DNA of 43,889 bases, from assembly GCA_947385425.1 (NCBI GenBank), contig CANDKY010000021.1, positions 1-43,889 on the forward strand, written 5' to 3'. This document shows, in pieces, positions 1-43,889 of the stretch. Each line of letters starts with the position of its first letter. Within the stretch, counting starts at the first letter, position 1. The notes under the pieces are model-generated. The model was not told the origin of the DNA, did not search any database, and saw nothing but the letters and a program-made list of their open reading frames with translations. Both the position numbers and the translations under genes were made by a program. Source of the DNA: an uncultured Lachnospiraceae bacterium (lineage in GTDB: Bacteria > Bacillota > Clostridia > Lachnospirales > Lachnospiraceae).

Positions 1-121
1 AAAAAAGAAGATTCCTATTGGAAACACAGAAATCCCCTTAAGTCAATGACATTGCAAGTGAACGATGAAACGGATTGCACGTAGGTTGTGTTATGGACAG
101 AAAATGGGAGTTAAAATGTTG

Positions 122-144
122 TCTATAAAAGTATACTTTTTATA
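122..144. repeat. Near-palindromic repeat, copy 1 (possible operator)
   Basis: AAAAGTATACTTTT at 127-140 is a perfect 14-bp palindrome. The 14 bases TCTATAAAAGTATA (122-135) recur exactly at 260-273. The pair brackets the candidate promoter. A DNA-binding regulator site is plausible, but no helix-turn-helix regulator gene lies in the window. Confidence 0.45.
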
Positions 145-202
145 AAACTTCCATTATATGGGGAAAGTTCGTCAAAATGTCAAAAAAAGATTCGGATTTT
201 TC

Positions 203-231
203 TTGCATTTTTGACTAAAACGTAATATAAT
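203..231 (+). promoter_or_regulatory. Candidate sigma-A promoter for the locus
   Basis: TTGCAT at 203-208 is followed by a 17-base spacer and a perfect TATAAT at 226-231. The -35 matches the consensus only in its TTG. The predicted start of transcription lies near 238, about 65 bases before the first gene, and the second near-palindrome (260-279) would lie just downstream of it, where a repressor could act. Confidence 0.45.
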
Positions 232-259
232 TAGTAAAAATTTGAATCGCAGGAACTTA

Positions 260-279
260 TCTATAAAAGTATATTTTAT
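260..279. repeat. Near-palindromic repeat, copy 2 (possible operator)
   Basis: TCTATAAAAGTATA at 260-273 matches copy 1 exactly. The palindromic core is changed at one base (GTATAT instead of GTATAC). It lies between the candidate -10 and the first gene, a position typical of repressor sites. Confidence 0.45.
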
Positions 280-303
280 GGACAAACGGCAGGAAGCAAG
301 ATT

Positions 304-759
304 ATGGGAAAAGTATACGGTTATATCCGCGCCCTGGCTGACGGGCAGGATGTGGATAAGCAGATAGTTAAAATGCGTGAAATGCAGGTGATGGACAGGG
401 ATATTTTCATAGACAGGCAGGAGGATGGGGCGGATGCCTGTAAGAGCAGTTACAGGAGGCTTTTGCAAAAGCTGGAAGCCGGGGATCTGCTTTATATGAA
501 AAACCTTGACAGCCTGGGAAATGATTATGGGGAAATCGGGCGGCAGTGGAGGACGCTGACGAAAGAGAAAAAAGCAGATGTGGTAGTGCTGGATCTGCCG
601 CATGTGGACACCAGGCAGGGGAAGCAGCAATGCGATACCCTGGTGGAGGATATCGTGCTTGTTATGCTGGAATATTATGCGGATACGGAACAGGCGGCGC
701 GCGGGCAGAAGCGGAAAGAGGGGATTGAAGAGGCCGGGAGCCGCGGCGTATGTGATTAG
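304..759 (+). CDS. Serine-recombinase-like protein lacking catalytic residues
   Basis: The 151-residue protein follows the fold pattern of the resolvase catalytic domain: an N-terminal YGYIR strand, then a segment ending LEAGD, then LDSLGND, and a helix near residue 125 matching the resolvase E-helix. The catalytic serine position of the YxRVS motif reads L (YIRAL). The LDRLGR motif reads LDSLGN, so both active-site arginines are lost. There is no C-terminal DNA-binding domain. Strand-exchange activity is therefore very unlikely, and a regulatory or structural role is more plausible. An AGGAAG ribosome site lies 8 bases before the ATG. It is the first gene of the co-oriented locus and ends 24 bases before the next start. 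The fold assignment is from motif recognition, the loss of catalysis is read directly, and its role is unknown. Confidence 0.7.
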   Translation: MGKVYGYIRALADGQDVDKQIVKMREMQVMDRDIFIDRQEDGADACKSSYRRLLQKLEAGDLLYMKNLDSLGNDYGEIGRQWRTLTKEKKADVVVLDLPHVDTRQGKQQCDTLVEDIVLVMLEYYADTEQAARGQKRKEGIEEAGSRGVCD

Positions 760-783
760 CAGGATACAGAGGGGTATATGGGA

Positions 784-2289
784 ATGGAGTATATTATCGT
801 GCAGGCAGGCGGTAAGGGCACCCGCCTGGGCTATCTTACGAAGAATAAGCCAAAGGCATTGGTGCCGGTAGGGAACCTTCCTATGTTGTTCCATCTTTTC
901 CGGAAGTATCCGGACAAGAGATATGTGATTATCGCGGATTATAAAAAGGAAGTATTGCATGAATATCTGTCGGCTTTTGCCAATGTGAAATACCAGGTGG
1001 TGGATGCGGAAGGGACAGGGACTTGTTCGGGGGTAAGGCAGGCGATCGGCCGGATCCCGGAGGGACAGCCGTTTATGCTGGTTTGGTCCGATTTGATTCT
1101 GCCTGCAGATTTTGCCTTGCCGGAAGGATACCGGGAGGGCGGATTGGCATCGGAAGATTATATCGGGATATCCGGGACATTCCCGTGCAGGTGGAGTTAT
1201 TCGGAAGGAAAATTCAGGGAAGAGACATCCTGTGAGCATGGGGTGGGCGGTTTCTTCCTTTTTACGGAGAAAAGGAAGCTGGCAGATGTCCCTGAGAGCG
1301 GGGAACTGGTCCGGTGGATGCAGCAGAAGGGGATGAAGTACAGGGAAATCAGCCTGGCCGGTACGAAGGAATTTGGGCTGTTGGAAGAATACAGGAAACT
1401 GGGAAGGGAAAAGTGCAGGCCGTTCAACCGGATAACGGTAGAGGGCGATGTGTTAACAAAGGAGCCGGCAGACAGTCAGGGGGAGGCTCTTGCCGCCAGG
1501 GAATGTGCATGGTATGAGAAGGCGGAGAAGGATAAGGTAGCTATTCTGCCGCGGATATACGGGAAGGAACCTCTTAGGATGGAGTTTGTCAGGGGCAAAA
1601 ATATTTACGAATGCGAGTTATCCTATGAGGAGAAAAAGCAGGTTCTTGGGAAATTAGTAGGTGCGCTGCATGATTTACATAAAGTAGGGGAGATACCGGC
1701 AGACTCCTTCAGTATGAAAGAAGCTTATTTTCATAAGACGATGGACAGGCTGGCTAAAGTCAGGGATCTGATCCCTTTTGCCGGGGAGAGGGAAATTGTT
1801 GTAAACGGTAAGAAGTGCAGGAATGTATATTATCACAAAAGGGAACTGGAAAAACGGCTGGAGGGGCTAACGTGCGGCACGTTCTGTTTTATCCATGGGG
1901 ACTGCACGTTTTCGAACCTGATGCTCCGGGAGGACGGCAGCCCGGTGCTGTTGGATCCAAGGGGGTATTTTGGATATACGCAGTTTTACGGGGATGAACG
2001 GTATGACTGGGCGAAATTATATTATTCGGTTGCAGGGAATTATGACAGGTTTAACCTGAAAGATTTCCGGTTGGAAATAACGGATCAGGAAGTCCGCCTG
2101 GAGATAGTATCCAACCATTGGGAGGATATGGAGCGGGAATTTTTCAGGCTTACGGGAGCGGATGAATATGAGATCAAACTGCTGCATGCGGTCATATGGC
2201 TGTCGCTGACAACATATGCGTGGCAGGATTATGATTCCGTCTGCGGGGCGTTTTACAATGGGCTGTATTATTTGGAGGATGTGCTATGA
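784..2289 (+). CDS. Bifunctional sugar nucleotidyltransferase / APH-fold kinase
   Basis: Residues about 1-225 are a nucleotidyltransferase: GGKGTRLG is the NTP-binding loop and KPKALVPVGN the following motif. Residues about 240-500 have the choline/aminoglycoside kinase fold: FIHGDCTFSNL carries the HGDxxxxN catalytic loop and LLDPRGYFG the metal-binding Asp. One chain could thus phosphorylate a substrate and transfer a nucleotide to it. The organisation resembles LicA plus LicC (choline) or AmgK plus MurU (amino sugar), but the substrate is unknown. ATG 784 lies 9 bases after AGAGGGG and is preferred; ATG 778, two codons upstream, is only 3 bases from it. The stop overlaps the start of the SIS isomerase in ATGA, suggesting translational coupling and a shared pathway. 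Confidence 0.8.
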   Translation: MEYIIVQAGGKGTRLGYLTKNKPKALVPVGNLPMLFHLFRKYPDKRYVIIADYKKEVLHEYLSAFANVKYQVVDAEGTGTCSGVRQAIGRIPEGQPFMLVWSDLILPADFALPEGYREGGLASEDYIGISGTFPCRWSYSEGKFREETSCEHGVGGFFLFTEKRKLADVPESGELVRWMQQKGMKYREISLAGTKEFGLLEEYRKLGREKCRPFNRITVEGDVLTKEPADSQGEALAARECAWYEKAEKDKVAILPRIYGKEPLRMEFVRGKNIYECELSYEEKKQVLGKLVGALHDLHKVGEIPADSFSMKEAYFHKTMDRLAKVRDLIPFAGEREIVVNGKKCRNVYYHKRELEKRLEGLTCGTFCFIHGDCTFSNLMLREDGSPVLLDPRGYFGYTQFYGDERYDWAKLYYSVAGNYDRFNLKDFRLEITDQEVRLEIVSNHWEDMEREFFRLTGADEYEIKLLHAVIWLSLTTYAWQDYDSVCGAFYNGLYYLEDVL

Positions 2290-2879
2290 TTGGCTATTTT
2301 GAAAAACAGATAGCGGAGTTTGATCAGTCAATCCACTCACTGGATGAGGAACTGTTTGAGAAATGGGTGGATGAGGCGGTAAGGACGTTGGAGGACGGGC
2401 ATAAAATCATTGTATCCGGCCTGGGGAAAAATGTCCCGATCTGTGAAAAATTCGTCGGTTCCATGGTATCTATGGGGCTGGATACGTATTTCCTGCATAC
2501 AAATTCGGCGGTGCACGGCGATATGGGCCTCGTGAAGGATGGGGATATGGTAATCCTTTTGACAAAGAGCGGGGAAACGGAGGAGTCGGTTTACCTGGCA
2601 AGGCTCTTAAAGAAGCGGAAGGTGGATATGTGGCTGCTTACTTTTAATCCGGACAGCACCCTTACGAAGGAGATCGAAAACAGCATTGTGCTGGATCTGG
2701 AGCATGAGGGGGATTTGTGGAATATCATGCCCAATAATTCGACTACGATGAACCTGATTGTACTGCAGGGGCTGGCTATGATGATTGCCAGGCGAATGGA
2801 ACTGGATATCGGACAGTTTAAGCGGAACCATCCGGGCGGGCATATCGGGGAGATCCTGGCCGGAGCCGATATCGGATAA
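2286..2879 (+). CDS. SIS-domain phosphosugar isomerase (KpsF/GutQ-like, no CBS domains)
   Basis: This 197-residue single SIS domain has SGLGKN near residue 45, the phosphosugar-binding LTKSGETEE near residue 97 and the HPGGHIGE signature near residue 183 that marks arabinose-5-phosphate isomerases. The C-terminal CBS pair of full-length KdsD/KpsF is absent, as in short family members. It probably interconverts a ketose and an aldose phosphate in the cytoplasm. It is coupled by a 4-base overlap to the upstream fusion protein, so isomerase, kinase and nucleotidyltransferase activities would run in sequence, as in heptose activation (GmhA, kinase, guanylyltransferase). Whether the substrate is a pentose, heptose or other sugar cannot be told. 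Confidence 0.8.
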   Translation: MIGYFEKQIAEFDQSIHSLDEELFEKWVDEAVRTLEDGHKIIVSGLGKNVPICEKFVGSMVSMGLDTYFLHTNSAVHGDMGLVKDGDMVILLTKSGETEESVYLARLLKKRKVDMWLLTFNPDSTLTKEIENSIVLDLEHEGDLWNIMPNNSTTMNLIVLQGLAMMIARRMELDIGQFKRNHPGGHIGEILAGADIG

Positions 2880-2889
2880 GGCGGAACTT

Positions 2890-2909
2890 AACGCCGGGAA
2901 AGCGGCGTT
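2890..2909 (+). other. Small GC-rich hairpin in an intergenic gap
   Basis: AACGCC (2890-2895) pairs with GGCGTT (2904-2909) around an 8-base loop, in the 120-base gap after the isomerase gene. No T-run follows, so it is not a standard terminator. It may stabilise or process the mRNA. Confidence 0.3.
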
Positions 2910-2999
2910 CTTCCAGGTCTATCATGGATGGATTTGGGCTGCTACAGGGCGGTGGCATGGGAGTTAGGGTGAAGAGGACGTTTTGCGGGAGATGCGGCA

Positions 3000-3518
3000 A
3001 TGATAAGGGAAATCTGCAGTGTTACATATGGGCGGCTGATATGGCAGAAGTATAAGAGACGGTTTTGTCTGGACGAACATACGGTAGTGCTTGTGCTGGC
3101 GGGGGAAAACAGAAAGGTGGATTATTATGCGTTGGCGCACCTGGAGGATTATGTGAAGCGTAAGGTTGCCAGCCGGGGGGTCATTCTTGCGGCAGACAAA
3201 AGGGCTTTAGGGCAGGCGCGGAAAATGAAGTTTCCGTTTGACACGGAGGTCTGCCGGGTGAAGGAAAACGAAGTCCTGCGGCTGCATGATTATTATTGCT
3301 TTGAAGAATATTTTGATAATATCGTGTTTACCTTTATCCGGAGGCCGGAGGCAAATATGCTTTGGAAGCTGCTTCGGGAGACGGAGGTAAATGAGGAGGA
3401 AGTGGCGTGTCTGGGATGTTACTGCCTGCGCCGGATGCCGGAGAAAAAGCAGGATGCCAGGGAAAATGGACGGCAGGAAGCGTATGGATATCAAAAAGGG
3501 CCAAGGCATGGGGCGTAA
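3000..3518 (+). CDS. Unknown small protein, half-glycosyltransferase-like (copy 1)
   Basis: The protein has 172 residues and no family I can name. It is clearly related to the protein at 36607-37119: both carry YYALxHLE(D/E)Y(V/L)KRK near residues 42-55, a following hydrophobic strand ending in DK, and a second block with R-L-x-x-YY. The same pattern, an L-E-D-Y-L-K-K block then a strand, occurs in the N-terminal half of the GT-B domain of the GT9-like proteins at 3555 and 38605. It may be a detached acceptor-side Rossmann half, perhaps a partner of the adjacent glycosyltransferase. The C-terminal 30 residues are charged and likely disordered. GGGAG precedes the ATG. Confidence 0.6.
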   Translation: MIREICSVTYGRLIWQKYKRRFCLDEHTVVLVLAGENRKVDYYALAHLEDYVKRKVASRGVILAADKRALGQARKMKFPFDTEVCRVKENEVLRLHDYYCFEEYFDNIVFTFIRRPEANMLWKLLRETEVNEEEVACLGCYCLRRMPEKKQDARENGRQEAYGYQKGPRHGA

Positions 3519-3554
3519 GGGCCGGGTTCATCAGGATAGGAGCGGCAGAGAGGC

Positions 3555-4850
3555 ATGTATGAAGAGGAACACAGGCTTGTTGAAATAAAAGTAAGGAATC
3601 TGGTTAAGGAAGGCCGGCTGGAAGGGAAACATATTTATTTGTTCGGTGTCAGTGACAGTACGAGACAGATTATAGGGATGCTGCGTGATTTTCATATAGA
3701 GCCGCTTGGGGTGCTGGATAATGATTTGTCGAAGAAAGACAGTTACTGCAGCAGGGTGAGGGTGCTTCCGGTGGAGGGAATAAAGGAAATCAGGGACAGG
3801 AGGAATGTATTCCTGATCTATTCTATCTTCTGGAGGGAAATGGCTTCACAGTTGGAAAATCTGGCGGTACAAAGAGAGAATATTGTATGTCTCTATAAAA
3901 AGCGGGATTCTTTGCGGAAGCAGTTCGCAATGGCTGGGCGGGGAAGGAAAATATATAAAAGGCTGTTAAAAAAATACGGGGATGTACCTGTTTTCATATG
4001 CCCGTATACCGGTACAGGGGATGTTTATCTGATTGGGACTTTCTGGCGGCAGTATTTGGAGCGGACAGGGATTAAGGATTATGTCTTTGTGGTAATCGGC
4101 GGCGCGTGCAGGAAGGTGGCCAGGCTGTTTGATATCCGGAATGTGGAAGTGCTGGGGACGCAGGACGAAGGGAAATATCTGATTAAATATTATATGCTGT
4201 GCCCGCAGGAGATTCGGTTGAAGATTTTGAATGACGGGTGGTGGCAAAACCGTTGTGCGAATCCAATGCAGTGGTTCCGCGGATACAAAAGGCTTTATTT
4301 TACGGAGTTGTTCAGGAAGTTTGTATTTGGGTTGCCGGATGATGCAATGCCGGAAAAGCCTGGATTGGAAAAGGAAGGGCACGCAGCCAGGGAAGTAGAA
4401 AGGATATTTCATGATAACCGGCTTGCGGCTGGGAAAACGGTGGTCCTGTCACCTTATGCGAATACGCTTGCGGATTTGCCGGATAGTTTCTGGGAGGTAA
4501 TTGCACGTGAACTGTCCGGGAGGGGATATGTGGTATGTACTAACAGCAGTGGGCAGAAGGAACTTCCTGTCAAGGGTACTGTGCCAATATTTTTCCCTTT
4601 GGATTTGGCCCCGCAGTTTATCCGGAAGGCAGGTTATTTCATCGGCGTAAGAAGCGGTTTGTGCGATGTGATAAGCGCTGCCAAAGCAAAAAAAATTATT
4701 TTGTATGATAGGAGGAACCGTTTTTTTCTCAGCAGTGCATATGAATACTTTAGTTTAAATCATATGGGATTGTGTGAGGATGCGGTCGAAATTGAATTTG
4801 ACAGTAAGAAAATAGATGAGTGCCTGGGACGTATAATGGCAGAGTTCTAA
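3555..4850 (+). CDS. GT9-like glycosyltransferase with N-terminal Rossmann-like domain
   Basis: There are two parts in 431 residues. Residues about 22-115 are the Rossmann-like module that recurs in this locus (YLFGVSDSTRQ loop, then an acidic GVLDND strand end). Residues about 135-431 resemble a GT-B heptosyltransferase-type enzyme. AGYFIGVRSGLCDVISAA near residue 365 corresponds to the donor-side motif (IGxxSGxxHxAAA) of GT9, but the His is absent. MGLCEDAVE near the C-terminus is shared with the paralogue at 38605. It probably transfers a sugar in the cytoplasm; donor and acceptor are unknown. GAGAGG sits only 1 base before ATG 3555, too close to be ideal, yet no better in-frame start is visible. 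Confidence 0.65.
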   Translation: MYEEEHRLVEIKVRNLVKEGRLEGKHIYLFGVSDSTRQIIGMLRDFHIEPLGVLDNDLSKKDSYCSRVRVLPVEGIKEIRDRRNVFLIYSIFWREMASQLENLAVQRENIVCLYKKRDSLRKQFAMAGRGRKIYKRLLKKYGDVPVFICPYTGTGDVYLIGTFWRQYLERTGIKDYVFVVIGGACRKVARLFDIRNVEVLGTQDEGKYLIKYYMLCPQEIRLKILNDGWWQNRCANPMQWFRGYKRLYFTELFRKFVFGLPDDAMPEKPGLEKEGHAAREVERIFHDNRLAAGKTVVLSPYANTLADLPDSFWEVIARELSGRGYVVCTNSSGQKELPVKGTVPIFFPLDLAPQFIRKAGYFIGVRSGLCDVISAAKAKKIILYDRRNRFFLSSAYEYFSLNHMGLCEDAVEIEFDSKKIDECLGRIMAEF

Positions 4851-4879
4851 TTTATTCAGGCAGGGAAGGCAGAAACGGA

Positions 4880-6082
4880 ATGGGACAGAAAAAATATCAT
4901 TTAATAAATGATTTGCCGCATATCTATGAACTTGAGGATATGATGGAATTTTGCAAAAAATATAAGGTTTTGTATATTTATGGGTGCAAAGAGGAACAGG
5001 AATATCTTTTAAAGTATTTTGATATGTGCGGGATTGCTATCAATGGTTATGCAGTAACTATGCTGCCGAAGGAAAAGAAAGAGTTTATTTACCGGGAGAT
5101 GCCTGTAAAGGAATTTGAGGAAATACGCCTGGAAGATTCCGTGGGAATTATATTGGGGCTTCCGGACAGGAATTTCAATACCATAATCCCTATGTTCCGT
5201 GAAAAAAATTTTAAGGATTACTTTATGATGTCAGAGCATACGAGAAAGGCGATTGCCTGTCAGGTAAAACCACGGACAAGGGATGAGCTTACTTTCGAAA
5301 TAAGCCTGGCCGACCACTGTAATTTATCCTGCCAGATGTGCGACCATTATTCGCAGCTTTCGGAAGCCTGGTTCGTGGATATGGGAAGGTTTGCAAGGGA
5401 TATGGCAAGGATGGGGGAATTGTTTGCTCATAAGATAGCGGCAATCACTTTGCTTGGCGGGGAGCCGACCTTGCATGAGGATATTATAGAATGTATGCGG
5501 ATAACGAGGGAACAGTTCCCGGAGGCGGAGCTGATTATACTGACGAACGGGGTGCTGCTGCTGCAGTTGGAGCATTCGCCAAAAGGGAATTTCTGGCAGG
5601 CATGCAGGGACTACCATGTACATATAACAGTGACGGTATATCCGGTGAAAGTGGATTATGAGGCAATCGAGAGGAAAGCGGCGGAGTATGGGGTTTCGCT
5701 GGGGATGTCCTCCAATATCCATGCACAGAAATCGACGAAAGTGGTGAAGATTTCCGATAAGCATACTTTGGATTTGAAGGGGCAGGTGGATAGGTTTTAT
5801 TGTGTAAATTGTTTGTATTTTAACAAGTTCAATGTGCTGAAGGACGGAAGGGTTTATATGTGCCCGGTGGCTGCACATATTGATATTTTCAATAAGCATT
5901 TTAACCAGGATCTCAAGCTGCAGCCGGAGGATTCGTTGGATATTTATGAGATTGACAGTTGGGAGGAGATCGCGGAGTTTAGCTGCCGGTATGAGCCTTT
6001 CTGCAGTTATTGCGATTTGAAGCATTGGGGGCATCATTCGGAGTGGAAGGCGAGCAGCAGGGAGATAGAGGAGTATGTGTAG
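4880..6082 (+). CDS. Radical SAM protein with N-terminal Rossmann-like domain
   Basis: In this 400-residue protein, residues about 25-115 form a Rossmann-like domain (VLYIYGCKEEQE). The radical SAM core begins near 150 with CNLSCQMC, the CX3CX2C cluster motif, and GGEPTLHED is the SAM-binding GGE motif. Further cysteines (YCVNC, CPVAA and CSYCDLKHWG near the C-terminus) suggest one or more auxiliary clusters as in SPASM/Twitch proteins. Such enzymes perform radical chemistry on peptides or sugars; the substrate is unknown. ATG 4880 with GGGAAGG 11 bases upstream is preferred over ATG 4820, which would overlap the previous gene by 31 bases. Confidence 0.8.
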   Translation: MGQKKYHLINDLPHIYELEDMMEFCKKYKVLYIYGCKEEQEYLLKYFDMCGIAINGYAVTMLPKEKKEFIYREMPVKEFEEIRLEDSVGIILGLPDRNFNTIIPMFREKNFKDYFMMSEHTRKAIACQVKPRTRDELTFEISLADHCNLSCQMCDHYSQLSEAWFVDMGRFARDMARMGELFAHKIAAITLLGGEPTLHEDIIECMRITREQFPEAELIILTNGVLLLQLEHSPKGNFWQACRDYHVHITVTVYPVKVDYEAIERKAAEYGVSLGMSSNIHAQKSTKVVKISDKHTLDLKGQVDRFYCVNCLYFNKFNVLKDGRVYMCPVAAHIDIFNKHFNQDLKLQPEDSLDIYEIDSWEEIAEFSCRYEPFCSYCDLKHWGHHSEWKASSREIEEYV

Positions 6083-6187
6083 GGTTTGACATAAATTTAT
6101 TTGCGGCATAGGTAAATTACAACTTCGAATATTGGCGCATGAAACGCGGAAACAAAGCTGAAATGAGAAAAATAACGAGGTGGAAGG

Positions 6188-6991
6188 ATGTATTATGTGG
6201 AATTGAATAACGGGGTTGTGATACCGCAATTAGGGATCGGAGGCTTTGCCCAGAGTAAGGATGCGATCAGGCAGGCGTTGGAAATGAGGTATCGGCTGAT
6301 TGATACGGCGGCGCAGTATGGAAATGAAGCAGAAGTCGGGGAGGCTATTCGGGAGAGCCGCGTAAAGAGGGAGGACATTTTCCTTACAACGAAGCTTTGG
6401 ACAGAGGATATCAGGCAGGGGCGTACTTACGAGGCATTTCAGGAAAGCCTGGAAAGGCTGCAGACAGATTATATTGACTTGTACCTTATCCATTGGCCGG
6501 CGGAAGGATATGATAAGGCATGGAAGGTGATGGAAGGGTTATATCGGGAGGGGAAGATACGGGCGATTGGCGTGAGTAATTTCCATGTATGCCATTTGGA
6601 TAAAATCAGGGAGACGGCAGAGGTGATGCCTGCTGTCAATCAGATAGAGTCCCATCCGCGTTTCTGTAACCAGGAGTTGATTGATTATTGTATGAGGAAA
6701 GGGATTGCTGTGGAAGCGTGGTGTCCGTTAGGAGGCGCTGGCAGCAGGCTGCTGCAGGACGGGACGCTTGCAAAGCTGGCGGATAAATACGGAAAGACGG
6801 CGGCACAGGTTGTGATCCGGTGGCATATCCAGAGAGGGGTTATTGTTTTTCCAAAGACGGCGCACAGGGAGCGGATGGAGTCTAATATGGGGGTGTTTGA
6901 TTTTGCGCTTTCTGATGAGGATATGGCGCTGGTTGGAGAGATGGACAGAGGGAAACGGATCGGGGCGGATCCGGAGGATTTTGGTTTTTAG
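6188..6991 (+). CDS. Aldo/keto reductase
   Basis: The 267-residue length is typical of the short bacterial AKR5-like enzymes. The catalytic tetrad is visible: IDTAAQYGNE (Asp and Tyr), TTKLW (Lys) and YLIHWP (His). IGVSNF and the C-terminal VFPKTAHRERMESN NADPH-binding segment also fit. It reduces a carbonyl with NADPH; the substrate is unknown. It lies 105 bases after the radical SAM gene, and a consensus TTGACA at 6086-6091 hints at its own promoter, though the -10 is poor. It is the last higher-GC gene before the mobile element at 7068, so it may be a metabolic neighbour and not part of the glycan pathway. Confidence 0.88.
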   Translation: MYYVELNNGVVIPQLGIGGFAQSKDAIRQALEMRYRLIDTAAQYGNEAEVGEAIRESRVKREDIFLTTKLWTEDIRQGRTYEAFQESLERLQTDYIDLYLIHWPAEGYDKAWKVMEGLYREGKIRAIGVSNFHVCHLDKIRETAEVMPAVNQIESHPRFCNQELIDYCMRKGIAVEAWCPLGGAGSRLLQDGTLAKLADKYGKTAAQVVIRWHIQRGVIVFPKTAHRERMESNMGVFDFALSDEDMALVGEMDRGKRIGADPEDFGF

Positions 6992-7067
6992 GCAATATTA
7001 CGGTGTGGTAGCTTTTTCCGGCAAAAAATATGTAACAAACTGTGCAGTATTGAATTTTACATTTAAG

Positions 7068-7241
7068 CTGTAACGCTTTTTGTTAGGTATGCTAATTTTC
7101 AAAAAGCCAGAGAAATCAAAGGTTTTTAGGAATTCATAGAATACCTAATTAGGTATTCTATCATAAGAACGAATTTTCTCAAATACATTGATTCTACGGT
7201 ATTTATCGAGTTATAGCGTACCTAATTTGAATTCGTTACAG
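7068..7241. mobile_element. MITE-like non-coding element with TIRs and 6-bp direct repeat
   Basis: The ends read CTGTAACG (7068-7075) and CGTTACAG (7234-7241), an exact inverted repeat. Further in, TTAGGTATGCTA (7083-7094) matches the complement of TAGCGTACCTAA (7214-7225) at 11 of 12 positions, giving an imperfect terminal inverted repeat of about 27 bases. TTTAAG flanks both ends directly (7062-7067 and 7242-7247), as expected of a target-site duplication. The centre holds a 26-bp perfect palindrome. No coding capacity is seen in its 174 bp. It sits at the step from higher to lower GC. The source transposase is unknown. An alternative is a host regulatory hairpin. Confidence 0.7.
7136..7161. 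repeat. 26-bp perfect palindrome inside the MITE-like element
   Basis: Positions 7136-7148 are the exact reverse complement of 7149-7161 (centre CTAATTAG). Its arms contain TTAGGTAT/ATACCTAA, the word also found in the terminal repeats at 7083 and 7219, so the element carries several copies of one recognition-like word. In RNA it would form a 13-bp stem with essentially no loop. Confidence 0.85.
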
Positions 7242-7279
7242 TTTAAGCAGGCATGTTGACAGGAAGGGATTGTGACATA

Positions 7280-7936
7280 ATGTTGTTAGCAATATATGGA
7301 GCACACGGTCTGGCAAAGGAAGTATACATTATTGCAAAAAAAATAAACAATATACAACATAAATGGAATGAGTACTGCTTCATAGATGATGTAAATGAGA
7401 TAGTTGAGCTTCATGGAATAAAAGTTTATAAATTCAGTGAACTTATTCGGCAAAAAGACAAAAATGATGTAGAAATAGTAATAGCGGTAGGGGAACCCAG
7501 TCTCAGAAGCTTTATGTACGGTAAAGTAAAAGGAGAAGGTATCCGTTTGGCAACGCTGATACATCCAGGAGTGTATATTGATGAAACTACAGTCATTGGA
7601 GAAGGAGCCGTTATAGCAGAAGGCGTAACGGTAACTGCTGATGTAGAAATTGGTGCAAATACATATGTACAGCCTCATGCGGTGATTGGCCATGACATAA
7701 AGATTGGCCGGCATACAGTGATTGGTTCGAACTGCCAGATTGGCGGGGGAGATAGAATTGGCGACAGAGTATTTTTGGGGTTTTTATCGGGGACTACAGA
7801 TCATATTTCTATAGGCAATGACGCTATCATATCTGCCGGATCTATTGTTTTCAGAGAACTGCCCGAAGGGGTTATTGCGGTTGGTAATCCTGCGAGAATT
7901 GTAAAGAAAAATGAGAATAAAAAAGTTTTTAAGTAA
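7280..7936 (+). CDS. PglD/NeuD-like sugar acyltransferase
   Basis: The protein has 218 residues. Residues 1-85 form the Rossmann-like PglD N-terminal domain (LLAIYGAHGLAKE glycine loop, then FIDD). Residues about 95-205 are a left-handed beta-helix of hexapeptide repeats (IGEGAVIAEGVTV..., IGANTYVQPHAVIGHD). VGNPARIVK closes the helix as in NeuD/PglD. These enzymes acetylate, or otherwise acylate, an amino group on a nucleotide-linked amino sugar using acyl-CoA; acyl-ACP is possible here because a carrier protein is encoded nearby. ATG 7280 has GGAAGGGA 10 bases upstream and is preferred over 7253. It is the first gene of the lower-GC core, right after the MITE-like element. Confidence 0.85.
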   Translation: MLLAIYGAHGLAKEVYIIAKKINNIQHKWNEYCFIDDVNEIVELHGIKVYKFSELIRQKDKNDVEIVIAVGEPSLRSFMYGKVKGEGIRLATLIHPGVYIDETTVIGEGAVIAEGVTVTADVEIGANTYVQPHAVIGHDIKIGRHTVIGSNCQIGGGDRIGDRVFLGFLSGTTDHISIGNDAIISAGSIVFRELPEGVIAVGNPARIVKKNENKKVFK

Positions 7937-7952
7937 AAATGAGGACAATTAG

Positions 7953-8423
7953 ATGGAAAAAAGTCTTAAATTCGATTCGATGGGAATACAGCAATGTCAG
8001 AGAAACAGATATCCTTTGCTTTTTATTGACAAAATAGAAGAGGCTGTTCCTATGGAGAGAGCATATGCAATTAAAAATTTTTCGTATAACGAATGGTTTT
8101 TTCCGGCGCATTTTGATGATGAACCCAATGTACCCGGGTTTGTTCAAGTTGAAGCTTTGGCACAAACATTTTTGATGACATTTCTATGTGTGGATGAGTA
8201 TAGAGGGATGAAGACTGCATTTGTCAGTATTGACAGAACAAAATTTAAAAGGAAAATTGTTCCTGGGGACAGATTAGAGATATATGCCACCCTGGATTCT
8301 TTTAATCGGGGAGTCGCTAAAGGGCATGTAGAAAGTTATGTAGATGGGGAGGCAGCTTGTTCAGCCAGCCTTGTTGTTGCAATTCCGGATGTAATAAACA
8401 GATATAGGCCAGAGGCAAAATAA
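7953..8423 (+). CDS. FabZ-like hotdog 3-hydroxyacyl-ACP dehydratase
   Basis: In this 156-residue single hotdog fold, RYPLLFID matches the FabZ RYPFLLVD strand. FFPAHFDDEPNVPGFVQVEALAQ holds the catalytic His (AHF) and the Glu of the central helix (VEALAQ). It would dehydrate, or act in reverse on, a 3-hydroxyacyl thioester. It is not in a fatty-acid operon (no fabF, fabD, acc) but sits with an ACP, an SDR and a LuxE-LuxC protein, so a dedicated acyl pathway is likely. It starts 16 bases after the PglD-like gene and ends 1 base before the transketolase gene, indicating one transcript. Confidence 0.85.
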   Translation: MEKSLKFDSMGIQQCQRNRYPLLFIDKIEEAVPMERAYAIKNFSYNEWFFPAHFDDEPNVPGFVQVEALAQTFLMTFLCVDEYRGMKTAFVSIDRTKFKRKIVPGDRLEIYATLDSFNRGVAKGHVESYVDGEAACSASLVVAIPDVINRYRPEAK

Positions 8424-8424
8424 T

Positions 8425-9243
8425 ATGACAAGTAAAGAAATAGAAAAGTTGGCGCTTGCTGTGCGTAAGAGAATCATAAAGATGGCGTATGAGTGCAATA
8501 ATAATGTCCATTTAGGCGGGGCGTTATCTATGGTAGATATTCTAGCGGTTCTGTATGGAGATATATTATGTAATATTGGCGGTTCTTATGAAGAGCGTGA
8601 TAAGTTTATCCTTAGTAAGGGACACGGGGCATTGGCATTGTTTGCAACGCTTGGAGAGATGGGAATTATACCGGAAGAACGTCTGCATACTTATCTGTCA
8701 GATGGCAGTAACCTTTGTGCACATCCTGTAATGGAACCTGAAATCGGGATTGAGGCGTCCAATGGAAGCCTGGGGCAGGGTATTTCCATGGCGGTAGGGA
8801 TAGCCCTTTCTGCTAAGCGTAAGAAAAGAGATTATCAGGTATACACAATTATTGGCAATGGGGAAAGTGATGAAGGCCTGGTGTGGGAAGCATTGGCATC
8901 AGCGTCACATTTTCAATTGGATAATTTCACTCTTATATTAGACGATAATAAATTTCAGAATGACGGTGCAAGTGAAACGGTTATGTATTATCCGAATTAT
9001 AAAGAGCGGCTGCATGCATTTGGGTTTGATGCAGCAGAAATAGACGGCCATAATATTTCAGAAATATGTAAAGCGCTGAGAAGCCGCCATACAGAAAAAA
9101 AACCGAAGGCAGTTGTTGCTAATACAATAAAAGGATATGGGATCTCTTTTATGGAAAATGATAATAGCTGGCACCATAACCGCCTGACACAGAAAAATTA
9201 TGAGCAGGCAATGAGGGAACTGGAAGAATCAATATGGAGATAA
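8425..9243 (+). CDS. Transketolase N-terminal subunit, pair 1
   Basis: The 272-residue protein is the thiamine-diphosphate-binding half of a split transketolase. SKGHGALALFA and the TPP/Mg region GNGESDEG...LDDNKFQ are recognisable. The usual GDG of the TPP motif reads GNG, so a metal-ligand Asp is Asn; the second TPP protein at 13305 keeps GDG. Together with the next gene it would move a two-carbon ketol unit between a ketose and an aldehyde or thioester acceptor. Split transketolases occur in sugar and antibiotic pathways, including ones that load a glycolyl unit on a carrier protein. It overlaps the next gene by 10 bases. Confidence 0.88.
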   Translation: MTSKEIEKLALAVRKRIIKMAYECNNNVHLGGALSMVDILAVLYGDILCNIGGSYEERDKFILSKGHGALALFATLGEMGIIPEERLHTYLSDGSNLCAHPVMEPEIGIEASNGSLGQGISMAVGIALSAKRKKRDYQVYTIIGNGESDEGLVWEALASASHFQLDNFTLILDDNKFQNDGASETVMYYPNYKERLHAFGFDAAEIDGHNISEICKALRSRHTEKKPKAVVANTIKGYGISFMENDNSWHHNRLTQKNYEQAMRELEESIWR

Positions 9244-10196
9244 AGAAATCAGAAATCAAAAGATGGGCGGCAATGGGTCCAAGGGCTGCATTTGGAATGG
9301 GCATTTTAAAATTATATGAAGAGGAACCGGATTTTTTCGTTATGTCGGCTGATTTAGGAAGCTCGTCAGGGTTAGCGAGGTTTTATTCCAAGTATCCGGA
9401 AAGTTTTGTAAATGTCGGAATCGCAGAGCAAAATTTAATAGGTGTTGCAGCAGGGCTGGCGAAGGATGGGACGCCGGTATTTGCTACTTCCTTTGCACCG
9501 TTCATCTCAATGAGGGCAGGCGAGCAGATCCGCATGAATATGGGATATATGCACTTAAATATAAAGGCAGTAGGATTAGGCAGCGGGCTGGCAATGAACA
9601 CATTGGGGGCATCCCATTTTGGATTGGAAGATATAGCTGTTATGCGTACAATTCCCGGAATGACAATCCTGTGCCCATCTGATGGTCTGCAGATTGTAAA
9701 ATGTATTGAGGCTTCAAAGCACTACAATGGACCTGTATATATACGTTTATCGGGAGGTTCTGATATTATTTATGACGACAATTTCAATTATGAAATTGGT
9801 AAATCTATCATCTTAAAAAGGGGAAACAAGGTAGCCCTGGTTGGTGCAGGCTCCGTTGTTTCACAGGCGTTAAAAGCAGCGGATATGCTTGAAAAGCAGG
9901 GGATTTCGTGTACAGTCGTTGATATGCACACATTAAAACCATTAGATGAAGATACATTAAATTCATTGATAGAGTATGAACTTATTGTAACAATAGAAGA
10001 ACATACAATTATTGGCGGATTGGGCAGTGCAGTTGCAGAATACTATGCGTGCGGCGGCAAAAGGCCAAGGCAGGTAATGATTGGGATAAATGATTTTTAT
10101 CCTCATCCGGGAAGTTATGAATACTTATTGAATGAGTGTGGGCTGACACCGGAAAAAATTACGGAAAGAGTTATGGAAGTGTATGTTGGAAAATAA
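9234..10196 (+). CDS. Transketolase C-terminal subunit, pair 1
   Basis: The 320-residue protein carries the pyrimidine-binding and C-terminal domains. VNVGIAEQNLIGVAAGLA holds the catalytic Glu that activates TPP, RLSGG lies in the substrate region, and VVDMHTLKPLD and IEEHTIIGGLG are typical of the C-terminal domain. It would form an alpha2beta2 enzyme with the preceding subunit, whose stop it overlaps. It is followed by a 14-base overlap with the SDR gene, so this set is translationally linked. Confidence 0.9.
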   Translation: MEIKKSEIKRWAAMGPRAAFGMGILKLYEEEPDFFVMSADLGSSSGLARFYSKYPESFVNVGIAEQNLIGVAAGLAKDGTPVFATSFAPFISMRAGEQIRMNMGYMHLNIKAVGLGSGLAMNTLGASHFGLEDIAVMRTIPGMTILCPSDGLQIVKCIEASKHYNGPVYIRLSGGSDIIYDDNFNYEIGKSIILKRGNKVALVGAGSVVSQALKAADMLEKQGISCTVVDMHTLKPLDEDTLNSLIEYELIVTIEEHTIIGGLGSAVAEYYACGGKRPRQVMIGINDFYPHPGSYEYLLNECGLTPEKITERVMEVYVGK

Positions 10197-10929
10197 AAAT
10201 ATTGTCATTACAGGAAGTAACAGGGGAATAGGGTATGCTGTTTTAAAGGCATGTGCAGAAAACGGTGCGAATGTGTTTGCTTGTATGCGTAATAAATCAG
10301 ATGAAATGGAAAGGAAATTACATAATATCTCAGAGGAATATGAGGTCAATATCTATCCGGTTTATTTTGACTTGTGCGATGAACAGATGATTAAAGATGG
10401 CGTATCTGAAATTTTAAAATATAAAATACCGATTTCGGGGATTGTAAATAATGCAGGCATTGCCGGGGCAAAAAGTTTATTTCTAATGACAACAATGGAA
10501 GATATACGGAGTACATTTGATGTTAATTTCTTTGGACATGTTCTTTTAACGCAGCGCCTGCTAAAAAATATGATCCGGAATAAGTGCGGCTCTATTGTAA
10601 ATATAAGTTCAGCGGCTGCAATAGATGGGGATCCGGCACAATTTGGGTATATTACCAGTAAGGCAGCAATGATTGGTGCGGTAAAAAAGTGGGCGAATGA
10701 ATTGGGCAGTTATGGAATAAGAGCAAACGCGGTAGCGCCAGGAGTTACAAATACAGATATGGTTTCGGAAATGAGAGAGGAACTATTAGCCGATACAGTT
10801 GGGAATACGGCAATGCATCGAATAGGGCAGCCTGATGAGATTGCTAAAACGGTAGTATATTTGTTGTCTGATTACAGTAGTTATATGACGGGGCAGACAG
10901 TAAGAGTAGATGGCGGCTTACATCCGTAG
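10183..10929 (+). CDS. Short-chain dehydrogenase/reductase (FabG-like)
   Basis: The protein is 248 residues, usual for classical SDRs. Near the N-terminus TGSNRGIG binds the dinucleotide, followed by NNAG near residue 90. The catalytic Ser lies in NISSAAA and the Tyr-Lys pair in GYITSKAA. VAPGVTNTDM and the C-terminal GQTVRVDGGL also match FabG-type enzymes. It would reduce a 3-ketoacyl thioester or oxidise/reduce a sugar-derived ketone. The location between transketolase, ACP and FabZ-like genes fits modification of a keto product formed by ketol transfer. It overlaps the transketolase subunit gene by 14 bases and is followed by a 98-base gap. Confidence 0.85.
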   Translation: MLENKNIVITGSNRGIGYAVLKACAENGANVFACMRNKSDEMERKLHNISEEYEVNIYPVYFDLCDEQMIKDGVSEILKYKIPISGIVNNAGIAGAKSLFLMTTMEDIRSTFDVNFFGHVLLTQRLLKNMIRNKCGSIVNISSAAAIDGDPAQFGYITSKAAMIGAVKKWANELGSYGIRANAVAPGVTNTDMVSEMREELLADTVGNTAMHRIGQPDEIAKTVVYLLSDYSSYMTGQTVRVDGGLHP

Positions 10930-11027
10930 GCGGTATTTTATGTTTAAATGCATAACAGATTGTAATTAATGAAAAATGTAATGAAATTAGTATATATTAA
11001 GGCGGAATAAAAGGTTGGGATTATTGT

Positions 11028-12071
11028 ATGGAACTGAAAGATAATAAAAGAGTTCTCGAAAAAATGAGGGCTTTTGACAGATATATCAGCGAGCATGGCG
11101 GTGTAGGCACGGCACCAAGAGGACTATTGCTTAATTATAGTAATGCATGTAATTTCAAGTGCCAGCAATGTTTTACAGAGTCGCCAGGCAAACCGTTTTG
11201 CGGGACATTATCGTTAGACGATATAAGGAAATTGGCTGATGAAGCAGACGAATTGGGTATGTATGAAATTCTGATTGAAGGCGGAGAGCCATTAGTATGT
11301 AAAGAATTGTATGATATTATCAATATATTTGGCTCAGACCGCTTTTATATAGAAATGACTTCTAACGGATATCTGTTAACCAGGCAGATTGCGGAGAAAT
11401 TAAAACAGGCGGGTATGTCGCGGGTTTCGATTAGTTTGGACAGCACAAAGCCTGAAATACATGACGGATACCGGGGCGTAAAGGGTGCGTATGACCATGC
11501 ATTGAAAGCTTTGAAAAATGCAAAAGATGCTGGCATGCAGGCGTCCGTTAATTTCCTGGTAGGGCATTATAATATTCATTCGGGAGAAGTGGAAGAGATT
11601 GCAGAGTTCTGCCAGGAACATGATTATCATTTTTCGCTAGTGCTGGCTGTCCCGACCGGAAATTGGAAAGGGAAATTTGACGTGATGCTTACTTCGGAGG
11701 ATGCTGCATATTTGGAAAGCCTGAGAGGGAAGTATAAGCATTTTTGGAGGGATATATGGCCCCCGTTACCCAATAAGAAAGTACAGATAAGCGGATGCAT
11801 AGCGGTGAACCGTCCTTACATCAATCCATATGGTGATGTATTGCCATGTTCCTATTTACATATGAAACTTGGCAATATCAAAGAACAGCCATTGAAAGAA
11901 ATTATGGAATATGGTTTTTCGTATCCATATTTCAGTGAGCAGCATTACTGCTGTTATGCAGGGGAAGATGTCCGGTTTATGAAACAGTATTGCATGCATG
12001 ATATGTCAATATTGGAGCCTATTGATATTAAAGAAGTATTAAATAATAGAGGAGAAAATAACAATGACTAA
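11028..12071 (+). CDS. Radical SAM/SPASM-type protein A
   Basis: In this 347-residue protein, CNFKCQQC near residue 42 is the CX3CX2C iron-sulfur motif. EGGEPLVCKE is the GGE SAM-binding motif, and SISLDSTKPEIHDGYRG is the conserved strand of the MoaA/SPASM group. Later cysteines (near SGCIAVN, LPCSYLH, YCCYAG and QYCMHD) could bind an auxiliary cluster. Its stop overlaps the ACP gene start by 8 bases, so it may act on ACP-bound or small-molecule substrates of this pathway. That coupling is direct; the reaction is unknown. The ribosome site (AAAAGG) is weak and 13 bases away. Confidence 0.82.
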   Translation: MELKDNKRVLEKMRAFDRYISEHGGVGTAPRGLLLNYSNACNFKCQQCFTESPGKPFCGTLSLDDIRKLADEADELGMYEILIEGGEPLVCKELYDIINIFGSDRFYIEMTSNGYLLTRQIAEKLKQAGMSRVSISLDSTKPEIHDGYRGVKGAYDHALKALKNAKDAGMQASVNFLVGHYNIHSGEVEEIAEFCQEHDYHFSLVLAVPTGNWKGKFDVMLTSEDAAYLESLRGKYKHFWRDIWPPLPNKKVQISGCIAVNRPYINPYGDVLPCSYLHMKLGNIKEQPLKEIMEYGFSYPYFSEQHYCCYAGEDVRFMKQYCMHDMSILEPIDIKEVLNNRGENNND

Positions 12072-12303
12072 TCTGGAAAAGTATATTGCAGCGTTTGTAG
12101 AAGCGTTAGGAGTAGATGCGGATGTTGTGAATTCTACATTAAGCTATCAGTCTGTTGCTGAATGGGATTCCGTAGGACACATGAGTTTGATTGCAGAATT
12201 AGAAAATACTTTTGATATTGAGATGGAGACAGATGATGTAGTGGATTTTAGTTCTTTTGATACAGGGATAGGAATTTTAAAAAAATATGGGATAGATGTG
12301 TAG
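12064..12303 (+). CDS. Acyl carrier protein
   Basis: The protein has 79 residues and is acidic, with a four-helix carrier-protein pattern. EWDSVGHMSLI holds Ser36 in the DSxG phosphopantetheine attachment motif, and ELENTFDIEM is the usual helix after it. A strong GAGGAG ribosome site precedes the ATG. It would carry an acyl or ketol-derived group as a thioester for the nearby FabZ-like, SDR, ligase and LuxE-LuxC proteins. It sits between two radical SAM genes. It is not in a fatty-acid synthesis operon, so a dedicated carrier is more likely than the housekeeping ACP. Confidence 0.92.
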   Translation: MTNLEKYIAAFVEALGVDADVVNSTLSYQSVAEWDSVGHMSLIAELENTFDIEMETDDVVDFSSFDTGIGILKKYGIDV

Positions 12304-12331
12304 TTTTTATTTCATAGAAAGGAAAAGCCAA

Positions 12332-13312
12332 ATGAAGGAATTGACTCCACCAATTAGGGCAGATAGAAAACCTTTATGGGAATTGCTGCCCCTTGAACAG
12401 CCACTTAGGATAAATATAGATCCATGTGATGTGTGTAATATTAAATGCGATTTTTGTTTCCAAAGTAAGAGTAAGGAATTTAAAGGAAATATAATGACTG
12501 TCGAGATGTTCGAGAAAATAATTACGCAGTTGAAGGAATTTGCTGACCCAATAAATGTGATACATCTTTATGGTCTGGGAGAGCCTTTAATAAACAAGAA
12601 TATCCCTCAGTTTATTCGAATGGTTAAGAGTGAAAATGTGGGAAAGGAGGTAAAGACTACAACAAATGGTACTTTACTTACATATTCGCTAATAGATGAA
12701 TTGATGGAAGCTGGATTGGATGAATTGACTATTTCGCTAAATGGGTTAAGTGATGAGGATTTCGAGAGAATTACAAGAGTAAAGATAAATTTTGAGAATG
12801 TGTTTGACAATATTAAGTATCTATATGCTCATAAACGGAACTGTCATATACACATTAAGATAATTGGAGATTATTTTTCAGAGGAAGAGAAGAGTTTATT
12901 TATAAACCAAATTGGAGATTATGCGGATACCATAAATATAGACGGAACTACGAACCATTGGTCAGGGTTTAAAATTACGGCAAAACAACAGAAACAGTAT
13001 AATATTGGTGAAGGATCATTTAAAGAATGGCCTGTATGTGCGTTTTGCTTTTATGAGTTAGCGGTTCACAGTGATGGTTCTGTAAGTCCATGTTCCGTAG
13101 ACTGGCAAAAAGACAAACAAAATCTGGGGAATATAACGGAGTCGTCATTAAAGGAAATATGGAATTCTGAAAAAAGGAAAGAGATATTGGTAAGTTTCCT
13201 TGAAGGGACAAAGAATCCATATATAGCGTGCCGGGAATGCGAGTATCCTAATTCGGGAGCCGGTGTAAATTTAGAACCATATAAAAAGGAGTTATTAAAA
13301 AAGTATGTATGA
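12332..13312 (+). CDS. Radical SAM/SPASM-type protein B
   Basis: The protein has 326 residues. CDVCNIKCDFC near residue 28 includes the CX3CX2C motif, YGLGEPLINKN takes the place of the GGE motif (GLGEP) and LTISLNGLSDEDFERITR matches the MoaA/SPASM group. WPVCAFCFYE, SPCSVDW and CRECEYPN near the C-terminus are likely auxiliary-cluster cysteines. ATG 12332 lies 8 bases after GAAAGGAAA and is preferred over 12296, which would overlap the ACP gene. It overlaps the next transketolase subunit gene by 8 bases. Its substrate is unknown; it is a distant relative of protein A. Confidence 0.82.
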   Translation: MKELTPPIRADRKPLWELLPLEQPLRINIDPCDVCNIKCDFCFQSKSKEFKGNIMTVEMFEKIITQLKEFADPINVIHLYGLGEPLINKNIPQFIRMVKSENVGKEVKTTTNGTLLTYSLIDELMEAGLDELTISLNGLSDEDFERITRVKINFENVFDNIKYLYAHKRNCHIHIKIIGDYFSEEEKSLFINQIGDYADTINIDGTTNHWSGFKITAKQQKQYNIGEGSFKEWPVCAFCFYELAVHSDGSVSPCSVDWQKDKQNLGNITESSLKEIWNSEKRKEILVSFLEGTKNPYIACRECEYPNSGAGVNLEPYKKELLKKYV

Positions 13313-14075
13313 AAAAGATATCAGAGAACAAAAAGTGAATATTATTGAAATGGTGCATACTACCAAAATCGCGGCACATATGTCGCCCGCTATGGCAATG
13401 CTGGAAATATTTAATGTTTTGCTGCGAGATATCATGGATATAAAAAACGGGATTGATGATGAAAGAAGCGATAAGCTTGTCCTTAGTAATGGACATACGG
13501 CACTGGCATTATATGCGGTATATCAGACACTTGGAATAATCACGAAAGAAGATTTTTATACATATAAAAAGAAAGACAGCAGGTTTGGAGTCCATCAGGA
13601 TCGCCACCATACGCCGGGAACCATCATTTCTACGGGCTCACTTGGGCACGGGCTTCCTAATGCCATAGGCGTTGCATATGCATGGAAGCTTCAAGGGAAA
13701 AGCAACAGAATTTTTATCACTGTCGGGGATGGGGAGTTAAATGAGGGAAGCATTTGGGAAAGCGTTATTTTTGCTGCCAGGATGAAGCTGGATAATGTGT
13801 GCTGTATTGTCGATGATAATAAGTCGACAGAATACATGCCGGATATTATTGGAAAATTCAGGGCATTTGAGTGGGATGCGGTGGAAATTGACGGGCATGA
13901 TGAGGAGTGTCTGCGGGATGCATTATCGAAACAGCCAAAAGGCAGACCATATGTTGTCGTAGCTGATACGGTTAAAGGAAATGGAGTGGAATTGTTCGAA
14001 AATAATCACGCAGAATGGCATGAGAAGGCTGTTTCAGATGAGGATTATGCAATAATTATGGAGGAATTGCGCTGA
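13305..14075 (+). CDS. Transketolase N-terminal subunit, pair 2
   Basis: The 256-residue TPP-binding half has LSNGHTALALYA, STGSLGHGLPNAIG and VGDGELNEG...VDDNKST. It is clearly homologous to the 8425 protein but divergent, shorter, and retains the canonical GDG metal motif. With the following gene it forms a second complete split transketolase in the same operon. The presence of two distinct pairs suggests two different ketol transfers or a different donor and acceptor. It starts inside the end of radical SAM gene B. Confidence 0.88.
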   Translation: MYEKDIREQKVNIIEMVHTTKIAAHMSPAMAMLEIFNVLLRDIMDIKNGIDDERSDKLVLSNGHTALALYAVYQTLGIITKEDFYTYKKKDSRFGVHQDRHHTPGTIISTGSLGHGLPNAIGVAYAWKLQGKSNRIFITVGDGELNEGSIWESVIFAARMKLDNVCCIVDDNKSTEYMPDIIGKFRAFEWDAVEIDGHDEECLRDALSKQPKGRPYVVVADTVKGNGVELFENNHAEWHEKAVSDEDYAIIMEELR

Positions 14076-14076
14076 T

Positions 14077-14964
14077 ATGAATTTAATGACGTCAGAGTTT
14101 TATACGACAATAGAGAATGTGCTGGCAAAGGATGAGCGGGTAGTAGTTATTTTAGGTGTTTCAGGTGTAGGGATATGTGTGGATTTGTCCAAGAAATTTC
14201 CGGGGCGTTTTATTGATGCCGGGATCATGGAACAGTCAATTATAGGGATTGCATCAGGTATGTCGGTTGCGGGTATGGTTCCGGTTGTCTATGGACAATC
14301 AACTTTTATGATTGAACGTCCATATGAACAGCTTAAAGTTGATTTTGGATATCAAAAGCTAGGGGGAAATTTTGTTGTATATGGTGGCAGTACGGAATGT
14401 GGAACAATAGGGGCAACACATTGCTGCCCGGCCGCTTTGTCTGTTTTGTCTGTAATACCGGGAATGGAGATTGTTGTCCCGGGCAGCCCATATGAGTTTA
14501 CTTCACTTTTCATGGAGTCGTATGATAATGGCAATCCTACCATATACAGGACATCTATATTTTGCAATTCATATAATGGCTCGGTTGCATTTGGCAGGGC
14601 GAATGTCGTAAAGAAGGGAAGTAAGGCAACAATAATAGCGATAGGGCCGATGCTGGAACTGGCTATGCGGGCATTAGGGGATGAAGATGTCACGGTTTTA
14701 TACTATACGACAGTGGCACCATTTGATACGGCTGCTTTGCAGTCGAATTTTGTAAATGATCGGTTATTGCTCATGGAACCAGCATACCAGGGAGGCATTA
14801 TGCCTCAGGTATTAAAGGCTTTGCATGATAAAAAGATAAAGGCAGATTTTGTGGGATATCCTCATGAGTTTATTACGAATCATGGGTACGTCGCTGAGAA
14901 TGCGCCAATGTATGGGATGACAGCAGAGGCGGTAAGAAAGAAATATAAAGAATTAATTCAATAG
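14077..14964 (+). CDS. Transketolase C-terminal subunit, pair 2
   Basis: The protein has 295 residues. IDAGIMEQSIIGIASGMS contains the catalytic Glu, and the remaining pattern of pyrimidine domain and C-terminal Rossmann domain (TIIAIGPMLELA) follows the family. It is about 25 residues shorter than its counterpart at 9234, mostly in loops. It starts 1 base after the stop of its partner. The gap to the next gene is 8 bases. Confidence 0.87.
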   Translation: MNLMTSEFYTTIENVLAKDERVVVILGVSGVGICVDLSKKFPGRFIDAGIMEQSIIGIASGMSVAGMVPVVYGQSTFMIERPYEQLKVDFGYQKLGGNFVVYGGSTECGTIGATHCCPAALSVLSVIPGMEIVVPGSPYEFTSLFMESYDNGNPTIYRTSIFCNSYNGSVAFGRANVVKKGSKATIIAIGPMLELAMRALGDEDVTVLYYTTVAPFDTAALQSNFVNDRLLLMEPAYQGGIMPQVLKALHDKKIKADFVGYPHEFITNHGYVAENAPMYGMTAEAVRKKYKELIQ

Positions 14965-14972
14965 GTGACAGG

Positions 14973-15893
14973 ATGCGGGTAGGAGTAACCGGGGGAACGG
15001 GATTTATAGGGCAATATTTGCTCAGAGATTATGGAAAGGACTATGATTTTGTAGTTCCGGTCAGAGATAGAAAAAGAATTATAAAGGAAGGGATAAGTGC
15101 CCGGCTTGTAGAGAGCGATTATACGGTTGACAGTCTGAAAAAAGTATTCAAAGGCTGTGAAGCGGTAATCCACCTGGCGGCAAAAGGTATGCCTAAAAAC
15201 AGGGCTCCTTTAAAACTGGAGGATTACATATCAAATGTTACGGTAAATGCCAGTGTTTTTGAAGCATGTAAGGAGAGTGGAATTACCAATGTTATAAATG
15301 CGTCTTCCAAAGCCGTATGGGGCAGCCGGATACCGGCAGATATCCTGAAGGAAAATGAAAGAACTGCGCCGGAGGATGAATATGGTGTGAGTAAGCTTTG
15401 CGGAGAAGTGCTTGCGGAATTTTATAACAATAATTATGGAATGAGGATTAAGAGTTACAGAATGGGAGAGATATGCGGCATTGACTTAAGCAGAGGAATG
15501 CTGAACCCGTTTTGGTCAGTACTTTTAAATGCTTCTGTGAATGGAAAGCCAATACCGGTTTATGGAAAGGGGAGTGGCGGAAGAGATTTGATTTATGTGA
15601 AGGATGTGACACGAGCCCTGGTTACGGGTTTGGGTAAGGGGATAAAGGGGATTTACAATATAGGATCCAATCAAATAACCACAAATCTGGAAATTGCAGA
15701 GGCATTTTGCAGAGTCTTTCATAATAAAAGCGGAATACAGTTACATCCGGAGAAAGAGGAATGGGGAACAAAGAAATGTTTAAATACTGAGAAAGCAAAA
15801 CAGGAATTTGGATTCGAGGCCCATTATGATTTAATGCGGATAGTGGAGGATATAAAAGAGGAATATTATAAACAGAAAGTAATTCAGGCATAG
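14973..15893 (+). CDS. NAD-dependent epimerase/dehydratase (extended SDR)
   Basis: In this 306-residue protein, VTGGTGFIGQYL is the NAD-binding loop and IHLAAKG the next conserved strand. ASSKAVWG and EYGVSKLCGE carry the catalytic Ser/Tyr/Lys, and IYVKDVTRA is typical of UDP-glucose-epimerase relatives. It acts on a nucleotide-linked sugar or on a hydroxy-keto product. Neighbouring genes cannot decide between epimerase, reductase and dehydratase. It begins 8 bases after the transketolase gene and ends 15 bases before the next. Confidence 0.85.
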   Translation: MRVGVTGGTGFIGQYLLRDYGKDYDFVVPVRDRKRIIKEGISARLVESDYTVDSLKKVFKGCEAVIHLAAKGMPKNRAPLKLEDYISNVTVNASVFEACKESGITNVINASSKAVWGSRIPADILKENERTAPEDEYGVSKLCGEVLAEFYNNNYGMRIKSYRMGEICGIDLSRGMLNPFWSVLLNASVNGKPIPVYGKGSGGRDLIYVKDVTRALVTGLGKGIKGIYNIGSNQITTNLEIAEAFCRVFHNKSGIQLHPEKEEWGTKKCLNTEKAKQEFGFEAHYDLMRIVEDIKEEYYKQKVIQA

Positions 15894-15908
15894 AAAAGGA
15901 GAGACATT

Positions 15909-16892
15909 GTGGGTGAAATACGTATAGTATTGTTTGGAGCCGGAGCTTTGGGAAAATTTCTTACCGGGCATATAAAGGGGAATATAAAAATAGTTGCGTA
16001 TTTAGTAACCGAGATAACTGGAGATGTGAATGGAATACCAGTTATTTCATTAGAACAATTGCAGCATATTGAATATGACTATATCGTAGTTGCTTTTGGG
16101 AATACAATAAAAGGCATTGAGATATTGGAAAAGGCGAATGTCCCGAAAAGGAAAATTGTCGGTTATGCGTATAGCGGACTCACTTATGAAGAAAATTTTC
16201 TGCAGAAAGAATGCAGCAGGCTTATACATGAAAAACTGTGTAATGAAAAAATCCCTGAGCTGTTTGAGGTTCCAGTAAAAGAGTATTATTTGTGCGGAAT
16301 GAATGTATTGGAAAATCAAGACGTTATAAAAAGGGATTTTGTAAGGGAACAGACGCTCTCTTTCCTTGCGGAAGAAATCCACAGGAAAAATATACAAGGG
16401 AGTGTTGCGGAAATTGGCGTATCAAAAGGTGAATTTGCCAGGAAGATTAATTTTCTCTTTCCAGACCGTAATCTTTATCTGTTTGACACCTATGAGGGGT
16501 TAAGTGAGAAAGATAAGGCTAAGGCTATAGAACTTGGCTGGGGAGAAAAGCAGTATGCACTGGATGAGACAGGGGTTACATTTGAAGAAGTATTGCAGAA
16601 TATGCCATACCGGGAGAAATGTATCGTGAAAAAAGGATATTTTCCGGATACCTTTGATTTAGAGGATATGTTTTCTTTTGTAAGCCTCGATATTGATTTT
16701 TATGATACAACGAAAAGAGGATTAGAGATGATATATCCCTGCCTCAGTAAAGGGGGATATATTATGGTGCATGATTTTAATAATTTATCATATGTTGAGT
16801 GTAAGAATGCCGTAACAGATTTTTGTGAAGAAAATAATGTGGCATACGTTCCGATCCCGGATGTGGGAGGAACAGCAGTTATAACTAAGTAG
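15909..16892 (+). CDS. TylF-type O-methyltransferase with N-terminal Rossmann-like domain
   Basis: Residues about 4-90 of 327 are the recurring Rossmann-like module (IVLFGAGALGKFL). Residues about 150-327 are a TylF/MycF-type macrocin O-methyltransferase: AEIGVSKGEFA binds SAM, LFDTYEGLSEKD and SLDIDFYDTTKRGLE carry the acidic metal-binding residues, and MVHDFNN is the usual motif after them. It probably methylates a sugar hydroxyl or related group. The start is GTG 15909 with AGGAGAG 5-6 bases upstream; no ATG fits. Confidence 0.82.
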   Translation: MGEIRIVLFGAGALGKFLTGHIKGNIKIVAYLVTEITGDVNGIPVISLEQLQHIEYDYIVVAFGNTIKGIEILEKANVPKRKIVGYAYSGLTYEENFLQKECSRLIHEKLCNEKIPELFEVPVKEYYLCGMNVLENQDVIKRDFVREQTLSFLAEEIHRKNIQGSVAEIGVSKGEFARKINFLFPDRNLYLFDTYEGLSEKDKAKAIELGWGEKQYALDETGVTFEEVLQNMPYREKCIVKKGYFPDTFDLEDMFSFVSLDIDFYDTTKRGLEMIYPCLSKGGYIMVHDFNNLSYVECKNAVTDFCEENNVAYVPIPDVGGTAVITK

Positions 16893-16934
16893 ACAGAGCT
16901 TCGGAATTCTGAAATGACATAAGGAGCACGATAA

Positions 16935-19247
16935 ATGGATTTTGAAAGATTATTGGAATACAAACCTTTTGAACTGTTAAAAGAGCAGAAAAAGGAACTT
17001 CTTACGGACAGGCTTAACAGCCTGACAAAACTGCATAAGGCTAAATGTCAGGAGTATGGTGAAGTTCTTGCTTGTATAGATGACAATAATACAGAATCAG
17101 ATTCTTATGAGAACCTGCCTTTTCTTCCTGTCAGGCTCTTTAAGGAATTATCATTAAAAAGTGTTCCTGATGAAGAAGTTATTAAGGTGTTGACATCTTC
17201 CGGGACTACCGGACAGGCGGTATCAAAGATATATTTGGATCGTGTGACAGCATCCAATCAACAGAAGGCTATGGTTAAAATTGTATCCGATTTTATAGGG
17301 GCTTCGCGTATGCCAATGATTATTATCGACTGTCCGTCTGTAGTGAAGGACCGCAGGATGTTTTCCGCACGCGGGGCGGGAATATTGGGATTTTCTATTT
17401 TCGGCTCCAGGAAGCTGTATGCACTGAATGATGATATGGGCATAAACTGGGCGGAACTGAAGGGATTTATTGAACAGCACAAAAATAAGAAGATATTCCT
17501 GTTTGGTTTTACATATATAATCTGGCAGCATTTTTACAAGGAATTGATAAGAATCAAAGAGGAAACGGGAGAGCGGGTTGATTTGGCCAATGCGATATTG
17601 GTACATGGCGGCGGCTGGAAGAAGCTTATTTCAGAATCCGTTTCTATGGAAGAATTCCATAACAGGATGAAAAATGTATGCGGACTTTCAGACATTCATG
17701 ATTATTACGGAATGGCAGAGCAGACAGGGTGTATTTATATGCAGTGTGAATGCGGACATTTGCACGCAAGCATTTTTTCGGATGTTATAGTCAGGAATCC
17801 AAGGGATTTTTCCGTATGCCCTGATGGGGAAAAAGGGATTATACAGGTGGTGTCTGCAATACCGGAGTCATATCCGGGCCACTCGCTGCTGACCGAAGAT
17901 GAAGGCATTATATTGGGGGAAGATGACTGCCCCTGCGGAAGAAAAGGGAAATATTTCCGCGTATCGGGACGGATGAAAAATGCAGAGCTCCGTGGGTGCA
18001 GCGATACTTATGCAAGTAACCATAGTATGGAGCAACAGATATGCCAAAAGGTTTCATATCTGGCAGGAAATATGTCAATAGTGCAGGGCATGGCAGCGGT
18101 ACCGCCATTGGCGCCCTTTTCAGATGTAGTAGTTGCGTTTCTGGATGATTTGTCCAGGGAATTGATGGCAGATAAATCAGCAAGGGGATATGCGGATGTA
18201 ATGACTTTGGGGTTCTGGCTGAGAAAGCCATCTATAAACGGACTAAAGAAAAAGTACCTGTGGGAGGAGCGTGAGAATATCAGGATTGGAAGAGGCATGG
18301 CATTCCATATAGCCCCCTCTAATGTCCCGGTGAATTTTGCCTATTCATTATTTACGGGATTATTGATGGGAAATGCAAATGTTGTCCGTGTGCCTTCCAA
18401 GGATTACCCGCAGGTGAAATTAATTGCACAGATGATAAATAAAGTACTTAAAAAACATGTGGGGCTGCAGCCATATATGGCATTGGTCCGGTATGGGAAG
18501 GATAAAGAGATCAATATGTTATTATCCTCTATGTGCAATGTGAGGATTATATGGGGTGGGGATTCCACGATAGAAGAATTCCGAAACATAAAACTGCCGC
18601 CGCGGGCTACGGAAATCACATTTGCAGACAGGTATTCGCTAGCAGTGATTGATTCGGAATATTATATGGATTGTGAAGATAAAAAGAAAATTGCAAGGGA
18701 TTTTTACAACGATACGTACCTGTCAGACCAGAATGCATGTACAAGCCCGCGTGTGGTAGTGTGGCACGGGGATAAGAAGGAAGAGGCAAAGCATGCGTTT
18801 TGGGATGCGTTACATGCATTGGTGCAGGAAAAATATCAGTTCCAGGCAATACAAAGCGTAGAGAAACTGGTAACTGCATGCAGGGCTGCCGCGGCAGGCA
18901 GCGCGGAGGGTATCGGGCATATCCGGGAGCTTCCGCATAATGATAATTTATTAATACGGCTGAAGGCGGATAAAATCAGAGCCGGCTTAATGAATTACCG
19001 TGGCAACAGCGGATATTTTTATGAATATGACTGTTCCGATTTTATGGAACTTAGGGACTTGTGCAATGATACACACTGTCAGACACTGGGGTATATTGGG
19101 GAAGCAGAAAAATTTATTTCGTTAGTGCAGTCAGGGATAAAAGGGCTGGATCGTGTGGTTCCAATTGGGCATATGATGGATTTTGATATGATATGGGATG
19201 GCTATAATTTGTGCGACAGTATGACAAGGACGGTTGCAGTCAGATAA
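16935..19247 (+). CDS. LuxE-LuxC fusion: acyl-protein synthetase and acyl reductase
   Basis: Residues 1 to about 365 of 770 match LuxE acyl-protein synthetase, with LTSSGTTGQ near residue 85 as nucleotide-binding loop and YGMAEQTG further on. Residues about 370-770 match LuxC acyl-CoA reductase: GRGMAFHIAPSNVPVNFAYS is the NADPH-binding region, and SDQNACTSP near residue 601 holds the catalytic Cys. In luminous bacteria LuxE activates a fatty acid, passes it to LuxC, and LuxC releases the aldehyde; luxAB are absent here. The fusion therefore would produce an aldehyde from an acid, CoA or ACP thioester. It sits directly before an AMP ligase gene. An aldehyde is a natural ketol acceptor for the nearby transketolases (inference). 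Confidence 0.85.
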   Translation: MDFERLLEYKPFELLKEQKKELLTDRLNSLTKLHKAKCQEYGEVLACIDDNNTESDSYENLPFLPVRLFKELSLKSVPDEEVIKVLTSSGTTGQAVSKIYLDRVTASNQQKAMVKIVSDFIGASRMPMIIIDCPSVVKDRRMFSARGAGILGFSIFGSRKLYALNDDMGINWAELKGFIEQHKNKKIFLFGFTYIIWQHFYKELIRIKEETGERVDLANAILVHGGGWKKLISESVSMEEFHNRMKNVCGLSDIHDYYGMAEQTGCIYMQCECGHLHASIFSDVIVRNPRDFSVCPDGEKGIIQVVSAIPESYPGHSLLTEDEGIILGEDDCPCGRKGKYFRVSGRMKNAELRGCSDTYASNHSMEQQICQKVSYLAGNMSIVQGMAAVPPLAPFSDVVVAFLDDLSRELMADKSARGYADVMTLGFWLRKPSINGLKKKYLWEERENIRIGRGMAFHIAPSNVPVNFAYSLFTGLLMGNANVVRVPSKDYPQVKLIAQMINKVLKKHVGLQPYMALVRYGKDKEINMLLSSMCNVRIIWGGDSTIEEFRNIKLPPRATEITFADRYSLAVIDSEYYMDCEDKKKIARDFYNDTYLSDQNACTSPRVVVWHGDKKEEAKHAFWDALHALVQEKYQFQAIQSVEKLVTACRAAAAGSAEGIGHIRELPHNDNLLIRLKADKIRAGLMNYRGNSGYFYEYDCSDFMELRDLCNDTHCQTLGYIGEAEKFISLVQSGIKGLDRVVPIGHMMDFDMIWDGYNLCDSMTRTVAVR

Positions 19248-19257
19248 GAGGGTGCTT

Positions 19258-20718
19258 ATGTGGGATTTAAAAAGGTATGATAAGTATATGGCAATTATTG
19301 ATGATAAAGGAGTACAGGTGCCATATCGTGATTTGGAAGCAGTACAGCAGAGGATTGCGGATAAGATAAAGCAACGTACTTTGGTGGTATCATTGTGCAG
19401 AAACAGTGTAGGGTCTGTGGCAGGATATGCAGCATTTTTAAATCTAAAAATAGTGCCTGTTTTATTAAATGCAAATTTGGATAATGTGCTGATGGAGAAT
19501 TTATTGTCGGTATACCAGCCGGCGTATATATGGGCGCCATCTGATATGGCATTAAAAGTGCCGCTTTCCGCTATGGAGGTGGTATGTTCCGAATATGATT
19601 ATTCATTATTTGAAACAAAATATGGAAAGGAACATTCACTATATAGCGAGCTGGGATTATTACTGACTACTTCGGGTTCTACCGGAAGCCCTAAATTTGT
19701 CAGGCAGAGTTATGCGAATATTTTATCCAATGCGCAATCCATCGTATCCTATTTAAAAATAGATGAAACGGAACGGCCAATTACGACCCTGCCAATGAAT
19801 TATACATATGGGCTTTCCATTATCAATAGCCATTTACTGGCAGGGGCAACGATCCTGGTGACAGATAAATCTTTGATGCAGAAGGAATTTTGGGAATTTT
19901 TTAAAGATCAGAAAGCTACTTCTTTTGGCGGGGTCCCCTATACTTATGAGATTTTGGACAGGCTTCATTTTACGGAAATGGATTTGCCGTATTGCCGGAC
20001 TATGACGCAGGCGGGCGGGAAACTGACAAAAGAATTACATGCCAAGTTTGCCAAATATGCGGCAGAAAACGGGAAACAGTTTGTTGTTATGTATGGCCAG
20101 TGTGAAGCTACCGCGCGGATGGGATATCTGCCGGCAAATATGGCGGTGGAGAAATGCGGCTCTATGGGGATTGCCATTCCCGGCGGGAAATTCAGACTGA
20201 TAGACGAGGATGGTTTGCAGATAAAAGAAGTAAATACAACAGGCGAGCTGGTATATGAGGGCGCTAACGTTACATTAGGGTATGCAGAGTGCGGGGAAGA
20301 TCTGGCACTGGGTGATGAGAGGAATGGAATCCTCCATACAGGTGATCTGGCTCTTTTTGATGATGACGGCTATTATTATATCGTGGGGCGAAAAAAAAGA
20401 TTTTTGAAGATTTATGGGAACCGTGTGAACCTAGATGAGATGGACCGTCTGATAAAAAGCGCTTTTGATGGAATAGACTGTGCAACTGCAGGAGTAGACG
20501 ACCGTTTATATGTTTTTATTACAATGGAGAGTCTGGCAGGGGATATAAAAAAATATATGTCAGGGAAAACCGGGTTAAACCCGGCTGCATTTGAGATAGT
20601 TGTTATAGAGGAAATACCTAAAAATGATGCAGGGAAGGTCTTGTATAAGGATTTAGAAAAATATTACGCAGCGGCAGTCCCTGATGATACGGATAATAGA
20701 AAGAGAAAAGCAGAATGA
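19258..20718 (+). CDS. AMP-forming acyl ligase (ANL superfamily)
   Basis: The 486-residue protein has TTSGSTGSPKFV (P-loop-like A3 motif), MYGQCEATARMG (adenine/acyl-binding A5), LHTGDLALFDDDGYYYIVGRKKR (A7-A8, hinge) and the catalytic C-terminal Lys in PKNDAGKVLYKDL. It activates a carboxylate as acyl-AMP and passes it to CoA or to the ACP encoded at 12064. ATG 19258 lies 5 bases after AAGAGGG and is preferred; a TTG at 19234 would overlap the LuxE-LuxC stop. Its own stop overlaps the DegT start in ATGA. The acid substrate is unknown. Confidence 0.87.
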   Translation: MWDLKRYDKYMAIIDDKGVQVPYRDLEAVQQRIADKIKQRTLVVSLCRNSVGSVAGYAAFLNLKIVPVLLNANLDNVLMENLLSVYQPAYIWAPSDMALKVPLSAMEVVCSEYDYSLFETKYGKEHSLYSELGLLLTTSGSTGSPKFVRQSYANILSNAQSIVSYLKIDETERPITTLPMNYTYGLSIINSHLLAGATILVTDKSLMQKEFWEFFKDQKATSFGGVPYTYEILDRLHFTEMDLPYCRTMTQAGGKLTKELHAKFAKYAAENGKQFVVMYGQCEATARMGYLPANMAVEKCGSMGIAIPGGKFRLIDEDGLQIKEVNTTGELVYEGANVTLGYAECGEDLALGDERNGILHTGDLALFDDDGYYYIVGRKKRFLKIYGNRVNLDEMDRLIKSAFDGIDCATAGVDDRLYVFITMESLAGDIKKYMSGKTGLNPAAFEIVVIEEIPKNDAGKVLYKDLEKYYAAAVPDDTDNRKRKAE

Positions 20719-21830
20719 AACCCAATAATATAATGGTCACGAGATCATCCATGCCGGATATGGAAGAGTATGTTGAGGAAATCAGGGAATTATGGGAATC
20801 CCATTGGCTGACAAACATGGGGGTAAAGCACCGGAAGCTTCAGGAAATGCTTTTGGAGTATTTGGAAGCAGACCATGTCGAATTGTTCACAAACGGGCAT
20901 ATGGCGCTGGAACTTACCTTGCAGTCCATGAACCTTCAAGGTGAAGTAATAACGACCCCTTTTACCTTTGCGTCAACGACGCATGCAATTGTCAGAAATG
21001 GGTTAGAGCCGGTATTCTGTGACATTAACCCGGTAGATTTTACGATAGATGTCTCAAAGATTGAGGAGCTGGTTACGGACCGAACGTCGGCGATCGTCCC
21101 CGTCCATATATATGGTAATATCTGCAATATTGAGGAGATAGAAAGAATTGCTGATAAATACGGGCTCAAGGTAATTTATGATGCGGCACATGCTTTCGGC
21201 GAGAAGTATAAAGGGAAGGGAATAGGGACGTTTGGGGATGCCTCCTGTTTTAGTTTCCATGCCACGAAAGTATTTAATACAATTGAAGGCGGCGCTGTCT
21301 GTTTCCGGGACAAGGATTTTGGGCGTATTTTGAGCGGTTTAAAGAATTTCGGGATAAAAGGGCCGGAGGAGGTTGACGGCGTTGGGGCAAATGCCAAAAT
21401 GAATGAGTTCTGCGCGGCAATGGGGATATGTAACCTGCGCCATATCGATGGGGAGATCGCGAAAAGGGGGGAAATAGTTGGGAAGTATCAAGAGTTATTA
21501 GGGGATTTGGAAGGGATTCAATTAAGCATGGTGCAGAAAGATGTACAGACCAATTACTCCTATTTCCCGGTCGTGATAGATGAGAAGCTGTTTGGATGCA
21601 GCAGAAATGAGGTATTTGCAGAATTGGGAAAGAGCGGGATTATGGCGAGGAAATATTTTTACCCGCTGACAAATACCTTTGGCTGTTTTCATGGGAAATA
21701 TAATCCAGATCAAACGCCAAATGCATTGCATATAAGTAAAAGAGTGATAACACTTCCTTTGTACGCAGATTTGCCATTGGAGGATGTGGAACGGATCTGT
21801 GGGATTATAAGAAAGAATTACCGGAAATAA
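20715..21830 (+). CDS. DegT/DnrJ/EryC1 PLP-dependent sugar aminotransferase
   Basis: The 371-residue protein follows the VioA/RffA-like pattern. FTNGHMALELTL binds the PLP phosphate, ITTPFTFASTTHAI and CDINPVDFTID follow, and IYDAAHAFG gives the Asp that contacts the PLP nitrogen. SFHATKVFNTIEGG near residue 184 carries the Schiff-base Lys. It transfers an amino group from Glu to a keto sugar or ketone, often a nucleotide-linked 4-keto-6-deoxysugar. No 4,6-dehydratase lies in the window, so the keto substrate comes from elsewhere or from the local ketol chemistry. A partial, decayed copy of its 3' end lies at 22940-23095. Confidence 0.92.
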   Translation: MKPNNIMVTRSSMPDMEEYVEEIRELWESHWLTNMGVKHRKLQEMLLEYLEADHVELFTNGHMALELTLQSMNLQGEVITTPFTFASTTHAIVRNGLEPVFCDINPVDFTIDVSKIEELVTDRTSAIVPVHIYGNICNIEEIERIADKYGLKVIYDAAHAFGEKYKGKGIGTFGDASCFSFHATKVFNTIEGGAVCFRDKDFGRILSGLKNFGIKGPEEVDGVGANAKMNEFCAAMGICNLRHIDGEIAKRGEIVGKYQELLGDLEGIQLSMVQKDVQTNYSYFPVVIDEKLFGCSRNEVFAELGKSGIMARKYFYPLTNTFGCFHGKYNPDQTPNALHISKRVITLPLYADLPLEDVERICGIIRKNYRK

Positions 21831-21871
21831 TGGCAGTAAATTTGTCAGAAAGCACGCTGGGAGGCAAGACT

Positions 21872-22924
21872 ATGAATTACTGGAAAAATGTGAAGGATGA
21901 TCTGGATCATATTTATTGTGCACTGCAGGATGAAGAATCAAGGGGATTATTTGACGCGAGGGTACAGTATATGGTTGACAGGGACGGGGAGGCATATATT
22001 GATGCAATATTTGAATTAAACCAATTATATTCAAAAAAATGGCGCTGCCCTGAATTGGAAAAGGTATTGGGAGACGGACAGGGGATAATTATATATGGGT
22101 GCGGCCACGACGGGCGCATGACAAAAAGGAATCTGGAAATATGCGGGTATCCGATTTTGTGTTGGTGTGACGGCAACAGTGAATTATGGGGGAGCGAAGT
22201 GGAAGGGAAGAGGGTTGTCTCACCGGAAGAACTGATGCCCGGCTATATGGAGTGCCTGGTAATTATCAGTTCGAAACAATATGAAACAGAAATGAGATCC
22301 AGGCTTTATGATGTAGGTTTCCCGGTAAGGAATACATTTTCATTCCTATACCATCAGGGTATAGGGGTTTACGGGAAACAGTATTTTGACGTATTCCAGC
22401 CTGGGAAAAAGGAAGTATTTATTGATGCAGGTGCATACAACGGTGATACAATGGATGAGTTCCTGAAATGGAATGGGGGGGGCATATACAAAGTATATTC
22501 TTTGGAACTTTCAGCAGATATGTGTGCGGTTATAGAGAGAAAGGGAGTTCCAAATGTCCGGGTGATAAATTGTGCGGCGTGGAGTAGGGATGAAAACCTG
22601 TTTTTTGAGGATTCATCGAGGGGAGGGAATGTGAACAGTGCAGGCACGGATGCTGTCCGTGGAAGGACAATCGACGCAATCCTGGACGGGGAAGAGGCAA
22701 CGTTTATCAAAATGGATATTGAAGGGGCAGAATTGGAGGCGCTGAAAGGTGCAAAAGAAACGATCCGAAAATATGGGCCAAAGCTGGCAGTTTGTATTTA
22801 CCATAAGTATGATGATATTCTGCAGCTTGGCAGATACATTTTGGACTTGAATCCGAATTACAAATTTTTAATAAGGCATTATACAACATGTATGTGGGAA
22901 ACTGTATTGTATGCGTCGATTTAA
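21872..22924 (+). CDS. FkbM-family methyltransferase with N-terminal Rossmann-like domain
   Basis: In the 350-residue protein, about residues 70-160 are the recurring Rossmann-like module (IIIYGCGHDGRMT, WCDGNSELWG). Residues about 185-350 are an FkbM methyltransferase: FIDAGAYNGDT is the SAM loop and FIKMDIEGAELEALKGA the hallmark. ATG 21872 has GGGAGG 7 bases upstream and is preferred over 21830. An uninterrupted G8 run (22475-22482) encodes Asn-Gly-Gly-Gly between the two conserved FkbM motifs. A one-base slip in either direction leads to a stop before the second motif, so expression could switch. Confidence 0.85.
   Translation: MNYWKNVKDDLDHIYCALQDEESRGLFDARVQYMVDRDGEAYIDAIFELNQLYSKKWRCPELEKVLGDGQGIIIYGCGHDGRMTKRNLEICGYPILCWCDGNSELWGSEVEGKRVVSPEELMPGYMECLVIISSKQYETEMRSRLYDVGFPVRNTFSFLYHQGIGVYGKQYFDVFQPGKKEVFIDAGAYNGDTMDEFLKWNGGGIYKVYSLELSADMCAVIERKGVPNVRVINCAAWSRDENLFFEDSSRGGNVNSAGTDAVRGRTIDAILDGEEATFIKMDIEGAELEALKGAKETIRKYGPKLAVCIYHKYDDILQLGRYILDLNPNYKFLIRHYTTCMWETVLYASI
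22475..22482 (+). repeat. G8 tract inside the FkbM methyltransferase gene
   Basis: Eight consecutive G are read ggg ggg ggc in frame. Losing one G leads to TAG about 18 codons on. Gaining one G leads to TAG about 32 codons on. The present length keeps the gene open. Confidence 0.85.
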
Positions 22925-22939
22925 TGTAATGTGGATATA

Positions 22940-23095
22940 TCAACTTTTGGCATTGTTAAAGATGAGAAACTGTTTGAAGACATTAAAAATGCTGCCTTTT
23001 GCAGATTTATTAGCTGGAAGATGTGGAATAAATCCGTGAGATTATAAGAAAGAATTGCAAAAGATAATGGGAGTAAACTTGCCGAAAAGCATACC
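22940..23095 (+). pseudogene. Decayed 3' end of a second DegT aminotransferase gene
   Basis: About 22989-23092 aligns with 21756-21856, the end of the DegT gene and the leader of the FkbM gene. The run GATTATAAGAAAGAATT is identical, with ATAATGG-AGTAAA and the AAAGCA word following in the same order. Upstream, GATGAGAAACTGTTTG (22961-22976) matches the DegT codons for DEKLFG at 21579-21594, with the sequence between deleted. It therefore retains only scraps of the last quarter of the gene plus the junction. This records an earlier duplicated aminotransferase-methyltransferase unit, later removed. The comparison is direct base reading. Confidence 0.85.
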
Positions 23096-23164
23096 AGAGG
23101 GGTAAAGAGAAGGGAATTAACATGCATGCATGGAATATTTTAGTTAGTTATGGAAGGATGTAGT

Positions 23165-24319
23165 ATGAAAGAAAATATGTTTATAAGGGATAGAATGCTC
23201 TACTTTAGTAACTGTATCTGTGCAAACGGAAAGCTGTGGTTTGTATCATCGGATGAATATTTCATGAATATGGATTTAGATACAAAGAAGGTTTCTTATG
23301 CTGAGTTAAAAAATATGAATAGTTGGGAAACACACTCAGTGATTGATAACATGTTCATTAACCAGAAAAGCATATATTGGGTTGATCAGTTTGGAAAAAA
23401 TGTACATGAATATAAAATAGGGGAGAATGAATGCTATTGTTATGAACTTCCTGAAGTAGAAATGGTTGATTGGCAGTGTTATGCGGGAACATATATGTAT
23501 AATGATATGCTATATCTGTTTCCAAGAAATAAGTTACAGATAATTGAGTTTGATATGTGGAAAAAACAGTATACTGCTTATTCGGGATTTTACGAGGAAT
23601 TAAATAGAAAGAACGGAAATAATGAATTATTATTATGGTGTTCAGTAAAAAAAGATAAATGGATATATTTGTTTCAAAAAAAAGGAAAAATGGCAGTAAG
23701 GTACAATTTGTATAACAAACAATATGAATATATTGAAATCCCAAGGGAAATATCCAGTATTAATTATGTTGTCTTAAAGAATAACATAATTTATCTACTT
23801 TCTTTTGAAGGAAATGTATATGCATGGGACGGCTGGGATGAGAAATGTGATGAAATATTTGTTTGTAAAGATAAAGATAATTTTTTTTGCAGAATTGCAA
23901 TAACAGAACATAAACTGTTTTTGCTTTCTACATTTACCAAACAGATATTAATTGTTGATTTACAGAGCCGTAATGTCACGGAACAAAAAGAGTATCCGGA
24001 TGATTTGCAGTACACGGATTTTGGATGGAGTAATTATCTGGGCTTTGCAGAAGATGAGAAAACTATTTGGTTTGCAAGTCGGCCGGCAAATTATTTGCTA
24101 TGCATTAATAAGGATTGTGAATGCATTGAATGGGTTAAAATGGTATTACCGACAATTTGCGAGCATATGGAATTTTATAAGAAAATCGGGAGTCCCGTTA
24201 TGGATGAGAAGGATAAAAAATGGACATTTTTATTTGGATTTAACGGCGAAAAGAGGGGGGATAAAGGGGAACGTAGGATTGGGAAATTTATATGGGAGAG
24301 TATACATGAAAAAAGGTAA
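23165..24319 (+). CDS. Unknown protein, probable beta-propeller
   Basis: The 384-residue protein has a regular run of short strands at 40-50-residue spacing, many ending in W/Y/F-rich turns (GKLWFVSSDEYF, KSIYWVDQFGKN, DKWIYLFQKKGK, NIIYLLSFEGNVYAWDG). This resembles Kelch- or WD-like propellers without their diagnostic signatures. No signal peptide or membrane helix is visible, so it is probably cytoplasmic. It may bind glycan, lipid or protein in the assembly machinery; no function is claimed. ATG 23165 with GGAAGG 7 bases upstream is preferred over 23150. It overlaps the next gene by 14 bases. It is AT-rich, as are its right-hand neighbours. Confidence 0.6.
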   Translation: MKENMFIRDRMLYFSNCICANGKLWFVSSDEYFMNMDLDTKKVSYAELKNMNSWETHSVIDNMFINQKSIYWVDQFGKNVHEYKIGENECYCYELPEVEMVDWQCYAGTYMYNDMLYLFPRNKLQIIEFDMWKKQYTAYSGFYEELNRKNGNNELLLWCSVKKDKWIYLFQKKGKMAVRYNLYNKQYEYIEIPREISSINYVVLKNNIIYLLSFEGNVYAWDGWDEKCDEIFVCKDKDNFFCRIAITEHKLFLLSTFTKQILIVDLQSRNVTEQKEYPDDLQYTDFGWSNYLGFAEDEKTIWFASRPANYLLCINKDCECIEWVKMVLPTICEHMEFYKKIGSPVMDEKDKKWTFLFGFNGEKRGDKGERRIGKFIWESIHEKR

Positions 24320-25622
24320 TGAAGTGTTGATGAATACTGACGGAGATATTATGGTATCTATATGGTGTTCTACTTATAACCATGCCAGATATATAAAAGA
24401 CGCTTTGGATGGATTCCTGGCACAGATGACAACGTTTCGTTATGAAGTATTTATTCATGATGATGCATCGACAGATGGCACATCGGAAATTGTACGAAAT
24501 TATATGAATAAATATCCGCAAATTATCCGTGCGGTTATTGAAAAAGAAAATATATGGGAAAACCCTAAACGTTCAGAAATTCACTTGAATTATGAGAAGA
24601 AGTATACAAAAGGGAAATATATTGCGTTTTGTGATGGGGATGATTATTGGATTGATTGCTATAAACTGCAGATGCAAGTAAATTATATGGAATCTCATCC
24701 AGAATGTTCATTATGTCTTCATAATGGATTATGGCTGGATTGCAGAAATGGATCAATGTGGGCTGGTAATCCATATAGTGGATTGGATGATAGGGATCTT
24801 TCACCGGAAGAAGTAATAATGTTGTATAGAGGGCATCCTCCAACTGCATCAATGCTTTTAAAAAGGGAATTGATAGAAGGTCCCGAGTTTTTCCATAAGA
24901 TGTACGAACTTGATTGGCCAATGCAACTTTATGGATTGGCGAAAGGGAGCGTACATTACATGAGTAGGATTATGTCTGTTTATCGATGGTATAGTGAAGG
25001 AAGCTGTACTCAAAAATTAGTGATGAATAAAGAATATTTATTTGTATTTGAATTAGGAATGGTTTGGTTTTTGATTCAATATAATGAATACACTAATTAT
25101 AAATATCATATTTGGATTACAGACAGGATTCAGACATATGTTTCCAGTCTGATACACAGGATAGATATGTCAATGTCTTTAAAAGAATATTATAGCCTAT
25201 GTGAAAAACAGGGGTATCATTTTCCCTCACAAGATTGTACCAAATGTCTTGATGAAATGGAAAGGGTTCGGAAGCAGACATTTGACATGACATTTTGTTC
25301 GGAAACAGTTAAAAAAATTACGAAAAAATACGCTCATATTATTATTATGGGAACAGGTAGATATGGAACAATAATAGGAAAACAGTTTGAAAGCAATGGA
25401 ATAGAATTTTCAGGATTTGCAGTGTCTGAGAAAAACGAGAATACAAATTGTTTTATGGGTAAACCCGTCTGGAGACTTTCGGAAATCCCCTTTGATAGGC
25501 ATAATACAGGGATAGTGGTGGGGATTAACCCCTTACGTTGGGATGATATTTTATATTCACTAAAAAGTGCAGGCATCGAACATTATTATTGTCCGTTTTT
25601 ATTAGAGGAAGAGATGGCTTGA
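24306..25622 (+). CDS. GT2 glycosyltransferase with C-terminal Rossmann-like domain
   Basis: The protein has 438 residues. Residues about 15-230 are a GT-A family 2 domain: SIWCSTYNHARYI, IHDDASTDGT and AFCDGDDYW, the last carrying the metal-binding DxD. Residues about 335-430 form the recurring Rossmann-like module (IIIMGTGRYGTIIG), here at the C-terminus. The start ATG 24306 lies inside the end of the previous gene, with GGGAGAG upstream. It probably transfers one sugar residue of the glycan in the cytoplasm. Confidence 0.82.
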   Translation: MKKGNEVLMNTDGDIMVSIWCSTYNHARYIKDALDGFLAQMTTFRYEVFIHDDASTDGTSEIVRNYMNKYPQIIRAVIEKENIWENPKRSEIHLNYEKKYTKGKYIAFCDGDDYWIDCYKLQMQVNYMESHPECSLCLHNGLWLDCRNGSMWAGNPYSGLDDRDLSPEEVIMLYRGHPPTASMLLKRELIEGPEFFHKMYELDWPMQLYGLAKGSVHYMSRIMSVYRWYSEGSCTQKLVMNKEYLFVFELGMVWFLIQYNEYTNYKYHIWITDRIQTYVSSLIHRIDMSMSLKEYYSLCEKQGYHFPSQDCTKCLDEMERVRKQTFDMTFCSETVKKITKKYAHIIIMGTGRYGTIIGKQFESNGIEFSGFAVSEKNENTNCFMGKPVWRLSEIPFDRHNTGIVVGINPLRWDDILYSLKSAGIEHYYCPFLLEEEMA

Positions 25623-25676
25623 TAGACAGTAAAGGGAGTTTGAAAGTTCAAATAAAGTATAAAACTATAAATGAGC

Positions 25677-25795
25677 GTGCGCCCGGCAAAGGGTACAATG
25701 TCTTACGGGTGGAAATCCCGTCCGGAAAGGATTAACCAAACCGTCAGTAGCGAGTCTTGGGTGTGTACTGACAACAAAAGAAGGAGGACAAATGG
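25677..25795 (+). ncRNA. Group II intron 5' fragment (domain I remnant)
   Basis: The stretch begins GTGCGCCCGGC, matching the conserved 5' end of bacterial group II introns (GUGCG). It continues with an ACGGGTGGAAATCCCGT hairpin and GTAGCGAGTCTTGGGTGTG, which resemble the known start of domain I. No reverse transcriptase or domain V/VI is found downstream: the next gene begins at 25836. The intron is therefore a truncated relic and cannot splice or move. It documents a past insertion between the GT2 and methyltransferase genes and a later deletion. Recognition is from memory of family sequences. Confidence 0.7.
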
Positions 25796-25835
25796 ATTAC
25801 AGGCAGTATATGTAATTAAAACAGGAGGATTAATT

Positions 25836-26762
25836 ATGCAGGTAGTGTTGTTCGGTGCCGGCGAAATGGGGAAAAGGGCGTTGAAAAATCCGGGATATGA
25901 CGTCGTGGCGGTTATTGACAGTGATTTGGAAAAACAGGGAAATTATATAAGCGGTAGATTGATAATCGGATTAGATGAATATAAAAAAGATTATAGCGGA
26001 TATAAAATTCTTATTTCGTGTTATAAGCTGGATGAGATTGAAGCTTTACTGTGTACAAACGGTATTTTTAATTTCTCAGCGGCACCGGAACTGTATGAGG
26101 ATATTCAGGTTCCGAGCAGCGGGGAGATATCACATGATAATTGGGAAGGTTTCATAACAAGATTGTGTGATAAACCGGGAATGAAGGTTCTGGAAATTGG
26201 TTCAAGGAATGTTACGGGCACTGTATTCAGAAATAAGTTCCACCATGCGGAATATACAGGTTTTGATTATTATCCTGGCGAAAATGTTGATGTAGTTGGT
26301 GATGCGCATAGGTTAAGCAGTTACTTTAACGAAAAGTTTGATTTGATTTTTTCGAGTGCAGTATTTGAACATTTAGCATTGCCGTGGCTTGTGTCCATAG
26401 AGATAATAAAACTTTTAAAGCGGGGAGGATATGTCTTTATCGAGACGCATTATTCCTTTTCGAGCCATGAAAGACCATGGCATTTTTTCCAATTCAGTGA
26501 AAATGCGTTGGATGTTCTTTTTCCTGAAAAGTTTGGGATGCATTGTATTAAAAAAGGCTGCAGTAATTTACTGGAGGGCAGATATTCAATAAGTGCATCA
26601 GAATATCTGCGAGGCGGGATTGTTCCAGGGCTTTATTGTCATTCGGAATATTTGGGGCAGAAATTCAGGGATTTGGAGGAGGAAGAATTGGATTGGTCAG
26701 GTATTTCACTTGAAGATATAAAAAAGGGAACAGAATATCCAAGAAGAGATAAAAAATTATAA
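25836..26762 (+). CDS. SAM-dependent methyltransferase with N-terminal Rossmann-like domain
   Basis: The protein has 308 residues. Residues 1 to about 95 are the recurring module (VVLFGAGEMGKRA, VAVIDSDLEKQG, ILISCYK). Residues about 115-290 are a class I methyltransferase: KVLEIGSRNVTGT is the SAM loop, YYPGENVDVVGDAH follows and DLIFSSAVFEHL is the post-I motif of the methyltransferase-11 type. ATG 25836 has AGGAGGA 7 bases before it. Reading from an upstream ATG at 25671 would translate the intron fragment and is rejected. The acceptor is unknown. Confidence 0.78.
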   Translation: MQVVLFGAGEMGKRALKNPGYDVVAVIDSDLEKQGNYISGRLIIGLDEYKKDYSGYKILISCYKLDEIEALLCTNGIFNFSAAPELYEDIQVPSSGEISHDNWEGFITRLCDKPGMKVLEIGSRNVTGTVFRNKFHHAEYTGFDYYPGENVDVVGDAHRLSSYFNEKFDLIFSSAVFEHLALPWLVSIEIIKLLKRGGYVFIETHYSFSSHERPWHFFQFSENALDVLFPEKFGMHCIKKGCSNLLEGRYSISASEYLRGGIVPGLYCHSEYLGQKFRDLEEEELDWSGISLEDIKKGTEYPRRDKKL

Positions 26763-26802
26763 TTGAGCAAGTTTGAATTTTTATCCCAATTGCTTTAAAT
26801 GA

Positions 26803-26937
26803 TGCCGCTGTGCGTCTCGTGACCATCTACAGCAGGGTTATTATGTCTATCGGTATGAAGGAAAACTCAACGATATTGAAAATGTTGAGATTCTGCTCAG
26901 TTATCCGAAAGAAGGGATTTTGGCTTTAGTGGTGTAG
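26803..26937 (+). pseudogene. 3' remnant of an unidentified gene
   Basis: An open frame of 44 codons without a start ends at TAG 26935-26937. It has a natural-looking composition (DHLQQGYYVYRYEGKLND then ENVEILLSYPKEGILALVV). The codons and residue mix look like a genuine C-terminus, not random sequence. I cannot name the family. It is the first of several gene scraps in the 500-base gap between two methyltransferase genes. Confidence 0.45.
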
Positions 26938-26990
26938 ATTTATTATACTTTTTTTTGAATTTGCTTATTTATAGTATAAAAGTATTTATT

Positions 26991-27191
26991 GTGAATGCGG
27001 GTGAAAAAATAGTGGTAGCAGAATATAATTATCATAGAATAGATATGAATTATGATATTTTGAAAGAAAAGAAGATGATTTGTGGGAAATACCATATTAT
27101 TTAATTAAAGAAATATCCAGATTTTAAAATTTCAATACATCATTATGCTGATACAACAAATGAAACAGTTATATATGCGAATATTACATAA
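26991..27191 (+). pseudogene. Frameshifted gene remnant
   Basis: Three consecutive frames join into a plausible protein tail. The first gives VNAGEKIVVAEYNYHRIDMN. The next frame gives FERKEDDLWEIPYYLI and the third KKYPDFKISIHHYADTT through TVIYANIT, ending at TAA 27189-27191. Two frameshifts, near 27060 and 27107, separate them. The coding pattern is good but no family is recognised. It is the second scrap in this gap. Confidence 0.45.
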
Positions 27192-27263
27192 AAATAAGTC
27201 TGACAGATGTAAAATTCTTATCCAATTTCTGCCAGGAGTGTTTGGGTATGGAGGGAAAACAAT

Positions 27264-28316
27264 ATGGCAGTAAAACTATTAATATGGGGAACAGGTTTAA
27301 TTGCTCGAAAGTTGATTGAAAATGGAATTAATGGAGAAATAGTCGGGTTTATAGAGACGAAGAGAAGTACAGATTTTTTTAGAGATAAGCCAATATATGA
27401 TGCAGAACAAATTCCGGATGATTATGACTATATTATTATTGCGAATTCTTATACTAGCCAAATTTTCGAATGGTGTCTGAATCATCGTATGAATATGGAA
27501 AGAATAATTTTCTTATTTTGGATAAAGGAAAGAATTGGCCTTAAGGATTTGGATAAGATAAAGGATATTTTAGGTGAGCGTAATTATACCGATTACTGTG
27601 CAGAATTTGATTTGGTATATAAAACATTTTTTTCTACAGATAAAGAAATGTATCAAAAGAAAAACAGGAGACTCAGTTTTGCGATTGATGAACCTCATCT
27701 TTGGCCCATTATTAGTGATAAGTATGCATATGCAGGAAGTATTAGCAACTATTTTTGGCAAGATTTGTGGGCTGCTAGATTAATAATAAAATCAGGAATA
27801 AAAAAACATTTTGATATTGGTTCACGGCTGGACGGATTTATTGCACATTTACTGGCGGCAGAAATTGATGTGACTATGATTGATATCCGCGAATTTCCAG
27901 GAGAGATAGATCATTTGCATACAATAGTGGATGATGCTACAAATTTAAGCCAGATATCGGATGAAAGTGTGGAGAGCATTTCAGCACTGTGTTCTTTGGA
28001 ACATTTTGGTTTAGGAAGATACGGGGATCCGGTTGATCCTGAAGCATGTTTTAAGTGTTTCAAAAATATACAAAAGAAATTAAAAATAGGAGGAAACTTA
28101 TATATTTCAGTTCCGGTTGGGAGTGAACGGGTTGAATTTAATGCGCACAGAATCTTTTATGCAAGCACAATATTGGAATGCTTTAAGAGTTTGTCTTTGG
28201 AAGAATTCTCGTGTACTGCTGGAGGGACTTTAGAGTATAAACCAGATATAAGCAAGTATGATAATGATGAACATAGTGGGGAATACCGTTATGGGTTGTT
28301 TCATTTTAGAAAATAA
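27264..28316 (+). CDS. DUF268-like protein with N-terminal Rossmann-like domain
   Basis: The protein has 350 residues. Residues 1-95 are the recurring module (LLIWGTGLIARKLIE, VGFIETKRS, YIIIANSYTS). Residues about 190-350 resemble DUF268, a methyltransferase-like family: FDIGSRLDGFIAHLL as nucleotide loop, and SLEHFGLGRYGDPVDP, the stretch I associate with DUF268. The C-terminal part has the ISVPVG strand of class I methyltransferases. Its reaction is unknown. It starts after a 500-base gap filled with gene relics. Confidence 0.7.
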   Translation: MAVKLLIWGTGLIARKLIENGINGEIVGFIETKRSTDFFRDKPIYDAEQIPDDYDYIIIANSYTSQIFEWCLNHRMNMERIIFLFWIKERIGLKDLDKIKDILGERNYTDYCAEFDLVYKTFFSTDKEMYQKKNRRLSFAIDEPHLWPIISDKYAYAGSISNYFWQDLWAARLIIKSGIKKHFDIGSRLDGFIAHLLAAEIDVTMIDIREFPGEIDHLHTIVDDATNLSQISDESVESISALCSLEHFGLGRYGDPVDPEACFKCFKNIQKKLKIGGNLYISVPVGSERVEFNAHRIFYASTILECFKSLSLEEFSCTAGGTLEYKPDISKYDNDEHSGEYRYGLFHFRK

Positions 28317-28330
28317 TTTACTGAAAAAAA

Positions 28331-28477
28331 GTAAGGTTAATAGAAATATATAATTTGTATAGGGAAATATTCAGAACACGGCAGAAATACGGTATAGAAT
28401 TAGTAGAATGACAGTTTTGGAATGTCAGGGATTTAGTTTCAGAAAATGATAAATTACAGATAGGCAGGTTGAGATAA
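28331..28477 (+). pseudogene. 3' gene remnant with internal stop
   Basis: One frame reads 26 sensible codons (LYREIFRTRQKYGIELVE), a TGA at 28409-28411, then QFWNVRDLVSENDKLQIG and TAA at 28475-28477. The pattern before and after the TGA suggests a decayed C-terminus. The family is unknown. It fills the gap before the fucosyltransferase gene. Confidence 0.4.
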
Positions 28478-28487
28478 GAGGTAAGAT

Positions 28488-29348
28488 ATGGTAATCATAA
28501 GAATATGGGAGGGGCTTGGAAATCAATTGTTCCAATATTCCTATGCGAGATCATTAAAAGAAGAAGGGATAGATGTCAAACTTGATTTGGCGAAAGTTTA
28601 TGACAATACATTTGAAAAGGCAAGATGCAATACTCCGCGCCAGAACTGTATACAGAATTTCAATATAACTATACCGGAAATTGATGTGGAAGAGTACGGA
28701 AAATATCAGTACATAAAATGTGAGAACATGAAGGATAAATGTATATATGCTCTGGCACAACGTGGATTGTGGGCATATAGGTTTTATGAAGAAACGAACC
28801 CAGGTTTCTCTAAAAAAATGTGCAGTATAAGAGGTAATTATTATATAAAGGGTTGGTTTCAAAGTGAAAAGTATTTTAAGCGAATAAGAAAAATTCTGCT
28901 AAGTGAATTGACTCCTAAAAAAAAGATACAGATATCAAAGCAGTTGCATAAGATTTTAGAATATGATGAGTGTGTATCTTTGCATGTCAGAAGAGGGGAT
29001 TTTGTCAGGGCATCAGTGGCATTAAATGCATCTTATTATAAAGCGGCTATAGCATTAATAAAAGAGAGATATAAAGCGCCATTATTTTTAGTGTTTTCGG
29101 ATGATTTCGAATGGGTAGAGAAATATTTAGATAATGAGAAAAATTGTATTTATATTAATAGAGATAGAAAATTGCAGGATTATGAAGAATTATTAATTAT
29201 GAGTAGGTGTAAATCAAATATAATTTCAAATAGTACCTTTAGTTGGTGGGGAGCCTGGCTAAATCGAAATCCAGAAAAAATAGTAATCGCCCCCAAAATG
29301 CACTGGATATATGGAGATGGATTTCCTGAAAAATGGGTAGTAATATAA
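28488..29348 (+). CDS. GT11 family alpha-1,2-fucosyltransferase-like protein
   Basis: The protein has 286 residues, typical of GT11. IWEGLGNQLFQYSYARSL is the N-terminal motif, SLHVRRGDFV is the HxRRGDY GDP-fucose-binding motif, FSDDFEW follows and ISNSTFSWWGAWLN is the C-terminal hallmark. It would add fucose or a similar 6-deoxyhexose from a GDP-sugar. No GDP-fucose synthesis genes are in the window. The gene is AT-rich, like its neighbours. An AGAGGTAAGAT ribosome site precedes the ATG. Confidence 0.92.
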   Translation: MVIIRIWEGLGNQLFQYSYARSLKEEGIDVKLDLAKVYDNTFEKARCNTPRQNCIQNFNITIPEIDVEEYGKYQYIKCENMKDKCIYALAQRGLWAYRFYEETNPGFSKKMCSIRGNYYIKGWFQSEKYFKRIRKILLSELTPKKKIQISKQLHKILEYDECVSLHVRRGDFVRASVALNASYYKAAIALIKERYKAPLFLVFSDDFEWVEKYLDNEKNCIYINRDRKLQDYEELLIMSRCKSNIISNSTFSWWGAWLNRNPEKIVIAPKMHWIYGDGFPEKWVVI

Positions 29349-29386
29349 GGTGGAAAACTTAAAATATATTTGGAGGATTGAACGAT

Positions 29387-30376
29387 TTGAACGGATTGAT
29401 TATATATGGTATTGGTACGGCTTTTAGGCAAATTAGTGATATGGCATGGAAATATATAGCAGATAGTTATGAGATAATATGTGTAGTAGATGGAAGTTGG
29501 GATATGAGAAATAGTGAAGTTTCTATTTTGGGAAAAAAATATAACGTAATGCTGAGTAATAATGATTTTTGGGAAAAACATACAGATTTTTTTGTATATA
29601 TAACAACTAAAAATTTTTTTGATGAAATAAAGCAATATTTGCTAAATAGAGGTGTAGATGAGGAACACATCTTAGACGAAGTTTATTTGTGGAACGAATA
29701 TCTGGTATTGAGATTTCAAAATGAAAAAATTTTTTTGGGGGGGGGTATAGAGATAGGAGGTCCTTCTTGGGTTTTTCGTACTATTTATCATGAATGTATA
29801 TCATGTGATGATGTGGATTTTTCTATAGAGACAGTTTGGAATACAAGTAACCTGACGGATGCTTTTATGCTGGATAATGGAATTACGCTTGGAAAGAGAT
29901 ACAAAGCAGAAGCGACCGATATGCATATAATAGCGTCAGAGAAATATGATTTTGTTTTGTCAAGTAATAATATTGAACATATTGCCAATCCGTTAAAGGC
30001 AGTATCAGAATTTATAAGGATATTAAAAAGGGGAGGCGTTTTAGTTTTGGTTGTTCCAAACAAGAAATATACTTTTGACCATGACAGAGAGGATACTTTA
30101 TTTGAGCATGTGAAGAAAGATTACGAAAATAATGTATCGGAAGATGATTTAAGTCATTTGGATGAAATACTTGCAAAACATGATTTGAATATGGATATTA
30201 AGATGAGCTTTGAAGAGTTTAGAAATCGAAGTAATGATAATTATCACAATAGATGTTTGCATCATCATGTATTCAGTATCGGTCTGTTGAGGGATATTGC
30301 GCAATTTTTTAACATGCAGATAGAAGATTTTGGAGAAGTATGTGGTAATTATTTTTTGATAGCTAAAAAACAATAG
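29387..30376 (+). CDS. Class I methyltransferase with N-terminal Rossmann-like domain
   Basis: The protein has 329 residues. Residues 1-95 are the recurring module (LIIYGIGTAFRQI, CVVDGSWD). Residues about 125-329 look like a methyltransferase-11 type domain: FVLSSNNIEHIANP and ILKRGGVLVLVVPN are clear, while the SAM loop is poorly conserved. No ATG fits. TTG 29387 lies 10 bases after GGAGG and is preferred over TTG 29378, which is 1 base away. A G9 tract (29737-29745) splits the coding region near residue 118; losing one G gives an immediate TAG. Confidence 0.72.
   Translation: MNGLIIYGIGTAFRQISDMAWKYIADSYEIICVVDGSWDMRNSEVSILGKKYNVMLSNNDFWEKHTDFFVYITTKNFFDEIKQYLLNRGVDEEHILDEVYLWNEYLVLRFQNEKIFLGGGIEIGGPSWVFRTIYHECISCDDVDFSIETVWNTSNLTDAFMLDNGITLGKRYKAEATDMHIIASEKYDFVLSSNNIEHIANPLKAVSEFIRILKRGGVLVLVVPNKKYTFDHDREDTLFEHVKKDYENNVSEDDLSHLDEILAKHDLNMDIKMSFEEFRNRSNDNYHNRCLHHHVFSIGLLRDIAQFFNMQIEDFGEVCGNYFLIAKKQ
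29737..29745 (+). repeat. G9 tract inside a methyltransferase gene
   Basis: Nine G follow six A (29724-29729) and seven T (29730-29736) in a very AT-rich gene. In frame they read ttG GGG GGG GGt. Removing one G makes the next codons gta tag, an immediate stop. Adding one leads to a TGA about 13 codons later. Confidence 0.9.
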
Positions 30377-30449
30377 AATGGGATTTGCCAGAAGAATCAA
30401 ACGATAAGGGCATTTATAAAATATTATAGATGATATATGGGAGAGGTTT

Positions 30450-32387
30450 ATGAAGAGGATATGCATCTATCTAACATACGACAGGCAGAAGGTTGTGGAC
30501 AAGTATATTGGCTATATGCTGAAAGAATTAAAAAAATGTGTAGATTATTTGGCTGTAGTCTGTAACCAAGTTAAGATAGTACAGGGAAGGAATATTTTAG
30601 AAAAGTATGCAGATGCAATCTTTTACCGAGAAAATATAGGATTTGATGCTGGTGGGTTCAAAGATGCATTGTGCAGTTTGATAGGATGGGAAAAGGTTTT
30701 GCGGTATGATGAATTAGTGCTGGTAAATGATTCTATGTTTGGGCCTTTTTGTCCTATGGAATCCATATTTTCTGAAATGGATCAAAAAAAGGCAGATTTT
30801 TGGGGATTAACAATACATGGCGAAGGGAAGAATGCTGTAATCGAATATATTCCGGAGCACATTCAATCTTTTTTTTGGGTAATTAGATCAAGAATGCTGC
30901 ATGGTGAACAATTTAGAAAATATTGGCTGGATATGCCATATTATAATACATTACTAGATACTGTCAAAATGCATGAAATAAGGTTTACACGATATTTTTC
31001 TGATATGGGATATAGTTTTGCTTCTCTGGCTGATACAAAAGTAAATGATTCTGTAAATACACAAAATAACTATATGCAATATGCTCTTCTTTCGTATGAA
31101 TTGATTAAAAAAAGAAATTTTCCATTTTTGAAAAGACAGATGATTGCCAATAACACATTAGAGTGGCAGACACAGGAGAATTTAAGTCGGTCAATGATTT
31201 TTATAGAAAACGAAACAGATTATGATATAAATTTAATATGGGATAATATCATCCGTACAATGAATATAGCAGATTTGCAAAAGAGCTTTCATCTTCAGTA
31301 TATTATTTCATCGTGTAGAACGAAAAATTTGCATAGAAGTGTGGCAATTCTCATTTTTATTCATTACGCAAATTCTGTTGAATATGTATTGGAATATGTA
31401 CAGCGGCTTAGCAGTAGTTATAGTGTATATTTTTTTTCGGAAATTGAGGAATATTTGAATGTTTATCAAGAGTGGGGATATGAATGTAGGATAATAAAGG
31501 CAGATGAAATTGTTCATTTATTATCATCCTTTTGTGAATATAGTTATGTGTGTGTTCTTCATGATACAGATATGACATCGGATGAAAAACCTAGTTGTGT
31601 AGGAAAATCTTATTTTTACAATATATGGGAAAACCTAGTAAAGGATGAAGGGCATGTTTTAGAAATTTTAAATTTATTTGTCGAGACACCCTATTTAGGT
31701 TTTTTAGCTCCCCCACAGCCTATTTTTGCTGAATATTTTGGTGAATGCAAAATAGGATGGAATGGGAAATTCGAAATAATTAGGAATTTGCTGGATGAGG
31801 CAGAGATAAAATGTCAAATTTCAGAGTTTAAACCACCCTATCGGATAACAAATGATTTTTGGGTTCGCGGATGTATTTTGGGGAAACTAAAGAACATAGG
31901 AAAAAAGGTGCGTTCTGAACTACAATATATGTGGAGCTACTTTGCTCAGGATAAGGGATACTATTCAGGGATTGTTGAAAGCGTAGAGTATGCGTCTATG
32001 AATGAGGTTAATCTGCAATATTACATTAATCAGATCACTTCGCAGATTAGCCGGCAATATGGAGGTTTTAATAGGTTTTATGAAATGAAGGAAGAATTGC
32101 TTTTTGCTGCATTGGATGTATTTTGTAGAAAATATCCCAGAGTATTAGTTTATGGTGTGGGGGAAGTAGCAAAAAATTATAGAAAGTTTTTGCCGAATAT
32201 TGAGGCGTATATAGTTTCTGATGGACAGAAAAAAATGAGGGAATTGGATGGTATATCAGTAAAATATTTATCAGAGATAGAGATTTCGGAGGAACATGGG
32301 ATTGTGTTATGTTTAAATGTGAAGAATCAGATGCAGGTAATTCCTTTGTTGGAAAAAATGGGAGTAGAGCATTTTTTTTGTATTTAA
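30450..32387 (+). CDS. RgpF-like (rhamnan synthesis F) protein with C-terminal Rossmann-like domain
   Basis: The protein has 645 residues. About 1-260 carry RgpF features: YRENIGFDAGGFKDAL, LVLVNDSMFGPF and the FWGLTIHGE segment. About 300-520 include the second part of the family with TPYLGFLAPPQP. The last 90 residues are the recurring Rossmann-like module (VLVYGVGEVAKNYR), here C-terminal as in the GT2 protein at 24306. RgpF family proteins are glycosyltransferase-like enzymes of rhamnan and related polysaccharides. A clear AGAGG site precedes the ATG. The gene is among the most AT-rich in the window. Confidence 0.82.
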   Translation: MKRICIYLTYDRQKVVDKYIGYMLKELKKCVDYLAVVCNQVKIVQGRNILEKYADAIFYRENIGFDAGGFKDALCSLIGWEKVLRYDELVLVNDSMFGPFCPMESIFSEMDQKKADFWGLTIHGEGKNAVIEYIPEHIQSFFWVIRSRMLHGEQFRKYWLDMPYYNTLLDTVKMHEIRFTRYFSDMGYSFASLADTKVNDSVNTQNNYMQYALLSYELIKKRNFPFLKRQMIANNTLEWQTQENLSRSMIFIENETDYDINLIWDNIIRTMNIADLQKSFHLQYIISSCRTKNLHRSVAILIFIHYANSVEYVLEYVQRLSSSYSVYFFSEIEEYLNVYQEWGYECRIIKADEIVHLLSSFCEYSYVCVLHDTDMTSDEKPSCVGKSYFYNIWENLVKDEGHVLEILNLFVETPYLGFLAPPQPIFAEYFGECKIGWNGKFEIIRNLLDEAEIKCQISEFKPPYRITNDFWVRGCILGKLKNIGKKVRSELQYMWSYFAQDKGYYSGIVESVEYASMNEVNLQYYINQITSQISRQYGGFNRFYEMKEELLFAALDVFCRKYPRVLVYGVGEVAKNYRKFLPNIEAYIVSDGQKKMRELDGISVKYLSEIEISEEHGIVLCLNVKNQMQVIPLLEKMGVEHFFCI

Positions 32388-32474
32388 TATGAAAAGGTGC
32401 GAAGGAGTCTGGTGTATAAATAAGGCCAGATAATAAAGAAGCAATATTTTATGTCTAATGGAAATGAGGAGAGT

Positions 32475-33590
32475 ATGAAACCCAAAATAATGGCATTTTA
32501 TTTACCGCAATATCACAGAATACCTGAAAACGATGAATGGTGGGGGGAGGGGTTTACCGAATGGGAAAGCGCGAAAAAGTCAAAACCGCTGTTCCCGGGG
32601 CATAACCAGCCGAGGGTTCCTGCCCATAATAACTATTATAATCTGCTTAATAAGGAAACAATGGAATGGCAGGCAAAACTGGCAAGGCGGGCCGGGATTT
32701 ATGGATTCTGCATTTACCATTATTGGTTCGGGGAAAAGCAGCTTTTGGAGAAGCCTGCAGAAAATCTTTTGAAGTGGAACGATATAGATATTAATTATTG
32801 TTTTTCCTGGGCGAATGAATCCTGGATACGCTCATGGAGCAAGTTTGCGGGAAATGCGTGGATTAGCAGTCCAAAGGAGGCAAAACAGAATACTGCCGGT
32901 ATATTAATAGAACAGAAATACGGGGATGAGGACGAATGGAAAAGGCACTTTCTATATCTGCTTCCTTTTTTTCAGGATGAAAGATATATCAAGAAAGGAA
33001 ATAAACCGGTTTTTGTTATCTATATACCATCTGCTATTAGGAACCTAAAAAAAATGGTGGATTGTTGGAACCGGCTAGCGGTGGAAAATGGTTTTGACGG
33101 CGTATACTTTATAGGTACAAACCGGGGCGACTGGAAACGCCAGAAGCTGGATGCCGAACTGCAGTATGAGCCTAATTATACCATGTTCCGTGAAAAGAAT
33201 ATTCATTCAGCACTGGGATGGCAGTTTAAAAAGCTGAGGGAATATTGCGTATCAAAAAATATCCTGTTTCCTGAAATATTTAGTTATAAGAAGGCTTTGG
33301 CATTAATTGCGGGACGAAAGCGCGGGAAGGATGTTTTTCCGGGATGCTTTGTAGATTTTGACTCGAGCCCAAGAAAAGGGAACAGGGCAATTATTTTCAT
33401 GGGAGCTTCCCCCCAATGGTTTCAAAAATATTTTTCAGAATTATACCGGGTAAGTAGAGAGAGAGGAACTGAGTTTATTTTCCTGACGGCGTGGAATGAG
33501 TGGGGGGAGGGCGCGTATCTGGAACCGGATACGGAATATGGGGTAAAGTATTTGGATGTTATTAGAAATATAACAACAGAGAAGCGGTAA
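32475..33590 (+). CDS. WbsX-type glycosyltransferase/GH99-like protein
   Basis: This 371-residue protein matches the WbsX family (GH99-like TIM barrel found in O-antigen and capsule clusters). It opens with IMAFYLPQYHRIPENDEWW, then GFTEWESAKK and GIYGFCIYHYWF. YCFSWANESW, VIYIPSA, WNEWGEGAYLEP and TEYGVKYLD follow. Members are usually called glycosyltransferases though the fold resembles endo-mannosidases. Starts at 32451 and 32475 are both possible: the later ATG is preceded by GAGGAG at only 3 bases and gives the usual family N-terminus. Its GC content is higher than in the 23-32-kb stretch. Confidence 0.85.
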   Translation: MKPKIMAFYLPQYHRIPENDEWWGEGFTEWESAKKSKPLFPGHNQPRVPAHNNYYNLLNKETMEWQAKLARRAGIYGFCIYHYWFGEKQLLEKPAENLLKWNDIDINYCFSWANESWIRSWSKFAGNAWISSPKEAKQNTAGILIEQKYGDEDEWKRHFLYLLPFFQDERYIKKGNKPVFVIYIPSAIRNLKKMVDCWNRLAVENGFDGVYFIGTNRGDWKRQKLDAELQYEPNYTMFREKNIHSALGWQFKKLREYCVSKNILFPEIFSYKKALALIAGRKRGKDVFPGCFVDFDSSPRKGNRAIIFMGASPQWFQKYFSELYRVSRERGTEFIFLTAWNEWGEGAYLEPDTEYGVKYLDVIRNITTEKR

Positions 33591-33621
33591 CAGCAAATTA
33601 AGGCGGAAAGATTGAGGGATT

Positions 33622-34113
33622 ATGATGGGAAAAAGATTGGAAAAAACATTATCAGCAGTTTTTGGGGCCGCAGTAGGAGCTGTGGCAGGCGCGGCAGGGA
33701 CAGGAAAAGTGATGAAGAAAAAAGCGGATGAATTGCAGCAGTTTTCAGATAAACATTTGGAATTATTCCTGATGATGAACCAGTGGGTGAAGGTTAAACA
33801 AGAGGGGAAAAATTTGTCTTCTTATTTTGATCAAAACAGTTATAAGAGGATTGCTATATATGGCATGGGTTATGCCGGAGAAACTCTCGTAGAAGAGTTA
33901 AAGGGGTCAGATATAGAGATTCTATATGGGATTGATAAAAAGGCTGGTTCGTTGTATGCAGATATGGATATCGTATCGTTGGATGATGTATTGGAGGAAG
34001 TAGATGCTATTGTGGTAACTGCAATTACCTATTTCAATGAAATTGAAGAAGAATTGAGCAGGAAGGTTGACTGTCCAATTCTTTCATTAGAAGATGTTCT
34101 ATATGAGGTATAG
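33622..34113 (+). CDS. Small protein: glycine-rich helix plus free-standing Rossmann-like module
   Basis: The protein has 163 residues. Residues about 10-30 are an Ala/Gly-rich helix with repeated small residues (SAVFGAAVGAVAGAAGTG), which could associate with membrane or pack helix to helix. A charged linker follows. Residues about 75-163 are the recurring module (IAIYGMGYAGETLVEEL, YGIDKKAG, AIVVTAI), here without an enzyme. It is the only stand-alone copy and could bring other module-bearing enzymes together, or regulate them (inference). GAGGG precedes the ATG. Confidence 0.6.
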   Translation: MMGKRLEKTLSAVFGAAVGAVAGAAGTGKVMKKKADELQQFSDKHLELFLMMNQWVKVKQEGKNLSSYFDQNSYKRIAIYGMGYAGETLVEELKGSDIEILYGIDKKAGSLYADMDIVSLDDVLEEVDAIVVTAITYFNEIEEELSRKVDCPILSLEDVLYEV

Positions 34114-34164
34114 TTTATGGTTGAATAGTATATACAGGGAATATGGGGCAAGGAGAAGGCAGGA

Positions 34165-35847
34165 ATGGTTTCAGTTATAATCCCGGTTTTCAATACAGAA
34201 AAATATGTAAGCCAATGCATACAGTCCATAGTTTCACAGACATACCGAGACATAGAAATTATTTTAATAAACGATGGTTCCACAGACAGTTCCGGCCTGA
34301 TATGCGGACAATGGAGCCGGAAGGATACAAGGATCCGGTATGTGGAAAAGGAAAATGAGGGGCAGGGGATAGCCCGCAATATAGGGATTCAAATGGCTCA
34401 GGGGGAATATATCATTTTTGTTGATTCCGATGATTTTATTGACAGGAATCTGATTCAGGAGTCAGTGGAGCATATTGAGAAAAACAGTGCGGACATATGC
34501 ATATATACCTATAAGCAGGTTGGCGGGGAGGAACTGGAAGTCCCCCTGGAGTTTTTGCTGGCAGGCAAATGCAGTGTTGCTGAAAATGAAGAGGTACTGT
34601 CCCAGATGCCGCCAATGTTATGTACAAAACTTTTTAGGGCTCGGTTATTGAAAGCTTCGGGTATCCTTATGAGGAATGTCATGTGTGAAGACCTTATTTA
34701 TCAGGCGCAGGTATTCATACAGGCTGGTTTTGTGTGTACTTTGAACAAAACATTTTACAATTACCGATACTTGAGGGAAGGGAATTTATCGACGGACTGC
34801 AATCGGTATTTTGAACTGACACAGAGTGTGGATATGTTAAACAGGGCATTTGCAGATGCAGGGTCACATGAAAAGTATTGGGTTTCATTATATAGCCTTT
34901 CATTTAGTATTTTCAAAATATTTCTTACCAGGGTACATAAACAGGACGATTTTAATCTGCATGAGTTAAAAGCAAAGTATTACCAATTATTGGAACAGTA
35001 CAGCGCATGTCTGCAGAAATGGTTCCATCCATATATAGATATCTCATTGTTAGGAAGGAATTACTTGTTAATTGGAAGCTATAGCCTCCGTGTGATGCTT
35101 CATGCTTTTTTGTTGGACGAGGAGCATTTACGGCAGGATTACAGTGCAAGCAGTATTATCAGCATGATGTCCCGGAACATAGAAAATGGGAATATTTTTA
35201 AGGGGTGTTCTTACAGGAATGCATATAGGAAAAGGCATATTATGCAGGATATGGAAAAGAAATTCCGAAATATTGGATTGGGGCATGCAGTGGAAAGTAT
35301 TGATTACATTGTAATCGACATGCTGGAAGAAATAGCAGATTTGATTAAATTAGGAGAGGACTGTTATATTACGGAATCCCCTTATTTTAAAGAAATGATG
35401 CAGGAATTGCATAGGGAGGAATATCGGGAGTGTGAAAGGATTTCCTTTCTGAATCCGGAAAGAAGGGGGCTTTTCCGGAAATATGCGGCGGATTTTGTAA
35501 AATATATCACTGCCTGGAATGTGCCGGTGATATTGGTAAAGAACTTCCTGTGTGAGAGGCATAGTATTTACTATGATGTGTATACAGAGTACCCGGACGC
35601 GGATTGGTTAAGAGAGGTTAATCGGGAATTGGAATGGTGTTATGTAACATTTGCGGAATATATGCCGCAGGCAATTGCGGTTGGTGCGGATGGGTTTAGG
35701 AATCTGGAATTTACTCATGATAAATTTCCCTTTGGCTGTGAACCGATTTATTATAATGCAGGGTATTACAGAAGGATGGGGATAGAGATGAACGGTTGCA
35801 TTTGTAAGGAAGCAGCCGGCCGGATGGGTGAGAAATCAGAATACTGA
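34165..35847 (+). CDS. GT2 glycosyltransferase with C-terminal DUF6270-like region
   Basis: The protein has 560 residues. About 1-220 are a GT-A family 2 domain: VSVIIPVFNTEKYV, INDGSTDSSG, GIARNIG and FVDSDDFIDR with the DxD. About 310-550 resemble the C-terminal part of DUF6270 proteins: DYIVIDMLEEIADLIKLGEDCYITES, then a long helical part and FTHDKFPFGCEPIYYNAGYY. The latter comparison is from memory and less certain. The ATG is preceded by AAGGAGAAGG. It probably adds a sugar and may also place a non-sugar substituent. Confidence 0.8.
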   Translation: MVSVIIPVFNTEKYVSQCIQSIVSQTYRDIEIILINDGSTDSSGLICGQWSRKDTRIRYVEKENEGQGIARNIGIQMAQGEYIIFVDSDDFIDRNLIQESVEHIEKNSADICIYTYKQVGGEELEVPLEFLLAGKCSVAENEEVLSQMPPMLCTKLFRARLLKASGILMRNVMCEDLIYQAQVFIQAGFVCTLNKTFYNYRYLREGNLSTDCNRYFELTQSVDMLNRAFADAGSHEKYWVSLYSLSFSIFKIFLTRVHKQDDFNLHELKAKYYQLLEQYSACLQKWFHPYIDISLLGRNYLLIGSYSLRVMLHAFLLDEEHLRQDYSASSIISMMSRNIENGNIFKGCSYRNAYRKRHIMQDMEKKFRNIGLGHAVESIDYIVIDMLEEIADLIKLGEDCYITESPYFKEMMQELHREEYRECERISFLNPERRGLFRKYAADFVKYITAWNVPVILVKNFLCERHSIYYDVYTEYPDADWLREVNRELEWCYVTFAEYMPQAIAVGADGFRNLEFTHDKFPFGCEPIYYNAGYYRRMGIEMNGCICKEAAGRMGEKSEY

Positions 35848-35953
35848 GTGTCAGTGAGAGGCATATCCGGAGTAAATATCAGGAAGAGAAAAGGGGTTGC
35901 ATATAAATATGCATAAAAGTATCTTGAAAAGGAAACGGTTATAGGGAAAGCAT

Positions 35954-36373
35954 ATGAAAGAGAAATATGGGCGGACAAGTGGTATGGACAAAGCACATGG
36001 AGAAAAAATGACACTTTCTACATTACCAAAAACATGGATTTTTGACCTCGACGGAACCCTTGTTGTGCATAACGGTTATTTGTCGGGGGAAGACTGCTGG
36101 CTGCCGGGAGCAAAAGAGTACTTGCAGAGTATTCCGGAAGAGGATTATATATTGATTTTAACCGGCCGAAAACCGGAGATGAAAGAGCAGACGGAATGTT
36201 TTCTGGCGAAACATCGGATTAGATACAATGCTATCCTGTTTGGCCTGCCTTTAGGTGAGAGAATTTTATTTAATGATGACAAACCATCGGGGCTGCATAT
36301 GGCCCATGCAGTGAACCTGTTAAGGGATGAGGGGCTGGATGCGGTGGAAATTATTTATGATGAAATATTATAA
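35954..36373 (+). CDS. HAD-like small phosphatase
   Basis: The protein has 139 residues. WIFDLDGTLVVHNGYL holds the DxDGT nucleophile motif, ILTGRKPEMKE is the second motif and ILFNDDKPSG an acidic third motif. The cap domain is minimal, as in KdsC or HISB-N-like phosphatases and in the small HAD proteins of capsule loci. It may dephosphorylate a sugar phosphate, or handle a glycosyl precursor. Three in-frame ATGs compete: 35954 (GGGAAAGC upstream), 35984 and 36008 (GGAG 5 bases upstream). The first is taken but 36008 is also plausible. Confidence 0.7.
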   Translation: MKEKYGRTSGMDKAHGEKMTLSTLPKTWIFDLDGTLVVHNGYLSGEDCWLPGAKEYLQSIPEEDYILILTGRKPEMKEQTECFLAKHRIRYNAILFGLPLGERILFNDDKPSGLHMAHAVNLLRDEGLDAVEIIYDEIL

Positions 36374-36606
36374 TATTAATTTGGGATAGTCCATAATCCT
36401 TCCGTATTTCAAATCGGTGTTTGATAATTTAATGATTAAGATAATATTGTTTCCGGGCTTTATATTGTGGGCTTAATTTATCACTATATATCACATTTTT
36501 CTTATGGTTTTTGTAGAATGTTAAATTATAGGTTTTGCTTTATTTGATAAAAGGTGGAATATAGGGTTAAATGCGAAGAATAGAATTAAGATAGGGAGAT
36601 GCCAAT
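36374..36606. promoter_or_regulatory. AT-rich intergenic gap with a possible promoter
   Basis: No gene is seen in these 233 bases. TTGATA at 36421-36426, an 18-base spacer and TATTGT at 36445-36450 form a possible sigma-A promoter that would drive the right-end module. The region has no strong hairpin with a T-run. The match is moderate and the spacer slightly long. Confidence 0.3.
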
Positions 36607-37119
36607 ATGTTAGTAACCCATTACATAAAAGCATGGTGGGGGTATCGGATATGGAAACGGATAGATAAAGAGCAGCATGCTCCGATGTACATATTGATGC
36701 CGAAGGAAAAGGATGAGTATAATTATTATGCTTTGTTGCATTTGGAAGAGTATCTGAAGAGAAAAAGGTTGAAGGGGGCAGTAGTTCTAACCTGCGATAA
36801 GGAGGCAATCGTAGCATTGGAGATGTTTGTCACGGATGCAGGGATAAAAGTAAAACCAGTATATATCAGCAGGGAAAAAGCAACCAGACTAATCAAATAT
36901 TATGCATTGTACGAATTTACCTCGAGGCTTGTTATCGTGTCCTTGTCGGAGCCATATGATACTCACGGGGAAAATTTATTGGGTATAAAAGGGATTGGGA
37001 AAGAGGATTTGGTTTGTTTTGATATTTATAAGTTTGGCGAGAAGCCGGAGAGAAAATCGGTCAGTTATAAGGGAACAAACAGGATGATCAATGCTTTTTT
37101 GAATAGAGAATGTATATAA
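36607..37119 (+). CDS. Unknown small protein, half-glycosyltransferase-like (copy 2)
   Basis: This 170-residue protein is a paralogue of the 3000-3518 protein. Shared blocks are YYALLHLEEYLKRK near residue 39, a strand then CDKEA, RLIKYYALYEF and a final KEDLVCFDIYKFGEKPERK. The same blocks occur in a weaker form in the acceptor half of the GT9-like proteins. It is preceded by AGGGAG. As on the left side, it is found near a GT9-like gene, here with one gene between. No catalytic residues are evident and I assign no function. Confidence 0.6.
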   Translation: MLVTHYIKAWWGYRIWKRIDKEQHAPMYILMPKEKDEYNYYALLHLEEYLKRKRLKGAVVLTCDKEAIVALEMFVTDAGIKVKPVYISREKATRLIKYYALYEFTSRLVIVSLSEPYDTHGENLLGIKGIGKEDLVCFDIYKFGEKPERKSVSYKGTNRMINAFLNRECI

Positions 37120-37182
37120 TCTTTCTTAACAGAATCTCAGCATAGAGAGAAAGTTATACAAGTTAGAAAGGGAAAGATAGAA

Positions 37183-38529
37183 ATGTTTGAAAACAATAAA
37201 ATATTGTTATTAGGAGAAAAAATTGAAATAAAAGATTTTTTACAATATGATGTCATAGGAATAATTGGGGGGGGGTATAGCGGAATTGAAGATTTACAGT
37301 TCTATTCCTATGATTATTTACTTAATATTCCATCAGATACCAAAATAATTGTTGTTGACGATAATTGGGACTTTGAGGCACGGTATGGATTTAACGTAAT
37401 GATTACGAAGTTAGGATTGTATATTGGTGAAGACTATATTTATAATACCATGGTAAATGGAGTACTTGATACAAATATAATATATAGATTATTAGATTGT
37501 TCGAAATCGGATTTCTGTATACTTATGAAAAAAATTGTCGGTAATAGGAAACTTGTTGTTTTACATGGTAATTGCCAGACACATGTTTTGATAAACTTAC
37601 TGGGTAGTCATGAGGCATTTAATCAAAAGTATATTACATGCAAAATGCCGCGATTATGGGTAAAAGAGGATATTGATGAATTAAATATATTGCTGGAATC
37701 GCAGATGTTAAAGTTAACTGCTTATTTGTTTACACAAGAAGTTACAAATAAAAACAGGTTTGGATATAGGGCATCAACAGAGTATATGATTTCTCAGGTG
37801 CCAGATACTTGTAAAATTATTACAATTTCAAATTTATATTTCGAAGGTTATTTTCCGCAATGGAAAAAATGCGGAAAAGGAAATATGTTAATAGACTTTT
37901 GGGGATTAGAAGGGGATCCAAATAGAAAGTTTGAATTCTGTGATGGGTTAGTAGATGAGAATGTGTTGAGATTAATAATAGAAGGTGATTCTGATGAAGA
38001 AATTATCGGAAAAATTACTGCTGACGATTTCTATAATCCAGAAAGTATACGAAAACAGATTGAGATAGAATTAGAAGAGTTTCGGTTACGTGAAAAATTA
38101 ATTGATATAAAAATGTCTGATTATATTATAAAAAATTATGATAAATTTATGATGTTTGCGACAGTAAATCATCCGACAAGAGATGTTATGGTGGAGTTTG
38201 CCAGACGGATTTTAAATAAGTTGGAAATTAATGATATAGATATATTTTGTGATGAAAAGGAAATACAACCACCATGTCCGGAAATGTATTATGTAATTTA
38301 TCCATCTGTTTCAAAGGCTTTGAATTTAGATGAAAGAGGATACAAGATGCATTTGAAATTATTGGGAAGGGAACTGCCGGTTTTAGCCAGAATTACTGAA
38401 GAATTGGATATGTTTATTGAGGATAAGGAAAATAGTGAAAATATTGAATATAATATAAATATGACATTGGATTTCAGTCACTTTATGCTTATATATATTA
38501 GAATATTAAGGGCAGTTATACATATATAA
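37183..38529 (+). CDS. WcbI-like polysaccharide biosynthesis protein
   Basis: The protein has 448 residues. A divergent N-terminal segment (LLLGEKIEIKDF, VVDDNWD) is followed near residue 125 by VVLHGNCQTHVLINLL, the GNCQ motif of WcbI, a putative acyltransferase/CoA-binding SGNH-like family. YLFTQEV and SNLYFEGYFPQW follow. The C-terminus is helical. A G9 tract (37267-37275) encodes Gly-Gly-Gly near residue 30; gaining one G gives an immediate TAG. AAAGGGAAAG precedes the ATG. It is AT-rich compared with the following gene. Confidence 0.72.
   Translation: MFENNKILLLGEKIEIKDFLQYDVIGIIGGGYSGIEDLQFYSYDYLLNIPSDTKIIVVDDNWDFEARYGFNVMITKLGLYIGEDYIYNTMVNGVLDTNIIYRLLDCSKSDFCILMKKIVGNRKLVVLHGNCQTHVLINLLGSHEAFNQKYITCKMPRLWVKEDIDELNILLESQMLKLTAYLFTQEVTNKNRFGYRASTEYMISQVPDTCKIITISNLYFEGYFPQWKKCGKGNMLIDFWGLEGDPNRKFEFCDGLVDENVLRLIIEGDSDEEIIGKITADDFYNPESIRKQIEIELEEFRLREKLIDIKMSDYIIKNYDKFMMFATVNHPTRDVMVEFARRILNKLEINDIDIFCDEKEIQPPCPEMYYVIYPSVSKALNLDERGYKMHLKLLGRELPVLARITEELDMFIEDKENSENIEYNINMTLDFSHFMLIYIRILRAVIHI
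37267..37275 (+). repeat. G9 tract near the start of the WcbI-like gene
   Basis: Nine G read as three Gly codons. One added G makes the next codons gta tag, an immediate stop. One lost G shifts to a frame that stops within about 30 codons. The following bases TATAG are the same as after the G9 tract at 29737. Confidence 0.9.
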
Positions 38530-38604
38530 TATATCTTTGTTGAGAACAAGTGTATAAGTTATGGTGTCCGAAAATGCTCCAAGATGGGAATGAGAGGTAT
38601 CAAA

Positions 38605-39948
38605 ATGGATCAGGTAGCGAAGGAATTACGGCAGTTGGAAAGAAAAGGCAGACTGCAGGGAAGGGAACTGGCGGCTATAGGAAGGATAGAACATGTGGAA
38701 AGTATCGGTAAAGAGTTAGCCGGTTTCGGCAGGCAGCTATCCGCGATCCTTGATAATGATACGAAAAAGGAAGGTCTTATTATAGGAGGTGTGCAGGTTT
38801 ATAAGCCGGAGAATTATTTGCTGCCCCTTAAGGAGGATATCCTGATCCTCATTCATTCTCCGAAGTATTGGAGAGATATCAGCAGGCAGTTCCAGGGGAT
38901 GGGGTATGTGGAGGGGAAGCATTTTATTGTCCTGAATAAGCCGTCTGTAAAGAAAGCGGTTATGGATGTGCGGAAAGGGGACAGGATTTACCGCAGAATC
39001 TGTAAAAACCATGGTGAGGATGTCCATGTGCTGGTCGGCAGGGGGCCGATCGGGGATTTTTACCTGCTGGCTCTTTATCTGGAGGATTATTTAAAGAAGG
39101 AGGGAATCCGTAATTATGTGCTGGCGGGGGATTCCAAAGGCTTTACGAAGATTGCGGATTTATTTGGGATTAGAGCGGAAAATATTGTTTTGCTGGGAGA
39201 GGATGAAACGGACTGCCTGATACAGGCTTATGTGTTCGGGGGTGCAAAGCGGTACCGTATGCATCTGCTGACCATATGGCAGAAGCTTTCCTTTAATTCC
39301 TGCCTGGTGAAGTACAGGGACGGATTTTCTTTTATGGATACGGTATGTTCTTTTACCTATGGGCTGCCCGGGGATGCGGAACCTTTTGCTCCGTTATTTG
39401 ATGAATTGGACGGGGAAATTGCTGCTCTGTGTGAAAAAATGGGGATGGTGCGGGGGCGTACAGTAGTGCTTTCGCCGTTTGCCTATTCCCTGCAGTCCCT
39501 CCCCCTGCATTTCTGGCAGCGGCTGGCGGACAGGCTGGCGGGTGAGGGATATGTGGTCTGTGTCAATGTGGATGCGAAGAAAGAAAAGTGTGTGCTGGAA
39601 AATGTGATACCGGTAAGCTTTACGTTTAAACAGAGCAGGGCGGTTCTGGAGTTTGCCGGATATCTGGTCGGCATACGGAGCGGGTTCATGGATATTACTT
39701 CCGGTGCAAAGTGCAGGAAGTTCGTACTTTATCCCCAGTATATCAAAGAGCAGGTGGTCAGCCAGTGGCACAGGACGGATCTGGAGTTCTGCGGGCTGGT
39801 CAATATGGGGCTGTGTGAAGATGCGGTGGAATTGGAGTATCCGCTGAAGGATGAAAAGGGGAATCTGTATATGAAGGATGGGGAATATGATGCGGGGAAG
39901 GAGAGGGAGCTGATTGAGTATATTGCAGGGAGGTTAGAGCGTGTTTGA
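38605..39948 (+). CDS. GT9-like glycosyltransferase with N-terminal Rossmann-like domain (right paralogue)
   Basis: This 447-residue protein is related along its length to the 3555 protein. Shared items are KGRLQGRELAAIG then a Rossmann-like module (AILDNDTKKEG), FYLLALYLEDYLKKEG, TVVLSPFAYSLQSLP, GYVVCVN, AGYLVGIRSGFMDITSGAK and MGLCEDAVELE. The GT-B donor site resembles GT9, with the His replaced. ATG 38605 has GAGAGG 7 bases upstream; this fits the paralogue's N-terminus better than 38584. GC content is high like the left-end block and unlike the preceding gene. It is the last gene of the co-oriented locus. Confidence 0.65.
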   Translation: MDQVAKELRQLERKGRLQGRELAAIGRIEHVESIGKELAGFGRQLSAILDNDTKKEGLIIGGVQVYKPENYLLPLKEDILILIHSPKYWRDISRQFQGMGYVEGKHFIVLNKPSVKKAVMDVRKGDRIYRRICKNHGEDVHVLVGRGPIGDFYLLALYLEDYLKKEGIRNYVLAGDSKGFTKIADLFGIRAENIVLLGEDETDCLIQAYVFGGAKRYRMHLLTIWQKLSFNSCLVKYRDGFSFMDTVCSFTYGLPGDAEPFAPLFDELDGEIAALCEKMGMVRGRTVVLSPFAYSLQSLPLHFWQRLADRLAGEGYVVCVNVDAKKEKCVLENVIPVSFTFKQSRAVLEFAGYLVGIRSGFMDITSGAKCRKFVLYPQYIKEQVVSQWHRTDLEFCGLVNMGLCEDAVELEYPLKDEKGNLYMKDGEYDAGKERELIEYIAGRLERV

Positions 39949-40069
39949 AAATGCAGGGATGAAGCAGAATTGCAGAAAGGTATCCAAAAGAATAAGGAAA
40001 TGGCAGTGGTGATTGAGGAATAATATATCCAGCAATGTCTTTTGTCTGACAGGTAATTACACATTAAAA

Positions 40070-40083
40070 CGAACAAAAGTTCG
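40070..40083. promoter_or_regulatory. LexA-type SOS box
   Basis: CGAACAAAAGTTCG is a perfect dyad CGAAC-N4-GTTCG, the recognition core of the Bacillota LexA (DinR) operator. It lies 10 bases before the -35 of the promoter at 40094. Repression by LexA and induction after DNA damage are expected. No lexA or repair gene follows in the window. Confidence 0.7.
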
Positions 40084-40093
40084 CATTTATATC

Positions 40094-40122
40094 TGTACAA
40101 ACAGGAGGGATTGTGGTATAAT
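40094..40122 (+). promoter_or_regulatory. Strong sigma-A promoter next to the SOS box
   Basis: TGTACA (40094-40099), a 17-base spacer and TATAAT (40117-40122), the latter preceded by TGTGG, which resembles an extended -10. An AGGAGGG sequence lies between the two boxes by chance. It would transcribe the short gene at 40208 and perhaps the Uma2 gene. Confidence 0.6.
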
Positions 40123-40207
40123 AATACATAATCATGGAAAGCGGGATTTGTTTCTAAATGTCGGGTTGGTGTTAAAGATGAGAGAGGAAGCAGGAGGCCG
40201 GAAAGCT

Positions 40208-40390
40208 ATGTGTGAGGCTGTTGAAAAATATGCTGAAAAGAAAGTTGCTGTAAAGGTAAGAGAAGAAAGAAGCCTAATGACTCAAATAGTCGCGGCATTG
40301 GTTGCCGATAAGGATAATGATACTATTATAAAAGAATTGAATTGTACGTTGGAGCAAATTATTCCGCTCCGGACAGTAATGGGTAAGTAG
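40208..40390 (+). pseudogene. Short fragment resembling a C-terminal tail of an Rpn-type nuclease
   Basis: A 60-residue frame with AGGAGG 10 bases upstream. It is highly charged, starts MCEAVEKYAEKK and ends VADKDNDTIIKELN then LEQIIPLRTVMGK. Tails of this kind close Rpn/PD-(D/E)XK transposase-like proteins, which are common in Clostridia. The preceding in-frame codons also look coding, so the N-terminal nuclease part appears deleted. Family recognition is weak. It is expected to be under the SOS-type promoter. Confidence 0.45.
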
Positions 40391-40442
40391 ATTGGTGCAA
40401 TGGTTATTGTTTGATGTTGATAAAAAAAAGGAAGCATGAGAA

Positions 40443-41000
40443 GTGGAACCAGCGGAATTGAAAATCTATACAGAGGAAGATTATTACAGCCTGTCGGAAA
40501 ATATCAGGGCGGAATTGATAGATGGGCAGATTTATTATATGTCGGCTCCGAGCCGGATGCATCAGGAAATACTTATGTTCCTGTCGAAAACCATAGCGAA
40601 TTACATCGACGCGAAAGCCGGTTCCTGCAAGGTTTATCCGGCTCCTTTTGCCGTTAAATTATTTAAAGATAATGATAAAACCGTCGTGGAACCGGACATA
40701 AGCGTGATATGCGATTTACGGAAGCTGACGGATCGGGGGTGCACCGGCGCCCCGGACTGGATTATAGAGATTGTCTCCCCCAGTACATCCAGCCATGACT
40801 ATATCCGTAAGCTGAACCTGTATGCGGATGCCGGGGTAAGGGAGTATTGGATTGTAAATCCGATGAATCAGTCGGTGTATGTGTATTTTCTGGCGGAAGA
40901 CAAATTCAGGACTTCTGCTTATACAGGCAAAGATAAAATCAAAGTGAATATTTATGATGATTTATATATTGATTTTTCTGCTGTCTTCATTTCCCAATAA
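40443..41000 (+). CDS. Uma2 family endonuclease-like protein (DUF820)
   Basis: This 185-residue protein is the usual size of Uma2. AELIDGQIYYMSAPSRMHQ is the family N-terminal region. VEPDISVICD and WIIEIVSPSTSSHDYIRKLNLY form the PD-(D/E)XK-like core with its Asp/Glu and Lys residues. EYWIVNPMNQSVYVY ends the domain. Its biological role is not established; many such genes are mobile or accessory. The start is GTG 40443 with an AGGAAG site. It overlaps the opposing relic's end by 14 bases. Confidence 0.88.
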   Translation: MEPAELKIYTEEDYYSLSENIRAELIDGQIYYMSAPSRMHQEILMFLSKTIANYIDAKAGSCKVYPAPFAVKLFKDNDKTVVEPDISVICDLRKLTDRGCTGAPDWIIEIVSPSTSSHDYIRKLNLYADAGVREYWIVNPMNQSVYVYFLAEDKFRTSAYTGKDKIKVNIYDDLYIDFSAVFISQ

Positions 41001-41634
41001 GCACCTTCTTCCCGCAGAAGGCGAAACCATATTTGCGTATACGTTCCTCGGGGATTCCTTTTGCAATAAGGTTTGCCTGATAATTTATTTCTTTTATCTG
41101 CCGGAGCGCCGCCTGTACGGTATCCGCGAGTTTTTTTTCTTCCCCGTCCTGTACTTTAAATTCTATGATGATAGCGTCGGATGGAATGCAAGCGCCCTGC
41201 ATTCTGGGTTCCAGCATGATGTCATAGCGGCCAAAGCCGGATTCGCGGTTGGAGGTGATGATATATTTATCCGTAAGCTCTACCATCAGCCCAAGCACAA
41301 AACCATGGTAAAACCGTTCCGGTTCCTGTCTGGAGCGCTTTTTTCCTGTGTCAAAACTGCTGAAGACTTCTGCTGTCACCTGGTTCATGTATATATTCAT
41401 TGCTTTTATGTCGCCGGCTAATAAAGCTTTTATGAAGTTGCTGTAACCGGGTGACGCGCTGTCGAACCATTCCTGTATCATGCTGCGGAACATGACCTGT
41501 GTTTCAAAATTGGTCACCCCCAGTTCGTATTCCTCTTTCCAGGCACCGTATGCCGTCAGGTATGCTTCATGGTTTACTACTTTAAGATAGCCGGCGGCGA
41601 GCAGGGGGGAAAAGCCTCCCTGCTCGATATCTGT
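40987..41634 (-). pseudogene. 5'-truncated AAA-ATPase/PD-(D/E)XK (DUF1703-type) gene
   Basis: The minus-strand frame is open from 41634 to 40987 (215 codons), after a TAG at 41635-41637. It begins mid-domain (FSPLLAAGYLKVVNH), continues through YELGVTNFETQVMF and GYSNFIKALLAGD, and ends with a nuclease-like domain (FGRYDIMLEP, AIIIEFKVQDGEEKKL and GKGIPEERI-like ending). Full-length relatives are around 500-600 residues with an N-terminal AAA-ATPase domain that is missing here. A GTG at 41517 could start a shorter product of 176 residues, but the ATPase is gone. Its end overlaps the Uma2 gene convergently. Confidence 0.75.
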
Positions 41635-41694
41635 CTATTTACAGTATATCTGTCTGGAGCCGTAAAAGCAATGAAATTTATTGGAGGAAAACAC

Positions 41695-41723
41695 TTGCTG
41701 TTTCTTATAGGAAAAGCTATAAT
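41695..41723 (+). promoter_or_regulatory. Promoter of the chemoreceptor gene
   Basis: TTGCTG (41695-41700), a 17-base spacer and TATAAT (41718-41723). Transcription would start near 41730 and give a leader of about 64 bases before the ATG at 41794. This looks like a vegetative promoter; no flagellar sigma-28 pattern is seen. Confidence 0.6.
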
Positions 41724-41793
41724 GAAAGTATTACCGATTTGGAGGGAACCACAGAGTGCAGGCAACATAACAGTCAGGTAGAAAGGAAAAAAC

Positions 41794-43668
41794 ATGAAAA
41801 AAGATTTTACAAAGAACCTTTTCATATGTATGCTGGCAGCGCTGGCCATTACGATTTCAGCTATCTTCTTATTACAGACAGTAGTCACCCGGAAGAATAA
41901 TGAATCTTCCAGCCTGTCGAAGCTGGAAGAGGTTAAGGGGAAGATGGAGAGCAATGCGCAGAACATTGAAAGGCTTACGGAGAATCTCAGCCAGGATAAT
42001 CTGGCCAAGACAAGGGCTTTTGCCGATATGCTTGCCATGGACAGTTCCATTTACGGAAATGCTGACAAATTGAATGAGATAAAGGACAGGCTGAAGGTAA
42101 ATGAATTACATATCATAGATGAGAATGGGATCATTACCAGCAGTACCATTGACGCTTATATCGGGTTTGATATGAAAAGCGGCGAGCAGTCCAATGCATT
42201 CATGGTAATTGTGGAGGATCCGTCTATTGAAATTGCCCAGGAACCGCAGGTGAATGTGGCCGAGGGCATCGTTATGCAGTATATCGGCGTGGCGAGGACG
42301 GATGCCAAAGGGTTTGTGCAGGTAGGGGTCCGGCCGGAGGTATTGGAGGAAATGCTGGCCGGGACTGAGCTGGATGCGGTGCTAAAGGATGTGGAATACG
42401 GGGAAAAAGGATACGTTTATGCGATAGATCCTGCTGAGGGGCAGATACTGGCGCATCCGGATTCTTCCCTGGTTGGGACATCGGCAGTGGATGCCGGCTT
42501 CCCGGACGGATTTGCAGGGAAAGGGAAAGCAACGGTTGACGGTGTCAAAGGATATTACCAGGCACAGGAGTATGACGGGTATATAATCGGGACCTTTATG
42601 CCTTCGAGTGAATATTATGTGGAGAGGCGTAACCAGACATTTGTGGTGTCTTTCAGTATGCTGCTTATTTTCGGGGCGCTGCTGGTTGTGATTAACTGGC
42701 TCGTGGACGGGAAAATTGTGAAAGGCATCAATAATATCACTAACTCCATGAAAGGTATTGCGGAAGGGGATTTTGGGATAAAAGTAAATGAGAAGGGGAA
42801 TCCGGAGTTTGTGATGCTGTCCGAGAGTATGAATAAGATGGTGGAAAATATCTGCAGGAACCTGGAAGAAAATGAAAAGCTTCTGGAACAGCAGAAGGAA
42901 GATGTGGAAAATAACCGCCGGATGATACAGAATATAAAGAGTGCATGTCTGGATTTGGAGCAGGTGTCGGGGGAAAATCTGAGGAATGCAGACAATATAT
43001 ACCAGGGCACCGGGGAGCAGGAGCGTGCTGTGGAAGATCTGAAACAGACCATGGAGCGGCTTACCAATGAGCTGAATGACAGCGTGAGGGTTTCGGCTGA
43101 GGTTACGGACGCAACGGGCAATACAGCGCAGAAGATGCTTCAGACGCAGTCGCAGATGGGGCAGTTAAAGGGATCTATGGAGAAAATAACCGAGATGTCC
43201 ATGGCCATAGAGACCATTATCGGGGAGATTGATTCCATTGCACAGCAGACGAATATGCTGTCGCTGAATGCTTCCATAGAGGCGGCCAGGGCCGGCGAGA
43301 TGGGGAAAGGTTTTGCGGTTGTGGCAACACAGGTCGGGGAACTGGCGGCCAGGAGTGCGCAGGCGGCAAAGGAGACAAATGAGCTGATTACGAATTCCAT
43401 GCGGGCTGTGGAGAGCGGAAGGAAGATTACGGATCAGACGGTGGATGCTTTTGCCATTGCAGTGGAGAATATAGAGACGGCGAACCGGAACATAGAGAAG
43501 ATTACCGATATGGTAAGCAGGAATGTCCATATTGTAACCGAAGCGGTAGGCCAGATCGGGAGGATTTCCCATGTAGTGGAGGATAATGTGAAGATTTCCC
43601 ACGATACGAAGCAGGTTTCTTCCAATATGGCGGATATAACGGGGAATCTGCTGCAGATGATTGAATAA
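41794..43668 (+). CDS. Methyl-accepting chemotaxis protein with Cache-type sensor domain
   Basis: The protein has 624 residues. Residues about 9-32 are a first membrane helix ([18 protein letters not shown]). About 35-275 form an extracellular double-Cache-like sensor with [28 protein letters not shown] and [19 protein letters not shown] second helix lies near 280-302 ([20 protein letters not shown]) and a HAMP domain at about 303-355. The signalling hairpin [24 protein letters not shown] is near residue 480. It senses an unknown small ligand and controls CheA at the pole. AAAGGAAA precedes the ATG. The gene has its own promoter and terminator. Confidence 0.95.
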
Positions 43669-43697
43669 ATAAAGGGTATTTTCCATTTGATGGAAGG

Positions 43698-43728
43698 AAA
43701 AAGAGCCGGGAAGTTTCCGGCTCTTTTT
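43698..43728 (+). terminator. Rho-independent terminator of the chemoreceptor gene
   Basis: AAAAAGAGCCGG (43698-43709) and CCGGCTCTTTTT (43717-43728) form a perfect 12-bp stem with a 7-base loop, ending in a run of six T. It lies 30 bases after the stop codon. The complementary A-run would allow function in both directions. Confidence 0.93.
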
Positions 43729-43729
43729 T

Positions 43730-43889
43730 GTGGTTTACCAGGCATCAGGGCATTTTATCGAAGGATACGATGGTAATCTTGGAGGCAATCTATTACATAA
43801 TCAGCATAAACCGTATTATCTTTAGTCTGGAAAATGTAAGCGATAAATAACGCTACGTCTAGCGATAAAACTTGCAGTCCTGCTATAAT
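43730..43889. other. Terminal non-coding stretch
   Basis: No gene is visible. The word GCGATAAA occurs twice (43840-43847 and 43862-43869), and TATAAT ends the window at 43884-43889. No well-spaced -35 is found for it. A promoter for a gene beyond the window is possible. Confidence 0.3.

Follow-up and report, generated by a model that had tools for sequence, protein, structure and literature searches.

An uncultured Lachnospiraceae bacterium carries, on a single contig, a run of genes that on balance we read as a carrier-protein module that supplies a surface glycan with an unusual substituent, either a sugar or a polyol, judging from the sequence. Four observations underlie this reading: the genes themselves, their co-occurrence across phyla, a separate clade of transketolases (TKs), and changes in the pocket of these enzymes. 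The reaction steps proposed below are inferred from them.

Gene organisation of the locus

The window, meaning the whole stretch of 43,889 nucleotides that was analysed, is the entire contig C21 and ends at 43889. From FabZ to the FkbM-family methyltransferase, 15 same-strand genes follow one another with intergenic gaps of -14 to +98 nt (Table 1), and a surface-glycan cluster encloses the FabZ-DegT interval (7953-21830). The initial annotation had described the ACP, AMP ligase, LuxE-LuxC, FabZ, SDR, two transketolases and DegT as one overlapping set; all occur as complete genes on the + strand, and with these gaps the description is essentially right. It had also counted three radical SAM proteins in the locus, of which two lie inside the interval and the third outside it. 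Absent from its list were the NAD-dependent epimerase/dehydratase and the TylF- and FkbM-family methyltransferases.

Table 1. Features of the locus, with positions in the window.
Feature	Position	Strand	Basis
Third radical SAM gene, outside the FabZ-DegT interval	4820-6082
PglD-like hexapeptide acyltransferase, candidate N/O-acyltransferase	7253..7936	+	Pfam PglD_N, Hexapep
FabZ-type 3-hydroxyacyl-ACP dehydratase	7953..8423	+	Pfam FabA; NCBIfam FabZ NF000582
TK1N, ThDP-binding half of split transketolase 1	8425..9243	+	Pfam Transketolase_N
TK1C, pyrimidine and C-terminal half of transketolase 1	9234..10196	+	In the 43-row module clade
FabG-like short-chain dehydrogenase/reductase (SDR)	10183..10929	+	Family matches; SDR in 45/58 relatives
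rSAM1, radical SAM/SPASM enzyme	11028..12071	+	Family match
Acyl carrier protein (ACP), WDS phosphopantetheine site	12064..12303	+	Pfam PP-binding
rSAM2, radical SAM/SPASM enzyme	12296..13312	+	Family match
TK2N, ThDP-binding half of transketolase 2	13305..14075	+	Family match
TK2C, second half of transketolase 2	14077..14964	+	Family match; outside the module clade
NAD-dependent epimerase/dehydratase, sugar-nucleotide type	14973..15893	+	Family matches
TylF-family methyltransferase	15909..16892	+	Family match
LuxE-LuxC fusion, acyl-protein synthetase and acyl reductase	16935..19247	+	Pfam LuxE, LuxC; PDB 7xc6 chains E, A
AMP-forming acyl ligase, proposed ACP loader	19234..20718	+	Pfam AMP-binding
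DegT/DesI-like aminotransferase, probably sugar-nucleotide branch	20715..21830	+	Family matches
FkbM-family methyltransferase	21830..22924	+	Family matches

The FabZ protein scores barely above the cut-off of NF000582 (114.7 vs 113) and below that of TIGR01750. LuxE and LuxC form one 770-aa open reading frame, a fusion also found in 6 of 80 relatives, which scores far under the NCBIfam LuxE and LuxC equivalog cut-offs (60.6 vs 550 and 39.4 vs 750 bits). The LuxE adenylation-motif Ser and acyl-carrying Cys355 are each present in 88 of 88 sequences and the LuxC nucleophilic Cys in 87 of 88, these roles being assumed from what is known of the families. The rSAM1 family recurs with TK and FabZ, in loci L037, L057, L059 and L077 and in genome G404 (587 bits). 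Weak NCBIfam matches to cispentacin Amc proteins, far under their cut-offs, were also seen.

The module transketolases

In the TKC tree, from which 21 of 111 rows had been dropped beforehand as duplicates, the 43 module TKs form a single branch (support 100/99) apart from 45 other TKs. The latter are those for which the available stretch, often only 4 kb, shows no LuxE at a distance of up to 12 kb; they lie either on a different contig or some 24 kb or more from the known LuxE genes. Hosts of the module clade, which is newly delineated here, belong to the Bacillota, Synergistota, Pseudomonadota, Spirochaetota, Melainabacteria and Bacteroidota, and one member lies on a Rhizobium plasmid.

The clade is marked by its substrate pocket. 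H461 (E. coli numbering), presumably a residue recognising sugar phosphate or hydroxyl groups, as well as D469 and R520, are each found in 0 of 43 module TKs, the other TKs having H/R461 in 35, D469 in 36 and R/K520 in 39 of 45; these counts leave out TK2 and the TK of locus L065. The figure for position 520 is read seven residues past P513 (R 35, K 4), since the raw alignment column (R 14, K 4 of 45) is low because of a misplaced gap; the module count is identical either way. Module TKs mainly have L at 469 and G at 520 and retain S385 in 17 of 43, TK1 among them; TK1C itself carries G461, L469 and G520 (TktA numbering). Residues of ThDP chemistry are kept (E411 in 43/43, H473 in 41/43; H26, H66 and H261 in 45/45 TKN halves). 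The metal ligand Asp155 is Asn in TK1N, as in 8 of the 45 module TKN halves in all. Five module TKs in a separately drawn sample show the same pocket, one of their loci (L214) overlapping L030. Loss of residues for sugar-phosphate and hydroxyl recognition is what an unphosphorylated aldehyde acceptor would lead one to expect; phosphorylated donors would be hindered too.

Linkage to LuxE also holds in reverse. With our own genome omitted, 20 of 298 genomes carry LuxE, and these 20 include every one of the seven whose TK1-type match reaches E<=1e-80 (P 2e-9); that threshold was chosen post hoc from a gap between 1.4e-82 and 2.0e-74. There are exceptions: one TK1-type TK, in G561, is on a 20-kb stretch devoid of LuxE, and that of G465 lies ~27 kb from LuxE. 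The L065 TK is near LuxE yet outside the module clade (G461, L469, R520).

By its sequence, TK2 is a separate TK outside the TK1 clade. It is poorly placed in the tree, on a long branch with a partner (L116) of 35% identity, and TK2C has likewise lost the phosphate pocket (G461, I469, I520). Of 291 genomes in the class, 3 have a TK2C-type match at E<=1e-30, and ours is one of them.

Conservation of the core and its carboligases

Co-occurrence in other genomes, which the initial annotation had suggested as a check, is what we find, so the lack of it that was named as counting against the proposal does not apply. An ACP/AMP-ligase/LuxE/LuxC core recurs across several phyla: among 58 well-flanked LuxE loci (22 of 80 with short flanks being excluded), the ligase and LuxC are present in 58 each, ACP in 55, SDR in 45 and a split TK in 28. 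The family labels behind these and the related counts come from HMMs built on the very loci counted, and the counts therefore lean on the chosen families. The TK frequency is far above the chance expected from ~0.011 non-module TKs per 20 kb, a rate based on 21 of 31 TK matches in ~38.9 Mb (rounded sizes) from 14 genomes or records of LuxE loci. In a sample of our own family, drawn evenly and covering 19 of its 20 non-own LuxE genomes, a TK lies within the stretch in only 5 of 19 loci; two of these loci (L217, L221) duplicate contigs already among the 80 (L048, L076), and L214 has stretches in common with L030. The ligase-LuxE region of Kosakonia has no match in E. coli genomes.

Residues that we take to be catalytic from family knowledge are nearly invariant across loci L008-L091: ACP Ser in 71/71, ligase Lys in 80/80, FabZ His in 28/29 and Glu in 29/29, and SDR Tyr and Lys each in 78/80.

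Loci lacking a TK often carry another carboligase, an acetolactate-synthase-like enzyme, NeuB or DmpG. The acetolactate-synthase-like enzyme is present in 12 of the 58 loci and TK in 28, with no locus having both (p 1.3e-4); 14 of 58 have no carboligase within 10 kb. Exclusion is incomplete: in the class sample, TK accompanies an acetolactate-synthase-like enzyme and NeuB in L148, and an acetolactate-synthase-like enzyme and DmpG in L149 and L150, of which L150 repeats L043 and L149 does so in part. Taken with the changed-pocket clade, these carboligases suggest extension of the aldehyde rather than its use as such. A FucI-like isomerase lies near TK1-type genes in L039, L040 and L050, weak support because four non-module TKs have one too.

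Several relatives have a thioesterase between ligase and LuxE, a role filled by LuxD in the lux system; the window has no thioesterase of either recognised family. Mutual exclusion near the ligase of thioesterase (14 of 58) and an MBL-fold hydrolase (7 of 58) was considered and rejected: no locus has both, but p is 0.18. With the own-family sample added the numbers are 17 and 13 (p 0.06, n=77), or p 0.03 (n=76) once a double-counted locus is removed.

Proposed pathway, alternatives and known systems

We propose that the AMP ligase puts an acid onto the dedicated ACP, where FabZ and the FabG-like SDR would edit the acyl chain; some relatives could also use KAS III, an acyltransferase or a FabK-like reductase for this. 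The acid would then be freed, re-activated and reduced to an aldehyde by the fused LuxE-LuxC, much as in LuxCDE. TK1 could join a C2 ketol to this aldehyde, giving R-CHOH-CO-CH2OH, most likely from hydroxypyruvate as donor; the product may then be reduced by the SDR, isomerised or modified by a radical SAM enzyme before it enters the glycan. A second ketol-transfer unit, acting on a sugar nucleotide, may consist of TK2, rSAM2 and the epimerase. More tentatively, and a little short of an even chance, the loci may share a general acid-to-sugar route in at least six phyla, in which ACP editing and LuxE-LuxC aldehyde formation would be followed by exchangeable carboligases: TK adding C2, NeuB or DmpG C3, and acetolactate-synthase-like enzymes C2. 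Where two TK or LuxE-LuxC sets occur there is perhaps more than one round, and the surface glycans would receive hybrid acyl-ketoses or higher deoxy sugars. Module TKs would then be natural counterparts of engineered aldehyde-accepting TKs.

The sequence from acid through thioester and aldehyde to C2 ketol, which the initial annotation had put forward, is thus supported by inference; its other parts fare less well. It had the DegT enzyme aminate the ketose, but the best match is DesI, and only three of eight loci with a DegT of at least 400 bits have a TK, so an amino sugar is the more likely product. This likeness to DesI and other sugar-nucleotide aminotransferases would suit an N-acyl amino sugar, in which the epimerase/dehydratase and DegT make the sugar, the ACP, ligase, FabZ and SDR make a short acyl group that the PglD-like enzyme attaches, and LuxE-LuxC and the TKs supply the acid or a separate sugar. 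PglD lies immediately 5' of FabZ in the window and occurs in 26 of the 58 relatives; however, DegT and PglD are not associated among the 58 loci (p 1.0) and LuxC yields aldehydes, not acyl donors, which makes this explanation unlikely. We give still less weight to a fatty acid or liposugar module whose core provides a fatty acyl or fatty aldehyde part, with accessory TKs. This would fit KAS III in 11 of 58 loci, the acyltransferase-domain protein of L050 and the NMO-family protein of L057, which we take to be FabK-like, but the altered-pocket clade and the alternative carboligases point to aldehyde extension.

Loading of glycolyl units onto the ACP, also raised in the initial annotation, would require split TKs that oxidise a C2 unit from a ketose and transfer it to the carrier in the style of NapB/NapD and QncN/QncL/QncM. 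Split TKs do adjoin the ACP here and in many relatives, but loading is disfavoured because there is no lipoyl arm: no lipoyl acyltransferase is encoded on C21, and PF00364, a biotin/lipoyl family, is matched just once in the genome, on contig C3. With the ketose-phosphate residues also lost, we consider it highly improbable. That these are ordinary pentose-phosphate TKs, in the cluster by chance, is scarcely credible; in family matches and ThDP residues they do resemble transketolases, but module TKs form their own clade and the genome has four further TKs (contigs C4, C12, C49 and C106), the C4 copy retaining H461, D469 and R520. Pocket loss also occurs in some TKs outside the module, including the genome's own copies on C12, where none of the three residues remains, and on C49, where one does.

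An acyl-ketose pathway of the kind favoured here would unite fatty-acid-type and sugar chemistry, and would give a concrete, testable role to a gene set now interpreted as fatty acid synthesis in flagellin islands. It predicts a natural split-TK clade accepting nonpolar aldehydes without a phosphate group, which would be directly useful in biocatalysis, and points to a possible origin of unassigned glycan masses. The available text on Aeromonas piscicola AH-3 describes an unassigned 102-Da moiety on flagellin, in a strain whose island carries the core (PMC7874193); as a guess, it might derive from such a pathway.

The five-gene ACP/FabG/AMP-synthetase/LuxE/LuxC core is itself published, in flagellin glycosylation islands of Aeromonas group II (PMC7874193) and Enterobacteriaceae (PMC4875605), whose available texts interpret it as fatty acid synthesis or liposugar formation, the Aeromonas paper already mentioning a fatty aldehyde; 'transketolase' occurs 0 times in the two main texts. 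None of the matches listed in our literature searches joins a TK to this core, so that the claim of an undescribed route holds for the TK hybrid within the literature searched and not for the core. All five genes are together in the window too. Flagellin, the suspected target, is not supported: the genome has seven flagellin matches on six other contigs and none on C21, and a linkage is not visible because the window is the whole contig, which also has no NeuB/Pse or Maf family among the 40 open reading frames scanned.

Both domains of the LuxC-LuxE fatty acid reductase (PDB 7xc6) are matched and the cysteines kept, but the window protein is fused, has its own ACP and ligase and scores below the equivalog cut-offs, acid reduction being a prediction; some module relatives add a thioesterase. 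DesI, the dTDP-4-keto-6-deoxyglucose aminotransferase, matches DegT at 295.6 bits against a cut-off of 650, yet is the best of 11 listed families. The NapB/NapD and QncN/QncL/QncM glycolyl systems combine a two-part TK with an ACP, and in the available texts QncL and SclQ4 contain a lipoyl-acyltransferase part (PMC6335953, PMC7570522), unlike the window, which has no lipoyl-domain acyltransferase.

Module TKs share the ThDP residues of canonical transketolase but not its sugar-phosphate and hydroxyl recognition. Split TK 6YAK, the top PDB match of TK1N, comes from Carboxydothermus. Like the module TKs it is encoded by two genes; the available text reports that it takes bulky aldehydes with hydroxypyruvate and has none of the specificity-changing substitutions (PMC7661550), in contrast to the module TKs. 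The engineered E. coli variant TK 3M (S385Y/D469T/R520Q) is described, in the text available, as using nonpolar aromatic aldehydes with hydroxypyruvate (PMC10787763). It is a laboratory mutant, whereas the module TKs are a natural clade in which D469 and R520 are likewise changed, and S385 too except in the 17 that keep it, TK1 among them.

The gene run and its surroundings

The window is a contig of 43,889 bases from a draft genome of 4.42 Mb in 198 contigs. A run of 15 genes, FabZ to FkbM, lies on one strand with intergenic gaps of -14 to +98 nt. Pfam and NCBIfam upheld each of the enzymes that the initial annotation had listed here (ACP, AMP ligase, LuxE-LuxC, FabZ, SDR, two transketolases and DegT) and placed three further genes in the run: a NAD-epimerase/dehydratase, a TylF methyltransferase and an FkbM methyltransferase. 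LuxE and LuxC form one fused protein; each transketolase (TK1, TK2) is split into N- and C-terminal halves (TKN, TKC).

Much of the remaining contig belongs to a surface-glycan cluster with RgpF, WbsX, glycosyltransferases of families 2 and 11, WcbI and several methyltransferases. Resolvase domains lie upstream of both glycan clusters of the genome, and possibly reflect cassette switching.

Positions of features in the window (contig C21) and at a second glycan cluster of the same genome (locus L241)
Feature	Location	Positions	Remark
Resolvase N-terminal domain	C21	304-759	serine recombinase
Large ORF	C21	3555-4850	glycan cluster; no listed Pfam match even at E 1
Gene run	C21	7953-22924	FabZ to FkbM
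TK1N	C21	8425-9243	
TK1C	C21	9234-10196	
rSAM1	C21	11028-12071	radical SAM/SPASM
Large ORF	C21	38584-39948	glycan cluster; no listed Pfam match even at E 1
Uma2-type endonuclease-like gene	C21	40443-41000	contig end
Chemotaxis receptor	C21	41794-43668	contig end
Resolvase N-terminal domain	L241	1880-2515	serine recombinase
Locus L241, with the second transketolase cassette	C12	3900-23800	adjoins ADP-heptose-type genes

Conservation of the core around LuxE

A LuxE alignment search of the genome collection returned at least 567 relatives; among the matches listed, the named genomes with the closest LuxE were mostly Lachnospiraceae. From the best 80 of these, the 58 loci whose flanks reached 7 kb or more upstream and 2.5 kb or more downstream were counted, over a range of 10 kb from LuxE. 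AMP ligase and LuxC were present in 58/58, ACP in 55 and SDR in 45. The same range held DegT (32/58), TK (28), PglD (26), NeuB (16), FabZ (15), a thioesterase (14), an acetolactate-synthase-like ThDP enzyme (12), KAS III (11), an L-LDH-like enzyme (10), an MBL-fold hydrolase (7), DmpG (3) and a FucI-like isomerase (3). On a Rhizobium plasmid TK, ACP, ligase, DegT, LuxE, LuxC, SDR and FabZ fall within ~12 kb, SDR and FabZ on the opposite strand, and on a Deinococcus plasmid the core adjoins glycosyltransferases. Carriers of the module include Rhizobium anhuiense and Kosakonia oryzendophytica. Two loci (L028, L033) carry three consecutive FabZ-like genes followed by an acetolactate-synthase-like enzyme, NeuB and the core, and in L028 an additional FabZ-like gene follows LuxC.

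Counting the source genome, LuxE was detected in 21 of 299 genomes of its family (E<=1e-60) and in 19 of 291 of its class (E<=1e-20), several of the latter having a distant LuxE only. Searches with other queries, centre genome counted, gave 2/229 for the class of a Kosakonia genome and 3/247 for the phylum of a Bacteroides genome. The evenly drawn family sample yielded loci from 19 of its 20 other LuxE genomes (two duplicate loci of the 80), with ligase in 18, ACP in 16 and TK in 5. Because TK is found in 5/19 of these loci and in 28/58 of the best-80 set, we regard it as a common variant and not a fixed part of the module.

The reverse search gave nine TK1-type matches at E<=1e-80 in the 299-genome sample, in eight genomes, all with LuxE. 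The distance to LuxE was at most ~17 kb for seven matches and ~27 kb on the same contig for one (genome G465), while in genome G561 LuxE was remote. With the source genome excluded, all seven TK1-type genomes carried LuxE, as did 20 of the 298 genomes overall (P 2e-9, at a cut-off set after a gap below 1e-80 was seen). In the nearest relative, G404 (TK1C 63% identity, rSAM1 587 bits), a same-strand stretch of ~21.5 kb contains PglD, ACP, SDR, TK1N, TK1C, DegT, rSAM1, FabZ, ligase, LuxE and LuxC, interspersed with other genes.

A transketolase branch with an altered pocket

Maximum-likelihood analysis of 90 TKC rows placed 43 TKs from LuxE-core loci (the module TKs, TK1 included), which come from six phyla, on one branch with support 100/99; 45 other TKs, TK2 and the TK of locus L065 lie outside. 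Residue positions were mapped onto E. coli TktA. Module TKs keep E411 (43/43) and H473 (41/43). Absent from all 43 are H461, the binder of substrate phosphate (A15, T14, G8, S5, L1 instead), D469 (L25, F7, S6, Q2, A2, V1) and R520 (G40, E2, D1); position 385 is S17, F11, Y7, L4, T3, H1. The 45 other TKs have H or R at 461 in 35, D469 in 36 and, after correction of a misplaced alignment gap, R or K at 520 in 39. Five module TKs from the family sample show the same pocket pattern, and all nine TK1-type matches lack H461, D469 and R520. Ten weaker matches (to 1e-70) come from family-sample genomes without a LuxE match; four were read, of which three keep the three residues and one has lost them (L251, genome G334). 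Elsewhere in the source genome, the TK on contig C4 keeps H, D and R, that on C12 none of the three, and that on C49 R520 only.

E. coli TK with changes at S385, D469 and R520 couples hydroxypyruvate, the donor, to nonpolar and aromatic aldehydes, according to the available text of PMC7661550 and PMC10787763. Given these engineered changes and the loss of H461, D469 and R520, we read the module TK as a putative transketolase for a free, nonpolar aldehyde, the product type of LuxC. The ThDP metal site GDG is GNG in eight module TKN halves (L039, L040, L044, L050, L021, L030, L077 and the window TK1N, where Asn holds the metal-ligand position).

The second TK cassette adjoins ADP-heptose-type genes at L241 and at L237 (genome G812). 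At L241 it comprises a SIS isomerase, NAD-epimerase, kinase-cytidylyltransferase fusion, two radical SAM proteins, TKN and TKC; at L237, directly after a LuxE core, it comprises NAD-epimerase, the kinase-cytidylyltransferase fusion, one radical SAM-like protein, TKN and TKC. Two TK2-like TKs were found in the class, the nearer of which (L157, G160:C36) neighbours NAD-epimerase, DegT, an acetolactate-synthase-like enzyme, a DmpG-like aldolase and SDR, without LuxE.

A proposed aldehyde intermediate and the published gene sets

In the proposed pathway, LuxE-LuxC would reduce an acid to an aldehyde and TK1 would add a C2 ketol, the product going to a surface glycan. At least one of the module's alternative C-C bond enzymes (TK, NeuB, DmpG and the acetolactate-synthase-like ThDP enzyme) is present in 44/58 loci, DmpG being accompanied at L081 by a DmpF-like partner. 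Such enzymes use carbonyl acceptors, mostly aldehydes, and their exchange within the module suggests an aldehyde intermediate. TK and the acetolactate-synthase-like enzyme share none of the 58 loci (p 1.3e-4, a guide only as the loci are related); both are present at L148 and, over a longer stretch, at L149 and L150. In some relatives a thioesterase is positioned between ligase and LuxE, which fits LuxD-LuxE-LuxC, the order of events in Lux acid reduction. A FucI-like isomerase, found in three close TK1 relatives (L039, L040, L050), would fit a ketose product, but such genes also adjoin four non-module TKs.

Among the papers listed in searches of mainly open-access literature, we found none that links TK with the ACP/ligase/LuxE/LuxC core. 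The ACP/FabG/ligase/LuxE/LuxC set itself is described, in the available text, from Aeromonas group II islands of 98 strains (PMC7874193) and from Enterobacteriaceae, with LuxE in 73 strains (PMC4875605). The main texts of both papers are free of the word "transketolase"; as far as their available text goes, both interpret the set as fatty acid synthesis, possibly for a liposugar, and the Aeromonas paper has fatty acids channelled to fatty aldehyde. The flagellin glycan of Aeromonas piscicola AH-3 includes a 376-Da linking sugar and also a 102-Da moiety that is unassigned; the 102-Da moiety might, at a guess, be connected with the module.
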